The translations under genes and the position numbers were made by a program. A stretch of 45,602 bases of DNA from NCBI GenBank assembly GCA_001829415.1, contig MIBE01000010.1, positions 139,223-184,824 on the forward strand, given 5' to 3'. The notes under the pieces are model-generated. The model made no database searches and was not told the origin of the DNA. It was given only the letters and a program-made list of their open reading frames with translations. Positions 1 through 45,602 of the stretch are shown in pieces. The stretch is from Spirochaetes bacterium GWF1_51_8 (GTDB taxonomy: Bacteria; Spirochaetota; Brevinematia; Brevinematales; GWF1-51-8). Position 1 is the first letter of the stretch, and the number at the start of each line of letters is the position of its first letter.

Positions 1-921
1 GAATCCGGCTAAGGCCGAAACCTGAAGACGGACGAATTTGAATAAGCCGAGATTGAACGTCGCGGTAAATCCGAAATCCCATAGCGAGAGCTCGTAAGCT
101 GTCTGCGAATTGTTCAAAAGGAGAGTCGTGCCGCCGCCGAGCCCAAACCCGAAGAACGGCGAAACATTGAACTCGACACGGACACCCAGATCGAGAGGTG
201 TTCCGGTCACGCCGTAGGACGGGAGACTCAGGTTGTTGAGGCCGTAACGGCTGAAGAGGGCGAAGTCGAACGTGAAGTAACCCGGCGCGTTCGTGTTCGG
301 CGGGTTGTCCTGAACAGACTGGGTTTTCTGGGAGTTGCTGATACCCTTCTCAATCTCGGTTTTTACCAGATCGGGAATGTTTATTTTAACCGCGCCGCCT
401 ATCGTATTCTGGATGAATTCGAACGGATTATCGCCGGGATCAGCGGGTTTTACCTGCGAGCCTTGACTGCCGGTCAACGACCCCGCGAGCTTCTTGACCC
501 CGTCGGAGAGAGCGTTTTCGGAGACTACTTCGACTGATTCGGCTTTCTCGATCACGCCGCTTTCCGAATCGACGACCTTTGCCGTGATATGGATCGTATC
601 ACCGATCTTAGTGACCGTACCGATCACGAGCTTATCGGCGGCGAGCATCTTCCCGAGTTTCTCGGCGAAATCGCTCCCGGTCAGGCCGGCGAGCTGGAGC
701 TTCTGTTCCTCGATAATCGACTTCATCTTCGTCCGTTCGACCACCTGGAACTTGCCGCTCTTGACAAACTCGATCCCGAGCAGTTCGGATACCAGTTCGG
801 ATGTGTCCGAATCGACTTTTTTCGGCTCGAAGTCGAGCACGGCTATCACAGGAAGCCCGTTACCGAACGCTCCTGACGTTAAACAAAATACCGCCGCGAT
901 AAACGCTATGAGAATCTTCAT
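1..921 (-). CDS. CsgG-like exported protein with C-terminal beta-barrel-like region (partial)
   Basis: Translating the minus strand from the ATG at 921 gives 307 residues that run off the left window edge, so the C-terminus is missing. Residues 1-20 are a Sec signal peptide (MKILIAFIAAVFCLTSGAFG). Residues 24-130 look like a CsgG/FlgO-type domain: VIAVLDFEPK at the start, then KSGKFQVVER and ADKLVIGTVTKIGD. CsgG-family proteins act in the periplasm or at the outer membrane, in curli secretion and related envelope assembly. After a linker (about 145-205), alternating strands with many Gly and aromatic residues (YFTFDFALFSRYG, FFGFGLGGGTTL) suggest an outer-membrane beta-barrel. The start has a GGGGAG Shine-Dalgarno sequence 7 nt upstream. 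The gene lies 89 nt downstream of the beta-propeller gene and may be co-transcribed with it. The CsgG call is good; the barrel is an inference from strand pattern, and the substrate is unknown. Confidence 0.8.
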   Translation of the reverse strand, partial: MKILIAFIAAVFCLTSGAFGNGLPVIAVLDFEPKKVDSDTSELVSELLGIEFVKSGKFQVVERTKMKSIIEEQKLQLAGLTGSDFAEKLGKMLAADKLVIGTVTKIGDTIHITAKVVDSESGVIEKAESVEVVSENALSDGVKKLAGSLTGSQGSQVKPADPGDNPFEFIQNTIGGAVKINIPDLVKTEIEKGISNSQKTQSVQDNPPNTNAPGYFTFDFALFSRYGLNNLSLPSYGVTGTPLDLGVRVEFNVSPFFGFGLGGGTTLLLNNSQTAYELSLWDFGFTATFNLGLFKFVRLQVSALAGF

Positions 922-1010
922 ATTTTTCTACTCCCCGAACGATTTTTTATCAATGATGCACACATGCCGTAGATTCAACAATCTCGGCCGGAATAAACGG
1001 TACTTCCGGT

Positions 1011-2159
1011 TTAATAAACGAAGTTTATATATTCGAAATCGGCCAATCCGGGGATAGCCAGTTTCTTCGATTTCCCTTTCCGGATATCGTAAACCGCGAT
1101 GCAGATCGGATTCTTCTGGGTAGGGTAGCAGTTCGCGGGGTCAGTGATATCGACCGGGGTCTTATGCTCCGAGTACAGAAGGAGATTGCCGTCGGGCGAA
1201 ACCGCGTAGAGGCCGTAGGCGTTCTCGATTATCTTCTCGCTCACAAACGTATCCATGCTCATTATATAGATATCCGCCACCGTCATAAACGCGTCGTCGT
1301 GCGTATCCATGAAGAACACCATGTTTCCTTCGGCGTCGAAAACCATTGTTTCCGGGGGAAATTCCCCATGTGTCCCGCTGCCCTCTGTATACTCGAACAC
1401 CCGTTGGGACTTCATCGTGCGGACATCGAGGATGTTCAGATAGACCTTTTTATAGTTGTTCTTCTGGAAGGTGTAATCGCAGTAGAAGACGTAGTCCCCG
1501 AACCACGAGAGCCCTTGATCGAGGAGGTTTTTCACCGTCAGCACTTTTTTCGGCGTCTTGTCGGCGAAAGCCCATGTATAGATAGCGGATTCCGATGCCG
1601 AACCGACCGTGAACGCGGCGCCGGTCTGGTCTAACGAGAATACCGTATTTCCGAACTGAACCTTGCCCGGCTTGTACTTCGACGGCCACTTATTATAGAA
1701 CACCTTGGTCTGTTTCTTGGATACGGGGTCGATCGAGTTGATGACAGACTCGAACTTAGAAAGGCCGGAGTAGTAGATCGTCTCGCCGCCGGGAGAAAAA
1801 AACGGTTTGGAATAGAAATCGCCCGCGCCGCTTCTGATCTCGACATATCCCGCCAATCCGGTTTCGAGATTCCCCCACGAGCAGTACATGCTTTTCGCGA
1901 GTGTCGGCTGTCCGAGGGGCGCGCCGGTCAGGAACACAGCGAAATTTCCCGTTTCGGGATGCACCGTCATCTTCGTGCCGAACGCGGGATTGAAGTCCGA
2001 GTGCCGGAACAGGATCAAATGGCGATCCGCGTCGAGGCCTTTGATCACCCCGATCTGGACATTCGCGCCCTTCGAGAGATAGACTATATCCGGGATTGGC
2101 GCGGGATAGACGATTGCGGCGGTAAAGATAAAGGCGATGAACAGAACCTGTTTTTTCAT
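1011..2159 (-). CDS. Secreted beta-propeller (PD40/TolB-like) protein
   Basis: This 382-residue protein starts with a signal peptide (MKKQVLFIAFIFTAAIVYPA). The ATG at 2159 is chosen over an upstream start at 2288 because it has a GGGGGTGAT ribosome-binding site and begins exactly at the signal peptide. The rest consists of repeated blades of the type FSPGGETIYYSG, FDAEGNMVFFMD and VSPDGNLLLYSE, which match the PD40/WD40-like repeats of TolB-type six-bladed propellers. Such proteins usually scaffold periplasmic interactions; no catalytic motif is visible. A perfect CCGGAA/TTCCGG hairpin (988-1009) lies directly after the stop codon but lacks a U-tract. The neighbouring CsgG-like gene follows on the same strand. 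The fold is well supported; the role is not known. Confidence 0.75.
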   Translation of the reverse strand: MKKQVLFIAFIFTAAIVYPAPIPDIVYLSKGANVQIGVIKGLDADRHLILFRHSDFNPAFGTKMTVHPETGNFAVFLTGAPLGQPTLAKSMYCSWGNLETGLAGYVEIRSGAGDFYSKPFFSPGGETIYYSGLSKFESVINSIDPVSKKQTKVFYNKWPSKYKPGKVQFGNTVFSLDQTGAAFTVGSASESAIYTWAFADKTPKKVLTVKNLLDQGLSWFGDYVFYCDYTFQKNNYKKVYLNILDVRTMKSQRVFEYTEGSGTHGEFPPETMVFDAEGNMVFFMDTHDDAFMTVADIYIMSMDTFVSEKIIENAYGLYAVSPDGNLLLYSEHKTPVDITDPANCYPTQKNPICIAVYDIRKGKSKKLAIPGLADFEYINFVY

Positions 2160-2291
2160 AATCACCCCCGCGATTATTTTTCCCATTGATGCGTTTCGTA
2201 TAGAGTCTATGATACAAAAGAAGACAAACCGAGACCGGTTGATTATAGCACTAATACGCGGTAATTTCAAAAGTTTATTGATACGCAAAGA

Positions 2292-2320
2292 TTTTCTTTT
2301 ATCGGGTTTTGGTATATAAT
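2292..2320 (+). promoter_or_regulatory. Putative sigma70-type promoter for the DUF58 gene
   Basis: A perfect TATAAT (2315-2320) lies 17 nt downstream of a weak -35, TTTTCT (2292-2297). Transcription would start about 2327, only about 12 nt before the ATG at 2339, so the leader is short and consists mainly of the AAGGAAAG ribosome-binding site. Confidence 0.45.
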
Positions 2321-2338
2321 AGATGTTAAGGAAAGCAA

Positions 2339-3172
2339 ATGTATCTTGAGAAGGAAGCCATCGACTTTTTCAGGCGTTACGACCTCGTCCTGCCGCCGTT
2401 AGCGCGCCGTCACGGCGACGATCCGTCGAGGATACTCGGCCGGAATCTCGAGTTCGAGCAGTACAACCTCTACCATCCCGGCGACGATATCCGCGATATC
2501 GACTGGAAGGTCTACGGCCGCACCGATAAGCTCTTCGTGAAGAACTACGGAAGCGACATTACCACCAACGTCCGTATCCTGATCGACAACAGCGAATCGA
2601 TGGCGTACCACGGAAAGGTCGAGATCGCGAAAAAGATCGCGGCGATCATGGCTTACCTGCTCCATTCACGGAAAGCCGGTGTCTGGGTATCGACAGTCAA
2701 CTCGGAATACCGCGACATGGGGCGTCTGACCCTCTCGAACCTCGAAGAGACTCTCTCACGGATCGGGACGTCGGGGGTCACCTCGATGGACGGCATCCCG
2801 TTTATCCGCGGCCGCATCGTGTTCCTGATCAGCGATCTCTGGGTGCACGGCCTCGATCCCGCGTTTTTTACCGAACGCCGCATTAACCTGATCCATATCC
2901 TGACGCCCGAGGAACGGGAACTCAGCCTGCACGGCAACCTCGAGATGATCGATATGGAGAACGGTAAAAAGCTCCAACTGATCCCGTCCACAATCCGCGA
3001 TCTCTACCGGACAAAGCTCCGCGAACGGACGGACGAACTACGCGCGAAGCTCTCCGAGGCGTTCCTGCTCTACGACCTCTTCACTACCGAGACGCCATAC
3101 TACACCGCGTTGAAACGTTACCTCGACAGGCTGAGCGCCGTGACCTCCAGGGGGAAACGATGGCGTTTTTAA
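2339..3172 (+). CDS. DUF58 domain protein (VWA-like)
   Basis: The 277-residue protein matches the DUF58 family over its whole length. The family core is visible around residues 42-56 (YHPGDDIRDIDWKVYG), followed by RILIDNSESM (about residues 82-91), a degenerate von Willebrand A-type MIDAS (DNSES instead of DxSxS). No membrane segment is seen, so it is probably cytoplasmic or membrane-associated. In many bacteria DUF58 genes lie between a MoxR AAA+ ATPase and BatA-type VWA membrane proteins, a set linked to envelope stress and aerotolerance. Here the next gene is BatA-like and overlaps by 13 nt, but no MoxR gene lies upstream: the preceding genes are on the other strand. The start has AAGGAAAG just upstream. 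Confidence 0.85.
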   Translation: MYLEKEAIDFFRRYDLVLPPLARRHGDDPSRILGRNLEFEQYNLYHPGDDIRDIDWKVYGRTDKLFVKNYGSDITTNVRILIDNSESMAYHGKVEIAKKIAAIMAYLLHSRKAGVWVSTVNSEYRDMGRLTLSNLEETLSRIGTSGVTSMDGIPFIRGRIVFLISDLWVHGLDPAFFTERRINLIHILTPEERELSLHGNLEMIDMENGKKLQLIPSTIRDLYRTKLRERTDELRAKLSEAFLLYDLFTTETPYYTALKRYLDRLSAVTSRGKRWRF

Positions 3173-4812
3173 ACACGTTCTTCCTGTACTTCCTCGCGCT
3201 CGCCGCCGTGCCCCTCGTGATCTCCCTCATCCTTAATATCAATAAAAAACGCGAGCAGTTCCCGTCGCTCGATTTTATCATGACTATCCTCAAACGCGAA
3301 CTGGAGAACAAACGGATTAGGATGCGGCTGAAACAAGTCCTGCGCGCGCTCGTGTTCCTCGCGATCATTCTGGCGTTCGCGTCCCCGGTAGTATCGCGGG
3401 GTGCGGACAGCGGCGAATGGACTGTGATCGTGGACGACTCGGTGAGTATGTCGCGTTTCGACCTCGGCGGAATAGTCCTCGGGCTGAAGGAGCAATACAA
3501 GATCGGCAAGGTCTATTTCGGCATGAAGCCTGTCCTGCCGGAAGCGCTGAACGAGGGTAAACTGCCCGCCGGGTACGACTTCTTCGGCGAGAGCACGTTC
3601 CCGGAAAAGATTGCCGCCGTGCTTGCGTCCGATCCCGCCGTGAGGCTCATTCTCATATCGGACGCGCAGAAGTCGTCGACCGGGGCGGCTTTCAAGCTCC
3701 CGTCGGGGACGGAAGAAGTGAAGTTCGTCCTGACCGCCGATACGAACAGAAATATCTATGTATCCGAGGTGTCGGTCTTCCCGATGGTCGGACTGCCGGA
3801 CGTCAAGTCGGTGCTGTCTGTCAAGATAGGCGGCAAGATCGTGCCGGGAGACAGGGTGAAGATCGCTATCGGCGGTGAAACCGTCCTCTCCGAGCAGGCG
3901 AAACCGGTGATCGAGATATCGCGCTTTGTCAATCAGAGCGGAATCGGGTTCGGTGAGGTCGTCCTCGAGGGCGACGGCTTCATCGCGGACAATACGAACT
4001 ATTTCCCGGTAGTCGCCTCAGCCGTGCCGTCGGTCTATTCCGATATCCAGTCACCGGTGATCGGACGCATCCTTTCGAGCCTCTTCCCGAAGTTCTATAT
4101 GACGCAGTCGCCCCACAACGCGGATTTGATCATGGCGGGTTACCTGCCCAAACAGATCGCGGATAAGCCGGTACTCCTCTTCTGCGAGGACGCCGACCGT
4201 TTCGGACGGGTGCTCCAGCGCGATTTCAAGATATTCTGCCAGTTCGCGAAAAAGTCTGTTACGGGCGATATCTCCTCGAAGTATTCCGTGCTCGAGATTG
4301 TCAAGGCGTTTTCGATCATGACGGCGTTCGAGCCGATCCCGGGCGAGGTGGCGGTCAAGGCCGGAGATACCCCGTTAGTCTATCAGCTGAATAACTATTC
4401 CGTGTTCAATTTTTCAATCGGCGCGAACGAAGACGTGCTGTCGTCCTCGGTGTTTCTCCTGCTTACAGTCAGCGAGATATTTATGGAGAACTTCCGGGGC
4501 AAGTACCTGATGAAAGAGAAGGCCGACGGGGTCTACTACGGCCTCGGCGGCACGATCATGTCTCCCGATACGCCGGGTGTGTACCGTTATAAGGACGACG
4601 GGAAGTTCCTGATCCGCAACACCGGGGCGGAGTCGGAGTTCGAGTTTTACTCGCCCGGAGAGATCGAAGACAAGCTGGGCGTATCGGCGGAGATCATCGG
4701 GGTCTCGGGGACGGATATTAAACTACCCTTTTTCCGGTGGGAATTCGCGTTGGCGCTGATGATATGCGCAGTCGTACTTTTGACCGCCGAAACCGTGCTG
4801 ATAAAAAGCTGA
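3160..4812 (+). CDS. BatA-like double-transmembrane protein with VWA-like core
   Basis: The 550-residue protein begins with the BatA-type N-terminal double-transmembrane region: a helix at about residues 3-26 (FLNTFFLYFLALAAVPLVIS), a basic loop (NINKKREQFPSLDF), and a second helix at about 60-80 (LRALVFLAIILAFASPVV). A VWA-like domain follows, with VIVDDSVSMSRFD as a MIDAS-like motif. A long extracytoplasmic region leads to a final helix near the C-terminus (WEFALALMICAVVLLTAETV). The gene overlaps DUF58 by 13 nt, so the two are translationally coupled. The family is associated with envelope homeostasis; the precise function here is not known. A separate promoter for the next gene begins 30 nt after the stop. 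Confidence 0.8.
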   Translation: MAFLNTFFLYFLALAAVPLVISLILNINKKREQFPSLDFIMTILKRELENKRIRMRLKQVLRALVFLAIILAFASPVVSRGADSGEWTVIVDDSVSMSRFDLGGIVLGLKEQYKIGKVYFGMKPVLPEALNEGKLPAGYDFFGESTFPEKIAAVLASDPAVRLILISDAQKSSTGAAFKLPSGTEEVKFVLTADTNRNIYVSEVSVFPMVGLPDVKSVLSVKIGGKIVPGDRVKIAIGGETVLSEQAKPVIEISRFVNQSGIGFGEVVLEGDGFIADNTNYFPVVASAVPSVYSDIQSPVIGRILSSLFPKFYMTQSPHNADLIMAGYLPKQIADKPVLLFCEDADRFGRVLQRDFKIFCQFAKKSVTGDISSKYSVLEIVKAFSIMTAFEPIPGEVAVKAGDTPLVYQLNNYSVFNFSIGANEDVLSSSVFLLLTVSEIFMENFRGKYLMKEKADGVYYGLGGTIMSPDTPGVYRYKDDGKFLIRNTGAESEFEFYSPGEIEDKLGVSAEIIGVSGTDIKLPFFRWEFALALMICAVVLLTAETVLIKS

Positions 4813-4841
4813 GATAAAATCCGGCATTATCGATATAGCGG

Positions 4842-4869
4842 TTGACATAAATCCTTTCCGTTTTACAAT
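4842..4869 (+). promoter_or_regulatory. Strong sigma70-type promoter placed against the start codon
   Basis: TTGACA (4842-4847), a 16-nt spacer and TACAAT (4864-4869) form a near-consensus promoter. The -10 box ends 5 nt before the ATG at 4875 and no Shine-Dalgarno sequence is present, so the mRNA of the phosphatase gene would be leaderless or nearly so. Confidence 0.75.
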
Positions 4870-4874
4870 ATCGT

Positions 4875-7850
4875 ATGCGGAAAAATGAAAACAAAAAATC
4901 GTTACCCAGTCTCCTGACCGGCAAGACCGCTATCGCGGTGTATTTCCGAATCGGATTACTGGCCTTATTTGTCGTGATCTGGTTTCTGGGAAACCGGTAT
5001 TTTACCTATGCCAAACCCGAAGCATTGAAACCGCAGACCGTCGTGTTCGAACTGCCGTTCCCTCAGGAGATAGAAGAAAAGTACGAAATTATCACCGACG
5101 AAGACCGGGCGGAATACACTGTAGACCGTGTATTCGTATCGGGCTTTTTCTGCGACTGGAATCCCGCGAGCGAGAAGTACCGGATGAAAGAAGTCTCGCC
5201 CGGAAAATGGGAAGCGGTAATCCCGGTAGAGTACGGGGACAATCAGTATAAGTTCGTTGTTTACTTCACGGGAGATTCGCCTGTTTCGCAGATATGGATG
5301 CATAACAAAAACGCCGCGAAGAACCTCGACGACCAGTTCGGAGGACTGAACTCGGTGATCGAGGTGTCCAATCTCGGCGAATGGGAATTCGTATTCAATT
5401 TCTTGGTGATCGGCTTCATCGCGGTCATCCTGATCTATACGGTGCTTCAGCCGCTTCTCATGCTCGTACTCAGGCTTAGGCTGTCGTTCGGCCTCAAGAT
5501 GATTATCATGATCTTCCTCGTCGCGCTCCTGACGAACTCCGTGCTGATCTTTTATAACCTGCGCGAGAAAACCGAATCGATGAAGTATTTCCTCCGTGAG
5601 ACAGTCAGCCTGATCCATCTGTATATGACGGGCGAATGCGTCAATCTCTACGATCTCGATTCGGAAGAGACCAAGGCGCAGATAAAATCCGTCTTCGATA
5701 AATTTTTTGCCGCATCCCGGATGAGAATCGAAAAGGATAAGGTATCGAGCACACAGAACATGCTCGCGCAGATCACGGTGTTCGATAAAGACCTGAATAT
5801 CGTAGCGCTGGGGATGAGGCTTGAGGATATTCAGATAGTTCAGGATATTCTCGAAACAAATATTGCATCGAATATAGTGCAGATGAGTAACCTGAGTCTC
5901 AATCCCTCGTTATCCAATCTGGTTCTTTCCAACAGGCAGGCGACGAATATGATCGACCTGTACCGGAATTTTTTCTATATCGATATCATCAACTATGCCC
6001 AGAACCATCCCGATGAAAAAGACCGGGGGATTTTCTGGAAACTGCCCGACCCGTCGGAATCCCTCATCCAGCCTCTCCGGACCCTGAACCTTCACCCTTA
6101 TAATACGGTCCTCTATCCCATTGTCGTGGAAGGGGAGGTACTGGGTTACTACCTGGCGCTTTACTATATGTATATGCTTGCCGCCGATATGCAGAAAAAC
6201 CTTTACACAAACTTCCTCCTGCTCGGGATATCGATGTTGTTCTTCGTCATCCTTTCCCTCAATATCGGCGGGTTTATCAGCAAGTACCTGAACCAATTGA
6301 TCGAATGGACGAAGCATATTATCCGTGGAAATTTCGATATCGAAAAAAAGATCGAGACCCACGACGAGATCGAAGTACTGGCGAAGAACTTTGACGTACT
6401 CCGTCTCACTGTCGGGGCGAACCTCCGCGACCTGAAACTGATCAACGAGGTGACTGCGGTGCTCAACACGATCAACCAGATCGACGAGCTCTACGCCGTA
6501 TTCCTCTATTTTATCACCGCGAACTTCGGATTGGGATACAACCGCGCGGCGATATTCCTAATCGATAAGGACGAGCTTGTGGGGCATTACGCGATCGGGA
6601 TGCTCGATACCGGCGAAGTGGAAAAGAAGTTCGGAAGCATGAAAAACTACCGGGATTTCAAACTCGATCTGCGGGAGTTTGTCGCGGACTACAAGAACTA
6701 TATCGCGAATACGGACAGCGAATTTCTCCGCAGGCTCAGAGAATTCAAGATACCCAAGTCCGAAACGTCGGTACTCTGGCGGATTGTTCAGCGGAACTGC
6801 TTCCAGTATATCGCCAAGTCTTCCGGGGATGAGTCCGAAAGCGATACAGCGATACGAAAAAGCCTTAACCTGACCGATTATCTCCTCATGCCGATCCTCA
6901 AGGGCAAGGAAGCGGTCGGAGTACTCCTTGTCGATAATATCTTCCACGAACGGTCTGTCAAAGACCACGATATCAACCAGCTTCAAATCCTCCTGAACGA
7001 TTTCGCGGCCAACCTTGAGAACAGCTACACGATTCTCAACCTCGAACGGCTGGTGCTCGAACGGACCGCCGAGCTCAACAAAACGAACGAGGCCCTCAAG
7101 CTGAAAGATAGGGTGATCACGACCGACCTCAATATCGCGAAACGTATCCAGCAGAGCGTCCTGCCGAGGAAGATCGGCCGGATGGGCGCGCTCAGCTTAG
7201 ATATCCGTTATATCCCGATGAGCGAAGTGGGCGGGGATTATTATGATATCACCGAAATTTCCGGCGGGGTGATCCGCGTGTTTATCGCGGATGCCACCGG
7301 GCACGGTGTGCAGGCGGCGCTGATCACGATGATGATCAAGGGCGAATACGACAGGCTGAAAAATGTCATCGCGAGTCCCGGCGAACTGATCGAGAAGATC
7401 AATAACGGATTTATGCTCGATAGCCGTCATTTATCCTTCTTTTTTACATGCATGGTTGCCGATATATATATCAAAGAAAAAAAGATCGTATTTGCTTCGG
7501 CCGGGCACCCGGCGCAGTATATTCTTTCCAAAGGGAAGCGGACTGTATTGCCGCCCACCGGAAAGGTCGCCGGAATCATCGAGGGCTCGATCTACCAGAC
7601 ACGCGAAACGGAATTCAAGCCCGGCGACAAGCTTCTGCTGTTCACCGACGGCCTCTTCGAGGAATTCAATCCGGCGGACGAGGAACTGGGCGAGGACAGG
7701 ATGTGCGAGATACTGACCGGCCTTTGGAATAAGTCTCCCGTGGAATTGAACGATGCCGCGCTCGCCGAGATGCGGAAGTTTCTCGACGGTGCCGGGATGA
7801 ACGACGACTTGACTCTTCTCTGCGTTTCTTTTGATAAAGATCATTCTTAA
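4875..7850 (+). CDS. Membrane SpoIIE-type (PP2C) phosphatase with extracytoplasmic CBM48-like domain, HAMP and GAF
   Basis: This 991-residue sensor phosphatase has: TM1 (about 19-41); an extracytoplasmic E-set/CBM48-like domain (about 83-165; VFVSGFFCDWNP and YKFVVYF match the glycogen-binding pattern); TM2 (172-198) and TM3 (205-228); a second extracytoplasmic sensor region (230-445); TM4 (450-470); HAMP (470-520); GAF (530-715); a coiled coil; and a C-terminal PP2C/SpoIIE serine phosphatase (about 750-988). The metal-binding motifs are intact: GGDYYD, ADATGHG, TDGLFEEF and NDDLT. Four helices place both sensor regions outside and HAMP-GAF-PP2C inside. The family dephosphorylates anti-sigma-factor antagonists (STAS proteins); the actual substrate is unknown. 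The following receiver, TPR/CBM48 and kinase genes suggest one signalling unit. The CBM48 assignment rests on motif pattern only. Confidence 0.88.
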   Translation: MRKNENKKSLPSLLTGKTAIAVYFRIGLLALFVVIWFLGNRYFTYAKPEALKPQTVVFELPFPQEIEEKYEIITDEDRAEYTVDRVFVSGFFCDWNPASEKYRMKEVSPGKWEAVIPVEYGDNQYKFVVYFTGDSPVSQIWMHNKNAAKNLDDQFGGLNSVIEVSNLGEWEFVFNFLVIGFIAVILIYTVLQPLLMLVLRLRLSFGLKMIIMIFLVALLTNSVLIFYNLREKTESMKYFLRETVSLIHLYMTGECVNLYDLDSEETKAQIKSVFDKFFAASRMRIEKDKVSSTQNMLAQITVFDKDLNIVALGMRLEDIQIVQDILETNIASNIVQMSNLSLNPSLSNLVLSNRQATNMIDLYRNFFYIDIINYAQNHPDEKDRGIFWKLPDPSESLIQPLRTLNLHPYNTVLYPIVVEGEVLGYYLALYYMYMLAADMQKNLYTNFLLLGISMLFFVILSLNIGGFISKYLNQLIEWTKHIIRGNFDIEKKIETHDEIEVLAKNFDVLRLTVGANLRDLKLINEVTAVLNTINQIDELYAVFLYFITANFGLGYNRAAIFLIDKDELVGHYAIGMLDTGEVEKKFGSMKNYRDFKLDLREFVADYKNYIANTDSEFLRRLREFKIPKSETSVLWRIVQRNCFQYIAKSSGDESESDTAIRKSLNLTDYLLMPILKGKEAVGVLLVDNIFHERSVKDHDINQLQILLNDFAANLENSYTILNLERLVLERTAELNKTNEALKLKDRVITTDLNIAKRIQQSVLPRKIGRMGALSLDIRYIPMSEVGGDYYDITEISGGVIRVFIADATGHGVQAALITMMIKGEYDRLKNVIASPGELIEKINNGFMLDSRHLSFFFTCMVADIYIKEKKIVFASAGHPAQYILSKGKRTVLPPTGKVAGIIEGSIYQTRETEFKPGDKLLLFTDGLFEEFNPADEELGEDRMCEILTGLWNKSPVELNDAALAEMRKFLDGAGMNDDLTLLCVSFDKDHS

Positions 7851-7859
7851 TGGTATAAT
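7831..7859 (+). promoter_or_regulatory. Sigma70-type promoter for the receiver gene and following block
   Basis: TTGATA (7831-7836), a 17-nt spacer and a perfect TATAAT (7854-7859) lie at the 3' end of the phosphatase gene. The predicted transcript starts about 7866 and carries a GGGGAG ribosome-binding site before the ATG at 7880. Confidence 0.7.
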
Positions 7860-7879
7860 GGATTATCGGGGAGTATAAG

Positions 7880-8251
7880 ATGAAAAAAGTACTGGCTGTG
7901 GACGACAAACCGAATATTATCATGTTGATCAAATCGAAACTGAAGGCTAACGGGTTCGAGGTGGTGACCGCCTATAACGGCGCGTCCGCGTTGGAACTCG
8001 CGGCCAGCGAAAAACCCGACCTGATTCTCCTCGATATCATGATGCCCACGATGGACGGATTCGAGGTATTCCAGAAGCTGAAAGACGGACAAGCCACCGC
8101 GAACATCCCGGTGATCTTCCTGACCGCTTCGGGGCAGCGATCGGACGAGAGCAAGGCGATGGAGATGGGCGCGAAGCATTTCCTGACAAAGCCGTTCTCG
8201 CCCAATCACCTTCTGGATATAGTCAACAAAGTCCTTGCCGGGGGAGAATAG
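7880..8251 (+). CDS. Stand-alone receiver (CheY-like) response regulator
   Basis: The 123-residue protein is a single receiver domain with no output domain. The acidic pair lies in LAVDDKPN (D8, D9), the phospho-acceptor is D52 (ILLDIMMP), the switch Thr lies in IFLTAS and the conserved Lys in TKPF. It would accept phosphoryl groups from a histidine kinase; the two kinases encoded at 10630 and 12421 are obvious candidates. The gene has its own consensus-like promoter inside the 3' end of the phosphatase gene and a GGGGAG ribosome-binding site. The next gene begins 29 nt after the stop with no terminator between them. The partner of the phosphorylated form (phosphatase, motor or other) cannot be read from the sequence. 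Confidence 0.92.
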   Translation: MKKVLAVDDKPNIIMLIKSKLKANGFEVVTAYNGASALELAASEKPDLILLDIMMPTMDGFEVFQKLKDGQATANIPVIFLTASGQRSDESKAMEMGAKHFLTKPFSPNHLLDIVNKVLAGGE

Positions 8252-8280
8252 CCCGGTATTCCTTTCATGCAGGCGGGATT

Positions 8281-10620
8281 ATGAAGAAATGCGTCACTCT
8301 ACTCTCCTTGATGTTCATGAGCCTGTGTTTTGTCGGAACGGTATTTCCCGATCAGCAGAAATCGATGCAGTGGATCGGCAAGGGGCTGACCTTTCAAAAA
8401 ACCGACCCATACCGCGCGAGTCTCGAGTTTAAAAAGGCTATCGAGAGTTCGCCGCAATGGGACTATCCGTATATTCTTATCGCCGATCTCTATAATAAAA
8501 ATTTTTGCCTGTCCGAGGCGGTACGGAACTATGAAAAAGCGCTGAAGCTCGGACTGTCGCAGAAGGGGCTGGAGTACCAGGTGTATTCCGAGCTCGGTCT
8601 TCTGTATATCAAAACGGGCGAGTACGCGAAGGCTAAAGATACGATCAAAGCCGCGCAGAAGAAAAAGCCCGGCAAGCTCGATCAGGCCGAGGCCGACCTA
8701 TCGCTCCTCATCGAAACCGTCACCATGTTAAGCAACTCGCCGTTCGGCGCGATCCCCGTCCTGAAGGAAGTGCTCGAGCGCCATCCCGACTGGGTGTCGG
8801 TGTATGTACATCTTGCGGCCGCAGTGGGGCTGATGGGTGATATGAACGCGGCGGTGGTGGCGTTGAAGAACGCCCTGAAGTTCAACCCGCTCAAATGTAT
8901 CGCGCTCGCCGATGAGACCGCCGGAAGCGGCAAGAACGCGTTCTACTTCATCAGGCATCCCGCGAATAACGGGCATTGGGAACTCACCCTGAGCCTTCCC
9001 GCCGGGACTTACGCATACCGCCTTTTCCTGAATTACCGTTATCCCGACGAGAAAGCCGCGCTCGACCCGGAGAACAAAGAGGTGTGGGAGAAATCGCCCG
9101 GTCTCTTCCTGAACACATTCGGTATCAAACAGAACTGGGATAAAAAGACATTCCATTACCTCACGTTTCCGACCGACCCCGTTTTTATCTCTATTGAAAA
9201 TAAGATCGCCGTGCTTCGGCTGGCGTCGCTGACAAACAAATACCCCGAACCCGGGAAGTATTTTGTCAATCCGGCCGTGAACTCGAAGTACACGACCAAT
9301 ATCACGATGAGCTATTACGACCCGAACGCCTACGCGGTGTGGGCGGTAGGTACGTTCAACCAGTGGGGCAAGGAGAAGGGCTCGGGGAATGTCGAGGAGA
9401 TATCGCCCAAGTACTACTGGCCGCTCCACGGCCCGGACGAGAACGGGGTGTGGACGATTACCACTACCGCCGACCTAAATTTCCACGAATATGCCTATCT
9501 TGTGAACGAGGACTACTATGCGAAAGACCCGAATGTCAATCATCTTTCATTCAAACGGCTGACGAACACGCAGAACATTATCGGCTCCGCCAATTCGGTC
9601 ATGGGTTTCGAAGACCTTTATCTTGTCGATTTCACGTTCTACAGGAAGAACGCCACGACCGTGTGGCTTGTCGGAGATTTCAATTACTGGGGCGGAACAT
9701 ACTACACGGTCAAAAAAATACTTCCCGGCTACTATGTCGAGATGCTGGACCCGGACAAGGACGGGAACTGGCACGCGCCGGTGTACCTCACGAAGGGAAA
9801 GCATATCTTCCGCTTTGTGGTGAACGGGACGTCATGGGTAGTCGATCCGAAGCAGAAGACGGACAGCCAGAACCTGAGCGAGGCGAATAACATCATCATA
9901 GTGGGTGAGGAAACCGGAAACATTCAGGCGAATGTGACGAATAAACCCGTGGTCGATCCCGACGGAAAGGCCGAAGTGGAGTTCAGTTACCTGAACCCGA
10001 AGGCGCAGTCGGTTTGGCTGGTGGGAGATTTTAATTACTGGGGCGGGAAGACGACCGACCTCAAGGAACTGAGTCCCGATTTTTACTACGCGATGACCGG
10101 CCCGGACGAAGCCGGATACTGGAAGGTTAAAACGAGACTCCCTGTCGGAGCGTATTACTATAAGTACGTGGTGGATGGAAAAAACCTGCTGACCGACAAG
10201 GAAAAGAAAATGGTCAAGGTGCAGGCCGGGGCGTCGTCGACCTATAACAATGTCGTCTATATCGGGCTCGAGACGTTCCCCAAGGGCGAATACTACGGCA
10301 TGGATAAGGACTTCGGGGTAGAGACTGTATTCAAATACACCGCTGAAGCCCAGGACATCACGAATGTCTGGGTGATCGGCGATTTCAATATCTGGGGCGG
10401 CAAGTACCTGTTTAAGGATTTCATCGAGGGTTACTATTACCCGATGTCGAAAACGGCGGTCAAGGGCGAATGGATTGTGAAGGTAAAACTGACGCCCGGG
10501 CATTACCAGTACCGTTACGTGCTCAACGGTAAAAAAGAGATCACAGATAAAAATTCCGTCCTGACGGAAAAAGATACCTATAATAAGGCCGTATCGGCCG
10601 TAGAAGTCGTAACAGAGTAG
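8281..10620 (+). CDS. Exported TPR protein with four to five CBM48-like repeats
   Basis: The 779-residue protein starts with a signal peptide (about 1-22). Residues 25-205 hold about five TPR helices pairs (SLEFKKAIESSPQWDYPYIL, EAVRNYEKALKLG, GEYAKAKDTIKAAQKKKP). Then come repeated E-set/CBM48-like domains at about 345-425, 453-535, 567-650 and 682-770, plus a degenerate copy at about 217-300. Each has a VWLVGDFNYWGG-type strand pair and ends in a YYYKYVVDGK-type strand, the hallmark of glycogen-binding CBM48/AMPK-beta domains. The repeats are about 110 residues apart. It probably binds alpha-glucan or another ligand outside the cytoplasm, or acts as a scaffold; no catalytic domain is present. 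It lies between a receiver gene and a histidine kinase gene (9-nt gap). The related domain in the phosphatase at 4875 suggests a shared ligand. Confidence 0.82.
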   Translation: MKKCVTLLSLMFMSLCFVGTVFPDQQKSMQWIGKGLTFQKTDPYRASLEFKKAIESSPQWDYPYILIADLYNKNFCLSEAVRNYEKALKLGLSQKGLEYQVYSELGLLYIKTGEYAKAKDTIKAAQKKKPGKLDQAEADLSLLIETVTMLSNSPFGAIPVLKEVLERHPDWVSVYVHLAAAVGLMGDMNAAVVALKNALKFNPLKCIALADETAGSGKNAFYFIRHPANNGHWELTLSLPAGTYAYRLFLNYRYPDEKAALDPENKEVWEKSPGLFLNTFGIKQNWDKKTFHYLTFPTDPVFISIENKIAVLRLASLTNKYPEPGKYFVNPAVNSKYTTNITMSYYDPNAYAVWAVGTFNQWGKEKGSGNVEEISPKYYWPLHGPDENGVWTITTTADLNFHEYAYLVNEDYYAKDPNVNHLSFKRLTNTQNIIGSANSVMGFEDLYLVDFTFYRKNATTVWLVGDFNYWGGTYYTVKKILPGYYVEMLDPDKDGNWHAPVYLTKGKHIFRFVVNGTSWVVDPKQKTDSQNLSEANNIIIVGEETGNIQANVTNKPVVDPDGKAEVEFSYLNPKAQSVWLVGDFNYWGGKTTDLKELSPDFYYAMTGPDEAGYWKVKTRLPVGAYYYKYVVDGKNLLTDKEKKMVKVQAGASSTYNNVVYIGLETFPKGEYYGMDKDFGVETVFKYTAEAQDITNVWVIGDFNIWGGKYLFKDFIEGYYYPMSKTAVKGEWIVKVKLTPGHYQYRYVLNGKKEITDKNSVLTEKDTYNKAVSAVEVVTE

Positions 10621-10629
10621 GAAGGCAAT

Positions 10630-12411
10630 GTGAAGATCCGGATCCAGTACAAAATTTTCGCCCTGTTCATCCTGATAGTCGCGCCGCTGGTGGGAACGCT
10701 CTACCTCGGAATCAACAGGCTGTTTGTCGAGAACTTCTCCGAGTACCTGAACAGCAGGGTGGAACGGTCGGTCGAGACTGTCGAGAGCACGCTCGGCAAT
10801 ACTCTCTTTATGAACATGCAGTTCATCAAGGCGTTCGGTACGATAGCGGAACTGAACTCCGCGCTCGAGAACAATGAACTCTTAGTGTTCCCCTACATCC
10901 TCGAGAAGTACCGTTCGGATTACGGGTTCGACAGCCTTCAGCTTTACTCCACATCGGGAGAAATACAAGCCGAGGCGGGAAGAAAGTTTCCCGTCGAGAC
11001 GACGCTGTTCCTGAAAAACTACGGCGGCTCGGGTGCGTTCTCGGGAATAGTCGAACGCGGCGGGAATCTCTATTTCACAGCGAGCTCATATAGCGGGAAC
11101 AAGAAGTCTGTTATTGTCGGGAAAACCCTTCTCGACGACAGAACTGCTTTAAAGATATCCGAAACTATCGGCGCGAACGTAATAATCTACACGGAAGGTA
11201 AGGTAACCTCTTCGCTTTTATCCGGGTCGTCTGACGGGACGAACCTGATGATCTGGGCGGAACGGCAGAGCGCGGAAGTGATGGAATCGACAAACAGGCT
11301 GATTGTGCATGACGAGGAGTTCGGGCTGTCTATCGCGAAATTTCCGATGAAGGATTTCATGGGGAAGCCCGTGGGCGCTATCGTGATCGGGATGTCGTCG
11401 TCGTGGATACTCGAATCGCAGAAGCAGCAGCAGGAACTGATCCTCCGCATCTCGATAGCGGGCTTACTCTTCGCGATGATCATGGCGTTCATCTTCGCGC
11501 GCGGGATTACCAATCCCCTCCGCAAGCTGACGTTCTGGGCCGAGAAGGTGAGCGAGGGCGACCTCGACTATCAGGTGAAGATACGAGCGCATGATGAGGT
11601 CCACGACCTTTCGCACGCGTTCTCGATCATGATCGGCAACCTGAAAAAAAGTTTCGACGAAATCCATAGACAGAACATCGAATTGAAGAAACTCGACCAA
11701 CTGAAAAGCGACTTGATCTCTAATGTGTCTCATGAACTGAGGACGCCGATTACGACGATCTTCGGTTCGGTGGAATTCCTCCTTTCCGGCGAGATCGACG
11801 GCGATCCGGATACGGTGCGCGAATTCTACGGCTCCATCTTTAACGATATCCGCGTGCTGAAAAAGATCGTGAATAATTTCATCATGGTTTCGGTGATCGA
11901 CAAGGATGAGTTTTTCGAGAAGGACATCGAACTAAAGGGCTTCCTGACGGAATTCAGCGGGCAGGAAATCGATACCGACCTGCGTCCGCTCGCGTCGGAG
12001 AAAAATATCGCGATAGAAGTCCCGGGTCTGAAACATGCGGGGAAGAAAAAAATCGTCATGCGCTCGGACGAGACCTACCTGCGGCATGTTCTCTTCGAAC
12101 TTGTCCACAACGCTGTAATCTACAACCGTGAGGGCGGTAAGGTGAAACTTGGAGTCGAGACCGGCGCGGACGGATTGTCGTTCAGGGTGGAGGATAACGG
12201 GATAGGGATATCCGAGAGCGAAGCGGGAAAGATATTCGACCGTTTTTATAGAGTGGTGTCCGAGCGGACTTACGAGGTCTCCGGAATCGGGCTCGGGCTT
12301 TCGGTCGTCCGGCAGATTTGCGAACGGCTGGGCTTGAAAATAGTCGTCGAGAGCGAAACCGGTAAGGGCACGGCGATCATTATCACCGGAATAAGCTATA
12401 CACAAGAGTAA
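10630..12411 (+). CDS. Membrane sensor histidine kinase (Cache-like sensor, HAMP, HisKA, HATPase_c)
   Basis: The 593-residue protein starts at a GTG (10630) preceded by AGGAAGG; the overlapping ATG at 10628 is followed at once by a stop. TM1 (about 8-28) and TM2 (about 272-295) flank a roughly 240-residue extracytoplasmic sensor resembling a Cache domain (LFLKNYGGSGAFSGIVERGG, VIVGKTLLDDR). A HAMP linker (ITNPLRKLTFWAEKVSEGDL), a HisKA helix with the H-box NVSHELRTP near residue 370, and a HATPase_c domain (N-box NAVIYN, DNGIGIS, GIGLGLSV) follow. It would autophosphorylate on the H-box His and transfer to a receiver, possibly the one at 7880. It lies in a tight run with the TPR/CBM48 gene upstream (9 nt) and another kinase downstream (9 nt). 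Confidence 0.93.
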   Translation: MKIRIQYKIFALFILIVAPLVGTLYLGINRLFVENFSEYLNSRVERSVETVESTLGNTLFMNMQFIKAFGTIAELNSALENNELLVFPYILEKYRSDYGFDSLQLYSTSGEIQAEAGRKFPVETTLFLKNYGGSGAFSGIVERGGNLYFTASSYSGNKKSVIVGKTLLDDRTALKISETIGANVIIYTEGKVTSSLLSGSSDGTNLMIWAERQSAEVMESTNRLIVHDEEFGLSIAKFPMKDFMGKPVGAIVIGMSSSWILESQKQQQELILRISIAGLLFAMIMAFIFARGITNPLRKLTFWAEKVSEGDLDYQVKIRAHDEVHDLSHAFSIMIGNLKKSFDEIHRQNIELKKLDQLKSDLISNVSHELRTPITTIFGSVEFLLSGEIDGDPDTVREFYGSIFNDIRVLKKIVNNFIMVSVIDKDEFFEKDIELKGFLTEFSGQEIDTDLRPLASEKNIAIEVPGLKHAGKKKIVMRSDETYLRHVLFELVHNAVIYNREGGKVKLGVETGADGLSFRVEDNGIGISESEAGKIFDRFYRVVSERTYEVSGIGLGLSVVRQICERLGLKIVVESETGKGTAIIITGISYTQE

Positions 12412-12420
12412 GGGCGGGAT

Positions 12421-15051
12421 ATGTTTTTACTGTTTATCGATATAGTCATCGTACTTGTCTTCTGTTTCCTCGGTATCCGCATTCTGGTGCGGAACCGCAG
12501 GAATCCCGTGAACATCGTGTTTTCAACTATCACCCTTTTCAGTGTCATTTTTTTAATTAATGTCGATGTGATGCTATTATCGGGCGACCCCGCCGCGATT
12601 CTATTCTGCGACCGGATGAGTGTTTTCCTCGGATCGCTATTGACCTGCTCTATCTTTATCCTTTCAGCGTTATTCCCTGTCCGGATTCTCAAGCTCAAAA
12701 CGGTACTGATTGTCCTGCTAACTCTCCCGCTCGTCGCGGTCGGGATATACGCGCTCCTGACCCCGTTCACGATCATCGAGGCGAGTGTAATCGGCGGTAC
12801 GCTGATCGAGAAAACCGGCGGCGGATTCTATATCTGGTTCGGGATGATGCTGGTCTATACCGTTGCGTCGCTCATACTGTTTGTCCGCAGTTACCGGACT
12901 ACCAGATACGCCCGTTACCGTTCGCGTCTCCTCCTGATATTCTGGGGAATCATCCTTTCGACGGTCATCATCCTTTTCCTTTCGGTGCTACTCCCCGAAT
13001 TGGGTAATTCCGACTTTTATCATGCGGGGGTTTCCATTGCCGCCGTGATATTTATTCTCTCGATCTCCTACGCGGTCGTTTCGGAAAAACTGATCGATAT
13101 CAATAACCTCATTCTCGATATCCTGAAATGGGTTCTCACTATCGCGATGCTCGCCGGATTTGTGACATTGAGCGTCGTCGTAATCGAGCCGATGCTCGAC
13201 AAGACGGAAGTCTATAAAAAGATCGGACTCTACTGTATCGACGCGCTCGTGTTCTATTTCTTCATGCAGTTGTTCATGCCGACCATTGAAGGCTGGTTCA
13301 AGAGAAATAGAAATAGCCTCCAAAAAGTTTTCGATCAATTTATTGAAGAACTGCTGAAGGTGCAGAAGACGAACGAGCTGATCCTTAAAACAGTCTCCAC
13401 TGTTAAAACCGCGCTCGGCTTATCGAAGATGGAGTTCTTTCTATTCAAAAACCACGCGTTGACCTCGCTCGATTCTCCGGGGAAGGATACGAAAATTCCC
13501 GCAGGCGTAGTGAACTATTTTGTCGGGCATAGCGGAGTCCTCGAACTGGAAGAATTTTTAATCGAGCACGACAGCATGGGAGGGGATACGCAGATCAAGA
13601 CCTTTCTCGAGAAACACGGCGCGGAGATCGCGGTGCCGCTTGTTTACGGCGACAGCCTGATCGGCGTGATCGTGATCGGCGAGAAACGGGACAAGTCGAG
13701 TCTCAATATGCACGAATTCCGCTTCCTGCAGGAACTCAGGAAGTATCTGACTATCGCGCTCAATAACGCCATCCTTGTCGACAACCTCGGCGAGATCGTG
13801 CAGGACAAGACCGAGGAGATGCAGGGACAGAAGCTCGCCCTGGAATACGCTCTCAACACGAACGAACGCGATATGTATATCTTCCGTTCGATCAACGAGA
13901 TTTCGCGCCTCCTCCTGTCGATCAACTACTATTCCGCCAAAGACCTTTATCATACTATCGCTGATATCTTCCCGGGTTTCATCAATATCGAGAATGTCGC
14001 GGTATACGGATACTCGAAAAAGGACGGGGTGTTCAGCCTGCTTGTCGCGAACAATATCGACCTCAATGTCAAGGAGTATCCGAAGACGGCCGCATACTCC
14101 CCGAGATGTATTCTCGGGATGGTGGTCGAGACCGGGAAATCCGTGTTCATCGGCGACATCCATGAGAATAAGGGATGCGATCCCGAGGAACTCGCAAAGT
14201 TCGGTGTGGTGAAGTCCGTGATGGCGATCCCGATCAAGGTGCGCGGCGAGATCAGCGCAATCGTCCTTTTTGTCGATAAAATCGATAACGATACGTTCGA
14301 TAAGTACGACTTCTATTTTGTGAACACGGTCTCGCACCTTCTCAATGTCTCCCTCGAACGGGTGGTGATCTTCGAGGACAAACTGAAGTCCGAACGTTTC
14401 ACCGCGATCGGCCAGATGGCAGCCAACATCATCCACGATATCAAGAATCCGATGGCCGGGATTATCGGTTTCGCGGAATGCCTCTCGTCGCCGGAGTTTT
14501 CCGAGGAGGACAAGGCCGAGTTCGTCAAGATGATTATTTCCGAATCGGAACGCCTTGTCGCGCTGGCGTCGGAAATCCTTGAGTACACCCGCGGCGAGAT
14601 CAAGATCAAGAAGTCGGAGGTCAAGATACCGGAGTTCATGGACGAGGTCGACAGCCTGCTCCGGATGATGTTCAAGGAGCGCGGGATCAGGTTCTTTATG
14701 AATGTCGGCTATGACGGGACGATCTCGTTCGACGGCGACCGCATGAAACGGGTGTTTTACAATATCGCGCATAACGCGATGGACGCGATGAAGAACGACG
14801 GCGAGTTTACGCTGAATGTGAGTCTCAAGGGCGATAGGGCGGTATTTTCGCTGAAGGATAACGGGAAGGGCATCCCGAAGGAAATCCGCGACTCGCTTTT
14901 CGAGCCGTTCGTGACCTACGGGAAGCACGGCGGGACGGGGCTGGGGCTCGCGATCACGCGTGAGATCGTGCATCTCCATAAGGGCGAGATTACGTTCGAG
15001 ACCGCCGCAAACACCGGGACGACATTTTATATCGAACTGCCGCTGGAATGA
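12421..15051 (+). CDS. Sensor histidine kinase with multi-TM N-terminus and two GAF domains
   Basis: The 876-residue protein has seven or more hydrophobic segments in residues 1-290, resembling the 7TM-type N-terminal region of histidine kinases. A first GAF-like domain (about 310-455), a coiled coil (KTEEMQGQKLALEYALN), a second GAF domain (about 480-650) and the transmitter follow. The H-box is IIHDIKNP near residue 672, and the ATPase motifs are NIAHNAMDAM, DNGKGIP and GGTGLGLAI. HDxKNP-type H-boxes are typical of NtrB-like/HPK4 kinases. The gene begins 9 nt after the preceding kinase, so the two are co-transcribed. It carries no receiver of its own. The signals for the membrane and GAF domains are unknown. 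Confidence 0.9.
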   Translation: MFLLFIDIVIVLVFCFLGIRILVRNRRNPVNIVFSTITLFSVIFLINVDVMLLSGDPAAILFCDRMSVFLGSLLTCSIFILSALFPVRILKLKTVLIVLLTLPLVAVGIYALLTPFTIIEASVIGGTLIEKTGGGFYIWFGMMLVYTVASLILFVRSYRTTRYARYRSRLLLIFWGIILSTVIILFLSVLLPELGNSDFYHAGVSIAAVIFILSISYAVVSEKLIDINNLILDILKWVLTIAMLAGFVTLSVVVIEPMLDKTEVYKKIGLYCIDALVFYFFMQLFMPTIEGWFKRNRNSLQKVFDQFIEELLKVQKTNELILKTVSTVKTALGLSKMEFFLFKNHALTSLDSPGKDTKIPAGVVNYFVGHSGVLELEEFLIEHDSMGGDTQIKTFLEKHGAEIAVPLVYGDSLIGVIVIGEKRDKSSLNMHEFRFLQELRKYLTIALNNAILVDNLGEIVQDKTEEMQGQKLALEYALNTNERDMYIFRSINEISRLLLSINYYSAKDLYHTIADIFPGFINIENVAVYGYSKKDGVFSLLVANNIDLNVKEYPKTAAYSPRCILGMVVETGKSVFIGDIHENKGCDPEELAKFGVVKSVMAIPIKVRGEISAIVLFVDKIDNDTFDKYDFYFVNTVSHLLNVSLERVVIFEDKLKSERFTAIGQMAANIIHDIKNPMAGIIGFAECLSSPEFSEEDKAEFVKMIISESERLVALASEILEYTRGEIKIKKSEVKIPEFMDEVDSLLRMMFKERGIRFFMNVGYDGTISFDGDRMKRVFYNIAHNAMDAMKNDGEFTLNVSLKGDRAVFSLKDNGKGIPKEIRDSLFEPFVTYGKHGGTGLGLAITREIVHLHKGEITFETAANTGTTFYIELPLE

Positions 15052-15056
15052 ATTAT

Positions 15057-15206
15057 GGGGAGTTCTAAAAACTCCATTAAAACCCAAAAAGGCACTGTTC
15101 TTTCATTCCCCCTACGGCCTACCTTCGGGGACAGGCTGCGAACTCAGAAAGATGAATGTCTTTTTTCAAATTTTTATTAATTACATGAGTTTTTTGAAGT
15201 GCCTTT
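15057..15206. repeat. Intergenic structured element (short hairpin plus long inverted repeat), copy 1
   Basis: Just after the kinase stop, GGAGTT (15059-15064) pairs with AACTCC (15070-15075) around a CTAAA loop; no U-tract follows, so it is a poor terminator. Downstream, AAAGGCACT (15088-15096) and AGTGCCTTT (15198-15206) form a perfect 9-bp inverted repeat enclosing 101 nt with further short pairings. The same arrangement, GTTCTAAAAAC followed by CATTAA and later GAAGTGCC, recurs at 37944-38053. The rest of this 243-nt gap (15207-15294) shows nothing recognisable. Confidence 0.5.
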
Positions 15207-15294
15207 AATTGCAGAATAGGATAAATTTAGCATAGCGGCGTCTACTATTTTCATAGAGCCAGACAATCAATCAAGGTGTCCTTTGTAGGATGTT

Positions 15295-16404
15295 TTAGCT
15301 TTTACTCTTCGCCAGTCTCTCATCCAGCTTACACAAACCTAATTGGCCGCAGGCGGCGGCGATCTCGCGCCCCTTACCGAAACGCTCCACGAACGGGATG
15401 CCGTGCTTTCGGAGGAAGCCCTTGAAATGGCGGTATTCCTCGTCGGTGGGCGGCGAAAGCGGTATCTCGTCGACCGGGTTGTAACGGATCAGGTTCAGGT
15501 GGAACTTGATCCCTTGGAGCGAACGCTTCATCGCGAGCACGTCCTCTTCCTGCGAGTTGATGCCGTTCAGGAGGACATATTCGAACGTGATCCGGCGGTC
15601 GATATGCTGCTGATAGTATTTGACCGCGTCGAGGATGTTGTTCACGGAATGTGTGCGGGCGACAGGCATGAGGACTTTGCGCTTCTCCTGGTTGACACTG
15701 TTGAGCGAGACCGCGAGGCGGATCTGCAGGCCGATCTCGGCAAGCTCCTTGATCTTCGGGGCGATCCCGGCGGTCGAGATAGTGATATGGCGCGCGCCGA
15801 TATGAAACCCGCCCGAAAAGGCCAATATCCCTATCGCCTTCATAACGTTCTCGAAGTTGAGCAGGGGCTCGCCCATCCCCATGAACACGATGTTGGTCAC
15901 CGCGCGCCCGGGGGTTTCTCGTTTATACTTTTTTTTGGCATACCTGTCCATGAGGAGTATCTGCGAGACGATCTCGCCCGCGGAAAGGTTCCGTTTGTAG
16001 TCCAGGCGTCCGGTTGCGCAGAAGTTGCACCCGAGGGGGCATCCGATCTGCGACGACACGCACACAGTGAGCCGTTCGGGGCCCAGGGTCTCGGTCTCGT
16101 CGTCGATCTCGCCGCCCTGAAGGAGCACGCTCTCGATGTAATGGCCGTCGTAGGTGCGGAAGAGGAACTTGACGGATTCGCCCGACGGGTCGGCCTGTTC
16201 CTCGACCGGTTCGAGCTCGATCACCTTGTACCAATCCTTGAGCATAGGCCGCAGGTCCTTCGGCAGGTCGGTCATCTGCTCGAAGTCGAAGACCGAACGG
16301 CGGTAGATCCACCCGAACACCGGGTATGCCCGGCTCGGCTGGACGTTATTCGCGATAAAACTGTTTTTCAATTCGCCGAATGTCAATTCGAGCAGATTAT
16401 CCAT
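15295..16404 (-). CDS. rlmN: Dual-specificity rRNA/tRNA adenine-C2 methyltransferase RlmN
   Basis: The 369-residue protein is full length for RlmN, a radical-SAM enzyme that methylates C2 of A2503 in 23S rRNA and of A37 in some tRNAs. The 4Fe-4S cluster motif CxxxCxxC is seen as GCPLGCNFCATG. The family motif FMGMGEPLLNFENV and the C-terminal catalytic Cys (AAACGQLGL) are present, and the N-terminal region (residues 1-90) matches the helical accessory domain of the family. It lies 78 nt downstream of gatA on the same strand and is probably co-transcribed with it. No terminator is visible after it. Confidence 0.95.
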   Translation of the reverse strand: MDNLLELTFGELKNSFIANNVQPSRAYPVFGWIYRRSVFDFEQMTDLPKDLRPMLKDWYKVIELEPVEEQADPSGESVKFLFRTYDGHYIESVLLQGGEIDDETETLGPERLTVCVSSQIGCPLGCNFCATGRLDYKRNLSAGEIVSQILLMDRYAKKKYKRETPGRAVTNIVFMGMGEPLLNFENVMKAIGILAFSGGFHIGARHITISTAGIAPKIKELAEIGLQIRLAVSLNSVNQEKRKVLMPVARTHSVNNILDAVKYYQQHIDRRITFEYVLLNGINSQEEDVLAMKRSLQGIKFHLNLIRYNPVDEIPLSPPTDEEYRHFKGFLRKHGIPFVERFGKGREIAAACGQLGLCKLDERLAKSKS

Positions 16405-16482
16405 AATTACTCCGTTTTTAATGAGGGAACCCCTTTCAACTGCGGGACATTCACAAGGGGGACGGTGAAGGGTAAGCGTGGA

Positions 16483-17913
16483 CTATTTTTCTATCGCCTT
16501 CGCGACATTGAGGATCGTTTCTTCGCCGAGGAGATGCCCGATCACCTGCGCGCCGACAGGTAAGCCTGAGGATGTCATCCCCGCCGGTACGGACACAGCC
16601 GGTACACCCGCGAGGTTGACCGAGATGGTAAAGATGTCTGAAAGGTACATCGCGATAGGATCGTCGGTCTTCTCTCCGATCTTGAACGCGGGGGTGGGCG
16701 CGACCGGTGTCAGGATCGCGTCGGTCGCCTCGAACGCCTTCTCGAAATCGCGCTTGATGAGCGTGCGGACTTTGAGCGCCTTCATATAGTAGGCGTCGTA
16801 GTACCCGGCGGACAGCACGTAAGTCCCGAGCATGATACGCCGTTTGACCTCGGCGCCGAAACCCTTGGAGCGCGAACGGATATACATCTCGGAGAGGTAC
16901 TTCGCTTCCTCATCGCGGAATCCGTACTTCACGCCGTCGAAACGCTCGAGGTTCGAGCTCGCTTCGGCGGTCGCGACGATGTAGTAGGTCGGCACCGCGT
17001 ATTCGGTGTGAGGCAGGCTGATATCGACCATCTTCGCGCCTTTATCTTCCAGTCTCTTGATCGTTTCTTTCATGACTTTCTCGACATCTTTGTCCATCCC
17101 GTCGATGAAGTATTCCTTCGGGATGCCGATCTTCATCCCTTCGACCTTGCCCGTGGGACGGGTGGGTTTGCGGGTGAAATCGAGCGAGGTAGAGTCCTTC
17201 GGGTCGTAAGCGGAGAGGGCGTCGAACATCAGGGCGGTGTCGTCGATAGTTCGGCAGAACGGGCCGATCTGGTCGAGCGAGGACGCGAACGCCACGAGGC
17301 CGTAACGGGATACAGTGCCGTAAGTGGGTTTGAGGCCGACCACTCCGCAGAGCGATGCCGGCTGACGGATCGAACCGCCTGTGTCGCTGCCGAGCGCGGT
17401 GGGAGCGAGCTTCCCGGCTACCGCCGCCGCTGACCCTCCCGACGATCCGCCGGGGATCCTGTCGCGGTCGTACGGATTTCTCACGATGCCGTAGTAAGAT
17501 GTTTCCGTCGACGAACCCATCGCGAACTCGTCCATATTCGCCTTCCCGAGCGGAACCATCCCTTCGCCGAAAACGAGCTTATCCACCACTGTGGAGTTGT
17601 ATGTCGCGACATAGCCGGTCAGGATATTCGAGGCGCAGGTTGTGGGAAAACCCTTGAGATTCATATTGTCCTTGACCGCGACCGGAATTCCGGTCAACGG
17701 GGTATGATTTCCCTTCGCGATACGGCTGTCGGCCTCTCTGGCGCGTTCCATTGCGAAATCCCCGAGTACGGCGATATACGCGTTGAGCGGCTTGGAGTCC
17801 TTCTGATCGGCTTCGATTGCCTTCAGGTAGGCGCCGGTGATCTCGGTCGACTTCAGCTCTTTTTTGCTTAAGGCCTGCGACAGTTCGGTGACCGTCATAT
17901 CGAGAATGTTCAT
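16483..17913 (-). CDS. gatA: Glutamyl-tRNA(Gln)/aspartyl-tRNA(Asn) amidotransferase subunit A
   Basis: The 476-residue protein is a full-length amidase-signature enzyme. The Ser-cisSer-Lys machinery is visible: the Lys in PVAVKDNMNLKG, the Ser-rich loop GGSSGGSAAAVA, and the nucleophilic Ser region SDTGGSIRQPA. GatA releases ammonia from glutamine and passes it to GatB, which amidates misacylated Glu-tRNA(Gln) or Asp-tRNA(Asn). The length and the IPGGSSGGSAAAVA block are typical of GatA rather than of general amidases. gatC and gatB are not in the window. GGGGAAG precedes the ATG at 17913. rlmN follows on the same strand. Confidence 0.95.
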   Translation of the reverse strand: MNILDMTVTELSQALSKKELKSTEITGAYLKAIEADQKDSKPLNAYIAVLGDFAMERAREADSRIAKGNHTPLTGIPVAVKDNMNLKGFPTTCASNILTGYVATYNSTVVDKLVFGEGMVPLGKANMDEFAMGSSTETSYYGIVRNPYDRDRIPGGSSGGSAAAVAGKLAPTALGSDTGGSIRQPASLCGVVGLKPTYGTVSRYGLVAFASSLDQIGPFCRTIDDTALMFDALSAYDPKDSTSLDFTRKPTRPTGKVEGMKIGIPKEYFIDGMDKDVEKVMKETIKRLEDKGAKMVDISLPHTEYAVPTYYIVATAEASSNLERFDGVKYGFRDEEAKYLSEMYIRSRSKGFGAEVKRRIMLGTYVLSAGYYDAYYMKALKVRTLIKRDFEKAFEATDAILTPVAPTPAFKIGEKTDDPIAMYLSDIFTISVNLAGVPAVSVPAGMTSSGLPVGAQVIGHLLGEETILNVAKAIEK

Positions 17914-18222
17914 GTTACTTCCCCGCGATTTTTGTCGGTATATTTTAATATAAGACGCCGAATTTATCCAGAATTTGAGCGCCGAATCGCCCGGTATTTA
18001 CCTGATTGATATATCCCCGCTGCCGGTTTAATTGTTCCCGTGAAATGATAAAAGTATTGATAAGAATCCCGTTAAATGTTATAATTTCCCCCTCGATATT
18101 CGTATGAGAGTAAGAATGGCGGGTTTTAGAAAACAATTTTAGAAATTGCCCATAATTAATTCGATTTTCGGAAATATGTGTTATAATTACTATGAATAAA
18201 ATACCGCTTAGGAGGGGTTAAG
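17914..18222. promoter_or_regulatory. Divergent intergenic region; extended -10 promoter for kamA
   Basis: This 309-nt AT-rich gap separates the divergent gatA and kamA genes. On the plus strand an extended -10, TGT-TATAAT (18179-18187), lies 36 nt before the kamA start; no good -35 is seen, which fits an extended -10 promoter. The kamA ribosome-binding site AGGAGGGG follows. A TATATT-like box near 17945 could serve gatA on the minus strand, but I cannot assign it securely. A 63-codon minus-strand reading frame here (17945-18136) has no ribosome-binding site and is not called. Confidence 0.5.
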
Positions 18223-19518
18223 ATGAACTCCACCGCCGCAGAAAAGGATAATGGAAAGATAGAGCTTTCGGAGGAAGAAGAGTCCTTTGCGGCTCTCGGA
18301 GGGGATGAAGAAACAACCCTTTCTACCCTCTCTTTCCCTCCGAGTAACCTCGCGAACTATTCGCGAAAAGAAAAAAGCAGTTCCATCAGTCCCCGGACGC
18401 TTCAGTTTATCCGCATGCATTACCCTGCCGTGCCGCTCGACGATTGGAACGACTGGCGCTGGCAGATCAGGAACAGTATCACCGCCATCGATGAACTCAG
18501 GCAGCTTATCCCATTGCGCGAGGACGAGATACACGTCCTTTCCACCGAACGGGACTGTTTGCCGTTCCGTATCACGCCGTATCACGCGAGCCTTGTGCAT
18601 CCCGAGGACAGTCACGATCCGTTGCGGAGAATCCTTATACCCGACGTCCGCGAGTTCAACCGCTCGGCGGGCGAGGCCGAAGACCCGCTGAACGAGGACG
18701 AGATGAGTCCCGTGCCCGGTATCGTGCATCGTTATCCCGACCGCGTCCTTTTCCTCACCACCGACTTCTGCGCCTCGAACTGCCGTTACTGTACCCGTTC
18801 GCGTATGGTCGGCCGCGACGAGCATTGCTTCACCCCGAAGAACTGGGAACTCGCTTTCGATTATATTAGGAGCCATACCGAAATCCGCGACGTCCTTTTG
18901 TCCGGCGGCGACCCGCTCACCCTCACCGATGAAACCCTCGAGTACCTGCTCTCGAAGGTCAGGGAAATCCCGCATGTGGAGATCATCCGAATCGGGACGC
19001 GCATCCCGGTCGTGCTTCCCCAGCGCATCACCCCGAAGCTCATGCGTATCTTCCGCAAGCACCACCCGTTATGGATGAACATACATTTCTCGCACCCGCG
19101 CGAACTGACCCAAGAGACCTCGATAGCGTTGAACCGTCTCGCCGATACCGGGATTCCGCTTGGGAGCCAGACTGTCCTGCTGAAAGGCATCAACGACGAC
19201 GCGGATATTCTCCGCGAACTCTTCCTCGGGCTTGTGAAGAACCGCGTCAGGCCGTACTATCTCTATCAGTGCGATCCTATCCTCGGTTCGGAGCATTTCC
19301 GCACTCCGGTGGATACCGGGATCGAGATAATCTCGAAGCTGAGGGGATACAATTCCGGCCTCGCGATTCCGCAGTATGTGATCGATGCGCCGGGCGGCGG
19401 CGGGAAAATCCCGTTACAGCCGGACTTCCTGATCGATAAGGGCGGCGGTATGGTCAGGCTTCGGAATTTCAAAGGCGGGGTGAGTTATTACCCGGACACG
19501 TCCGCGCCGGATACGTGA
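18223..19518 (+). CDS. kamA: L-lysine 2,3-aminomutase
   Basis: The 431-residue protein is a radical-SAM, PLP-dependent aminomutase that converts L-lysine to beta-lysine. The cluster motif is CASNCRYCTRS, the G-rich stretch is LLSGGDPLTL, and the PLP Lys lies in DAPGGGGKIPL. Two Asp residues known in the characterised enzyme to hold the substrate amino group are present (YQCDPILGSEHF and VIDAPGGGGK). Their presence argues for a true lysine 2,3-aminomutase rather than the EpmB branch, which lacks them. An extra N-terminal region of about 60 residues, acidic then Ser-rich, precedes the conserved part. The product could be an osmolyte precursor or be used to modify EF-P; no epmA or acetyltransferase partner lies nearby. 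The gene has its own promoter and terminator. Confidence 0.93.
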   Translation: MNSTAAEKDNGKIELSEEEESFAALGGDEETTLSTLSFPPSNLANYSRKEKSSSISPRTLQFIRMHYPAVPLDDWNDWRWQIRNSITAIDELRQLIPLREDEIHVLSTERDCLPFRITPYHASLVHPEDSHDPLRRILIPDVREFNRSAGEAEDPLNEDEMSPVPGIVHRYPDRVLFLTTDFCASNCRYCTRSRMVGRDEHCFTPKNWELAFDYIRSHTEIRDVLLSGGDPLTLTDETLEYLLSKVREIPHVEIIRIGTRIPVVLPQRITPKLMRIFRKHHPLWMNIHFSHPRELTQETSIALNRLADTGIPLGSQTVLLKGINDDADILRELFLGLVKNRVRPYYLYQCDPILGSEHFRTPVDTGIEIISKLRGYNSGLAIPQYVIDAPGGGGKIPLQPDFLIDKGGGMVRLRNFKGGVSYYPDTSAPDT

Positions 19519-19527
19519 AAGGCAAGG

Positions 19528-19570
19528 CCGTCGTTCGATAACGGACGGTTCGACGGTTTCTTTCTTTCTT
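19528..19570 (+). terminator. Rho-independent terminator of kamA
   Basis: CCGTCG (19528-19533) pairs with CGACGG (19551-19556), followed by the T-rich run TTTCTTTCTTTCTT (19557-19570). An alternative inner pairing, CCGTC/GACGG, is also possible. It lies 10 nt after the kamA stop and faces the convergent cheB. Confidence 0.75.
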
Positions 19571-19578
19571 AGTCGATC

Positions 19579-20646
19579 CTACATTTTATTATACTTCGAG
19601 ACTACATCCGCGGCGATCTTGTCCAACGGAAGTACTCTCATCGCGGCCCCGAGTTCGATAGCGGCCTTCGGCATCCCGAACACCACGCACGACTGCTCGT
19701 CCTCCGCGAAGGTAAACGCCCCGGCCTCTCTCATTTCCGATAGTCCCTTCGCGCCGTCGTCTCCCATCCCGGTCATAATGATCCCGACCGCGTTCTGCCC
19801 TGCGTAACGCGCCGCCGAACGGAAGAGGACATCCACCGATGGACGGTGGCGGTTGACTAACGGGCCGTCGCGTACCTCGATAAGGTACCTCGCGCCGCTT
19901 CGTTTCAATAAGGTATGCTTGTTCCCCGGCGCGATCAGGACATGCCCGCGAAGGATCATATCGCCGTTCTCGGCTTCCTTCACCGACACTTCGCAAAGTT
20001 CGTCGAGTCGTTTCGCGAACGAGTTCGTGAAGCCCTCGGGCATATGCTGGACAATAACAATACCCGGCAGAGTCGCTGGGACGGCCTGCAGGAACACCCG
20101 CAGGGCTTCGGTTCCGCCGGTGGACGCGCCGATCACGATAACTTTATCGGTCAGTTCCATCACGGGCGGGTTTTTCAGTTTGCCGAGCATGACGTCCGCG
20201 CTGAGTTTCGGCTCTATCTTCGGGAAGAAGTTGATCCTCTTCGGGTTGCCTTTCACGGCGGCCTTCACCGCGTCGGTAATGCGTATCCGGGATTCTTCAA
20301 GGAACACTTTTGTCCCGAGTTTCGGTTTTGTGATGATATCCGATGCGCCCAGTTCGAGGGCGCGTAACGCCGTCTGCGAGCCCGAGTCGGTCAGCGAGGA
20401 GCAGATCACGATCGGGATCGGGCGCTGGGACATGATCTTTTCCATAAAGGTCAGCCCATCCATTCTCGGCATTTCGATATCGAGGATGATGACGTCGGGC
20501 AGGACTTCCTTGAATTTCTCGGCGGCAAAGTAGGGGTCGGGCGCGGAGCCGATTACTTCAATCTCGGGATCCTGCGATAGGATCATTTCAAGCGTTTGAC
20601 GGATGCTTGCGGAATCGTCGACAAGAAACACACGGATCTTCGACAT
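19579..20646 (-). CDS. cheB: Chemotaxis protein-glutamate methylesterase/glutamine deamidase
   Basis: The 355-residue protein has an N-terminal receiver domain ([11 protein letters not shown]; phospho-acceptor Asp in VIILDIEMP; Lys in ITKPK) and a C-terminal methylesterase. The catalytic triad is visible as Ser in [10 protein letters not shown], His in VQHMPEGF and Asp in [10 protein letters not shown]. CheB removes methyl groups from receptor glutamates when phosphorylated by CheA. It is the last gene of the chemotaxis operon. Its start lies inside cheD, with a 59-nt overlap in another frame. GGAGG sits 9 nt upstream of the ATG, which supports this start. Confidence 0.96.
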
Positions 20647-21160
20647 TGGCTAAAACCTCCGCTTGTTGCTTTAGTTCCTTAGACTTGTCGCTGACAATCT
20701 TGCGGTAGACTACGCCCTGGGCGGTATAGAATACCAGCTTTCTGCCCCTATCCCCCCCGATATCCTTAGCGAGAACTTTCAGCCCCTCACGTTCGGCCAC
20801 TTCCAGCGCTTTCAGGTAATTCTGTTCGCCGATATTCGTGCAGTAATCGGTATTCTGATCGCAGTAGTTTACCTTCGCGCCGCCGAAGATTTTTACCTCG
20901 AGACGCCATTTTTTTATGCCCTTCTTGTAGAAATAATCCAGTAAGGCATAGAAACCTTCTTCAACATATTGCATCGGATTCGGTTTTGTTTCCGTTCGGG
21001 CGGAGAAACTGCTGTCCGGCAGCAGGGCGTGCGATATAGCTCCCATCTTTAGAATAGGGTCGAAGATCACTACCGACACGCATGAGCCGAGTATAGTGAT
21101 CACCTTTATTTCTTCGGCGGTGACAATCGATTCGCCGGTCTTCAGGAATACGCTTTGCAT
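20588..21160 (-). CDS. cheD: Chemoreceptor glutamine deamidase CheD
   Basis: The 190-residue protein carries the CheD signature: the nucleophilic Cys in [15 protein letters not shown] and the His in GAISHALLP, with the Thr further on in a KVNYCDQNT-type stretch. CheD deamidates receptor glutamines to glutamates. It is longer than most CheD proteins (about 160 residues); the extra C-terminus ([18 protein letters not shown]) is the part that overlaps the first 59 nt of cheB. Its ATG overlaps the cheR stop by one base (TAATG). No CheC or CheX partner lies in the window. Confidence 0.93.
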
Positions 21161-22029
21161 TATCCATCCTTTATGTAGATTGTGGGTTCTATCAGTTTTA
21201 ACGGGATATCCATATTAAATAACGATTCGGAATGCCCCACGAAAAACGTACCGCCCGGTTTCAGGTGACGGCAGAGTTTAGTGACAATATTAGTTTTTTC
21301 GTCGAAGTCGAAATAAATCAAAGAATTTCGGCAGAAGATGATGTCCATTTCTTCGCGGATGTCGTAATGGGAGTCCATGAAGTTCAGGTAACGGAACCGG
21401 ATTTTCGAACGGAGCTCGGGAACGATCCTGACATCCTTCTTATGCGGGTCCTTGTTCCGCATCAGGTATTTCAGCCGCATTTCCGGAGGGATCGGCTCGG
21501 TGAGCTTTTCGGGATAGACAGCCGAAAGTCCGGTATCGAGCGCGGAAGTCGAGATATCAGTCGCGAGGATGTCGAAATGGAATTCCTTGCCGCCGCGTTG
21601 TAATGACGCGTAGTAGTCTGCGGTCATCGCGATTGAAAAAGGCTCTTCCCCGGTCGCGCACGCCGCGCTCCAGATATGCAGAGGCAACGGAGTACCCGCG
21701 AGACGGCTGTAGAGCGGGGGCAGAAGGACATCGCGAAGATAAGCGAAATGATGAGGCTCCCTGAAAAAATCGGTCTTGTTCGTCGAGATCAGGTTCATCA
21801 ATGTTTCGGATTCTTCCCTGAGGCCTTGTTCGCTGAATAGATAATCGCAGTACTCGGTAAACGACTTCATCCCGAGCGATCTCAGCCGTTTGTGCAGACG
21901 GCCTTCCAGCAGCGCGCGTTTTTCTTCCTTCAGGCGTATCCCGAAGTTTTTCGTGATATAGTCCCTCAGTCGCCCGCTGTCTTCATCGGTCATTTTTGGT
22001 AAGGTGAATCCGAACCCCCCGGGTCCCAT
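21160..22029 (-). CDS. cheR: Chemotaxis protein methyltransferase CheR
   Basis: The 289-residue protein has the N-terminal helical CheR domain (residues about 12-75) and the SAM-dependent methyltransferase domain with SAACATGEEPFSIA (SAM-binding loop) and FCRNSLIYFD. It transfers methyl groups from SAM to receptor glutamates. The start at 22029 is favoured over an internal Met (MTDEDSG) because GGAGG lies 11 nt upstream, within the end of cheW. The region YLMRNKDPHKKDVRIV corresponds to the beta-subdomain that binds receptor pentapeptides in CheR of enterics. The receptor in this operon ends in such a pentapeptide. Confidence 0.95.
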   Translation of the reverse strand: MGPGGFGFTLPKMTDEDSGRLRDYITKNFGIRLKEEKRALLEGRLHKRLRSLGMKSFTEYCDYLFSEQGLREESETLMNLISTNKTDFFREPHHFAYLRDVLLPPLYSRLAGTPLPLHIWSAACATGEEPFSIAMTADYYASLQRGGKEFHFDILATDISTSALDTGLSAVYPEKLTEPIPPEMRLKYLMRNKDPHKKDVRIVPELRSKIRFRYLNFMDSHYDIREEMDIIFCRNSLIYFDFDEKTNIVTKLCRHLKPGGTFFVGHSESLFNMDIPLKLIEPTIYIKDG

Positions 22030-22033
22030 TGGG

Positions 22034-22558
22034 TTATGCCTCCGCGTCGATAGTGACGACCTCTTTTACTTCGTCGGGCGACACCTGTAGATTCATCAGT
22101 TCTCCGCCGGTGAAGACCCTGTCGATATTCAGGATGATGATAAACCGGTCTTCATACTTTCCCATCGCGGCGATGAAATCGGCCTTTATGTTCATCCCGA
22201 TCTTAGGCGGGGCCTCGAGCTGGGTCGAATCGAGCGAGACCACCTGTTTGACCGAGTCGACCAGCGCGCCCACTTCGATCATCTGGCCTTCGTATTCCAC
22301 CTCGACGATCACGATCGAGGTATCGACAGTCTTCTCCGCCTGCGGCATATCGAACTTGAGCCGCAGGTCGATGATCGGTACGACATGCCCCCGGAGATTG
22401 ATAACCCCGATCATGTGGGGCGGGCTCTTCGGCAGACGGGTGATCGCCCCGAACTCGAGCACTTCCTTGACCTTCAGCACGTCGATCCCGTAGGTCTCCA
22501 CGTCGATAGCGAAGGTCAGGTATTGCCTGATCTCTATTTTACCGCTTGTGTTTTCCAT
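22034..22558 (-). CDS. cheW: Chemotaxis coupling protein CheW
   Basis: The 174-residue protein is a single CheW domain. Typical signatures are FAIDVETYGIDVLKVKEVL, GVINLRGHVVPIIDLR and the closing ILNIDRVF. It couples receptors to the CheA P5 domain in the signalling array. It lies 17 nt downstream of the receptor gene and 4 nt upstream of cheR in the same operon. The short N-terminal tail (MENTSGKIE) and a C-terminal tail of about 20 residues are extra to the domain. Confidence 0.95.
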   Translation of the reverse strand: MENTSGKIEIRQYLTFAIDVETYGIDVLKVKEVLEFGAITRLPKSPPHMIGVINLRGHVVPIIDLRLKFDMPQAEKTVDTSIVIVEVEYEGQMIEVGALVDSVKQVVSLDSTQLEAPPKIGMNIKADFIAAMGKYEDRFIIILNIDRVFTGGELMNLQVSPDEVKEVVTIDAEA

Positions 22559-22575
22559 CGTAGCCTCCCGCCGGC

Positions 22576-24237
22576 TTAAAACCGGACATAGTTCTCATCG
22601 TCGGCATCTTCGGGATTTTTCATATCGTACTCGAATCCCTTCGGGTTCTGGTTGGGGTGAAGCGCGACTTTGGTTTGAGTCGGTTTCGGTAACGGTTTAG
22701 GCCCGACATGCGGGATATGGGTCACCGGTCTCCTTACCTGCTCGGTATCGTCAAGCTTGAAGAACTGCATGGTTTCCTTCAACGCCTGAGACTGCGCGGT
22801 CACTTCCTCCGCGGTAGAGGCGAGTTCCTCCGCTGACGACGCGTTCTGCTGAACGACGCTATTGAGCTGCTGGATGGCGTTGTTGATCTGCTGAACGCCG
22901 CTGCTCTGTTCGCCGCTCGCGGCGTTGATCTCCGAGACGAGCTCGGCGGTCTTCTGGATATCCGGCACAAGCCGTGTGAGCATTTCTCCCGCGAGCACGG
23001 CGATCTCGACACTGGTCTTGGCGAGTTTGCCGATTTCAGTCGCGGAAATCTGGCTGCGTTCGGCGAGCTTCTGGACACCCGACGCTACTACCGCGAAGCC
23101 CTTGCCGTGCTCTCCCGCGCGCGCCGCTTCTATCGATGCGTTCAGCGAGAGGAGGTTCGTCTGACGCGCGATCTCCTGCACGATCGATATCTTTTCGGCG
23201 ATCTCGTTCATCGCCGTTACAGTCTTCTTCACAATCGAGCCGCTCTCGTTGGCGTCGGTGGACGATTTCCCTGCGATCTTTTCTGTCTGGCTCGCGTTGT
23301 CCGCGTTCTGGCGGATTGTCGCGGTCATCTCTTCGATAGACGACGAGATTTCCTCTACAGACGACGCCTGCTCGGTCGTTCTCTGCGACAAGTCCTGGCT
23401 CGACTGGGATACCTGCAATGTCGCCGAGGCGATATTCTCCGAACCGGTTACGATATCCGTCGCGATCTTGTTCAGGTCCTGAATCATGGCGTTCATCCCA
23501 ACCAGCATTCCGCCGATCTCGTCCTTACTGCTCAGGTACTTCGGATCGATCTTGACTGTCAGGTCGCCCCTCGCCACACGTTCGAGGACGCCGACCGAGT
23601 AATTAACCGGCTTCGTGATACTGCGGGTGATCACCATCGCGACAATCACCGATATCAGGATGATGACGACCGCGATGATGACGCTGATCGTAATGATCGA
23701 AGTTATTGTTTCACCGATTGCTTTCTGATCGTCTGCCAGCTCCTGGTTCAGGCTGGCTTCTATTTTATCGAGAGGTTCTTTGAACTCCGCGACAAGATTA
23801 TCGATTTTATCGTCAAGTACCCGGACATCATCCATATTGTCCTTTCCCGAAAAGATCATCGGGAAAAGTTTGTCCTCGACAATAGAAACAATCTGTGCAA
23901 AGTACAATTCCACGTCGGCTTCGAGCGTTTTTTCCTCGTCGGAATCGACAATCTCTTTGAGTGTTTTCAGGTCGGAGACAGCCTCGGACTTCTTAGCGGC
24001 CCAGTTTTTCATAGTCTCATCCTGATCCCGGTTGATGATCGCATCGCCGATGATCTGGTACATTTCCGGGCCTAAGGCCTGGATTTCAGTGATCAGTACC
24101 GCGTCTGCCGCTCGGTCCGCGAATAGGTCTTTCTTCTCCTGAATCACCTGTAATTGCAGATAGTTATAAACCACCAGCCCTACGAATAGAACGACCAGCA
24201 GACCGAACCCAAAAAGCAGTTTTTGACCTATTTTCAT
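22576..24237 (-). CDS. Methyl-accepting chemotaxis protein with C-terminal CheR-docking pentapeptide
   Basis: The 553-residue receptor has TM1 (about 7-28), an extracytoplasmic four-helix-bundle-type region rich in helix formers (29-185), TM2 (about 187-209), HAMP (about 210-262) and the cytoplasmic signalling domain with the conserved tip region [16 protein letters not shown]. After the methylation helices a Pro-rich flexible linker leads to the C-terminal residues ENYVRF. NYVRF fits the x-[HFYW]-x-x-[HFYW] pentapeptide that tethers CheR. The ATG at 24237 overlaps the cheA stop by 4 nt. It is the only receptor in the window and, by its place in the operon, probably the main one for this CheA. 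The ligand is unknown. Confidence 0.95.
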
Positions 24238-26372
24238 GGCAATCCTCCGTTAACGTCTTTTTTATTCGTCAATCCGTTTATTTGCGTTTCAGCGTTCTTC
24301 GCGATTCTTGCGACATCGAGTATCAGCGCGATAGAGCCGTCGCCGAGAATAGTCGCGCCCGATATCTCGTCGATCTTCGCGCCGACCTTGTCGAGGTTCT
24401 TGATCACCGTCTGGTACTGGCCGATCACATGGTCGACGATCAGCCCGAGTTTCCGTTCGTCGATATGCACGACGACCATCTGCACGATATTCGGCGGGTC
24501 GCCGGATATTTCAAAAAGCTTCCGAAGGTTGATATACGGGATGATCTCGCCGCGTACCAGCGCGATCTCTTTGCCTTCGGACTTGCCCCGGATCTCGTCG
24601 GTCAAGTCCATGCATTCCTCGATGATGGACAGGTTGATTACAAAGCGTTCGCTCCCGACTTGGAGAAGAAGGCCGTCGATAATCGCGAGGGTCAACGGGA
24701 TGCGTAACGTGATCGTCGTACCATTGCCGTACTCGCTTTCGATATCGACATTACCGCGCAGCCGTTCGACATTACCCTTGACCACATCCATTCCTACACC
24801 GCGCCCGGAGATGTTCGTTGCCTTGTCCGACGTCGACAAGCCGGGCAGGAAGATCAACGAGAGGGTTTCCTTCCGCGTGAGTTCGGCATCGGGTGAGATC
24901 AGTCCCTTCTCGGCCGCTTTCGCGCGGATTTTATCCAAATCTATCCCCGCGCCGTCGTCGGTGATCTTGATATGTACGAATCCCCCGGAATGTTCGGCGC
25001 TGAGGACGATTGTCCCTTTCGCGGGCTTTCCCGACTGTTTCCTTACATCCGGCGTCTCGATACCGTGATCGATACTGTTCCGTAGGATATGAAGTAACGG
25101 GTCTTTGAGCGATTCGATCACCGTTTTGTCGAGTTCGGTTTCGGAGCCGAGCGTGACCAGTTCGACGTCCTTCCCGAGCTCCCCTGAGAGGTCGCGGACA
25201 AGCCGGTAGAATCCCGCGAATGTTTCGCCGATAGGCACCATGCGGATTTCCATCGCGTTGTCGCGCAGTTCCGTGATCAGCCGTTCGAAGTGCTCGGAGA
25301 TGGAAACAAGCTCGATTTCGTCGTTACGCGAGGAGTACTGCGCGAGCGACGCTTGTAACGTCACGAGTTCACCCACAAGGTTGACCAAGTGATCGAGCTT
25401 CTCGTACTTGACGCGGATAGTGGATGTCCTGCTTTGCTCCTGCCGTTTCAGCCGCAGGTCGCGGACATACTTCTGTTCTATGATTGCCGATTCAATGTTT
25501 TCTTCACCGAGGATGCCTTCTTTTTTGGCGATCTCGCCGAATTTCATCTGTTCGCCGAGGATTTTTTTCAAGTCCTGGGCGGAAATCTCACCGCGCTCGA
25601 AAAGGATGTCGCCGATCAGTTTATAGTCTGTGTCGATATCGAGGTATCCCTCGTCGTCGATCGTATCGATCGAGAGGGTACAGTCGCCCTCGACGAAAAT
25701 AAAAACGTCGCGGATCGCGTTCAGGTCTTTATCCGTTGTGAGTATGATATCCCATGCGAGATATGAGCGCTCGGGGTCGAGCTTTTCGAGACTAGTCAGC
25801 CCGCTGACACGGACGATGGCCTCCATCCTGCCGAAACTGTTGAGCTCCTCGAGCAGGGTTAACGGATTGATCCCGCGCGTGAAGATTTCCGGGTTGGGGC
25901 GGAATGTGATCCTGTATGTCCGCTTCTCGAAAGCGACATCTTCCTTTATCGTGATCGTTTCGGGTTCGGGAACTGCGGCTGCGGCGTCCGGCTGAGCGAT
26001 GGATAGTTTCTGAAAATCGCGGATCAGTTCTTCGGTGTGGGCTTGAGTGACCGGATCGGGCTGGGGATTGTCGATCAGGAAACGGATATAATCGCGCGAA
26101 GCGAGGGTCATATCGATAATCTGTTTCGTCACCGCGAGTTTACCCTGGCGGATCCTGTCGAAAAGTGATTCTATTTCATGGGTAAAACGCACCACTTCGT
26201 CAAACTCGAACATACTGCCTGAGCCTTTGATCGTATGAAGACAGCGGAAAACCGCGTCGATCAGTTCCTTGTCGCCCGGATCGCGTTCCAGATTGAGCAG
26301 GAGCGATTCCATGTTCTCGAGTATCTCGTAGGCTTCTTCCCGGTAAGTTTCGGCGGCTGAGGAGGTATTCAT
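24234..26372 (-). CDS. cheA: Chemotaxis histidine kinase CheA with MshEN-like insert
   Basis: The start at 26372 (712 residues) is preferred over an upstream start at 26408: it has GGGGAGG upstream and overlaps the STAS stop as ATGA. P1 carries the phosphorylated His46 ([10 protein letters not shown]). A P2-like domain follows (about 148-238). Residues about 249-303 contain two 24-25-residue motifs ([14 protein letters not shown]... and [13 protein letters not shown]...), each ending in EQ, that match the c-di-GMP-binding MshEN/T2SSE-N pattern. P3 dimerisation begins about 315. The P4 ATPase has [18 protein letters not shown] and GRGVGMD; P5 is the CheW-like C-terminus. It phosphorylates CheY and CheB. 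The MshEN-like assignment is by motif only. Confidence 0.96.
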
Positions 26373-26713
26373 TTTCCGGCCTCCCCGAGCATGTGTTGAA
26401 AGATACACTCGTCGTGGTGGCAGGCCTCGCAGATCAGGTGCCTGCGGAATCCCGATATCGCGAAGAGATGGAGGACGTCGCGGGGAAAATTGACGATTTC
26501 GAGGGGTTTTGCCTCGCGCAGGTACGAACGGCAGGCGCTGATGAGAATTTGTAAAAAGGACAAGTCCGCATGGACGATTTCCGAGCCTTCGATCTGTACG
26601 GCCGTCACCGTGGAATCGGCGAGGAGTTTGAGTAACGCATCCCGCAAAGCAGAAGCACGCTCGATAGTCGCGTTTCCGCGGATTCTAAAGATAACTTTTC
26701 GTTCCCCCGGCAT
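26369..26713 (-). CDS. STAS-domain protein in the chemotaxis operon
   Basis: The 114-residue form starting at ATG 26713 is chosen because GGAAGTG lies just upstream; an upstream ATG at 26737 has no ribosome-binding site. The fold signature is STAS/anti-sigma-factor antagonist: KVIFRIRGNATIERA, then VQIEGSEIVHADLSFLQIL, where classical members have D-S-S-G-L. Here the motif reads D50-L51-S52-F53, so the usual phosphorylated Ser is replaced by Leu and only the second Ser remains. The C-terminus has a Cys/His cluster, C95-x2-C98-H-H-x2-C103, that could bind a metal or be redox-active. Its stop overlaps the cheA start (ATGA). A SpoIIE-type phosphatase is encoded upstream at 27372-28820 and is a possible partner. 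Confidence 0.75.
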   Translation of the reverse strand: MPGERKVIFRIRGNATIERASALRDALLKLLADSTVTAVQIEGSEIVHADLSFLQILISACRSYLREAKPLEIVNFPRDVLHLFAISGFRRHLICEACHHDECIFQHMLGEAGK

Positions 26714-26737
26714 ATTCACTTCCTTGTTTGGCCGCAT

Positions 26738-26863
26738 TTAATGACCGCTCCTTCGACAGGTTCAGGACAAGCTGTTCTCGGCGGAACGGCAACGGCCATT
26801 CGTCGTTTTTTTATTATACTTAATTATCAATGTTCCGAATGCAAAACAGTTTTTACATCACCC
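26738..26863. other. Intergenic gap with a dispersed-repeat fragment and minus-strand -10 box
   Basis: The stretch at 26751-26775 (CTCCTTCGACAGGTTCAGGA, then CAAGC) resembles a short sequence that recurs between genes in many environmental genomes. On the minus strand a TATAAT box occupies 26813-26818, with no convincing -35, and could start transcription of the STAS-cheA part of the operon separately from cheY. Confidence 0.35.
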
Positions 26864-27244
26864 TTATTTTACTACCATTCCCGGTGAAAGCTTTTTTATG
26901 ACTTCGATCAATTTCTCCGAGGTAAAGGGTTTTATCACCCATGCCGATGCTCCCGCCTTTTTCGCTTCCTGCTGCAGCACGGGATTTGCTTCCGTAGTCA
27001 AAACGATGATCGGGATAAACTTGTAATCGGGCATCTCGCGCACCTTACGGATAAACTCGAACCCGTCCATCTCAGGCATATGGAGGTCGGAAATCACTAT
27101 CTGGACAGGATGAGATTGAAGTTTTTCCAAGCCGTCGATGCCATTTACTGCCTCAACGATTGTTAAACCGCTGTTCTGAAGGGTTGTTTTGACTACGAAA
27201 CGCATCGAAACAGAGTCATCTACGATGAGTACGGAATTCGACAT
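26864..27244 (-). CDS. cheY: Chemotaxis response regulator CheY
   Basis: The 126-residue single receiver starts at ATG 27244, chosen over 27277 because of its GGGGGAT ribosome-binding site. The acidic pair lies in LIVDDSVSMR, the phospho-acceptor Asp in VISDLHMPEMDG, the switch Thr in IVLTTEAN and the Lys in WVIKPFT. It is the first gene of the chemotaxis cluster, and phospho-CheY would act on the flagellar motor or another output. A minus-strand TATAAT at 27288-27293 lies about 45 nt upstream, with a doubtful TGGTCA at 15-nt spacing. A gap of 150 nt separates it from the STAS gene, so an internal promoter is possible. Confidence 0.9.
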   Translation of the reverse strand: MSNSVLIVDDSVSMRFVVKTTLQNSGLTIVEAVNGIDGLEKLQSHPVQIVISDLHMPEMDGFEFIRKVREMPDYKFIPIIVLTTEANPVLQQEAKKAGASAWVIKPFTSEKLIEVIKKLSPGMVVK

Positions 27245-27371
27245 TAAATCCCCCTGTATATTTTTTACGTTTAACAAGCATAGTTATATTATATAGGGAA
27301 GGCGAAAATGACCATAGGGGAATCCCTGAAAATCAGCTTCGAAAACGATTATTCTACATAATCACTATGGT

Positions 27372-28820
27372 TTAAATCAAGCCCTCGATGGCTTTAGAAT
27401 CCTTTTTTCCTGTTTCTTTCCTGAGAAGTGAAATGCCGATCAGGGTGATGTCATCGTTCTTTCGTTTACCGTGAAGGTAGATCTCCAGATGCGAAAGGAC
27501 GTCGTCCATGATCTTATCGACAGGCTTGGACGAGTTGTCGCGGATGATTTCCCCGACACGGTCTTCGCCCCAGAGCGTCCCCGACGGGTCGAATTCTTCG
27601 AAGAGGCCGTCGGTAAACAGCACGATCTTATCCTTGGGCTTGAAATCGAGGGTCTTGAACTGGTAGATAAGGTTTTGCTTCATCCCGATCATCTTACCTG
27701 TGGGCTTGAGAGCGACGGCTTTTTTATTTCGGATAAAGTACTGGTCGGGATGCCCGGCGGACGAGTAGGTCAGTTTTCCATGATTCATATCGATATCGAG
27801 GATGATGCAGGAGAAAAAGAAGTTCAGCGAGTAGTGCAGGATGAATTCGTTATTGAGGATTTCGAGGAGTTCCTCGGGCTGGGAAATGACTTCCTTCATT
27901 TTTTCGTATTCGCTCTTGATCAGCATTGTTAAAAGCGCGGCCTGAATTCCATGCCCGGTGGCGTCGGCGAGGAACACACGGAAAAACCCGGGCTTCATTT
28001 CGACTATATCGTAGACGTCGCCCCCGATCATTGTCAAAGGGAGGTACTTGATATGGAACTCGCAGTTCTCGAACTTGTCCGTATTCCGGGGCAGGATATT
28101 CGCCTGGATTTTTTTCGCGATCTGTAAATCGATGCTGGTCAGGTTTTCTTTCTTCTGGAGCTCATCGAACGCGAAATCGAGGGGTTTCACGAATACATAG
28201 TAATTCAGGAAGATCACCGAGAAGAAAAGGAGAAGCAGGGATGCCGAGAGGATAAAGATAAAGATAGTCAGAAGTTGGCCGATCTCGATGGAGGTCTTCT
28301 CCTCTAGCGATTTATATGCCTTCGCGATTGTTTCGAACGCACGGATCGCATCGCTCTCGTTCATAAACACAAATTCCTGAACTTCGGCCTGATTGAATTT
28401 GCCGGAACTTTTAAGCCGAATCGCGGTGACAAGTTTCTGTCCGTAGATACCGGCGGTCTGGTAGATCGTGTTTAACGCCTGATCTTCCTCGGGCGTGATA
28501 TAGGAAAGGTGGCGGTATTCGCGGACCGTCTCGAATAACAACGCGAGCTTATCGTTGAACACGTCCACGCTCGATACGTCGGATGTCATGAGATAGATAT
28601 AGTAGTAATGCATGACCCCGCCGTACCCGAGGAGCGACTTGATATCCATAAGATATTTCTGGCGCGGGATGATCTCAGTCTGGTAGTAGTCGTATTTGTC
28701 CTGGTAGGTCTTGAACGCTAAAAATACAATGAGCGCGATGATCGACAGATTCGCGGCGTTGAGGATTGTGAGGAATCGGAACTTCTTAGAAGTAGGGAGT
28801 ATTCGAAACCATGAAAACAT
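27372..28820 (-). CDS. Membrane SpoIIE-type (PP2C) serine phosphatase
   Basis: The 482-residue protein has TM1 (about 18-38), a helical extracytoplasmic sensor of about 145 residues (39-185), TM2 (about 188-212), a short linker and a PP2C/SpoIIE domain (about 230-470). The catalytic metal-ligand motifs are complete: GGDVYD, ADATGHG, TDGLFEEF and NDDIT. The domain is clearly paralogous to that of the phosphatase at 4875: both have IAKxIQ, ILPR, GHGxQAAL and SAGHPxQY blocks. It would dephosphorylate an STAS-type antagonist; the STAS gene at 26369 lies 658 nt downstream and is a candidate, although its canonical Ser is missing. The start at 28820 has AAAGG upstream, and a consensus-like promoter lies at 28900-28928. 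Confidence 0.9.
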   Translation of the reverse strand: MFSWFRILPTSKKFRFLTILNAANLSIIALIVFLAFKTYQDKYDYYQTEIIPRQKYLMDIKSLLGYGGVMHYYYIYLMTSDVSSVDVFNDKLALLFETVREYRHLSYITPEEDQALNTIYQTAGIYGQKLVTAIRLKSSGKFNQAEVQEFVFMNESDAIRAFETIAKAYKSLEEKTSIEIGQLLTIFIFILSASLLLLFFSVIFLNYYVFVKPLDFAFDELQKKENLTSIDLQIAKKIQANILPRNTDKFENCEFHIKYLPLTMIGGDVYDIVEMKPGFFRVFLADATGHGIQAALLTMLIKSEYEKMKEVISQPEELLEILNNEFILHYSLNFFFSCIILDIDMNHGKLTYSSAGHPDQYFIRNKKAVALKPTGKMIGMKQNLIYQFKTLDFKPKDKIVLFTDGLFEEFDPSGTLWGEDRVGEIIRDNSSKPVDKIMDDVLSHLEIYLHGKRKNDDITLIGISLLRKETGKKDSKAIEGLI

Positions 28821-28899
28821 AGCTAACCTTTCTCATTGATAGCGCTCTTATTACTATATGGCATTTTCATACCACTAAATACTAAGGAGTGACTATAGT

Positions 28900-28928
28900 A
28901 TTGTATCGTCATTAAGGGTCTAAGTCAA
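28900..28928 (-). promoter_or_regulatory. Sigma70-type promoter for the second SpoIIE phosphatase
   Basis: On the minus strand TTGACT (28928-28923), a 17-nt spacer and TACAAT (28905-28900) form a near-consensus promoter. The mRNA would have a leader of about 73 nt before the ATG at 28820. Confidence 0.7.
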
Positions 28929-28963
28929 TGCAAAATTTGTTCGGATAGAAGAGTCTCGGATTA

Positions 28964-28992
28964 TTGATTCTTTTCCGTCCGCTCTTTAAAAT
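28964..28992 (+). promoter_or_regulatory. Sigma70-type promoter for the glycosyltransferase gene
   Basis: TTGATT (28964-28969), a 17-nt spacer and TAAAAT (28987-28992) precede the ATG at 29025 by 32 nt. It is divergent from the phosphatase promoter, with 35 nt between the two -35 boxes. Confidence 0.6.
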
Positions 28993-29024
28993 ACGAAAAC
29001 CCGTTAACACGAAAGGCAGGTTTT

Positions 29025-30794
29025 ATGCATCCGACCGAATACCGGGCGATTCCCGAAGAATTAAAGAAGACGAAAAAACTGTCCGTGCTCATGCCGTACC
29101 TTAACGAGCAGGACATTATTGTCAAAAACACCCGCGAGGTCGTCTCCATCCTGAAGGAACTCGGCATCAACTACGAGATCGTCCTGATCGACGACGGCTC
29201 CACCGATAACTCGTTCGAACTGCTGAAAAAGGAATTCGGTAAGGACAAAAAGATCAAGCTCATCCGAAATCACCAGAATTTCGGGAAGGGGTGGGTGATC
29301 AAGACCGGGTTCGAGTATTCCTCGGGCGACTATATCCTCTTCCTCGATTCCGACCTCGAGCTTTCGCCGTACCACATCCCGAACTTCTTCCGCGTCATGA
29401 TGGAACAGGGCGCCGACGCCGTGATCGGGTCGAAGCTTCACGACGACTCGGTGCTGGACTATCCCAAGGCGCGAAGGTTTTTCAGCAATTCCTACTACTT
29501 AATGGTAAAAATCCTATTCGGCCTGCCGATCATGGACTCGCAGACCGGGATTAAGCTCTTCACCCGTGAGGCTCTCGAGGTTTCGCTCCCGAGGCTTCTG
29601 GTAAAACGTTGGGCATTCGATATCGAATTACTGCTGATCCTGCACAAGCATAAAATGAAAATCGCGGCCGCCCCTATCGAACTTAAATTCTCGCGGGGGG
29701 CGTTCGGGAAGATTCGTGTGAACAGTATCGTGCATTTCTTCACCGATACGATGGCGATCTTTTTCCGCGATAAGATACTCCGTTTCTACGAGCGCAAGCT
29801 CGGCGAGAATATCCGCTATCATTATACATTTATCCTCTTTCAGGACAGGGTCTCGGAGTTCGAAGAGCGCTGCCTGCGGAAATTCCTCGAGATCAACTAC
29901 GAAGGGTACGATGTGATCGTCACCGGCGAGACCGACTACGGTATCAAAGACCCCAAGCTCCGGTTCGTGAAATCCTCGGCGGAGTCTTACGCGAAGCGCT
30001 TAAGCGAGGTGACGGCGATTGTCAAGCTCAAGTCCGACTATGTGGTACTCTCCGCGCTGAACGCTTATCCCGACGGCAGGTTCTTCTTATCCGCGGGGCG
30101 TGTGCTGTCCCAGCCGGGAGTAGGCGCGGCGGGCGGGTTCTGTGTGCTCCGTTACGGCGCATCCGGCTACGAGATAATCGTCAACTCGGTCTCGAAGAGC
30201 ATCTTCCTCAACGCTAACCTGCATTACCGTTACCGCGCCGTGACGCCGAAAAAAGTTTCCGAACTCCAGCTCAACGGCATGATCGTGAAGACGGAATATG
30301 TCCGCGATTTAAAGGCGGCGGATGACACGGAAACAAAGCTCGAGTTTCTCCTTTCCCGCGCGGTCGAGAAGAACAAGGAGATACTGATGTACTCTCCCGA
30401 TCTCATGTTATATATGAGCTTTCCGGATAACTACTGGGACTTCATCGAGGGGATCGAGAACCAGATCAAGGCTCGTGTCATGCAGATGTTTTCCGATAAG
30501 TCGCGGAGAAGGCTCAAGGACTATAAGTTTCTAATCTCGATTGCGCTTCTCTTCTTCGTGACGGCGGGTTTCCTCATGGCCCTGATATTCAGGAGCACGA
30601 CGTTTATCCTCCCGGTCCTCGCTTACTACGGCATGCTTCTCTTGACAAGGGTATTGTTTTTCGGGCTAGTCACGGGGTTCAAAAGTTTCCTCCTGCTGGC
30701 GTGGGCGCAGTTATTTTACGGTTTTACTTTCCTGCGGGAGATCGCGAGGCATATCTTCGGCCCGGGGATAAAAAAATTCCTTCAGCGGTTTTAA
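29025..30794 (+). CDS. Membrane glycosyltransferase, family 2 (DPM1-like), with degenerate second GT-like domain
   Basis: The 589-residue protein begins with a GT-A domain of family GT2 (about 18-250): SVLMPYLNEQD, the nucleotide-sugar motif IDDGSTDNS, LFLDSDLELSP with the metal-binding DxD, and the acceptor-side DSQTGIKLF typical of dolichol-phosphate-mannose synthase relatives. Residues about 265-480 (FILFQDRVSEFEE, NAYPDGRFFLSAG, YSPDLMLYMSFPDNYWDFIE) resemble a second GT2 domain that has lost its DxD motif. Two to four TM helices (about 505-575) anchor the C-terminus. It probably transfers a sugar to a lipid carrier or envelope glycan; the substrate cannot be read. It is the first gene of a plus-strand run leading to pilB and has its own promoter. 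Confidence 0.85.
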   Translation: MHPTEYRAIPEELKKTKKLSVLMPYLNEQDIIVKNTREVVSILKELGINYEIVLIDDGSTDNSFELLKKEFGKDKKIKLIRNHQNFGKGWVIKTGFEYSSGDYILFLDSDLELSPYHIPNFFRVMMEQGADAVIGSKLHDDSVLDYPKARRFFSNSYYLMVKILFGLPIMDSQTGIKLFTREALEVSLPRLLVKRWAFDIELLLILHKHKMKIAAAPIELKFSRGAFGKIRVNSIVHFFTDTMAIFFRDKILRFYERKLGENIRYHYTFILFQDRVSEFEERCLRKFLEINYEGYDVIVTGETDYGIKDPKLRFVKSSAESYAKRLSEVTAIVKLKSDYVVLSALNAYPDGRFFLSAGRVLSQPGVGAAGGFCVLRYGASGYEIIVNSVSKSIFLNANLHYRYRAVTPKKVSELQLNGMIVKTEYVRDLKAADDTETKLEFLLSRAVEKNKEILMYSPDLMLYMSFPDNYWDFIEGIENQIKARVMQMFSDKSRRRLKDYKFLISIALLFFVTAGFLMALIFRSTTFILPVLAYYGMLLLTRVLFFGLVTGFKSFLLLAWAQLFYGFTFLREIARHIFGPGIKKFLQRF

Positions 30795-30799
30795 TAGAT

Positions 30800-30828
30800 T
30801 TGTCATTTTCGCATTTGTAAATTAGAAT
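30800..30828 (+). promoter_or_regulatory. Sigma70-type promoter for pilB
   Basis: TTGTCA (30800-30805), a 17-nt spacer and TAGAAT (30823-30828) lie between the glycosyltransferase stop and the pilB ATG at 30854, which has GGGAG upstream. Confidence 0.65.
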
Positions 30829-30853
30829 AGTATGAGCTTCTTGGGAGTATCTT

Positions 30854-32542
30854 ATGCCGAATGTTTTTAAAAAGACCCTCGGGGAAATTCTTCTTGAAAA
30901 TGGGATCATCGAAAGAAAAGCGTTGAACGAAGCGATGATGCAGCAGATCAAGACGGGTAAAAAGCTCGGTAAAATCCTCCGCGAAAAGGGCCTGATCGAC
31001 GAATCGACGCTTTACTCGTTCCTCCAGGGGCAGTTGGGTATCCATTTCACCGAGAACATCGAGATCGATCCGAAACCCGAATTCTTCGCCCATCTGCCGT
31101 TACGCTACTGTAAGAACAAAGTGATCGCGCCGGTCGAGGTCACCCCTAAGACGATAAAGGTCTTCGTATCCGAACCCTCGAACACCGGGATGCTGAACGA
31201 GATTTCTTTTCTGTCGGGCCGTGTGGTCGAAGTGGAATATGCCACCGAGGGAGCGATATCCGAATACCTCGAACGCGCCGGAGCGGCGGGCAGCGGAAAG
31301 CTCACTATGAAGGGCGCGGATTTTATGGAAACGGAAATCGAACGTGAGGAGAAAAAGGAAGAATTGTCCGAGGACGATTCTCCTGTCGTGCGATTCGTCG
31401 ATGAAACGATCCGCGCGGCTATCGAACGGAAAGCCTCCGATATCCATTTCGAGGTCTATGAAAAAATCGCGCTCCTGCGTTTCCGTGTGGACGGCGTCCT
31501 ATTGAAGGGCGAAGAGATCGATATGCGGATGTATCCCGCGATCATCTCGAGGCTGAAGATCATGGCGGAACTGGACATTTCGGAGAAACGTCTTCCCCAG
31601 GACGGACGCATCATGATCCGGCATGACGAACGCCAGATCGATATCCGCGTGTCGGTCATCCCGACCGTGTTCGGCGAGGGAATAGTTCTCCGTATCCTCG
31701 ACAAGGGCAAGTCGATGCGGACACTCGACGATATCGGGTTCAATAAAACGATGATCGCGGATATCAAAAGGGAATCGCGTAAACCGTACGGGATGGTGCT
31801 TGTCACGGGCCCTACCGGAAGCGGGAAGACCACCACCCTTTACGCCGTCCTCCAATACGTCCTTCAATTTGAAAACAAGATACTGACTGTCGAAGACCCC
31901 GTGGAATACCAGATCGCGGGGATCTCGCAGGTGCAGGTTCATTCCGAAATAGGTCTGACATTCGCGGCGGGACTTCGCGCGTTTTTGCGCCACGACCCGG
32001 ACATTATCATGGTCGGCGAAATCCGAGACCGTGAGACCGCGGATATCGCGGTGCGCGCGGCGCTCACAGGCCACCTCGTGCTGACCACGGTGCATACCAA
32101 CGACGCGGCGGCGAGTTTGACCCGTTTTGTCGATATGGGTATTCCGCCGTATCTCCTGACATCCACTGTCAACCTGATCATCGCCCAGCGTCTCGTGCGC
32201 ACGATCTGCCCGCACTGTAAGGAAGAGAAGAAACTGACCGCCCAAGATATCAAGGCTCTCGGCCTCGGCGACGAGTTCAAGAGCGGGCAGAAGGTCTCTT
32301 ATGGTAAGGGTTGTAAGTCGTGCAACAAAACCGGTTACCAGGGACGTATGCCGATCTTCGAAGTGCTGAAGCTGACCGATACGCTCAAGGCGGCGGTGCT
32401 GAAAGGCGAATCGTCGTTCGAGATAAAAAACCTCGCCCGGAAGGAAGGGATGCTGATGCTCCGCGATTCCGGGATCGAACTGGTGAAAAGCGGGATGACG
32501 ACAATCGAAGAAATCGAGAAGATAGTGGCCTTGGGAGAATAG
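30854..32542 (+). CDS. pilB: Type IV pilus/type II secretion assembly ATPase (PilB/GspE family)
   Basis: The 562-residue ATPase starts with an MshEN-type N-terminal domain made of two 24-residue motifs (TLGEILLENGIIERKALNEA and KLGKILREKGLIDESTLYSF), the c-di-GMP-binding pattern. The rest of the T2SSE N-domain follows (about 60-150). The ATPase core has Walker A GPTGSGKTTT (about 319-328), Asp box and Walker B IIMVGEIRDRETADIA, the His box LTTVHTNDA, and a four-Cys zinc site (CPHC near 451 and CKSC near 486). It powers pilus polymerisation or secretion at the inner membrane. pilC follows after one base (stop at 32542, ATG at 32544). PilT, PilM-Q and pilins are not in the window, so GspE of a secretion system remains possible. 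Confidence 0.93.
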   Translation: MPNVFKKTLGEILLENGIIERKALNEAMMQQIKTGKKLGKILREKGLIDESTLYSFLQGQLGIHFTENIEIDPKPEFFAHLPLRYCKNKVIAPVEVTPKTIKVFVSEPSNTGMLNEISFLSGRVVEVEYATEGAISEYLERAGAAGSGKLTMKGADFMETEIEREEKKEELSEDDSPVVRFVDETIRAAIERKASDIHFEVYEKIALLRFRVDGVLLKGEEIDMRMYPAIISRLKIMAELDISEKRLPQDGRIMIRHDERQIDIRVSVIPTVFGEGIVLRILDKGKSMRTLDDIGFNKTMIADIKRESRKPYGMVLVTGPTGSGKTTTLYAVLQYVLQFENKILTVEDPVEYQIAGISQVQVHSEIGLTFAAGLRAFLRHDPDIIMVGEIRDRETADIAVRAALTGHLVLTTVHTNDAAASLTRFVDMGIPPYLLTSTVNLIIAQRLVRTICPHCKEEKKLTAQDIKALGLGDEFKSGQKVSYGKGCKSCNKTGYQGRMPIFEVLKLTDTLKAAVLKGESSFEIKNLARKEGMLMLRDSGIELVKSGMTTIEEIEKIVALGE

Positions 32543-32543
32543 G

Positions 32544-33731
32544 ATGATCTTTACTTACGAAGCCTTCAACAACAGCGGCGAGAAGATTGTCGGGACGATA
32601 GACGCCGAACGGAAGGAAGAAGTCGCCGGGATACTGTACGAACAGCACCTGATAGTCAGTAAGGTCAATCCGGTAAAAAGCGGCGGCTCGATCCGTGTCA
32701 AGGCCGACGAACTCATTATCTTCACCCGCCTTCTCGCGACCGCCATCAACGCCAGTGTGCCGTTAACCCGGGCGCTCGAGATCACGATGGAAGAGCTTGC
32801 CCCGTCCAGCCCGCTCAGGATTATCATCCTCTCCATTCTCCACCAGTTGAAAGTCGGTAAAGCCCTCTCGGATTCGTTATACATGTACCAGAACGTTTTC
32901 TCGGAACTGTTTGTCAACATGGTCCGTTCGGGAGAACGCTCCGGTAAGCTCGGGCAGGCGTTGAGCGAGGTACTGAAATACCTCACCAAGCGTTACGAGC
33001 TGAAAAAGAAGATATCGTCCGCGCTTCTCTACCCGGGATTCGTGTTCGGTTTCGCGGTGATCATATTGGGCTTTTTCGTTTCCGTAATCATCCCGCAGTT
33101 CAAGGAAAGCTATTCAAGTTTCGGCGGTGAATTGCCGGAATTCACGGCCGGGCTGATGGCCGTGGCGGACTGGTTCCGCGCGAACTTCGTCTACCTCGGG
33201 ATCGGTGTCGCGGGCGCGGTCGTTTTCGGCCGGTATTACTTCCGCACCGATAAAGGCCGTCTGATCTACGAAAAGATACTTTTCAATCTGCCTGTGGTGG
33301 GCGGACTCTATAAAATGGACTTGATCTCGCGATTCACGCGCACTCTTTCGGTGTTGCTCCTCAATGGTATCACGCTCGTGGACGCGCTCGAACTGGTGCA
33401 GGGCGTGGTGAATAACCGTGTGTTCGAGGCGACGATCCTCGACGCGATCCACAACCTCACCCAGGGCAAAAGCTTTACCGCGTCGCTCAAGCAGAATAAG
33501 TATATCCCGACCATCCTCATCCAGATGGCGGCGATGGGCGAAGAGTCGGGACGTCTCGCGCAGTTGATGGACAACCTTTCGGACTTCTACGAGAAGGAAG
33601 TCGACGTCGCGGTCGAGAAACTGACCTCCGTGCTCACCCCGATCCTGATCGCCTTCATCGGCATTATCATCGGCGTGATCGTGATCGGGCTGTTCCTCCC
33701 GATATTCAATCTTTCGGAAATGGTGAAATAA
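32544..33731 (+). CDS. pilC: Type IV pilus inner-membrane platform protein (PilC/GspF family)
   Basis: The 395-residue protein has the two T2SSF repeats expected of PilC/GspF, at about 65-190 (LATAINASVPLTRALEIT; MVRSGERSGKLGQAL) and 270-390 (LSVLLLNGITLVDALELV; MAAMGEESGRLAQLM). Three TM helices (about 165-190, 205-225 and 365-390) fit the known topology. The GE-x-SG-x-L motif in both repeats is conserved. It forms the membrane platform worked by PilB. It starts one base after the pilB stop with GGAG in the overlap region, so the two are co-translated. Confidence 0.94.
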   Translation: MIFTYEAFNNSGEKIVGTIDAERKEEVAGILYEQHLIVSKVNPVKSGGSIRVKADELIIFTRLLATAINASVPLTRALEITMEELAPSSPLRIIILSILHQLKVGKALSDSLYMYQNVFSELFVNMVRSGERSGKLGQALSEVLKYLTKRYELKKKISSALLYPGFVFGFAVIILGFFVSVIIPQFKESYSSFGGELPEFTAGLMAVADWFRANFVYLGIGVAGAVVFGRYYFRTDKGRLIYEKILFNLPVVGGLYKMDLISRFTRTLSVLLLNGITLVDALELVQGVVNNRVFEATILDAIHNLTQGKSFTASLKQNKYIPTILIQMAAMGEESGRLAQLMDNLSDFYEKEVDVAVEKLTSVLTPILIAFIGIIIGVIVIGLFLPIFNLSEMVK

Positions 33732-33733
33732 AT

Positions 33734-34687
33734 ATGAGCAGACCGCAGATAGCAGTCTTCCTCCAGACAGAGGAGAAATCGTTTTCAGTACGCGAGGAGC
33801 AGATTCTCAAACTCCGAAAATCGTTCATCTCGTACGACGTAGTGAACTGCCCTACCGAGGCTGAATTTATCCAGCATCTCCATAACGCGGCCTACGCGGT
33901 GACATGGTTCTTCAAGAAGGAATGGTACGCCGTGGCGCCGTTTCTGCAAACGGTATTTACTCCCGCCGCAGGCAAGGAATGGATAGAGCCCGATCCGTCG
34001 GGACGTATTTCCGTGATCTTCGGCCGTTTCCACGGTAAGATCATGCGCGAATCACTCCTTTCCATGATCCTTTATTTCAACAGGAAAGTCGGAACGGCTA
34101 TCCAGAACCAGTCCGACAGGAAGTGGGACAGGGACGCGTTTTTCAATACCCATTCTCTGACACGCCAGACGGCGGTCATTATCGGATACGGCAATATCGG
34201 GCGGGAGTGCGCGAAGGTTTTGAAGGCGCTCGGGTGTTCGGTAACGGGAGTGAAACGCGACCTGACGAAGGGCGCGGGCGACGGGATCGCCGACAAGGTG
34301 ATCGTGTTCGCGGATATCTTACCGGCGCTCCGTGACGCCGACCATGTGATACTGACATTGCCCGGCGGACGCGAGACCGATGGAATTTTCTCACGGGCGC
34401 ATCTTGAGGCGATGAAGAAAACCGCCTACCTCTATAATATGGGGCGCGGAAATTGCGTTTATGAGGACGATATGGTCTGGGCGATGATGCACTCGAAGAT
34501 TGCCGGGTTCTGGCTGGATGTTTTCGATAAGGAGCCGTTACCCCTCTCGTCGAAGCTCTGGCGGCTGCCGAATGTCATCCTGACGCCGCACGCGTCGGCG
34601 ATCAACTCGGAATACTTCGACCTTTACTTCGACGAACTGATTCAAATCGTGAACTACCTGGACAGCAAACGGGGAGGGACGGCGTGA
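33734..34687 (+). CDS. D-2-hydroxyacid dehydrogenase family oxidoreductase
   Basis: The 317-residue protein belongs to the D-isomer 2-hydroxyacid dehydrogenase family. The NAD-binding motif GYGNIGRECAKVLKALG (GxGxxG) lies at about 152-168. Catalytic residues are seen as Arg in NMGRGNCVYE, Glu in DVFDKEPLP and His in ILTPHASA. The N-terminal region contains TPAAGKEW and FHGKIMRESLLSMIL, typical of the branch acting on hydroxy acids such as phosphoglycerate-like substrates or glyoxylate; the substrate cannot be fixed. It begins 2 nt after pilC with no clear ribosome-binding site, so it is probably translated by coupling. It overlaps the next gene by 4 nt (GTGA). Confidence 0.85.
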   Translation: MSRPQIAVFLQTEEKSFSVREEQILKLRKSFISYDVVNCPTEAEFIQHLHNAAYAVTWFFKKEWYAVAPFLQTVFTPAAGKEWIEPDPSGRISVIFGRFHGKIMRESLLSMILYFNRKVGTAIQNQSDRKWDRDAFFNTHSLTRQTAVIIGYGNIGRECAKVLKALGCSVTGVKRDLTKGAGDGIADKVIVFADILPALRDADHVILTLPGGRETDGIFSRAHLEAMKKTAYLYNMGRGNCVYEDDMVWAMMHSKIAGFWLDVFDKEPLPLSSKLWRLPNVILTPHASAINSEYFDLYFDELIQIVNYLDSKRGGTA

Positions 34688-34968
34688 GCGTGTTCGAGAT
34701 CGGGATGCTGGTCTGTTTCGGGAGCGCATGGCCTGTGTCGATAATCAAGTCGCTCCGCGCGCGGACATGCCGGGGAAAAAGCCTGCCGTTTCTGATCATC
34801 GTCTTTACCGGGTATCTCAGCGGGATCGTGCATAAGGTGTTATTCAGCATGGACTTCGTGATCGGATTCTATATCCTGAACGCCGTCATGGTGCTTGCGG
34901 ATATTTTTGTCTACTTCCGGAATATGGGTCTCGACCGGAAACGCGAAACGGAAAATAAGCCCGAATAA
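34684..34968 (+). CDS. Small PQ-loop/SemiSWEET-like membrane protein
   Basis: The 94-residue protein starts at GTG 34684, overlapping the dehydrogenase stop as GTGA, with GGGGAGGG upstream. It has three hydrophobic segments (about 3-20, 36-56 and 60-78) followed by a charged tail. The pattern WPVSIIKSLRARTCRGKSLP, then TGYLSGIVHKV and NAVMVLADIFVYF, resembles one three-helix bundle of SemiSWEET/PQ-loop transporters: a Pro in helix 1, a Ser-Leu after the basic loop and an Asn in helix 3. The PQ pair itself is absent (WP). Such proteins can pass sugars or other small molecules as dimers. Coupling to the dehydrogenase suggests a shared pathway. The family call is tentative; the reading frame is secure. 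Confidence 0.55.
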   Translation: MSVFEIGMLVCFGSAWPVSIIKSLRARTCRGKSLPFLIIVFTGYLSGIVHKVLFSMDFVIGFYILNAVMVLADIFVYFRNMGLDRKRETENKPE

Positions 34969-34992
34969 AAGGTGCGGTGACGAATTTACATT

Positions 34993-35042
34993 GTCATCGC
35001 AAGACTGTCATGGCGAGCATGCCGAGCCATAGCTGAAACAAT
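34993..35042. repeat. Dispersed 50-bp intergenic repeat, copy A
   Basis: This segment (from GTCATCGCAAGACTGTCATG to GAAACAAT) matches the reverse complement of 44614-44661 at about four of five positions. The sequence shortly after it (CAAAATGACCTCGTCAATAA) also resembles 44661-44680. The pair therefore belongs to one repeat family inserted in opposite orientations. The remainder of the 34969-35202 gap holds a terminator at 35072-35097 and no gene. Confidence 0.6.
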
Positions 35043-35071
35043 GCCAAAATGACCTCGTCAATAAACCCAAA

Positions 35072-35097
35072 TAAAAAAGGGGCTTTTTCAAGCCCCG
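35072..35097 (-). terminator. Rho-independent terminator for the minus-strand lipoprotein gene
   Basis: Read on the minus strand, GGGGCTT (35096-35090) pairs with AAGCCCC (35085-35079) around a GAAA loop, followed by TTTTTT (35078-35073). It lies about 106 nt beyond the lipoprotein stop at 35203. Confidence 0.75.
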
Positions 35098-35202
35098 TTA
35101 ATTACTATTTCGATACGCCGGATTTTTCTTGATTTACTTTGAAAGTGATCATCCGGATGGAACTTTCTATTCTTTCATCGTTATTGACCAATCGGCTCCG
35201 GT

Positions 35203-35757
35203 CTACTTCTTAAACTTCAAGTCGCCGACCGAGTCGGCGGTCATCAGCGTCCATTTCCCGTTCAGCACCTTATAAGTGTTGATGTAATCGTAGTTATGCA
35301 GGGCGGGCATGATATAACGGATATAGACGGTGGCGTTGTCCTGTCCGAGTTTGACATAGTAACGCGCGGTCGGGGGATTCTTCAAGTTGCCCGAAGTCTC
35401 GCCCTTGGAAATCCCGGAAATCTCATCGGAGGTCAGCGGCGAGACATCGAACATAAACAGTCTCCATCCGAAGAGCGGTTTCCCGGAAACCAGCGTATTG
35501 AACTGCGCGCTGTATCCCGATACCCCGACTTCGAGCATGACGCCCATCATTTCACCCGTTTCGAGATACGTGTTCGTGATGATATACATAAACGTCTCGC
35601 GGACATCGTTGAAGATTGAATTGTACAGATTGGGGTCGGGACAATTCTCCTCGGTGTAGGGCACATATTTGAAATTATATTTGACAGGCTGATTGCAGGC
35701 GAGCACGGCGGAGAATACTACCGACAGTATTAAAGAAAACCTTACGGCGAATTTCAT
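35203..35757 (-). CDS. Putative lipoprotein of unknown function
   Basis: The start at ATG 35757 (184 residues) is chosen over one at 35802 because GGGAGAGG lies upstream and the protein then begins with a signal peptide (MKFAVRFSLILSVVFSAVLA) ending in a lipobox-like LAC. The mature part has alternating strand-like stretches (ETFMYIITNTYLETGEMMGV, ARYYVKLGQDNATVYIRYI). I recognise no family. It is probably anchored by lipid at the inner or outer membrane. It is divergent from the tRNA-Thr gene, transcribed alone, and followed by a good terminator. Confidence 0.75.
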   Translation of the reverse strand: MKFAVRFSLILSVVFSAVLACNQPVKYNFKYVPYTEENCPDPNLYNSIFNDVRETFMYIITNTYLETGEMMGVMLEVGVSGYSAQFNTLVSGKPLFGWRLFMFDVSPLTSDEISGISKGETSGNLKNPPTARYYVKLGQDNATVYIRYIMPALHNYDYINTYKVLNGKWTLMTADSVGDLKFKK

Positions 35758-35805
35758 AGACCTCTCCCGATTGACTTTTAAATAGTATACATCAAAACTC
35801 AATAT

Positions 35806-35834
35806 TTGACAAATTCGGCAGTTAAAATTATAAT
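35806..35834 (+). promoter_or_regulatory. Consensus sigma70 promoter of tRNA-Thr
   Basis: TTGACA (35806-35811), a 17-nt spacer and TATAAT (35829-35834) are a full consensus promoter. It lies 28 nt before the tRNA 5' end. Confidence 0.9.
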
Positions 35835-35862
35835 CTTTGCCTATGAATGAATGTGAATGAAT

Positions 35863-35935
35863 GCCGCTTTAGCTCAATTGGTAGAGCAGCTGACTTGTAA
35901 TCAGCAGGTTAAGGGTTCAAGTCCCTTAGGCGGCT
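35863..35935 (+). tRNA. tRNA-Thr (anticodon UGU)
   Basis: The 73-nt cloverleaf is complete. The acceptor GCCGCTT pairs with AGGCGGC (one G-U), the D arm is GCTC/GAGC, the anticodon stem GCTGA/TCAGC encloses the loop CTTGTAA with anticodon TGT, the variable loop is AGGTT, and the T arm AAGGG/CCCTT encloses TTCAAGT. The discriminator base is T. CCA is not encoded and must be added after transcription. A consensus promoter and a terminator flank it, so it is a single-gene unit. Confidence 0.97.
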
Positions 35936-35944
35936 ATTCCATCG

Positions 35945-35971
35945 AAGGCGTCCCGGGAGGGCGCCTTTTCT
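35945..35971 (+). terminator. Rho-independent terminator of tRNA-Thr
   Basis: AAGGCG (35945-35950) pairs with CGCCTT (35962-35967); the inner CCC/GGG pairs extend the stem. CCTTTTCT follows. It lies 10 nt after the tRNA 3' end. Confidence 0.75.
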
Positions 35972-36069
35972 ATTTGCATAGTTCATAAGCTGAATCCCGC
36001 CGAAACCGCTTCGATCAAATATAATGCGCCACGAAAAATGCAAGATGAATTAAGGTAAAAAAGCTATCC

Positions 36070-36434
36070 ATGATAGATTTAAAGATGAGAAGAGCCGCAG
36101 TAGTATGAGGAACAGTTATTCGGCGGATTTCAAGTCCTGGATGGCGTTTTTAGCGATCAACGGTGAAGAGGCGTTGGAAATCTTCCGGGGAAACCCGAAG
36201 GGTATCGTGTTTATTCTCTTGGACCTTGTGATGCCGAAGATGGACGGCGGGGAAACGTTCCGCGAGCTGAAGAAGATCGATCCCGATGTGCGGGTGATCA
36301 TGTCGAGCGGACACAGCGACCGGGATATCTCATCGAGATTCGCCGGAAAAGGGCTCGCGGGCTTCATTCAGAAACCCTACTCGATGAAGGAGTTGATTGA
36401 GAAAACTCGTGAAGTATTTACAGGGGATGAATAG
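36070..36434 (+). pseudogene. Decayed receiver-domain (response regulator) gene
   Basis: The frame open from 36105 encodes the C-terminal two thirds of a receiver: NGEEALEIF, phospho-acceptor Asp in LLDLVMPKMDGG, MSSGHSD and the Lys in FIQKPYS. The first strand with the acidic pair is missing from it. Related pieces lie in other frames: MRRAAVV just before a TGA at 36106-36108, and GTVIRRISSPGWRF before a TAG at 36151-36153. Adding one T to the run at 36147-36151 would join GWRF to LAINGEEAL, which restores a normal receiver N-terminus. At least two frame disruptions therefore separate the parts, and the open frame has no ribosome-binding site. It is probably a relic; no kinase gene remains next to it. 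The preceding 98 nt (35972-36069) show nothing recognisable. Confidence 0.65.
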
Positions 36435-36442
36435 GACGAAAT

Positions 36443-36472
36443 TTGAAAAACCGGGCGATACCGGTATATACT
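36443..36472 (+). promoter_or_regulatory. Putative promoter for the beta-helix lipoprotein gene
   Basis: TTGAAA (36443-36448), an 18-nt spacer and TATACT (36467-36472) lie 31 nt before the ATG at 36504, which has GAGG nearby. Confidence 0.5.
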
Positions 36473-36503
36473 ATATCTATCTGATGAATAGAGCGAGGAA
36501 AAT

Positions 36504-37901
36504 ATGGCCCGTTTTCTTACGATGATCGGATTGTGTTTTTTACTTACCGCCGCGTGCGGGAACAAACCTGTGAGCGGGAATTATCCCGTCCCCGACGACT
36601 ATCCCGCGGTCACGAATACCGGGACGACCTATTATGTGGACAGTTCCGCCGGGAGCGATACCAATAACGGCCTTGCTCCGGAGACGGCATGGAAGACCGC
36701 CGCGAAGGTGAATGCCGCCGTATTCGGCGCGGGAGACCGGATTCTTTTCGCGAAGGGCGGTATATGGCGCGAACGGATCATTCCGCAGAGCGGGACGAAG
36801 GACGGCTGGCTTTACTATGGCGCATACGGCGCGGGGGCGAAACCGCTCTTCCTCGGCTCTGTCGAAATGAACGATTCCGGCAGTTGGCAGTTGATCAGTA
36901 ATCAAATCTGGAAATGGAATGCCGCCTTGTCCGAAGACGCGGGCAACCTGATTTTCAATAGCGAAGCGTCGGCGGGGGTGAAGAAATGGACGTATGCGTC
37001 GATGTCCGCGCAGGGTGACTTCTACTACGAGAAGGGCGGCGGATGGCTCTATCTGGTCTCGGCGTCGAATCCCGCTCTCTTCTACACCGATATCGAATGC
37101 GCTCTCGGACAGCATATGATCTATCGTCCTAATCCTACCTATCCGCATATGGGTGCGCACGGCATCTCCAACGTCATCTTCGACGGCCTGGCGTTCAGCT
37201 ACGGCGGGGCGGGCGCGTTGAGATTCCAGGGGGTACACCATATCCGGATCGCGGACTGCGATATTATGTGGATGGGCGGGGCGGAAGTGGACGGCCAGCC
37301 CCAGACCCGTTACGGCAACGGGATCGATTTTTTCGGGATCGCTTATTACTGTCAGGCTTACCGGAACAAAATCTCCTATATGTACGACTCGGGGATATCC
37401 TACCAGTCGATCAATAGTCCCGCCGCGGGCGTAGGGCTTGTGTTCGCGAGCAATATCATCTCGAACTGCGGGTACGCCGGGTACGAGCTCTGGCTGACAA
37501 CCCCCGACGGCGAGATGAACGGTGTCAGTTTTTACGGCAACACGATTGTTCATACCGGCGGCGGGTGGGGCGGAAAGGCCGAACAGAGAAAACCCGGCGC
37601 AAACTGGGGTTTTGCCATCCTCTTAGACAGCACACCCTGCCCGGCGAATAATATCTCGATCACCGGGAATTCGGTTTACGGGACGAACACGGCGATCTAC
37701 GCGCTCAGCGTGTATTTCAACGATTACCCCTCGATAACGGTCGGTTCGAATTTCTACTACGGATATCCCGGCGAGACGCTCTTTGTGAAGTTCCAGCCGT
37801 CGGGCGGGACAGCGACCGTATTGACACAGTTCGCTATCGAGCAGACGAACGAATATAAGAACTACACCGGTAAAGACGCGGATTCGGTTTTCAGTTTTTA
37901 A
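36504..37901 (+). CDS. Right-handed beta-helix (pectate-lyase-like) lipoprotein
   Basis: The 465-residue protein begins with a lipoprotein signal peptide (MARFLTMIGLCFLLTAACGN; lipobox TAAC). The mature N-terminus has the motif TYYVDSSAGSDTNNGLAPET followed by AWKTAAKVN, a DUF1565-type entry into the parallel beta-helix fold. Later rungs show the typical short strand repeats (ISNVIFDGLAFSYGG, VHHIRIADCDIMWMGG, NISITGNSVYG). Proteins of this type bind or cleave polysaccharides outside the cytoplasm. I cannot point to catalytic residues, so it may only bind glycans. It stands alone with its own promoter. Confidence 0.82.
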   Translation: MARFLTMIGLCFLLTAACGNKPVSGNYPVPDDYPAVTNTGTTYYVDSSAGSDTNNGLAPETAWKTAAKVNAAVFGAGDRILFAKGGIWRERIIPQSGTKDGWLYYGAYGAGAKPLFLGSVEMNDSGSWQLISNQIWKWNAALSEDAGNLIFNSEASAGVKKWTYASMSAQGDFYYEKGGGWLYLVSASNPALFYTDIECALGQHMIYRPNPTYPHMGAHGISNVIFDGLAFSYGGAGALRFQGVHHIRIADCDIMWMGGAEVDGQPQTRYGNGIDFFGIAYYCQAYRNKISYMYDSGISYQSINSPAAGVGLVFASNIISNCGYAGYELWLTTPDGEMNGVSFYGNTIVHTGGGWGGKAEQRKPGANWGFAILLDSTPCPANNISITGNSVYGTNTAIYALSVYFNDYPSITVGSNFYYGYPGETLFVKFQPSGGTATVLTQFAIEQTNEYKNYTGKDADSVFSF

Positions 37902-37910
37902 TCCGGCGAT

Positions 37911-37939
37911 TTGACAGGCGGCGGAATGAGTTATACAAT
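37911..37939 (+). promoter_or_regulatory. Strong promoter ahead of a 260-nt structured leader
   Basis: TTGACA (37911-37916), a 17-nt spacer and TACAAT (37934-37939) form a near-consensus promoter 10 nt after the lipoprotein stop. The start would be about 37946, at the first hairpin of the repeat element, 265 nt before the metallopeptidase-like gene at 38211. Confidence 0.75.
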
Positions 37940-37943
37940 AAGG

Positions 37944-38053
37944 GTGGTTCTAAAAACCATTAACATCTATAACATTAATAATGATATATCTTTAAACTAC
38001 GCCCAATGGTCACTTTCTTGCCGCCGAGAATCGGCGGTTATTAGAAGTGCCCA
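37944..38053 (+). repeat. Structured element (short hairpin plus long hairpin), copy 2
   Basis: GGTT (37947-37950) pairs with AACC around a CTAAA loop, and CATTAAC follows. Then TGGTCACTTT (from 38008) pairs imperfectly with AGAAGTGCCCA (to 38053) around a perfect inner stem CCGCCGA/TCGGCGG. The order of parts matches 15057-15206. Since a strong promoter lies directly upstream, it would be transcribed as the 5' part of a leader or as a small RNA. The gap 37902-38210 otherwise holds only the short reading frame at 38071. Confidence 0.5.
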
Positions 38054-38070
38054 TAAGAAGAAAGGGAAAT

Positions 38071-38190
38071 GTGAAACAAGGGATTATCCTAACCGGGGTA
38101 CTGCCCGCCACCCTATCCTGTCCGTTGGGGGCGGGAAACGAGGACGTATGGATGCATAAGTTCGACACATGGGGCGATCCAGTCTGGTAA
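38071..38190 (+). CDS. Possible small exported peptide (39 residues)
   Basis: A GTG at 38071 with AAAGG about 6 nt upstream opens a 39-codon frame: a short hydrophobic segment (VKQGIILTGVLPATLSCPLG) and a polar tail ending WGDPVW. It reads like a signal peptide cut short and could be a leader peptide, a small exported peptide or the remnant of an older gene. It lies 20 nt before the metallopeptidase-like gene. Nothing beyond the frame and ribosome-binding site supports it. Confidence 0.25.
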   Translation: MKQGIILTGVLPATLSCPLGAGNEDVWMHKFDTWGDPVW

Positions 38191-38210
38191 ATAGATTTTC
38201 GGAGGGCGAT

Positions 38211-39536
38211 ATGAAGAAGAGACTTTTCCTGATAATGTTATTTTCCGTCCTGTATTTTTCCCCGGGTTCGGCAATCTACTCTGAGGACCCGAAGGGGCTG
38301 ATCAAAGAGGGGAGCGTAGCGGAGACGAAGGGCGCGAAGCCCGACGACCCCGGTCTTAAGCCTTATCCCGAAGACATCGTCTATTACGGGATCAGCGACA
38401 CAGGCGGCCTGAAGAACCTCGTGCTGATCCAGCCGCTCGATAAGGAAATGCCGTCGTCGGTGTTCCAGACATTGAAAGACAAGAAGAAGTATTCCTACCT
38501 GATCGACGAAATTAAAAATAACAAAACGATCCAGCAGACATTCGACTGCTTCGCTTATTCCGCGCAGATATCCAAGAAGCCGAACAAAAAGGTGTTCCTC
38601 GCCCTCTGCGAGGAGAAGTCGCCGTATATGGGCGTGCCGTTTGTCCAGCACTTCAAGGGAAAGTATTCGTTCAAGCTCGACGGTAAGAAAGGGCAGGGCT
38701 CGATCTATTTCCAGCCGGTCAACGAGGAATACGGCGATAAGGAAGCGGTGAAGACCGGCGCTTTCCAGACCGGGTTTATCCATGAGACCGCGCACATCAT
38801 CCTCGCCAATCTCGTGCCGGACTATCCCGAACGGGCAGTTCAGTCCGAGGGTGTGTCGTCGGTGACCGATCCCAACGTCGCTTTCGACGAGGGATTCGCC
38901 GAACTCTTCGAGATTTTCTTTATGACGCGGATGCCGCAGTACAAGAGCGGGAAGTTTCTCGAAAATATCCCGTTCTGGCACCAGATAGAGTTCAATTATT
39001 TCCGGGGCTACGGCGTGGAGAACAACCTGTTCGTTTGGGATGAATGGGGCAGTAAAACCCTCCAAAAGCTCGAGAAGGACGGGGTGAAGCTGCTGCTCAA
39101 GGGCAAATTGATCCCGATGAAGAAGCTCCGCAGTATGGATGACATGCTCGCCTGCGAGGGCGTGGTCGTCCGGATTCTGTTGGATACGGTCAAGGCTATC
39201 GCCGAGAAGGACGCGAATAAGAAGATCGACCTCCAGACATTCGGCGACTGGAACGGCGTCCTGAAACCGGCGTTCTTTAAGTTGATGGACGTGATCGCGG
39301 AGAACGAGGTTACGAGCATCCAGGAACTCTGGTATGCGGTGTCGGATTCGCCCGATATGAAGAAGTACAAGTTCGATATCTGGCGCGTGTTCCTCGAAGA
39401 CTCGTATTATGCGTTCGGCTCAACGGACTATGCCTTGATGTATCAAAAGTACGCGAATAAAAAGATCACCCAAAAGGAATACAAAGCATGGAAAGATAAG
39501 GTTTTCAAGGACAGCCTGACCGGGACGATAGACTGA
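38211..39536 (+). CDS. Exported gluzincin-like metallopeptidase (HExxH)
   Basis: The start at 38211 (441 residues) follows GGAGGG and gives a signal peptide (MKKRLFLIMLFSVLYFSPGSA); an upstream in-frame ATG at 38169 is less likely. The key motif is GFIHETAHIILANL with H191-E192-xx-H195, and DEGFAELFE (226-234) supplies the acidic third ligand spacing seen in gluzincin metallopeptidases. Two Trp-rich helical stretches (FWHQIEFNYFRGYGVENNLF; LQTFGDWNGVLKPAFF) follow. No known family name comes to mind, so I call it only a putative zinc peptidase acting outside the cytoplasm. The substrate is unknown. The 260-nt structured leader upstream suggests regulated expression. Confidence 0.7.
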   Translation: MKKRLFLIMLFSVLYFSPGSAIYSEDPKGLIKEGSVAETKGAKPDDPGLKPYPEDIVYYGISDTGGLKNLVLIQPLDKEMPSSVFQTLKDKKKYSYLIDEIKNNKTIQQTFDCFAYSAQISKKPNKKVFLALCEEKSPYMGVPFVQHFKGKYSFKLDGKKGQGSIYFQPVNEEYGDKEAVKTGAFQTGFIHETAHIILANLVPDYPERAVQSEGVSSVTDPNVAFDEGFAELFEIFFMTRMPQYKSGKFLENIPFWHQIEFNYFRGYGVENNLFVWDEWGSKTLQKLEKDGVKLLLKGKLIPMKKLRSMDDMLACEGVVVRILLDTVKAIAEKDANKKIDLQTFGDWNGVLKPAFFKLMDVIAENEVTSIQELWYAVSDSPDMKKYKFDIWRVFLEDSYYAFGSTDYALMYQKYANKKITQKEYKAWKDKVFKDSLTGTID

Positions 39537-39564
39537 TAAAAAAGGAAATAGTATAGTTTTTTAT
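39536..39564. terminator. Possible bidirectional A/T-stem terminator between convergent genes
   Basis: ATAAAAAA (39536-39543) and TTTTTTAT (39557-39564) form an 8-bp A/T-only inverted repeat between two convergent genes. The stem is weak, so the call is tentative. Confidence 0.35.
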
Positions 39565-39570
39565 TAAGTC

Positions 39571-40776
39571 CTATGAACTTTTTACCGTACTCATATAAAT
39601 ATACATTACTATCATTTTATTATTAAAAGCATATTCCCCGCGTATACTTCCTTCTTTTAATACATTGAGTTTTTTCATCTTTTGCAGGAAATTATGGAAT
39701 GTCTTTTTTTCGGGTTCGGTTAGCAGTTTTTCGATATCGGATTTTATAAAAAAAACAAATTCTGCCGAAGATACTAATTCTTTCGTGAGTTTTTTTAAAA
39801 TCGATTGGTAATTCTTACTTTTTAACGCATCGAAAACTTGAGAATCAATAAATTTCCGTCCGAATTCATTTGCTGCATTAACAACTCCCAACAATACATC
39901 ATCTTCGGAAATAGAATTATCCTTGTCGATCCAAAAGACATTATCCCCGATGATATGCATAAGTTTAGGATAACCGCCGGAGTAGTATGTAAGCATAGAC
40001 AAAGCTTTTTTATCAATTGAAATACCCACTGACTTAAAAGCATTGATGTAAAATGTTTCAACTTCATTCGACTCCATCGGGTTTACTTCAATGATATCGA
40101 AAATACGTTCTATCGGTTGGTGAATATGGATCAATTGTTTTCGGCGTTCTTCAATTCCGCATAAGATTAATAAAATAGGTAGAGGATTCAGACTAATTGC
40201 ATTTTCATCGACAAATGACTTAATAAAATAAGCGAAATCTGGATTATTTGCTATGCCATTTATCTCATCCAAGATGAGCAATATCCCGTTGAAATTATCA
40301 TTTCCTGAAGAAAGGCGTTTAAATAAATCCACTAAAAACGGAAGAATGTTCTTTGAAATCTGCTCGCTGTCTTCCTTCAGCTTATCCAAATGTATTTTTA
40401 TCCCGAACAATTCCTGTTCACCGATATATTTTGCGAGCATATCGCGCACTTTTCCCAAAGCATTTTTTTTATAGCCTGATTTTATAATCGAATCCCCCAA
40501 TTTAACCGAAAGGTCGTTGAGATTATTGACTCCGCCGCAAAGAAGATGGATACCGAATAGCTTAAATTTTTCTTCTGAAATAAATCTAATATAATTTGCG
40601 AGGGATGTTTTACCAATACCATATTCTCCGGAAATAAAAACCGATTGAGGTTTACCATGAGAAACCTGATTAATGACTCGTTCCATTTTTACAATAATTT
40701 CAGTTCTTCCGCTAAAATATTCAATCGGGACAGGTTGTCCAGGATAAAATGGGCTTCTGCTTTTTTCCGGTATCAT
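39571..40776 (-). CDS. AT-rich AAA ATPase (Orc1/Cdc6-like family) of unknown role
   Basis: The 401-residue protein begins with PFYPGQPVPIEYFSGRTEII, the entry seen in stand-alone AAA ATPases of archaeal and bacterial type. Walker A is GEYGIGKTS (about 50-58) and Walker B is ILLILDEI; a sensor-like ILLILCGIEERRKQ follows. The C-terminus (about 300-395) looks like a winged-helix region (FVFFIKSDIEKLLTEPEKKT). It is clearly richer in A+T than its neighbours: 60-nt samples at 39961 and 40321 contain 21 and 22 G+C, against 31 at 42541. This suggests recent transfer. Such orphan ATPases occur near mobile or defence genes, but no partner gene is visible here. AGGATGATTGA precedes the ATG. Confidence 0.75.
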   Translation of the reverse strand: MIPEKSRSPFYPGQPVPIEYFSGRTEIIVKMERVINQVSHGKPQSVFISGEYGIGKTSLANYIRFISEEKFKLFGIHLLCGGVNNLNDLSVKLGDSIIKSGYKKNALGKVRDMLAKYIGEQELFGIKIHLDKLKEDSEQISKNILPFLVDLFKRLSSGNDNFNGILLILDEINGIANNPDFAYFIKSFVDENAISLNPLPILLILCGIEERRKQLIHIHQPIERIFDIIEVNPMESNEVETFYINAFKSVGISIDKKALSMLTYYSGGYPKLMHIIGDNVFWIDKDNSISEDDVLLGVVNAANEFGRKFIDSQVFDALKSKNYQSILKKLTKELVSSAEFVFFIKSDIEKLLTEPEKKTFHNFLQKMKKLNVLKEGSIRGEYAFNNKMIVMYIYMSTVKSS

Positions 40777-40826
40777 TCAATCATCCTAAATATTATTATT
40801 AAGTATAATGAATCAGAATATTAAAA

Positions 40827-40857
40827 TCAAAAAAAGGAGAGCCGCGAGGCTCTCCTG
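40827..40857 (-). terminator. Rho-independent terminator of the flagellin-like gene
   Basis: AGGAGAGCC (40835-40843) and GGCTCTCCT (40848-40856) form a 9-bp stem with a 4-nt loop. Read on the minus strand it is followed by a run of Ts (40834-40829). It lies 6 nt after the stop of the gene ending at 40863. Confidence 0.85.
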
Positions 40858-40862
40858 ATCGT

Positions 40863-41777
40863 TTAGTTTTCGTTCCCTTTATGCTTCGCGAATTTTTCCG
40901 CCATGAGGAGCATCAGTTTTTCCGAGTCCTTCTGTGTCAGAACGCTCGGGGCTTTCAGTTCACCGGACATATTCTTTACGCCGGTGATCTTCTCATAACG
41001 CTTCAGTTCGTCGAACAGTTCGTTCAGTTCGAGCTGGATCTGCTGGCGGTCGACTGACGAATAGATTCCGTTAGCGCTCATCACGGCAAGGGTGAAGATG
41101 CGTGTCTCGATCTCGATATTCAATCCCGTCATCCCTTTGATGAACGCATCGTTGTAATTACCGGTTTGGATAACCGAGGCGAATTTTACGGCGAACTCGA
41201 CCCTCGACTGGTATGCGGCGATCTTCGCGGCCTCCATACACACCGCCTCGAGCAGAACGTCTACCAATCCGATGCCCATGTTCATATATTCGACATCGGG
41301 GCGAAGGCTTTTTGAAAGTTCGTCGAGGACTTTAAAACCGAAGTTTTTGGACTGGATCGTTATTTTATAGGTAGGTTCGGATGGACTGAGAGTCACGGGG
41401 TAAATATTGAAACTCTCTTTCGTCTCAGGATTGTAAAAAACGCACATCGCATTGAATTGAGCGTGTTCGAGGATGCGCAAGCAGTGGTCGAAAAGTTCCT
41501 GCATTTTGGTGATCATGATCTCCCGGTCGACTTTGTCGTAGATACCGTTCGCGCCCTTGACCATGATCTCGCGGATTCGCTGAAGGTTCTCGCGGAGATC
41601 GTTCAGGTATCCCTGCGCGGTCTGCAGCAGATATCCGGTGTTCTCGAGGTTCTTCACTATCTGCGGCATCGCCTCGGGCAGGATCGTCACCGCGGGCGAA
41701 CTCGCGAAAAGCGGAGCGGTAATCGCAATTGCCGCCATAAACAGCATGAACCACGTCGGCTGTACTTTTTCATTCAT
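40863..41777 (-). CDS. Sec-exported protein built of flagellin-like D1 segments
   Basis: The 304-residue protein starts with a signal peptide (about 1-27; MLFMAAIAITAPLFASS). Residues 48-110 match the flagellin N-terminal D1 helix pair: LLQTAQGYLND, LQRIREIMVKGANGIYDKVD and RILEHAQFNA, close to spirochaetal FlaB. Residues 164-204 (GLVDVLLEAVCMEAAKIAAY, then QSRVEF) match the flagellin C-terminal helix. Residues 221-268 are a second copy of the N-terminal motif (LAVMSANGIYSSVDRQQIQL). The flagellin D0 N-terminus is missing and a Sec signal replaces it; real flagellins are exported by the flagellar type III system without a signal peptide. The function is unknown: a periplasmic filament component, chaperone or decoy can be imagined. 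The ATG follows GGAGAAAGA. Confidence 0.7.
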   Translation of the reverse strand: MNEKVQPTWFMLFMAAIAITAPLFASSPAVTILPEAMPQIVKNLENTGYLLQTAQGYLNDLRENLQRIREIMVKGANGIYDKVDREIMITKMQELFDHCLRILEHAQFNAMCVFYNPETKESFNIYPVTLSPSEPTYKITIQSKNFGFKVLDELSKSLRPDVEYMNMGIGLVDVLLEAVCMEAAKIAAYQSRVEFAVKFASVIQTGNYNDAFIKGMTGLNIEIETRIFTLAVMSANGIYSSVDRQQIQLELNELFDELKRYEKITGVKNMSGELKAPSVLTQKDSEKLMLLMAEKFAKHKGNEN

Positions 41778-41864
41778 TTCTTTCTCCTATAGAGTGATAT
41801 TTGATTTTCGGAAGAAAGAATGATTCCATGAGGATGGGGGAAAATAAGGTGAGAAAAAGGCTTG

Positions 41865-42416
41865 TTAAACTCGGATAGTCTGTCGCCCTTTTAAACGGGT
41901 GACGGTAATCGTTTTTCTGGCTTCGAGGTCGAGTTTGATATTGGTACAATACCACGAGATCGAGCCGTCGAACTTTCCCGCGAGACGCTTTTCGATAAGT
42001 TCCATGAGTCCGCCAAATGTAATCTCGCCGGATTCGTGGAGTATCGCGAGGATTGCGTCTTTCATCATCTCGTATTTATCTTTATCGATATTGACACCCT
42101 TCTTGCCTTCCGGGTGTAGCGTTGTGATCTTTTCAGGCATGATATCCATTCCCTCAGAACTCTTTCCATCAGAAAGAGCTATATTCGATATTTCCGATTT
42201 CCGGCGATGAGTAAACTTTTTGACTTGCGCCTCGCGTTTTAAGGACGCGCTCCAGTCGGGCGTCTCCTCCCAGTAATGGAGCTCGACCGGCAGTCTCATC
42301 CTCGTATATTTCGATGCGCGGCCGGAGTTGTGTTCCGCGATGCGCCGTTCGAGGTCTTTCGTCGCGCCGGTATAGAACGTCCCGTCGGCGCATTTCAATA
42401 TATATACACAGAACAA
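41865..42416 (-). CDS. GIY-YIG nuclease-domain protein with DUF6958-like C-terminus
   Basis: A TTG start at 42416 is proposed: GGAGA lies about 6 nt upstream (GGAGATAAT) and the protein then begins directly with the domain, (M)FCVYILKCADGTFYTG. A longer frame from another TTG at 42443 would overlap PPK2 by 26 nt without a ribosome-binding site. The 183-residue product has the GIY-YIG core of the UvrC/YhbQ type (CVYILKC, TFYTGATKDLERRIAEHN, then a Glu in LKREAQVKKFTHRRK) at about 1-80. After a linker, residues about 118-183 (ILHESGEITFGGLMELIEKR, ISWYCTNIKLDLEARKTI) look like the winged-helix-type DUF6958 domain. It may act on DNA or RNA; the fusion itself is less usual. It starts one base after the PPK2 stop. 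Confidence 0.72.
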   Translation of the reverse strand: MFCVYILKCADGTFYTGATKDLERRIAEHNSGRASKYTRMRLPVELHYWEETPDWSASLKREAQVKKFTHRRKSEISNIALSDGKSSEGMDIMPEKITTLHPEGKKGVNIDKDKYEMMKDAILAILHESGEITFGGLMELIEKRLAGKFDGSISWYCTNIKLDLEARKTITVTRLKGRQTIRV

Positions 42417-42417
42417 A

Positions 42418-43905
42418 TTATCTCCGTTCGACCGCTTTTTCAACCGTTTCGATAAATGTTTCGAGCGCCTTTATCCTGGCGTGGTACTTGCAGTTCGCTT
42501 CGAGGATCGTCCACGGCGCGTACTCGGTCGAGGTACGGTAGATCGTCTCGTCCACGGCCTCTTTATACTTGTCCCATTTTTCACGGTTCCGCCAGTCTTC
42601 CTCGGTGATTTTCCATTGCTTGTGCACCGTGTTCTGCCGTTCCTCGAAACGGGCGAGCTGTTCCTCGGGGCTGATATGGAGCCAGAACTTGATCAGCACC
42701 GTGCCGAATTCGGCGAGATGGAGCTCGGCTTCGTTGATCTCGCGGAACGCGCGTTTCCACACCGGCTCCGGGCTGAAACCTTCGATCCGTTCGACCAACA
42801 CGCGCCCGTACCATGTCCGGTCGAAGATGCCGATATGCCCGGCCTTGGGGATCGAGTTCCAGAAGCGCCAGAGGTAGTGGTGCGCGAGTTCCACCGACGA
42901 CGGCGCGGCGATAGGAAACACCTCGTACCCGCGCGGGTCCATATTCTGGGTGAGGCGGCGGATATTCCCGCCCTTCCCGGCGGCGTCCCATCCCTCGTAC
43001 ATCACGATGACTGGGATGCGCTTGGCGTAGATTTCATGTTCGAGTTCGCGGACGCGCTTCTGGCATTTCTTCACCCGCGTCTCGTACCCGGCTTTATCGA
43101 GGACGACAGTCAGGTCGACCCTATCGAGCGCTGAACCCGTCACTCTGTCGAGGATGATCTCGGGAGCGCGGGCTTTCTTTTTCTCATGAGCGTGAATTTC
43201 GGCGATCCGTTTCTTCAACGCGCCGATCACCGTATCGTAGACCTTCTTGACGGCGTATTCCTCGTCCTCGGCCTCGACCACTACCCATCCCGCCGACGCG
43301 GTATCCGTAGCGTCGAGCATCTCCGATGCGGCGCGGTAATACTTGCCGTACTGCTTGTGATGACGCCAGTCGTCCTTATTTACCTTCCATTTAGTCGAGG
43401 AGTTGTTTTCCAGTTTCTCGAAACGCTTCTTCTGCGTCTCCTTGGAAATATGGAGAAAGAGCTTGATAACGAGATAGCCGTCGTCGTTCAGCATCCGTTC
43501 GAACGAGTTGATGTCGCGGATAGACGAACGGACTTCGTCCTTACCGATCAGCTTATCGACACGTTCGACCAGCACCCGTCCGTACCACGAACGGTCGAAG
43601 ATAGCGAGTCTGCCCTTAGCGGGGATTTTCGTCCAGAAGCGCCAGAGGAACGGGCGGTGCCGTTCTTCCTCGTTGGGCGCGGATGTCGGGTGTACCTTAA
43701 AGCCGCGAGGGTCGAGCGGCATGATGAGGCGGTTGATGAGCGTGCCCTTACCGGCGGCGTCCCACCCCTCGAACACGATCATTACCGGGATACCGAACTG
43801 TGTAGCCTCACGCTGGAGCGCGGCGAGCTCGATTGTCAGTCCCGGCATGACCTTCTTGTACTCGTCCTTGTTCATCTTTTTCGATAATTCGATATTTTCC
43901 AGCAT
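42418..43905 (-). CDS. Double-domain polyphosphate kinase 2 family protein (PAP type)
   Basis: The 495-residue protein contains two tandem PPK2 domains. Each has a Walker A motif (FEGWDAAGKGTL about 45-57 and YEGWDAAGKGGN about 303-315) and a lid/Walker B region (FDRSWYGRVLVERVD and FDRTWYGRVLVERIEG). The length and duplication are those of polyphosphate:AMP phosphotransferase (PAP), which makes ADP from AMP and polyphosphate; double PPK2 proteins can differ in direction, so the exact reaction is an inference. It is cytosolic, with no signal peptide. GGGCGG precedes the ATG at 43905. The GIY-YIG gene follows one base after its stop. Confidence 0.9.
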   Translation of the reverse strand: MLENIELSKKMNKDEYKKVMPGLTIELAALQREATQFGIPVMIVFEGWDAAGKGTLINRLIMPLDPRGFKVHPTSAPNEEERHRPFLWRFWTKIPAKGRLAIFDRSWYGRVLVERVDKLIGKDEVRSSIRDINSFERMLNDDGYLVIKLFLHISKETQKKRFEKLENNSSTKWKVNKDDWRHHKQYGKYYRAASEMLDATDTASAGWVVVEAEDEEYAVKKVYDTVIGALKKRIAEIHAHEKKKARAPEIILDRVTGSALDRVDLTVVLDKAGYETRVKKCQKRVRELEHEIYAKRIPVIVMYEGWDAAGKGGNIRRLTQNMDPRGYEVFPIAAPSSVELAHHYLWRFWNSIPKAGHIGIFDRTWYGRVLVERIEGFSPEPVWKRAFREINEAELHLAEFGTVLIKFWLHISPEEQLARFEERQNTVHKQWKITEEDWRNREKWDKYKEAVDETIYRTSTEYAPWTILEANCKYHARIKALETFIETVEKAVERR

Positions 43906-43998
43906 GTTCCGCCCTTTCGTGTTTTCTTTAGTTTAACAGATGCCTCGTTTTATATCAAATTCCGCGCGGGCCTGCGTCGATGTCGATGAACCGGGAAA

Positions 43999-44340
43999 CG
44001 GGAATGGGGAAGTTCACACGGAGGACACGGAGAGAAAAAGCAGAGAGCTTTGACAAAGAGATGGAGATGTTTTTTCCGTAGACTTTTCGTGATTTTTAAA
44101 TTAATGGGAATCGGGAAATACATGTACGTGCGGAAAGAAGATGTGAAGGGAAGGGGAAGGTCACGCGGAGGACACGGAGAGAAAAAGAGGGACGCTTCGG
44201 ATGAAGAGAGCGGTAAAACATCTTCATAGACTTTTCGTAGTACGACGCGGAAGCGGGGATCGAAGAGCGAAAGCATGCGCATAGAAAATGCGTGAGGGGA
44301 AGGGGGAGTTCACACGGAGGACGCGGAGAGAAAAAGCGGG
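43999..44340. repeat. Three imperfect tandem copies of an about 148-bp unit
   Basis: The phrase CACRCGGAGGACRCGGAGAG followed by AAAAAG occurs three times, anchored by GAGGAC at 44021, 44168 and 44317 (147 and 149 nt apart). Each copy continues with a related GGATGAAGAGAGCGG or equivalent, then AGACTTTTCGT in the first two. Similar CACGGAGGACACGG phrases are known from intergenic repeats of many environmental genomes. All six frames give only low-complexity Pro/Ser-rich readings. The stretch 43906-43998 before it contains no gene. Confidence 0.7.
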
Positions 44341-44443
44341 GCGTTTCGGATGAAGAGAGCGGGATGGCATCTCCGCAGGGGAAAGAATGATAATGAAAAA
44401 AGCGTAAAAAAAACGGCCTCAGGATTGGCGTATATATAGGGGG

Positions 44444-44766
44444 AGTGACAAGTGACAAGTGATAAGAAAAGGCAGAGGTGGAGGTTTATCGTTTTCGCGG
44501 GATACTCCATTAGGGCATGTTGACGAAGTCATGAAATACACGATTTTTTGTCACTGCGAGACGCGAAGCGGCGAAGCAGTCTGTTTTATATATATACCCA
44601 GTAATTAAATAGAATGTTTCGGCTATGGTTCGGCAAGCTCACCATGACGCCTCGCAATGACAAAATGAGTTTGTCATCAAGCCCATAAGGACGGGGGTTG
44701 AGGGTTGTTCCACAAGCAGTACGGAGGCTAAACCTTTCTACCGGTCACTTTTCACTTTACACTTAC
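44444..44766. repeat. Nested inverted-repeat element with dispersed-repeat copy B
   Basis: The outer arms are the direct series AGTGACAAGTGACAAGTGAT (44444-44463) and its loosely inverted counterpart GGTCACTTTTCACTTTACAC (from 44743). Inside, TTTTGTCACTGCGAG (44546-44560) and CTCGCAATGACAAAA (44651-44665) are inverted with 14 of 15 matches. The core 44614-44661 is the reverse complement, with some differences, of the repeat at 34993-35042. It fills the non-coding gap before the gene at 44778; no open frame is convincing. Confidence 0.6.
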
Positions 44767-44777
44767 CCGGAGGTACT

Positions 44778-45224
44778 ATGAAATTCGACCGTTTCCTGAA
44801 AACACTGACTGCCGATGAGGCAGTGTACGTGACCGGCCTGTTCAACAATTATATCAAGGACCGGGATACGCCGTATTCCCCGGGCGACGACGCCCTGATC
44901 CGTGAGATCGCCGCAAAGGCTGAAAAAGTCCTGCCGGAATCCCCGCTCAGGAAATTCCTCTTCGCTGTAATAGGGGTGATGAAGGAAGTGAAAAGGAGCG
45001 GCGGCGCCGCGCTCCCGATCCGCCGCGACAGCATGGACATTGTGGCGCACTCCAAGGCCGCGACGTCGATCCGCGATTTCCTGCTCGGGGTCGAATTAAC
45101 AATCCGCCGTGATAAGTTCCCGTTCCTCACCCCATCGCGTTTCGCCGCGCTCCTTCGGGAATATACCCTCTCCGAACTCCTCCGCGACGGTATCGAACAT
45201 AAGGTGCTGAAAAATTTATACTGA
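44778..45224 (+). CDS. Small protein of unknown function
   Basis: The 148-residue protein begins at an ATG preceded by the perfect ribosome-binding site GGAGGT. It is soluble, helix-rich and charged (FLKTLTADEAVYVTGLFNNY, IREIAAKAEKVLPESPLRKF, SIRDFLLGVELTIRRDKFPF), with no signal peptide, membrane segment or known motif. It is flanked on both sides by repeat DNA and has no same-strand neighbour close by. The strong ribosome-binding site and even codon use support it as a real gene, but the role is open. Confidence 0.7.
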   Translation: MKFDRFLKTLTADEAVYVTGLFNNYIKDRDTPYSPGDDALIREIAAKAEKVLPESPLRKFLFAVIGVMKEVKRSGGAALPIRRDSMDIVAHSKAATSIRDFLLGVELTIRRDKFPFLTPSRFAALLREYTLSELLRDGIEHKVLKNLY

Positions 45225-45483
45225 GCGGAATCTTGCAGATCAAATATCTGAGAATCCCGAATCGCAATCCCGGCGGACAGGGGAGAAGCATCCCTCCTCT
45301 CGAAGAAATCCTTACGTGGACAGCGGACTCCCATGCGGGTTGCTTGTATTTACAGTATTGTGTAATACGTTTGTATAATCCTGCTGTAAGTAACGCTTGC
45401 ATCTTCCGATATTTCCGGTTTGCTTCACGCATGCTCCGAAAATGCTTCGGGTTTGATTCCGGTTTTGCGGGTTTGTTTCTTAT

Positions 45484-45602
45484 AGTCATTTCCGATGACT
45501 TATTTTTAGGAAGTGACCGCTTGTGGTCATTTCCGATGACTTATTTAAGGAAGTGACCGCTTGTGGTCATTTCCGATGACTTATTTAAGGAAGTGACCGC
45601 TT
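45484..45602. repeat. 40-bp tandem repeat array (three copies, runs off the window)
   Basis: The unit TTGTGGTCATTTCCGATGAC followed by TTATTTAAGGAAGTGACCGC recurs with exact 40-nt spacing in the last copies; the first visible copy differs at its 5' end and has one extra T. Each unit holds two small palindromes, GTCAT-TTCCG-ATGAC and AAGTGACC-GCTTGT-GGTCATTT. The whole unit repeats with no variable spacer, and 40 is not a multiple of three, so it is neither a CRISPR array nor coding. The preceding 259 nt (45225-45483) hold a lone TATAAT (45374-45379) and no supported gene. Confidence 0.85.

Follow-up and report, generated by a model that had tools for sequence, protein, structure and literature searches.

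What does a bacterial gene cluster sense when the same kind of carbohydrate-binding domain recurs in a membrane phosphatase and in an exported protein beside two histidine kinases, and do its parts answer to one signal? The cluster lies in a 45,602-nucleotide stretch of DNA (here called the window) from Spirochaetes bacterium GWF1_51_8, a deep-subsurface member of the Spirochaetota with a genome of 3.54 Mb (G000). A first-pass annotation, made from the sequence of the window, had read it as an envelope glucan- or ligand-sensing system.

A five-gene cluster with conserved order

The cluster (positions 4875 to 15051) consists of five plus-strand open reading frames, which encode a SpoIIE phosphatase, a receiver, an exported TPR/CBM48 protein, and the histidine kinases HK1 and HK2, in that order and with intergenic gaps of 29, 29, 9, and 9 nt (Table 1). 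Gene order is kept in all four species of a Brevinematales-like genus (G000 and three others, one with the cluster split over two contigs), at approximately 60 to 66% identity; because the order is intact in the three other species, the cluster is more than a chance arrangement. Brevinematales bacterium isolate DeMMO6_14 is a same-genus relative, and BatA/DUF58 genes lie upstream of the cluster in each of the four species. The receiver and two histidine kinases noted at first pass in the same run are borne out by their Pfam matches and by this conserved order. Both kinases have intact motifs (the HisKA H box and the HATPase N, G1, and G2 boxes) and, with the receiver, belong among two-component systems.

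Promoter-like matches across the whole cluster occur at chance level, so the support for the two promoters in Table 1, P1 and P2, is carried by their conservation. In the window, the phosphatase ATG lies 6 nt after the −10 hexamer of P1, and the phosphatase mRNA is therefore probably leaderless. With two conserved promoters, the phosphatase gene and the genes from the receiver to HK2 may form two transcripts. That each unit has its own conserved promoter would fit a locus made of two adjacent but separate systems, a P1 phosphatase unit and a P2 receiver-TPR/CBM48-HK1-HK2 unit, with a ligand class common by descent and separate pathways. The strict order across four species at this level of divergence speaks against such a division, which we regard as somewhat unlikely.

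Table 1 Features of the cluster, with positions counted from the first letter of the window
Feature	Positions	Strand	Evidence
Putative promoter P1 of the phosphatase gene, TTGACA-16-TACAAT	4842..4869	+	Both hexamers kept in 4 of 4 species, spacer variable
CBM48-receptor SpoIIE phosphatase, 991 aa	4875..7850	+	Pfam SpoIIE, 4.1e-41; orthologues at 65-70% in G001-G003
Shared receptor module, residues ~20-465 (TM1, CBM48, TM2, TM3, second extracytoplasmic sensor, TM4)	4932..6269	+	Hydropathy; hhalign homology to receptors with other outputs
Extracytoplasmic CBM48/AMPK-beta domain, residues 84-166	5124..5372	+	Pfam, alignment, topology
SpoIIE/PPM catalytic domain, residues 797-986	7263..7832	+	Pfam
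Putative promoter P2, heading receiver to HK2, TTGATA-17-TATAAT, extended −10	7831..7859	+	Kept in 3 of 3 species compared
Single-domain receiver, 123 aa	7880..8251	+	Pfam Response_reg, 1.7e-31
Exported TPR/CBM48 protein, 779 aa (signal peptide, TPR repeats, then CBM48 copies)	8281..10620	+	Pfam, topology
Degenerate CBM48 copy d1, residues ~219-290	8935..9150	+	X25/CBM-like match at 228-255; alignment; contacts not kept
CBM48 copy d2, contact site mostly lost	9292..9594	+	Alignment
CBM48 copy d3, contacts W, R, W, N kept	9616..9918	+	Pfam, alignment
CBM48 copy d4, contacts partly kept (W, K, L, N)	9961..10275	+	Pfam, alignment
CBM48 copy d5, contact site mostly lost	10315..10617	+	Alignment
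HK1 histidine kinase, 593 aa	10630..12411	+	Pfam, HATPase ~1e-24
HK1 sensor region (TM, ~240 aa outside, TM)	10630..11460	+	Homology to the G042 SpoIIE N terminus
HK2 histidine kinase, 876 aa (multi-TM, 7TM-like; GAF; HisKA; HATPase)	12421..15051	+	Pfam HATPase ~1e-24, topology

The phosphatase carries a predicted CBM48-type domain outside the membrane

Hydropathy predicts four transmembrane helices in the phosphatase (residues ~20 to 38, 173 to 191, 209 to 227, and 447 to 465), which place residues 40 to 172 outside the membrane. This topology upholds the proposal that a CBM48-type domain is exposed there, with a profile match that stays under the cut-off: residues 84 to 166 match the AMPK1_CBM model at 8.6e-5 and 23.1 bits (hmmscan; cut-off, 26.8 bits). 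Together with its neighbors in a genome search, the domain scored 28.3 bits, and a four-species profile of it matched only AMPK beta-1/beta-2 in the PDB, weakly (E = 0.02). Profile-profile comparison with the copies in the TPR protein gave E = 5e-4 at a probability of only 32%; because this score is low, the CBM48 assignment rests on the Pfam and AMPK alignments. The G-x-F-N-x-W motif by which the domain had been recognized has exact matches in the TPR protein (GTFNQWG, GDFNYWG, GDFNYWG, and GDFNIWG) and a varied form in the phosphatase (SGFFCDWN). AF2 models were poor, with a mean pLDDT of 43 for the TPR protein and 44.5 for phosphatase residues 1 to 470, because the alignments, of two sequences each, lacked depth.

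On the other side of the receptor module, weak HAMP (residues 466 to 510) and weak GAF (residues 661 to 712) matches in Pfam precede the SpoIIE domain, in which the PPM motifs GGDYYD, ADATGHG, TDG, and DDLT are intact. Among NCBIfam models, the phosphatase domain is nearest to SiaA (E = 1.5e-19), over the C-terminal part only; identity with SiaA was rejected, the match to NF038263 reaching 70 bits against an equivalog cut-off of 700. No cognate STAS gene lies next to the phosphatase gene in the cluster. The nearest STAS gene (positions 26369 to 26737) adjoins another SpoIIE gene, and the host genome has 33 SpoIIE and 19 STAS profile matches.

The receptor module belongs to a family with exchanged outputs

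We surveyed the Spirochaetota (393 genomes) with a profile of the receptor module up to TM3. Nine full-length members were found, separated in score from stand-alone CBM48 proteins (226 versus 60 bits), and a search of one order yielded three further receptors. All these modules are homologous, and they are joined to four kinds of output: GAF-SpoIIE in the window genus; a kinase-receiver-SpoIIE hybrid in L107, a paralogue in the sister species G002 (receptor-HisKA-HATPase-REC-SpoIIE); HAMP-SpoIIE in G025 and G037 (genus g16); and a C-terminal LuxR-type (GerE) helix-turn-helix in G083, G380, G401, and G406. The receptor copy in G404 ends at the contig end, with the output missing from the sequence. 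Input modules attached to different outputs can be aligned over their whole length, with TM4 and the second sensor included (hhalign, 99.8%, E = 1e-27, and 99.6%, E = 2e-24); the HK1 sensor, compared with the receptor module as a negative control, showed no homology (hhalign, 0.8%).

The L107 fusion points to a single pathway for kinase, receiver, and phosphatase, and in joining both chemistries in a single protein it argues against two systems that merely lie side by side. In both g16 genomes, a gene for a small CBM48 lipoprotein overlaps the start of the receptor gene, so that the arrangement of an exported CBM48 protein with a membrane sensor recurs there with other parts.

The TPR/CBM48 protein travels with the HK1 sensor

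The exported protein scores above the curated CBM48 cut-off (74.5 versus 26.8 bits), with matches to AMPK1_CBM (PF16561; 7.8e-21 over three stretches) and CBM_48 (PF02922; 5.7e-14). Topology prediction finds no transmembrane helix in it beyond the signal peptide. At least four CBM48 copies had been counted at first pass; profiles recover four, and a degenerate fifth (d1) joins them. Both CBM48 and TPR scored in each of the five members of the TPR/CBM48 family.

For the HK1 sensor, the match to dCache_3 was 17.2 bits, under the 25.7-bit cut-off, and no relative was found in the PDB. The TPR/CBM48 profile matches 5 of the 393 spirochaete genomes and the HK1-sensor profile exactly the same five; the two genes are adjacent in all of them, across two classes. 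In G042, which belongs to another class than the window genus, the cassette consists of a STAS/SiaC-like gene, a TPR/CBM48 gene (34% identical), and a sensor-SpoIIE phosphatase with an N-terminal region homologous to the HK1 sensor (BLASTP, E = 2e-45; 29% over 293 columns). The sensory pair has thus been kept, and the kinase has been exchanged for a phosphatase together with the exchange of the upstream receiver for STAS. Of the evidence at hand, this paired exchange argues most strongly that the receiver would be the partner of HK1 and that the TPR/CBM48 protein would stand on the sensing side, where it may plausibly present the ligand or compete for it.

CBM48 receptors outside the window genus occur without the TPR protein, and the phosphatase and the TPR/CBM48 protein co-occur in one genus only. 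By this distribution, the strict partner of the TPR/CBM48 protein is the HK1 sensor domain rather than the phosphatase. The first-pass idea of a general companion of the phosphatase does not survive, since the pair separates outside the genus and the TPR/CBM48 protein follows the HK1 sensor. Genomes in which the genes never occur together had been named as grounds for refutation; the genes do occur together within the genus, and outside it the phosphatase and the TPR/CBM48 protein do not. A phylum-wide unit of the two was likewise rejected on their separate distributions in the 393 genomes.

These distributions also bear on whether the locus holds two independent systems. A TPR/CBM48 protein and HK1-type sensor without a CBM48 receptor in G042, and CBM48 receptors without a TPR protein in other genomes, are what separate pathways would give; that in G042 this sensory pair is wired to SpoIIE tells against them.

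The conserved contacts and gene neighborhoods point to an alpha-glucan

AMPK touches the sugar through residues W100, K126, W133, and N150; mutants altered at such residues bind it far less or no longer (PMC4032982, PMC2642990). In alignment, these correspond to phosphatase residues W95, K126, W141, and N159, so that four of four contacts are present. All four are invariant in six divergent receptors, although invariance extends to only 10 of the 88 aligned columns (P ~ 9e-5). The two g16 receptors have R, F, and R at the positions of K126, W133, and N150, and not every member of the receptor family need therefore bind glucan. The g16 lipoprotein keeps W100, K/R126, and W133, as if glucan binding had moved to the soluble partner.

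In G380, G401, and G406, the gene for the LuxR-type receptor lies 87 to 97 nt upstream of a GH13 gene in the same orientation. The product of this neighbor has a glucodextranase C-terminal domain and a signal-peptide-like, lipoprotein-like start and is predicted to be an exported alpha-amylase/glucodextranase. The two GH13 enzymes that were compared are 59% identical, and the surroundings of the receptor-GH13 pair otherwise differ among the three genomes. A CBM48 pullulanase-like gene also lies nearby in G380, a genome with only 16 GH13 matches. Together, the invariant contacts and the LuxR-GH13 adjacency make an alpha-glucan a well-supported candidate for what the cluster senses. Of the envelope system first proposed, an extracytoplasmic CBM48 input of the alpha-glucan class stands, and the pairing of phosphatase with TPR protein falls away.

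The contact residues also help to weigh whether the CBM48 domains might be structural E-set spacers or protein-docking domains, with the TPR protein as an envelope scaffold and with envelope stress or protein interaction as the signal. Such a role would account for the loss of the glucan contacts in d1, d2, and d5 and for the change of three of the four contacts in the g16 receptors, and the BatA/DUF58 genes upstream in all four species would suit it. It would leave unexplained why the six divergent receptors show no variation at precisely the four sugar-contacting positions, why a glucodextranase gene adjoins the receptor gene in three genomes, and why the TPR protein of each lineage has one or more copies with the site preserved (d3 in the window; d3 and d4, each with W, K, W, and N, in G042). 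We consider it unlikely.

The identity of the glucan raises a further alternative. No amylase gene borders the cluster in the window, which has no GH13 neighbor, and none lies on its contig among the GH13 matches listed; for the cluster itself, this counts against alpha-glucan sensing. The lack of a GH13 neighbor, the SiaA model being nearest to the phosphatase domain (at a score far under its cut-off), and the SiaC/STAS-like partner in the G042 cassette are compatible with a glucan of the cell's own, in the periplasm or at the surface (osmoregulated or capsule-like), in place of food starch, which would govern envelope or biofilm behavior in the manner of SiaABC. AMPK-type contacts recognize alpha-1,4-glucan, however, and the host has many GH13 genes (at least 40 matches); an endogenous ligand thus seems improbable to us.

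A proposed two-arm model for glucan sensing

We judge it reasonably probable, from the comparisons above, that the cluster is an envelope alpha-glucan-sensing system with two arms, both responding to one polymer. A periplasmic glucan (starch, glycogen, or maltodextrin) would bind the receptor CBM48 through its four aligned contact residues, and binding would shift the helices and the HAMP-GAF linker and so switch the PPM phosphatase. In the first arm, the receptor phosphatase would dephosphorylate a STAS switch protein encoded elsewhere in the genome. In the second, the soluble TPR/CBM48 protein, glucan-loaded or unloaded at copy d3, whose site is intact, would dock on the HK1 sensor and set the action of HK1 on the receiver. 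In the sister cassette of G042, enzyme and presumed substrate would have been swapped together, the receiver with the kinase and STAS with SpoIIE.

A broader proposal, which we hold only tentatively, is that the Spirochaetota possess a hitherto undescribed family of extracytoplasmic alpha-glucan receptors, whose four-helix CBM48 input would be exchanged freely among SpoIIE, hybrid kinase-SpoIIE, and membrane-bound LuxR outputs, and an unrelated cassette in which the exported TPR/CBM48 protein would serve a membrane sensor as its dedicated polymer-binding co-receptor while enzyme and substrate change together. In the window, receptor and cassette would read the same polymer, the whole being an extracellular analogue of glycogen sensing by AMPK.

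Relation to known systems

Inside eukaryotic cells, a CBM48 domain makes the signaling enzyme AMPK a glycogen gauge. The receptors share with the AMPK/SNF1 beta subunit the domain family (PF16561), the four contacts (conserved in most receptors), and the apparent regulation of a phosphorylation-type signaling enzyme by a glucan-binding module. AMPK, however, is a cytoplasmic kinase, whereas the domain here is predicted to lie on the outer side of the membrane, and the bacterial receptor to which it belongs has exchangeable outputs and a longer loop before W133. SiaA/RsbU-type phosphatases likewise combine a membrane sensor, HAMP, and a SpoIIE domain expected to act on STAS; the phosphatase here differs in its low SiaA score and in having no adjoining STAS gene in the window, and we know of no CBM48 input in sensor phosphatases of that type. 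LuxP/LuxQ and TorT/TorS are pairs of a periplasmic binding protein and a histidine kinase. The TPR/CBM48 protein would resemble LuxP and TorT in being exported, soluble, and ligand-binding and in its genetic link to the sensor domain of a kinase, but it has no periplasmic-binding-protein fold, and its pair is also wired to a phosphatase.

The RsgI anti-sigma factors of Clostridium thermocellum carry CBM3, CBM42, and PA14 sensors, and RsgI-type anti-sigma factors were the only instance of CBM sensing found in the open-access literature searched (PMC12203970). There, too, a carbohydrate-binding module exposed outside the cytoplasm recognizes a polysaccharide, and the signal that it sends through the membrane controls polysaccharidases. 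RsgI crosses the membrane with a single helix and signals through proteolysis and the release of sigma-I, whereas the receptors described here have four transmembrane helices and a second sensor. Membership in the RsgI family was rejected: the architecture lacks the RsgI N-terminal domain and a sigma-I partner, and the outputs are SpoIIE, kinase, or GerE helix-turn-helix. In the open-access literature searched, nothing relevant turned up on CBM48 domains serving in bacterial sensors or in anti-sigma factors. The parts are individually of known kinds; their combination and the swapping of outputs were not found described in that literature.

In these bacteria, an AMPK-type CBM48 domain that retains the sugar contacts of AMPK appears to have come to lie on the outer side of the membrane, where it serves phosphatases, kinases, and transcription factors as their input. 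If this is correct, it would put a name to the way in which the Spirochaetota, among them uncultured lineages of the subsurface with many GH13 enzymes, sense starch or glycogen. The joint exchange of enzyme and substrate next to a conserved sensory pair would provide a testable wiring rule, a receiver for a kinase and STAS for a phosphatase.

Surroundings of the cluster

In each of four species (the window's own and three other members of its genus), BatA-like and DUF58 genes immediately precede the cluster, and because the cluster's phosphatase gene has its own conserved promoter, P1, they probably form a separate unit. The window also carries a second SpoIIE phosphatase gene, whose neighbors, genes for a STAS protein and a CheA-like kinase, suggest partner switching coupled to chemotaxis.

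CBM48 domains at other loci

The window's genome has 19 CBM48 and 40 GH13 matches. Small exported CBM48-like proteins or lipoproteins are encoded there in two tandem runs, one of them preceded by an RND-type efflux gene. At other loci, the domain lies N- or C-terminally on exported esterase-like proteins (confirmed by Pfam for L068 only), and it is joined to an apparent outer-membrane beta-barrel in two single proteins, possibly a spirochaete family of glucan-binding porins.

Two ECF sigma factor loci lie in the window's genome. At L070, the sigma factor gene is followed by genes for a one-TM protein and then an exported CBM48 protein. At L074, the sigma factor gene overlaps the gene for a protein that has a single TM helix and carries a CBM48 domain outside the membrane (AMPK1_CBM, 5.7e-8). 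This protein resembles a CBM48-bearing anti-sigma factor, apparently an additional CBM48 signaling route within this genome.

Coordinates of the features (L handles denote further DNA stretches, each numbered separately)
Feature	Stretch	Position
BatA-like, DUF58 genes	window	2339-4812
Second SpoIIE locus	window	24234-28820 (-)
ECF sigma locus, contig C49	L074	5307-6294
ECF sigma locus, contig C74	L070	4887-8150
CBM48 plus beta-barrel	L111	11054-13063
CBM48 plus beta-barrel	L113	4459-6624
CBM48 esterase-like	L068	5731-6801
CBM48 esterase-like	L114	6473-7612
CBM48 esterase-like	L151	371-1633
Tandem CBM48-like run	L073	4892-6776
Tandem CBM48-like run	L071	6326-7154
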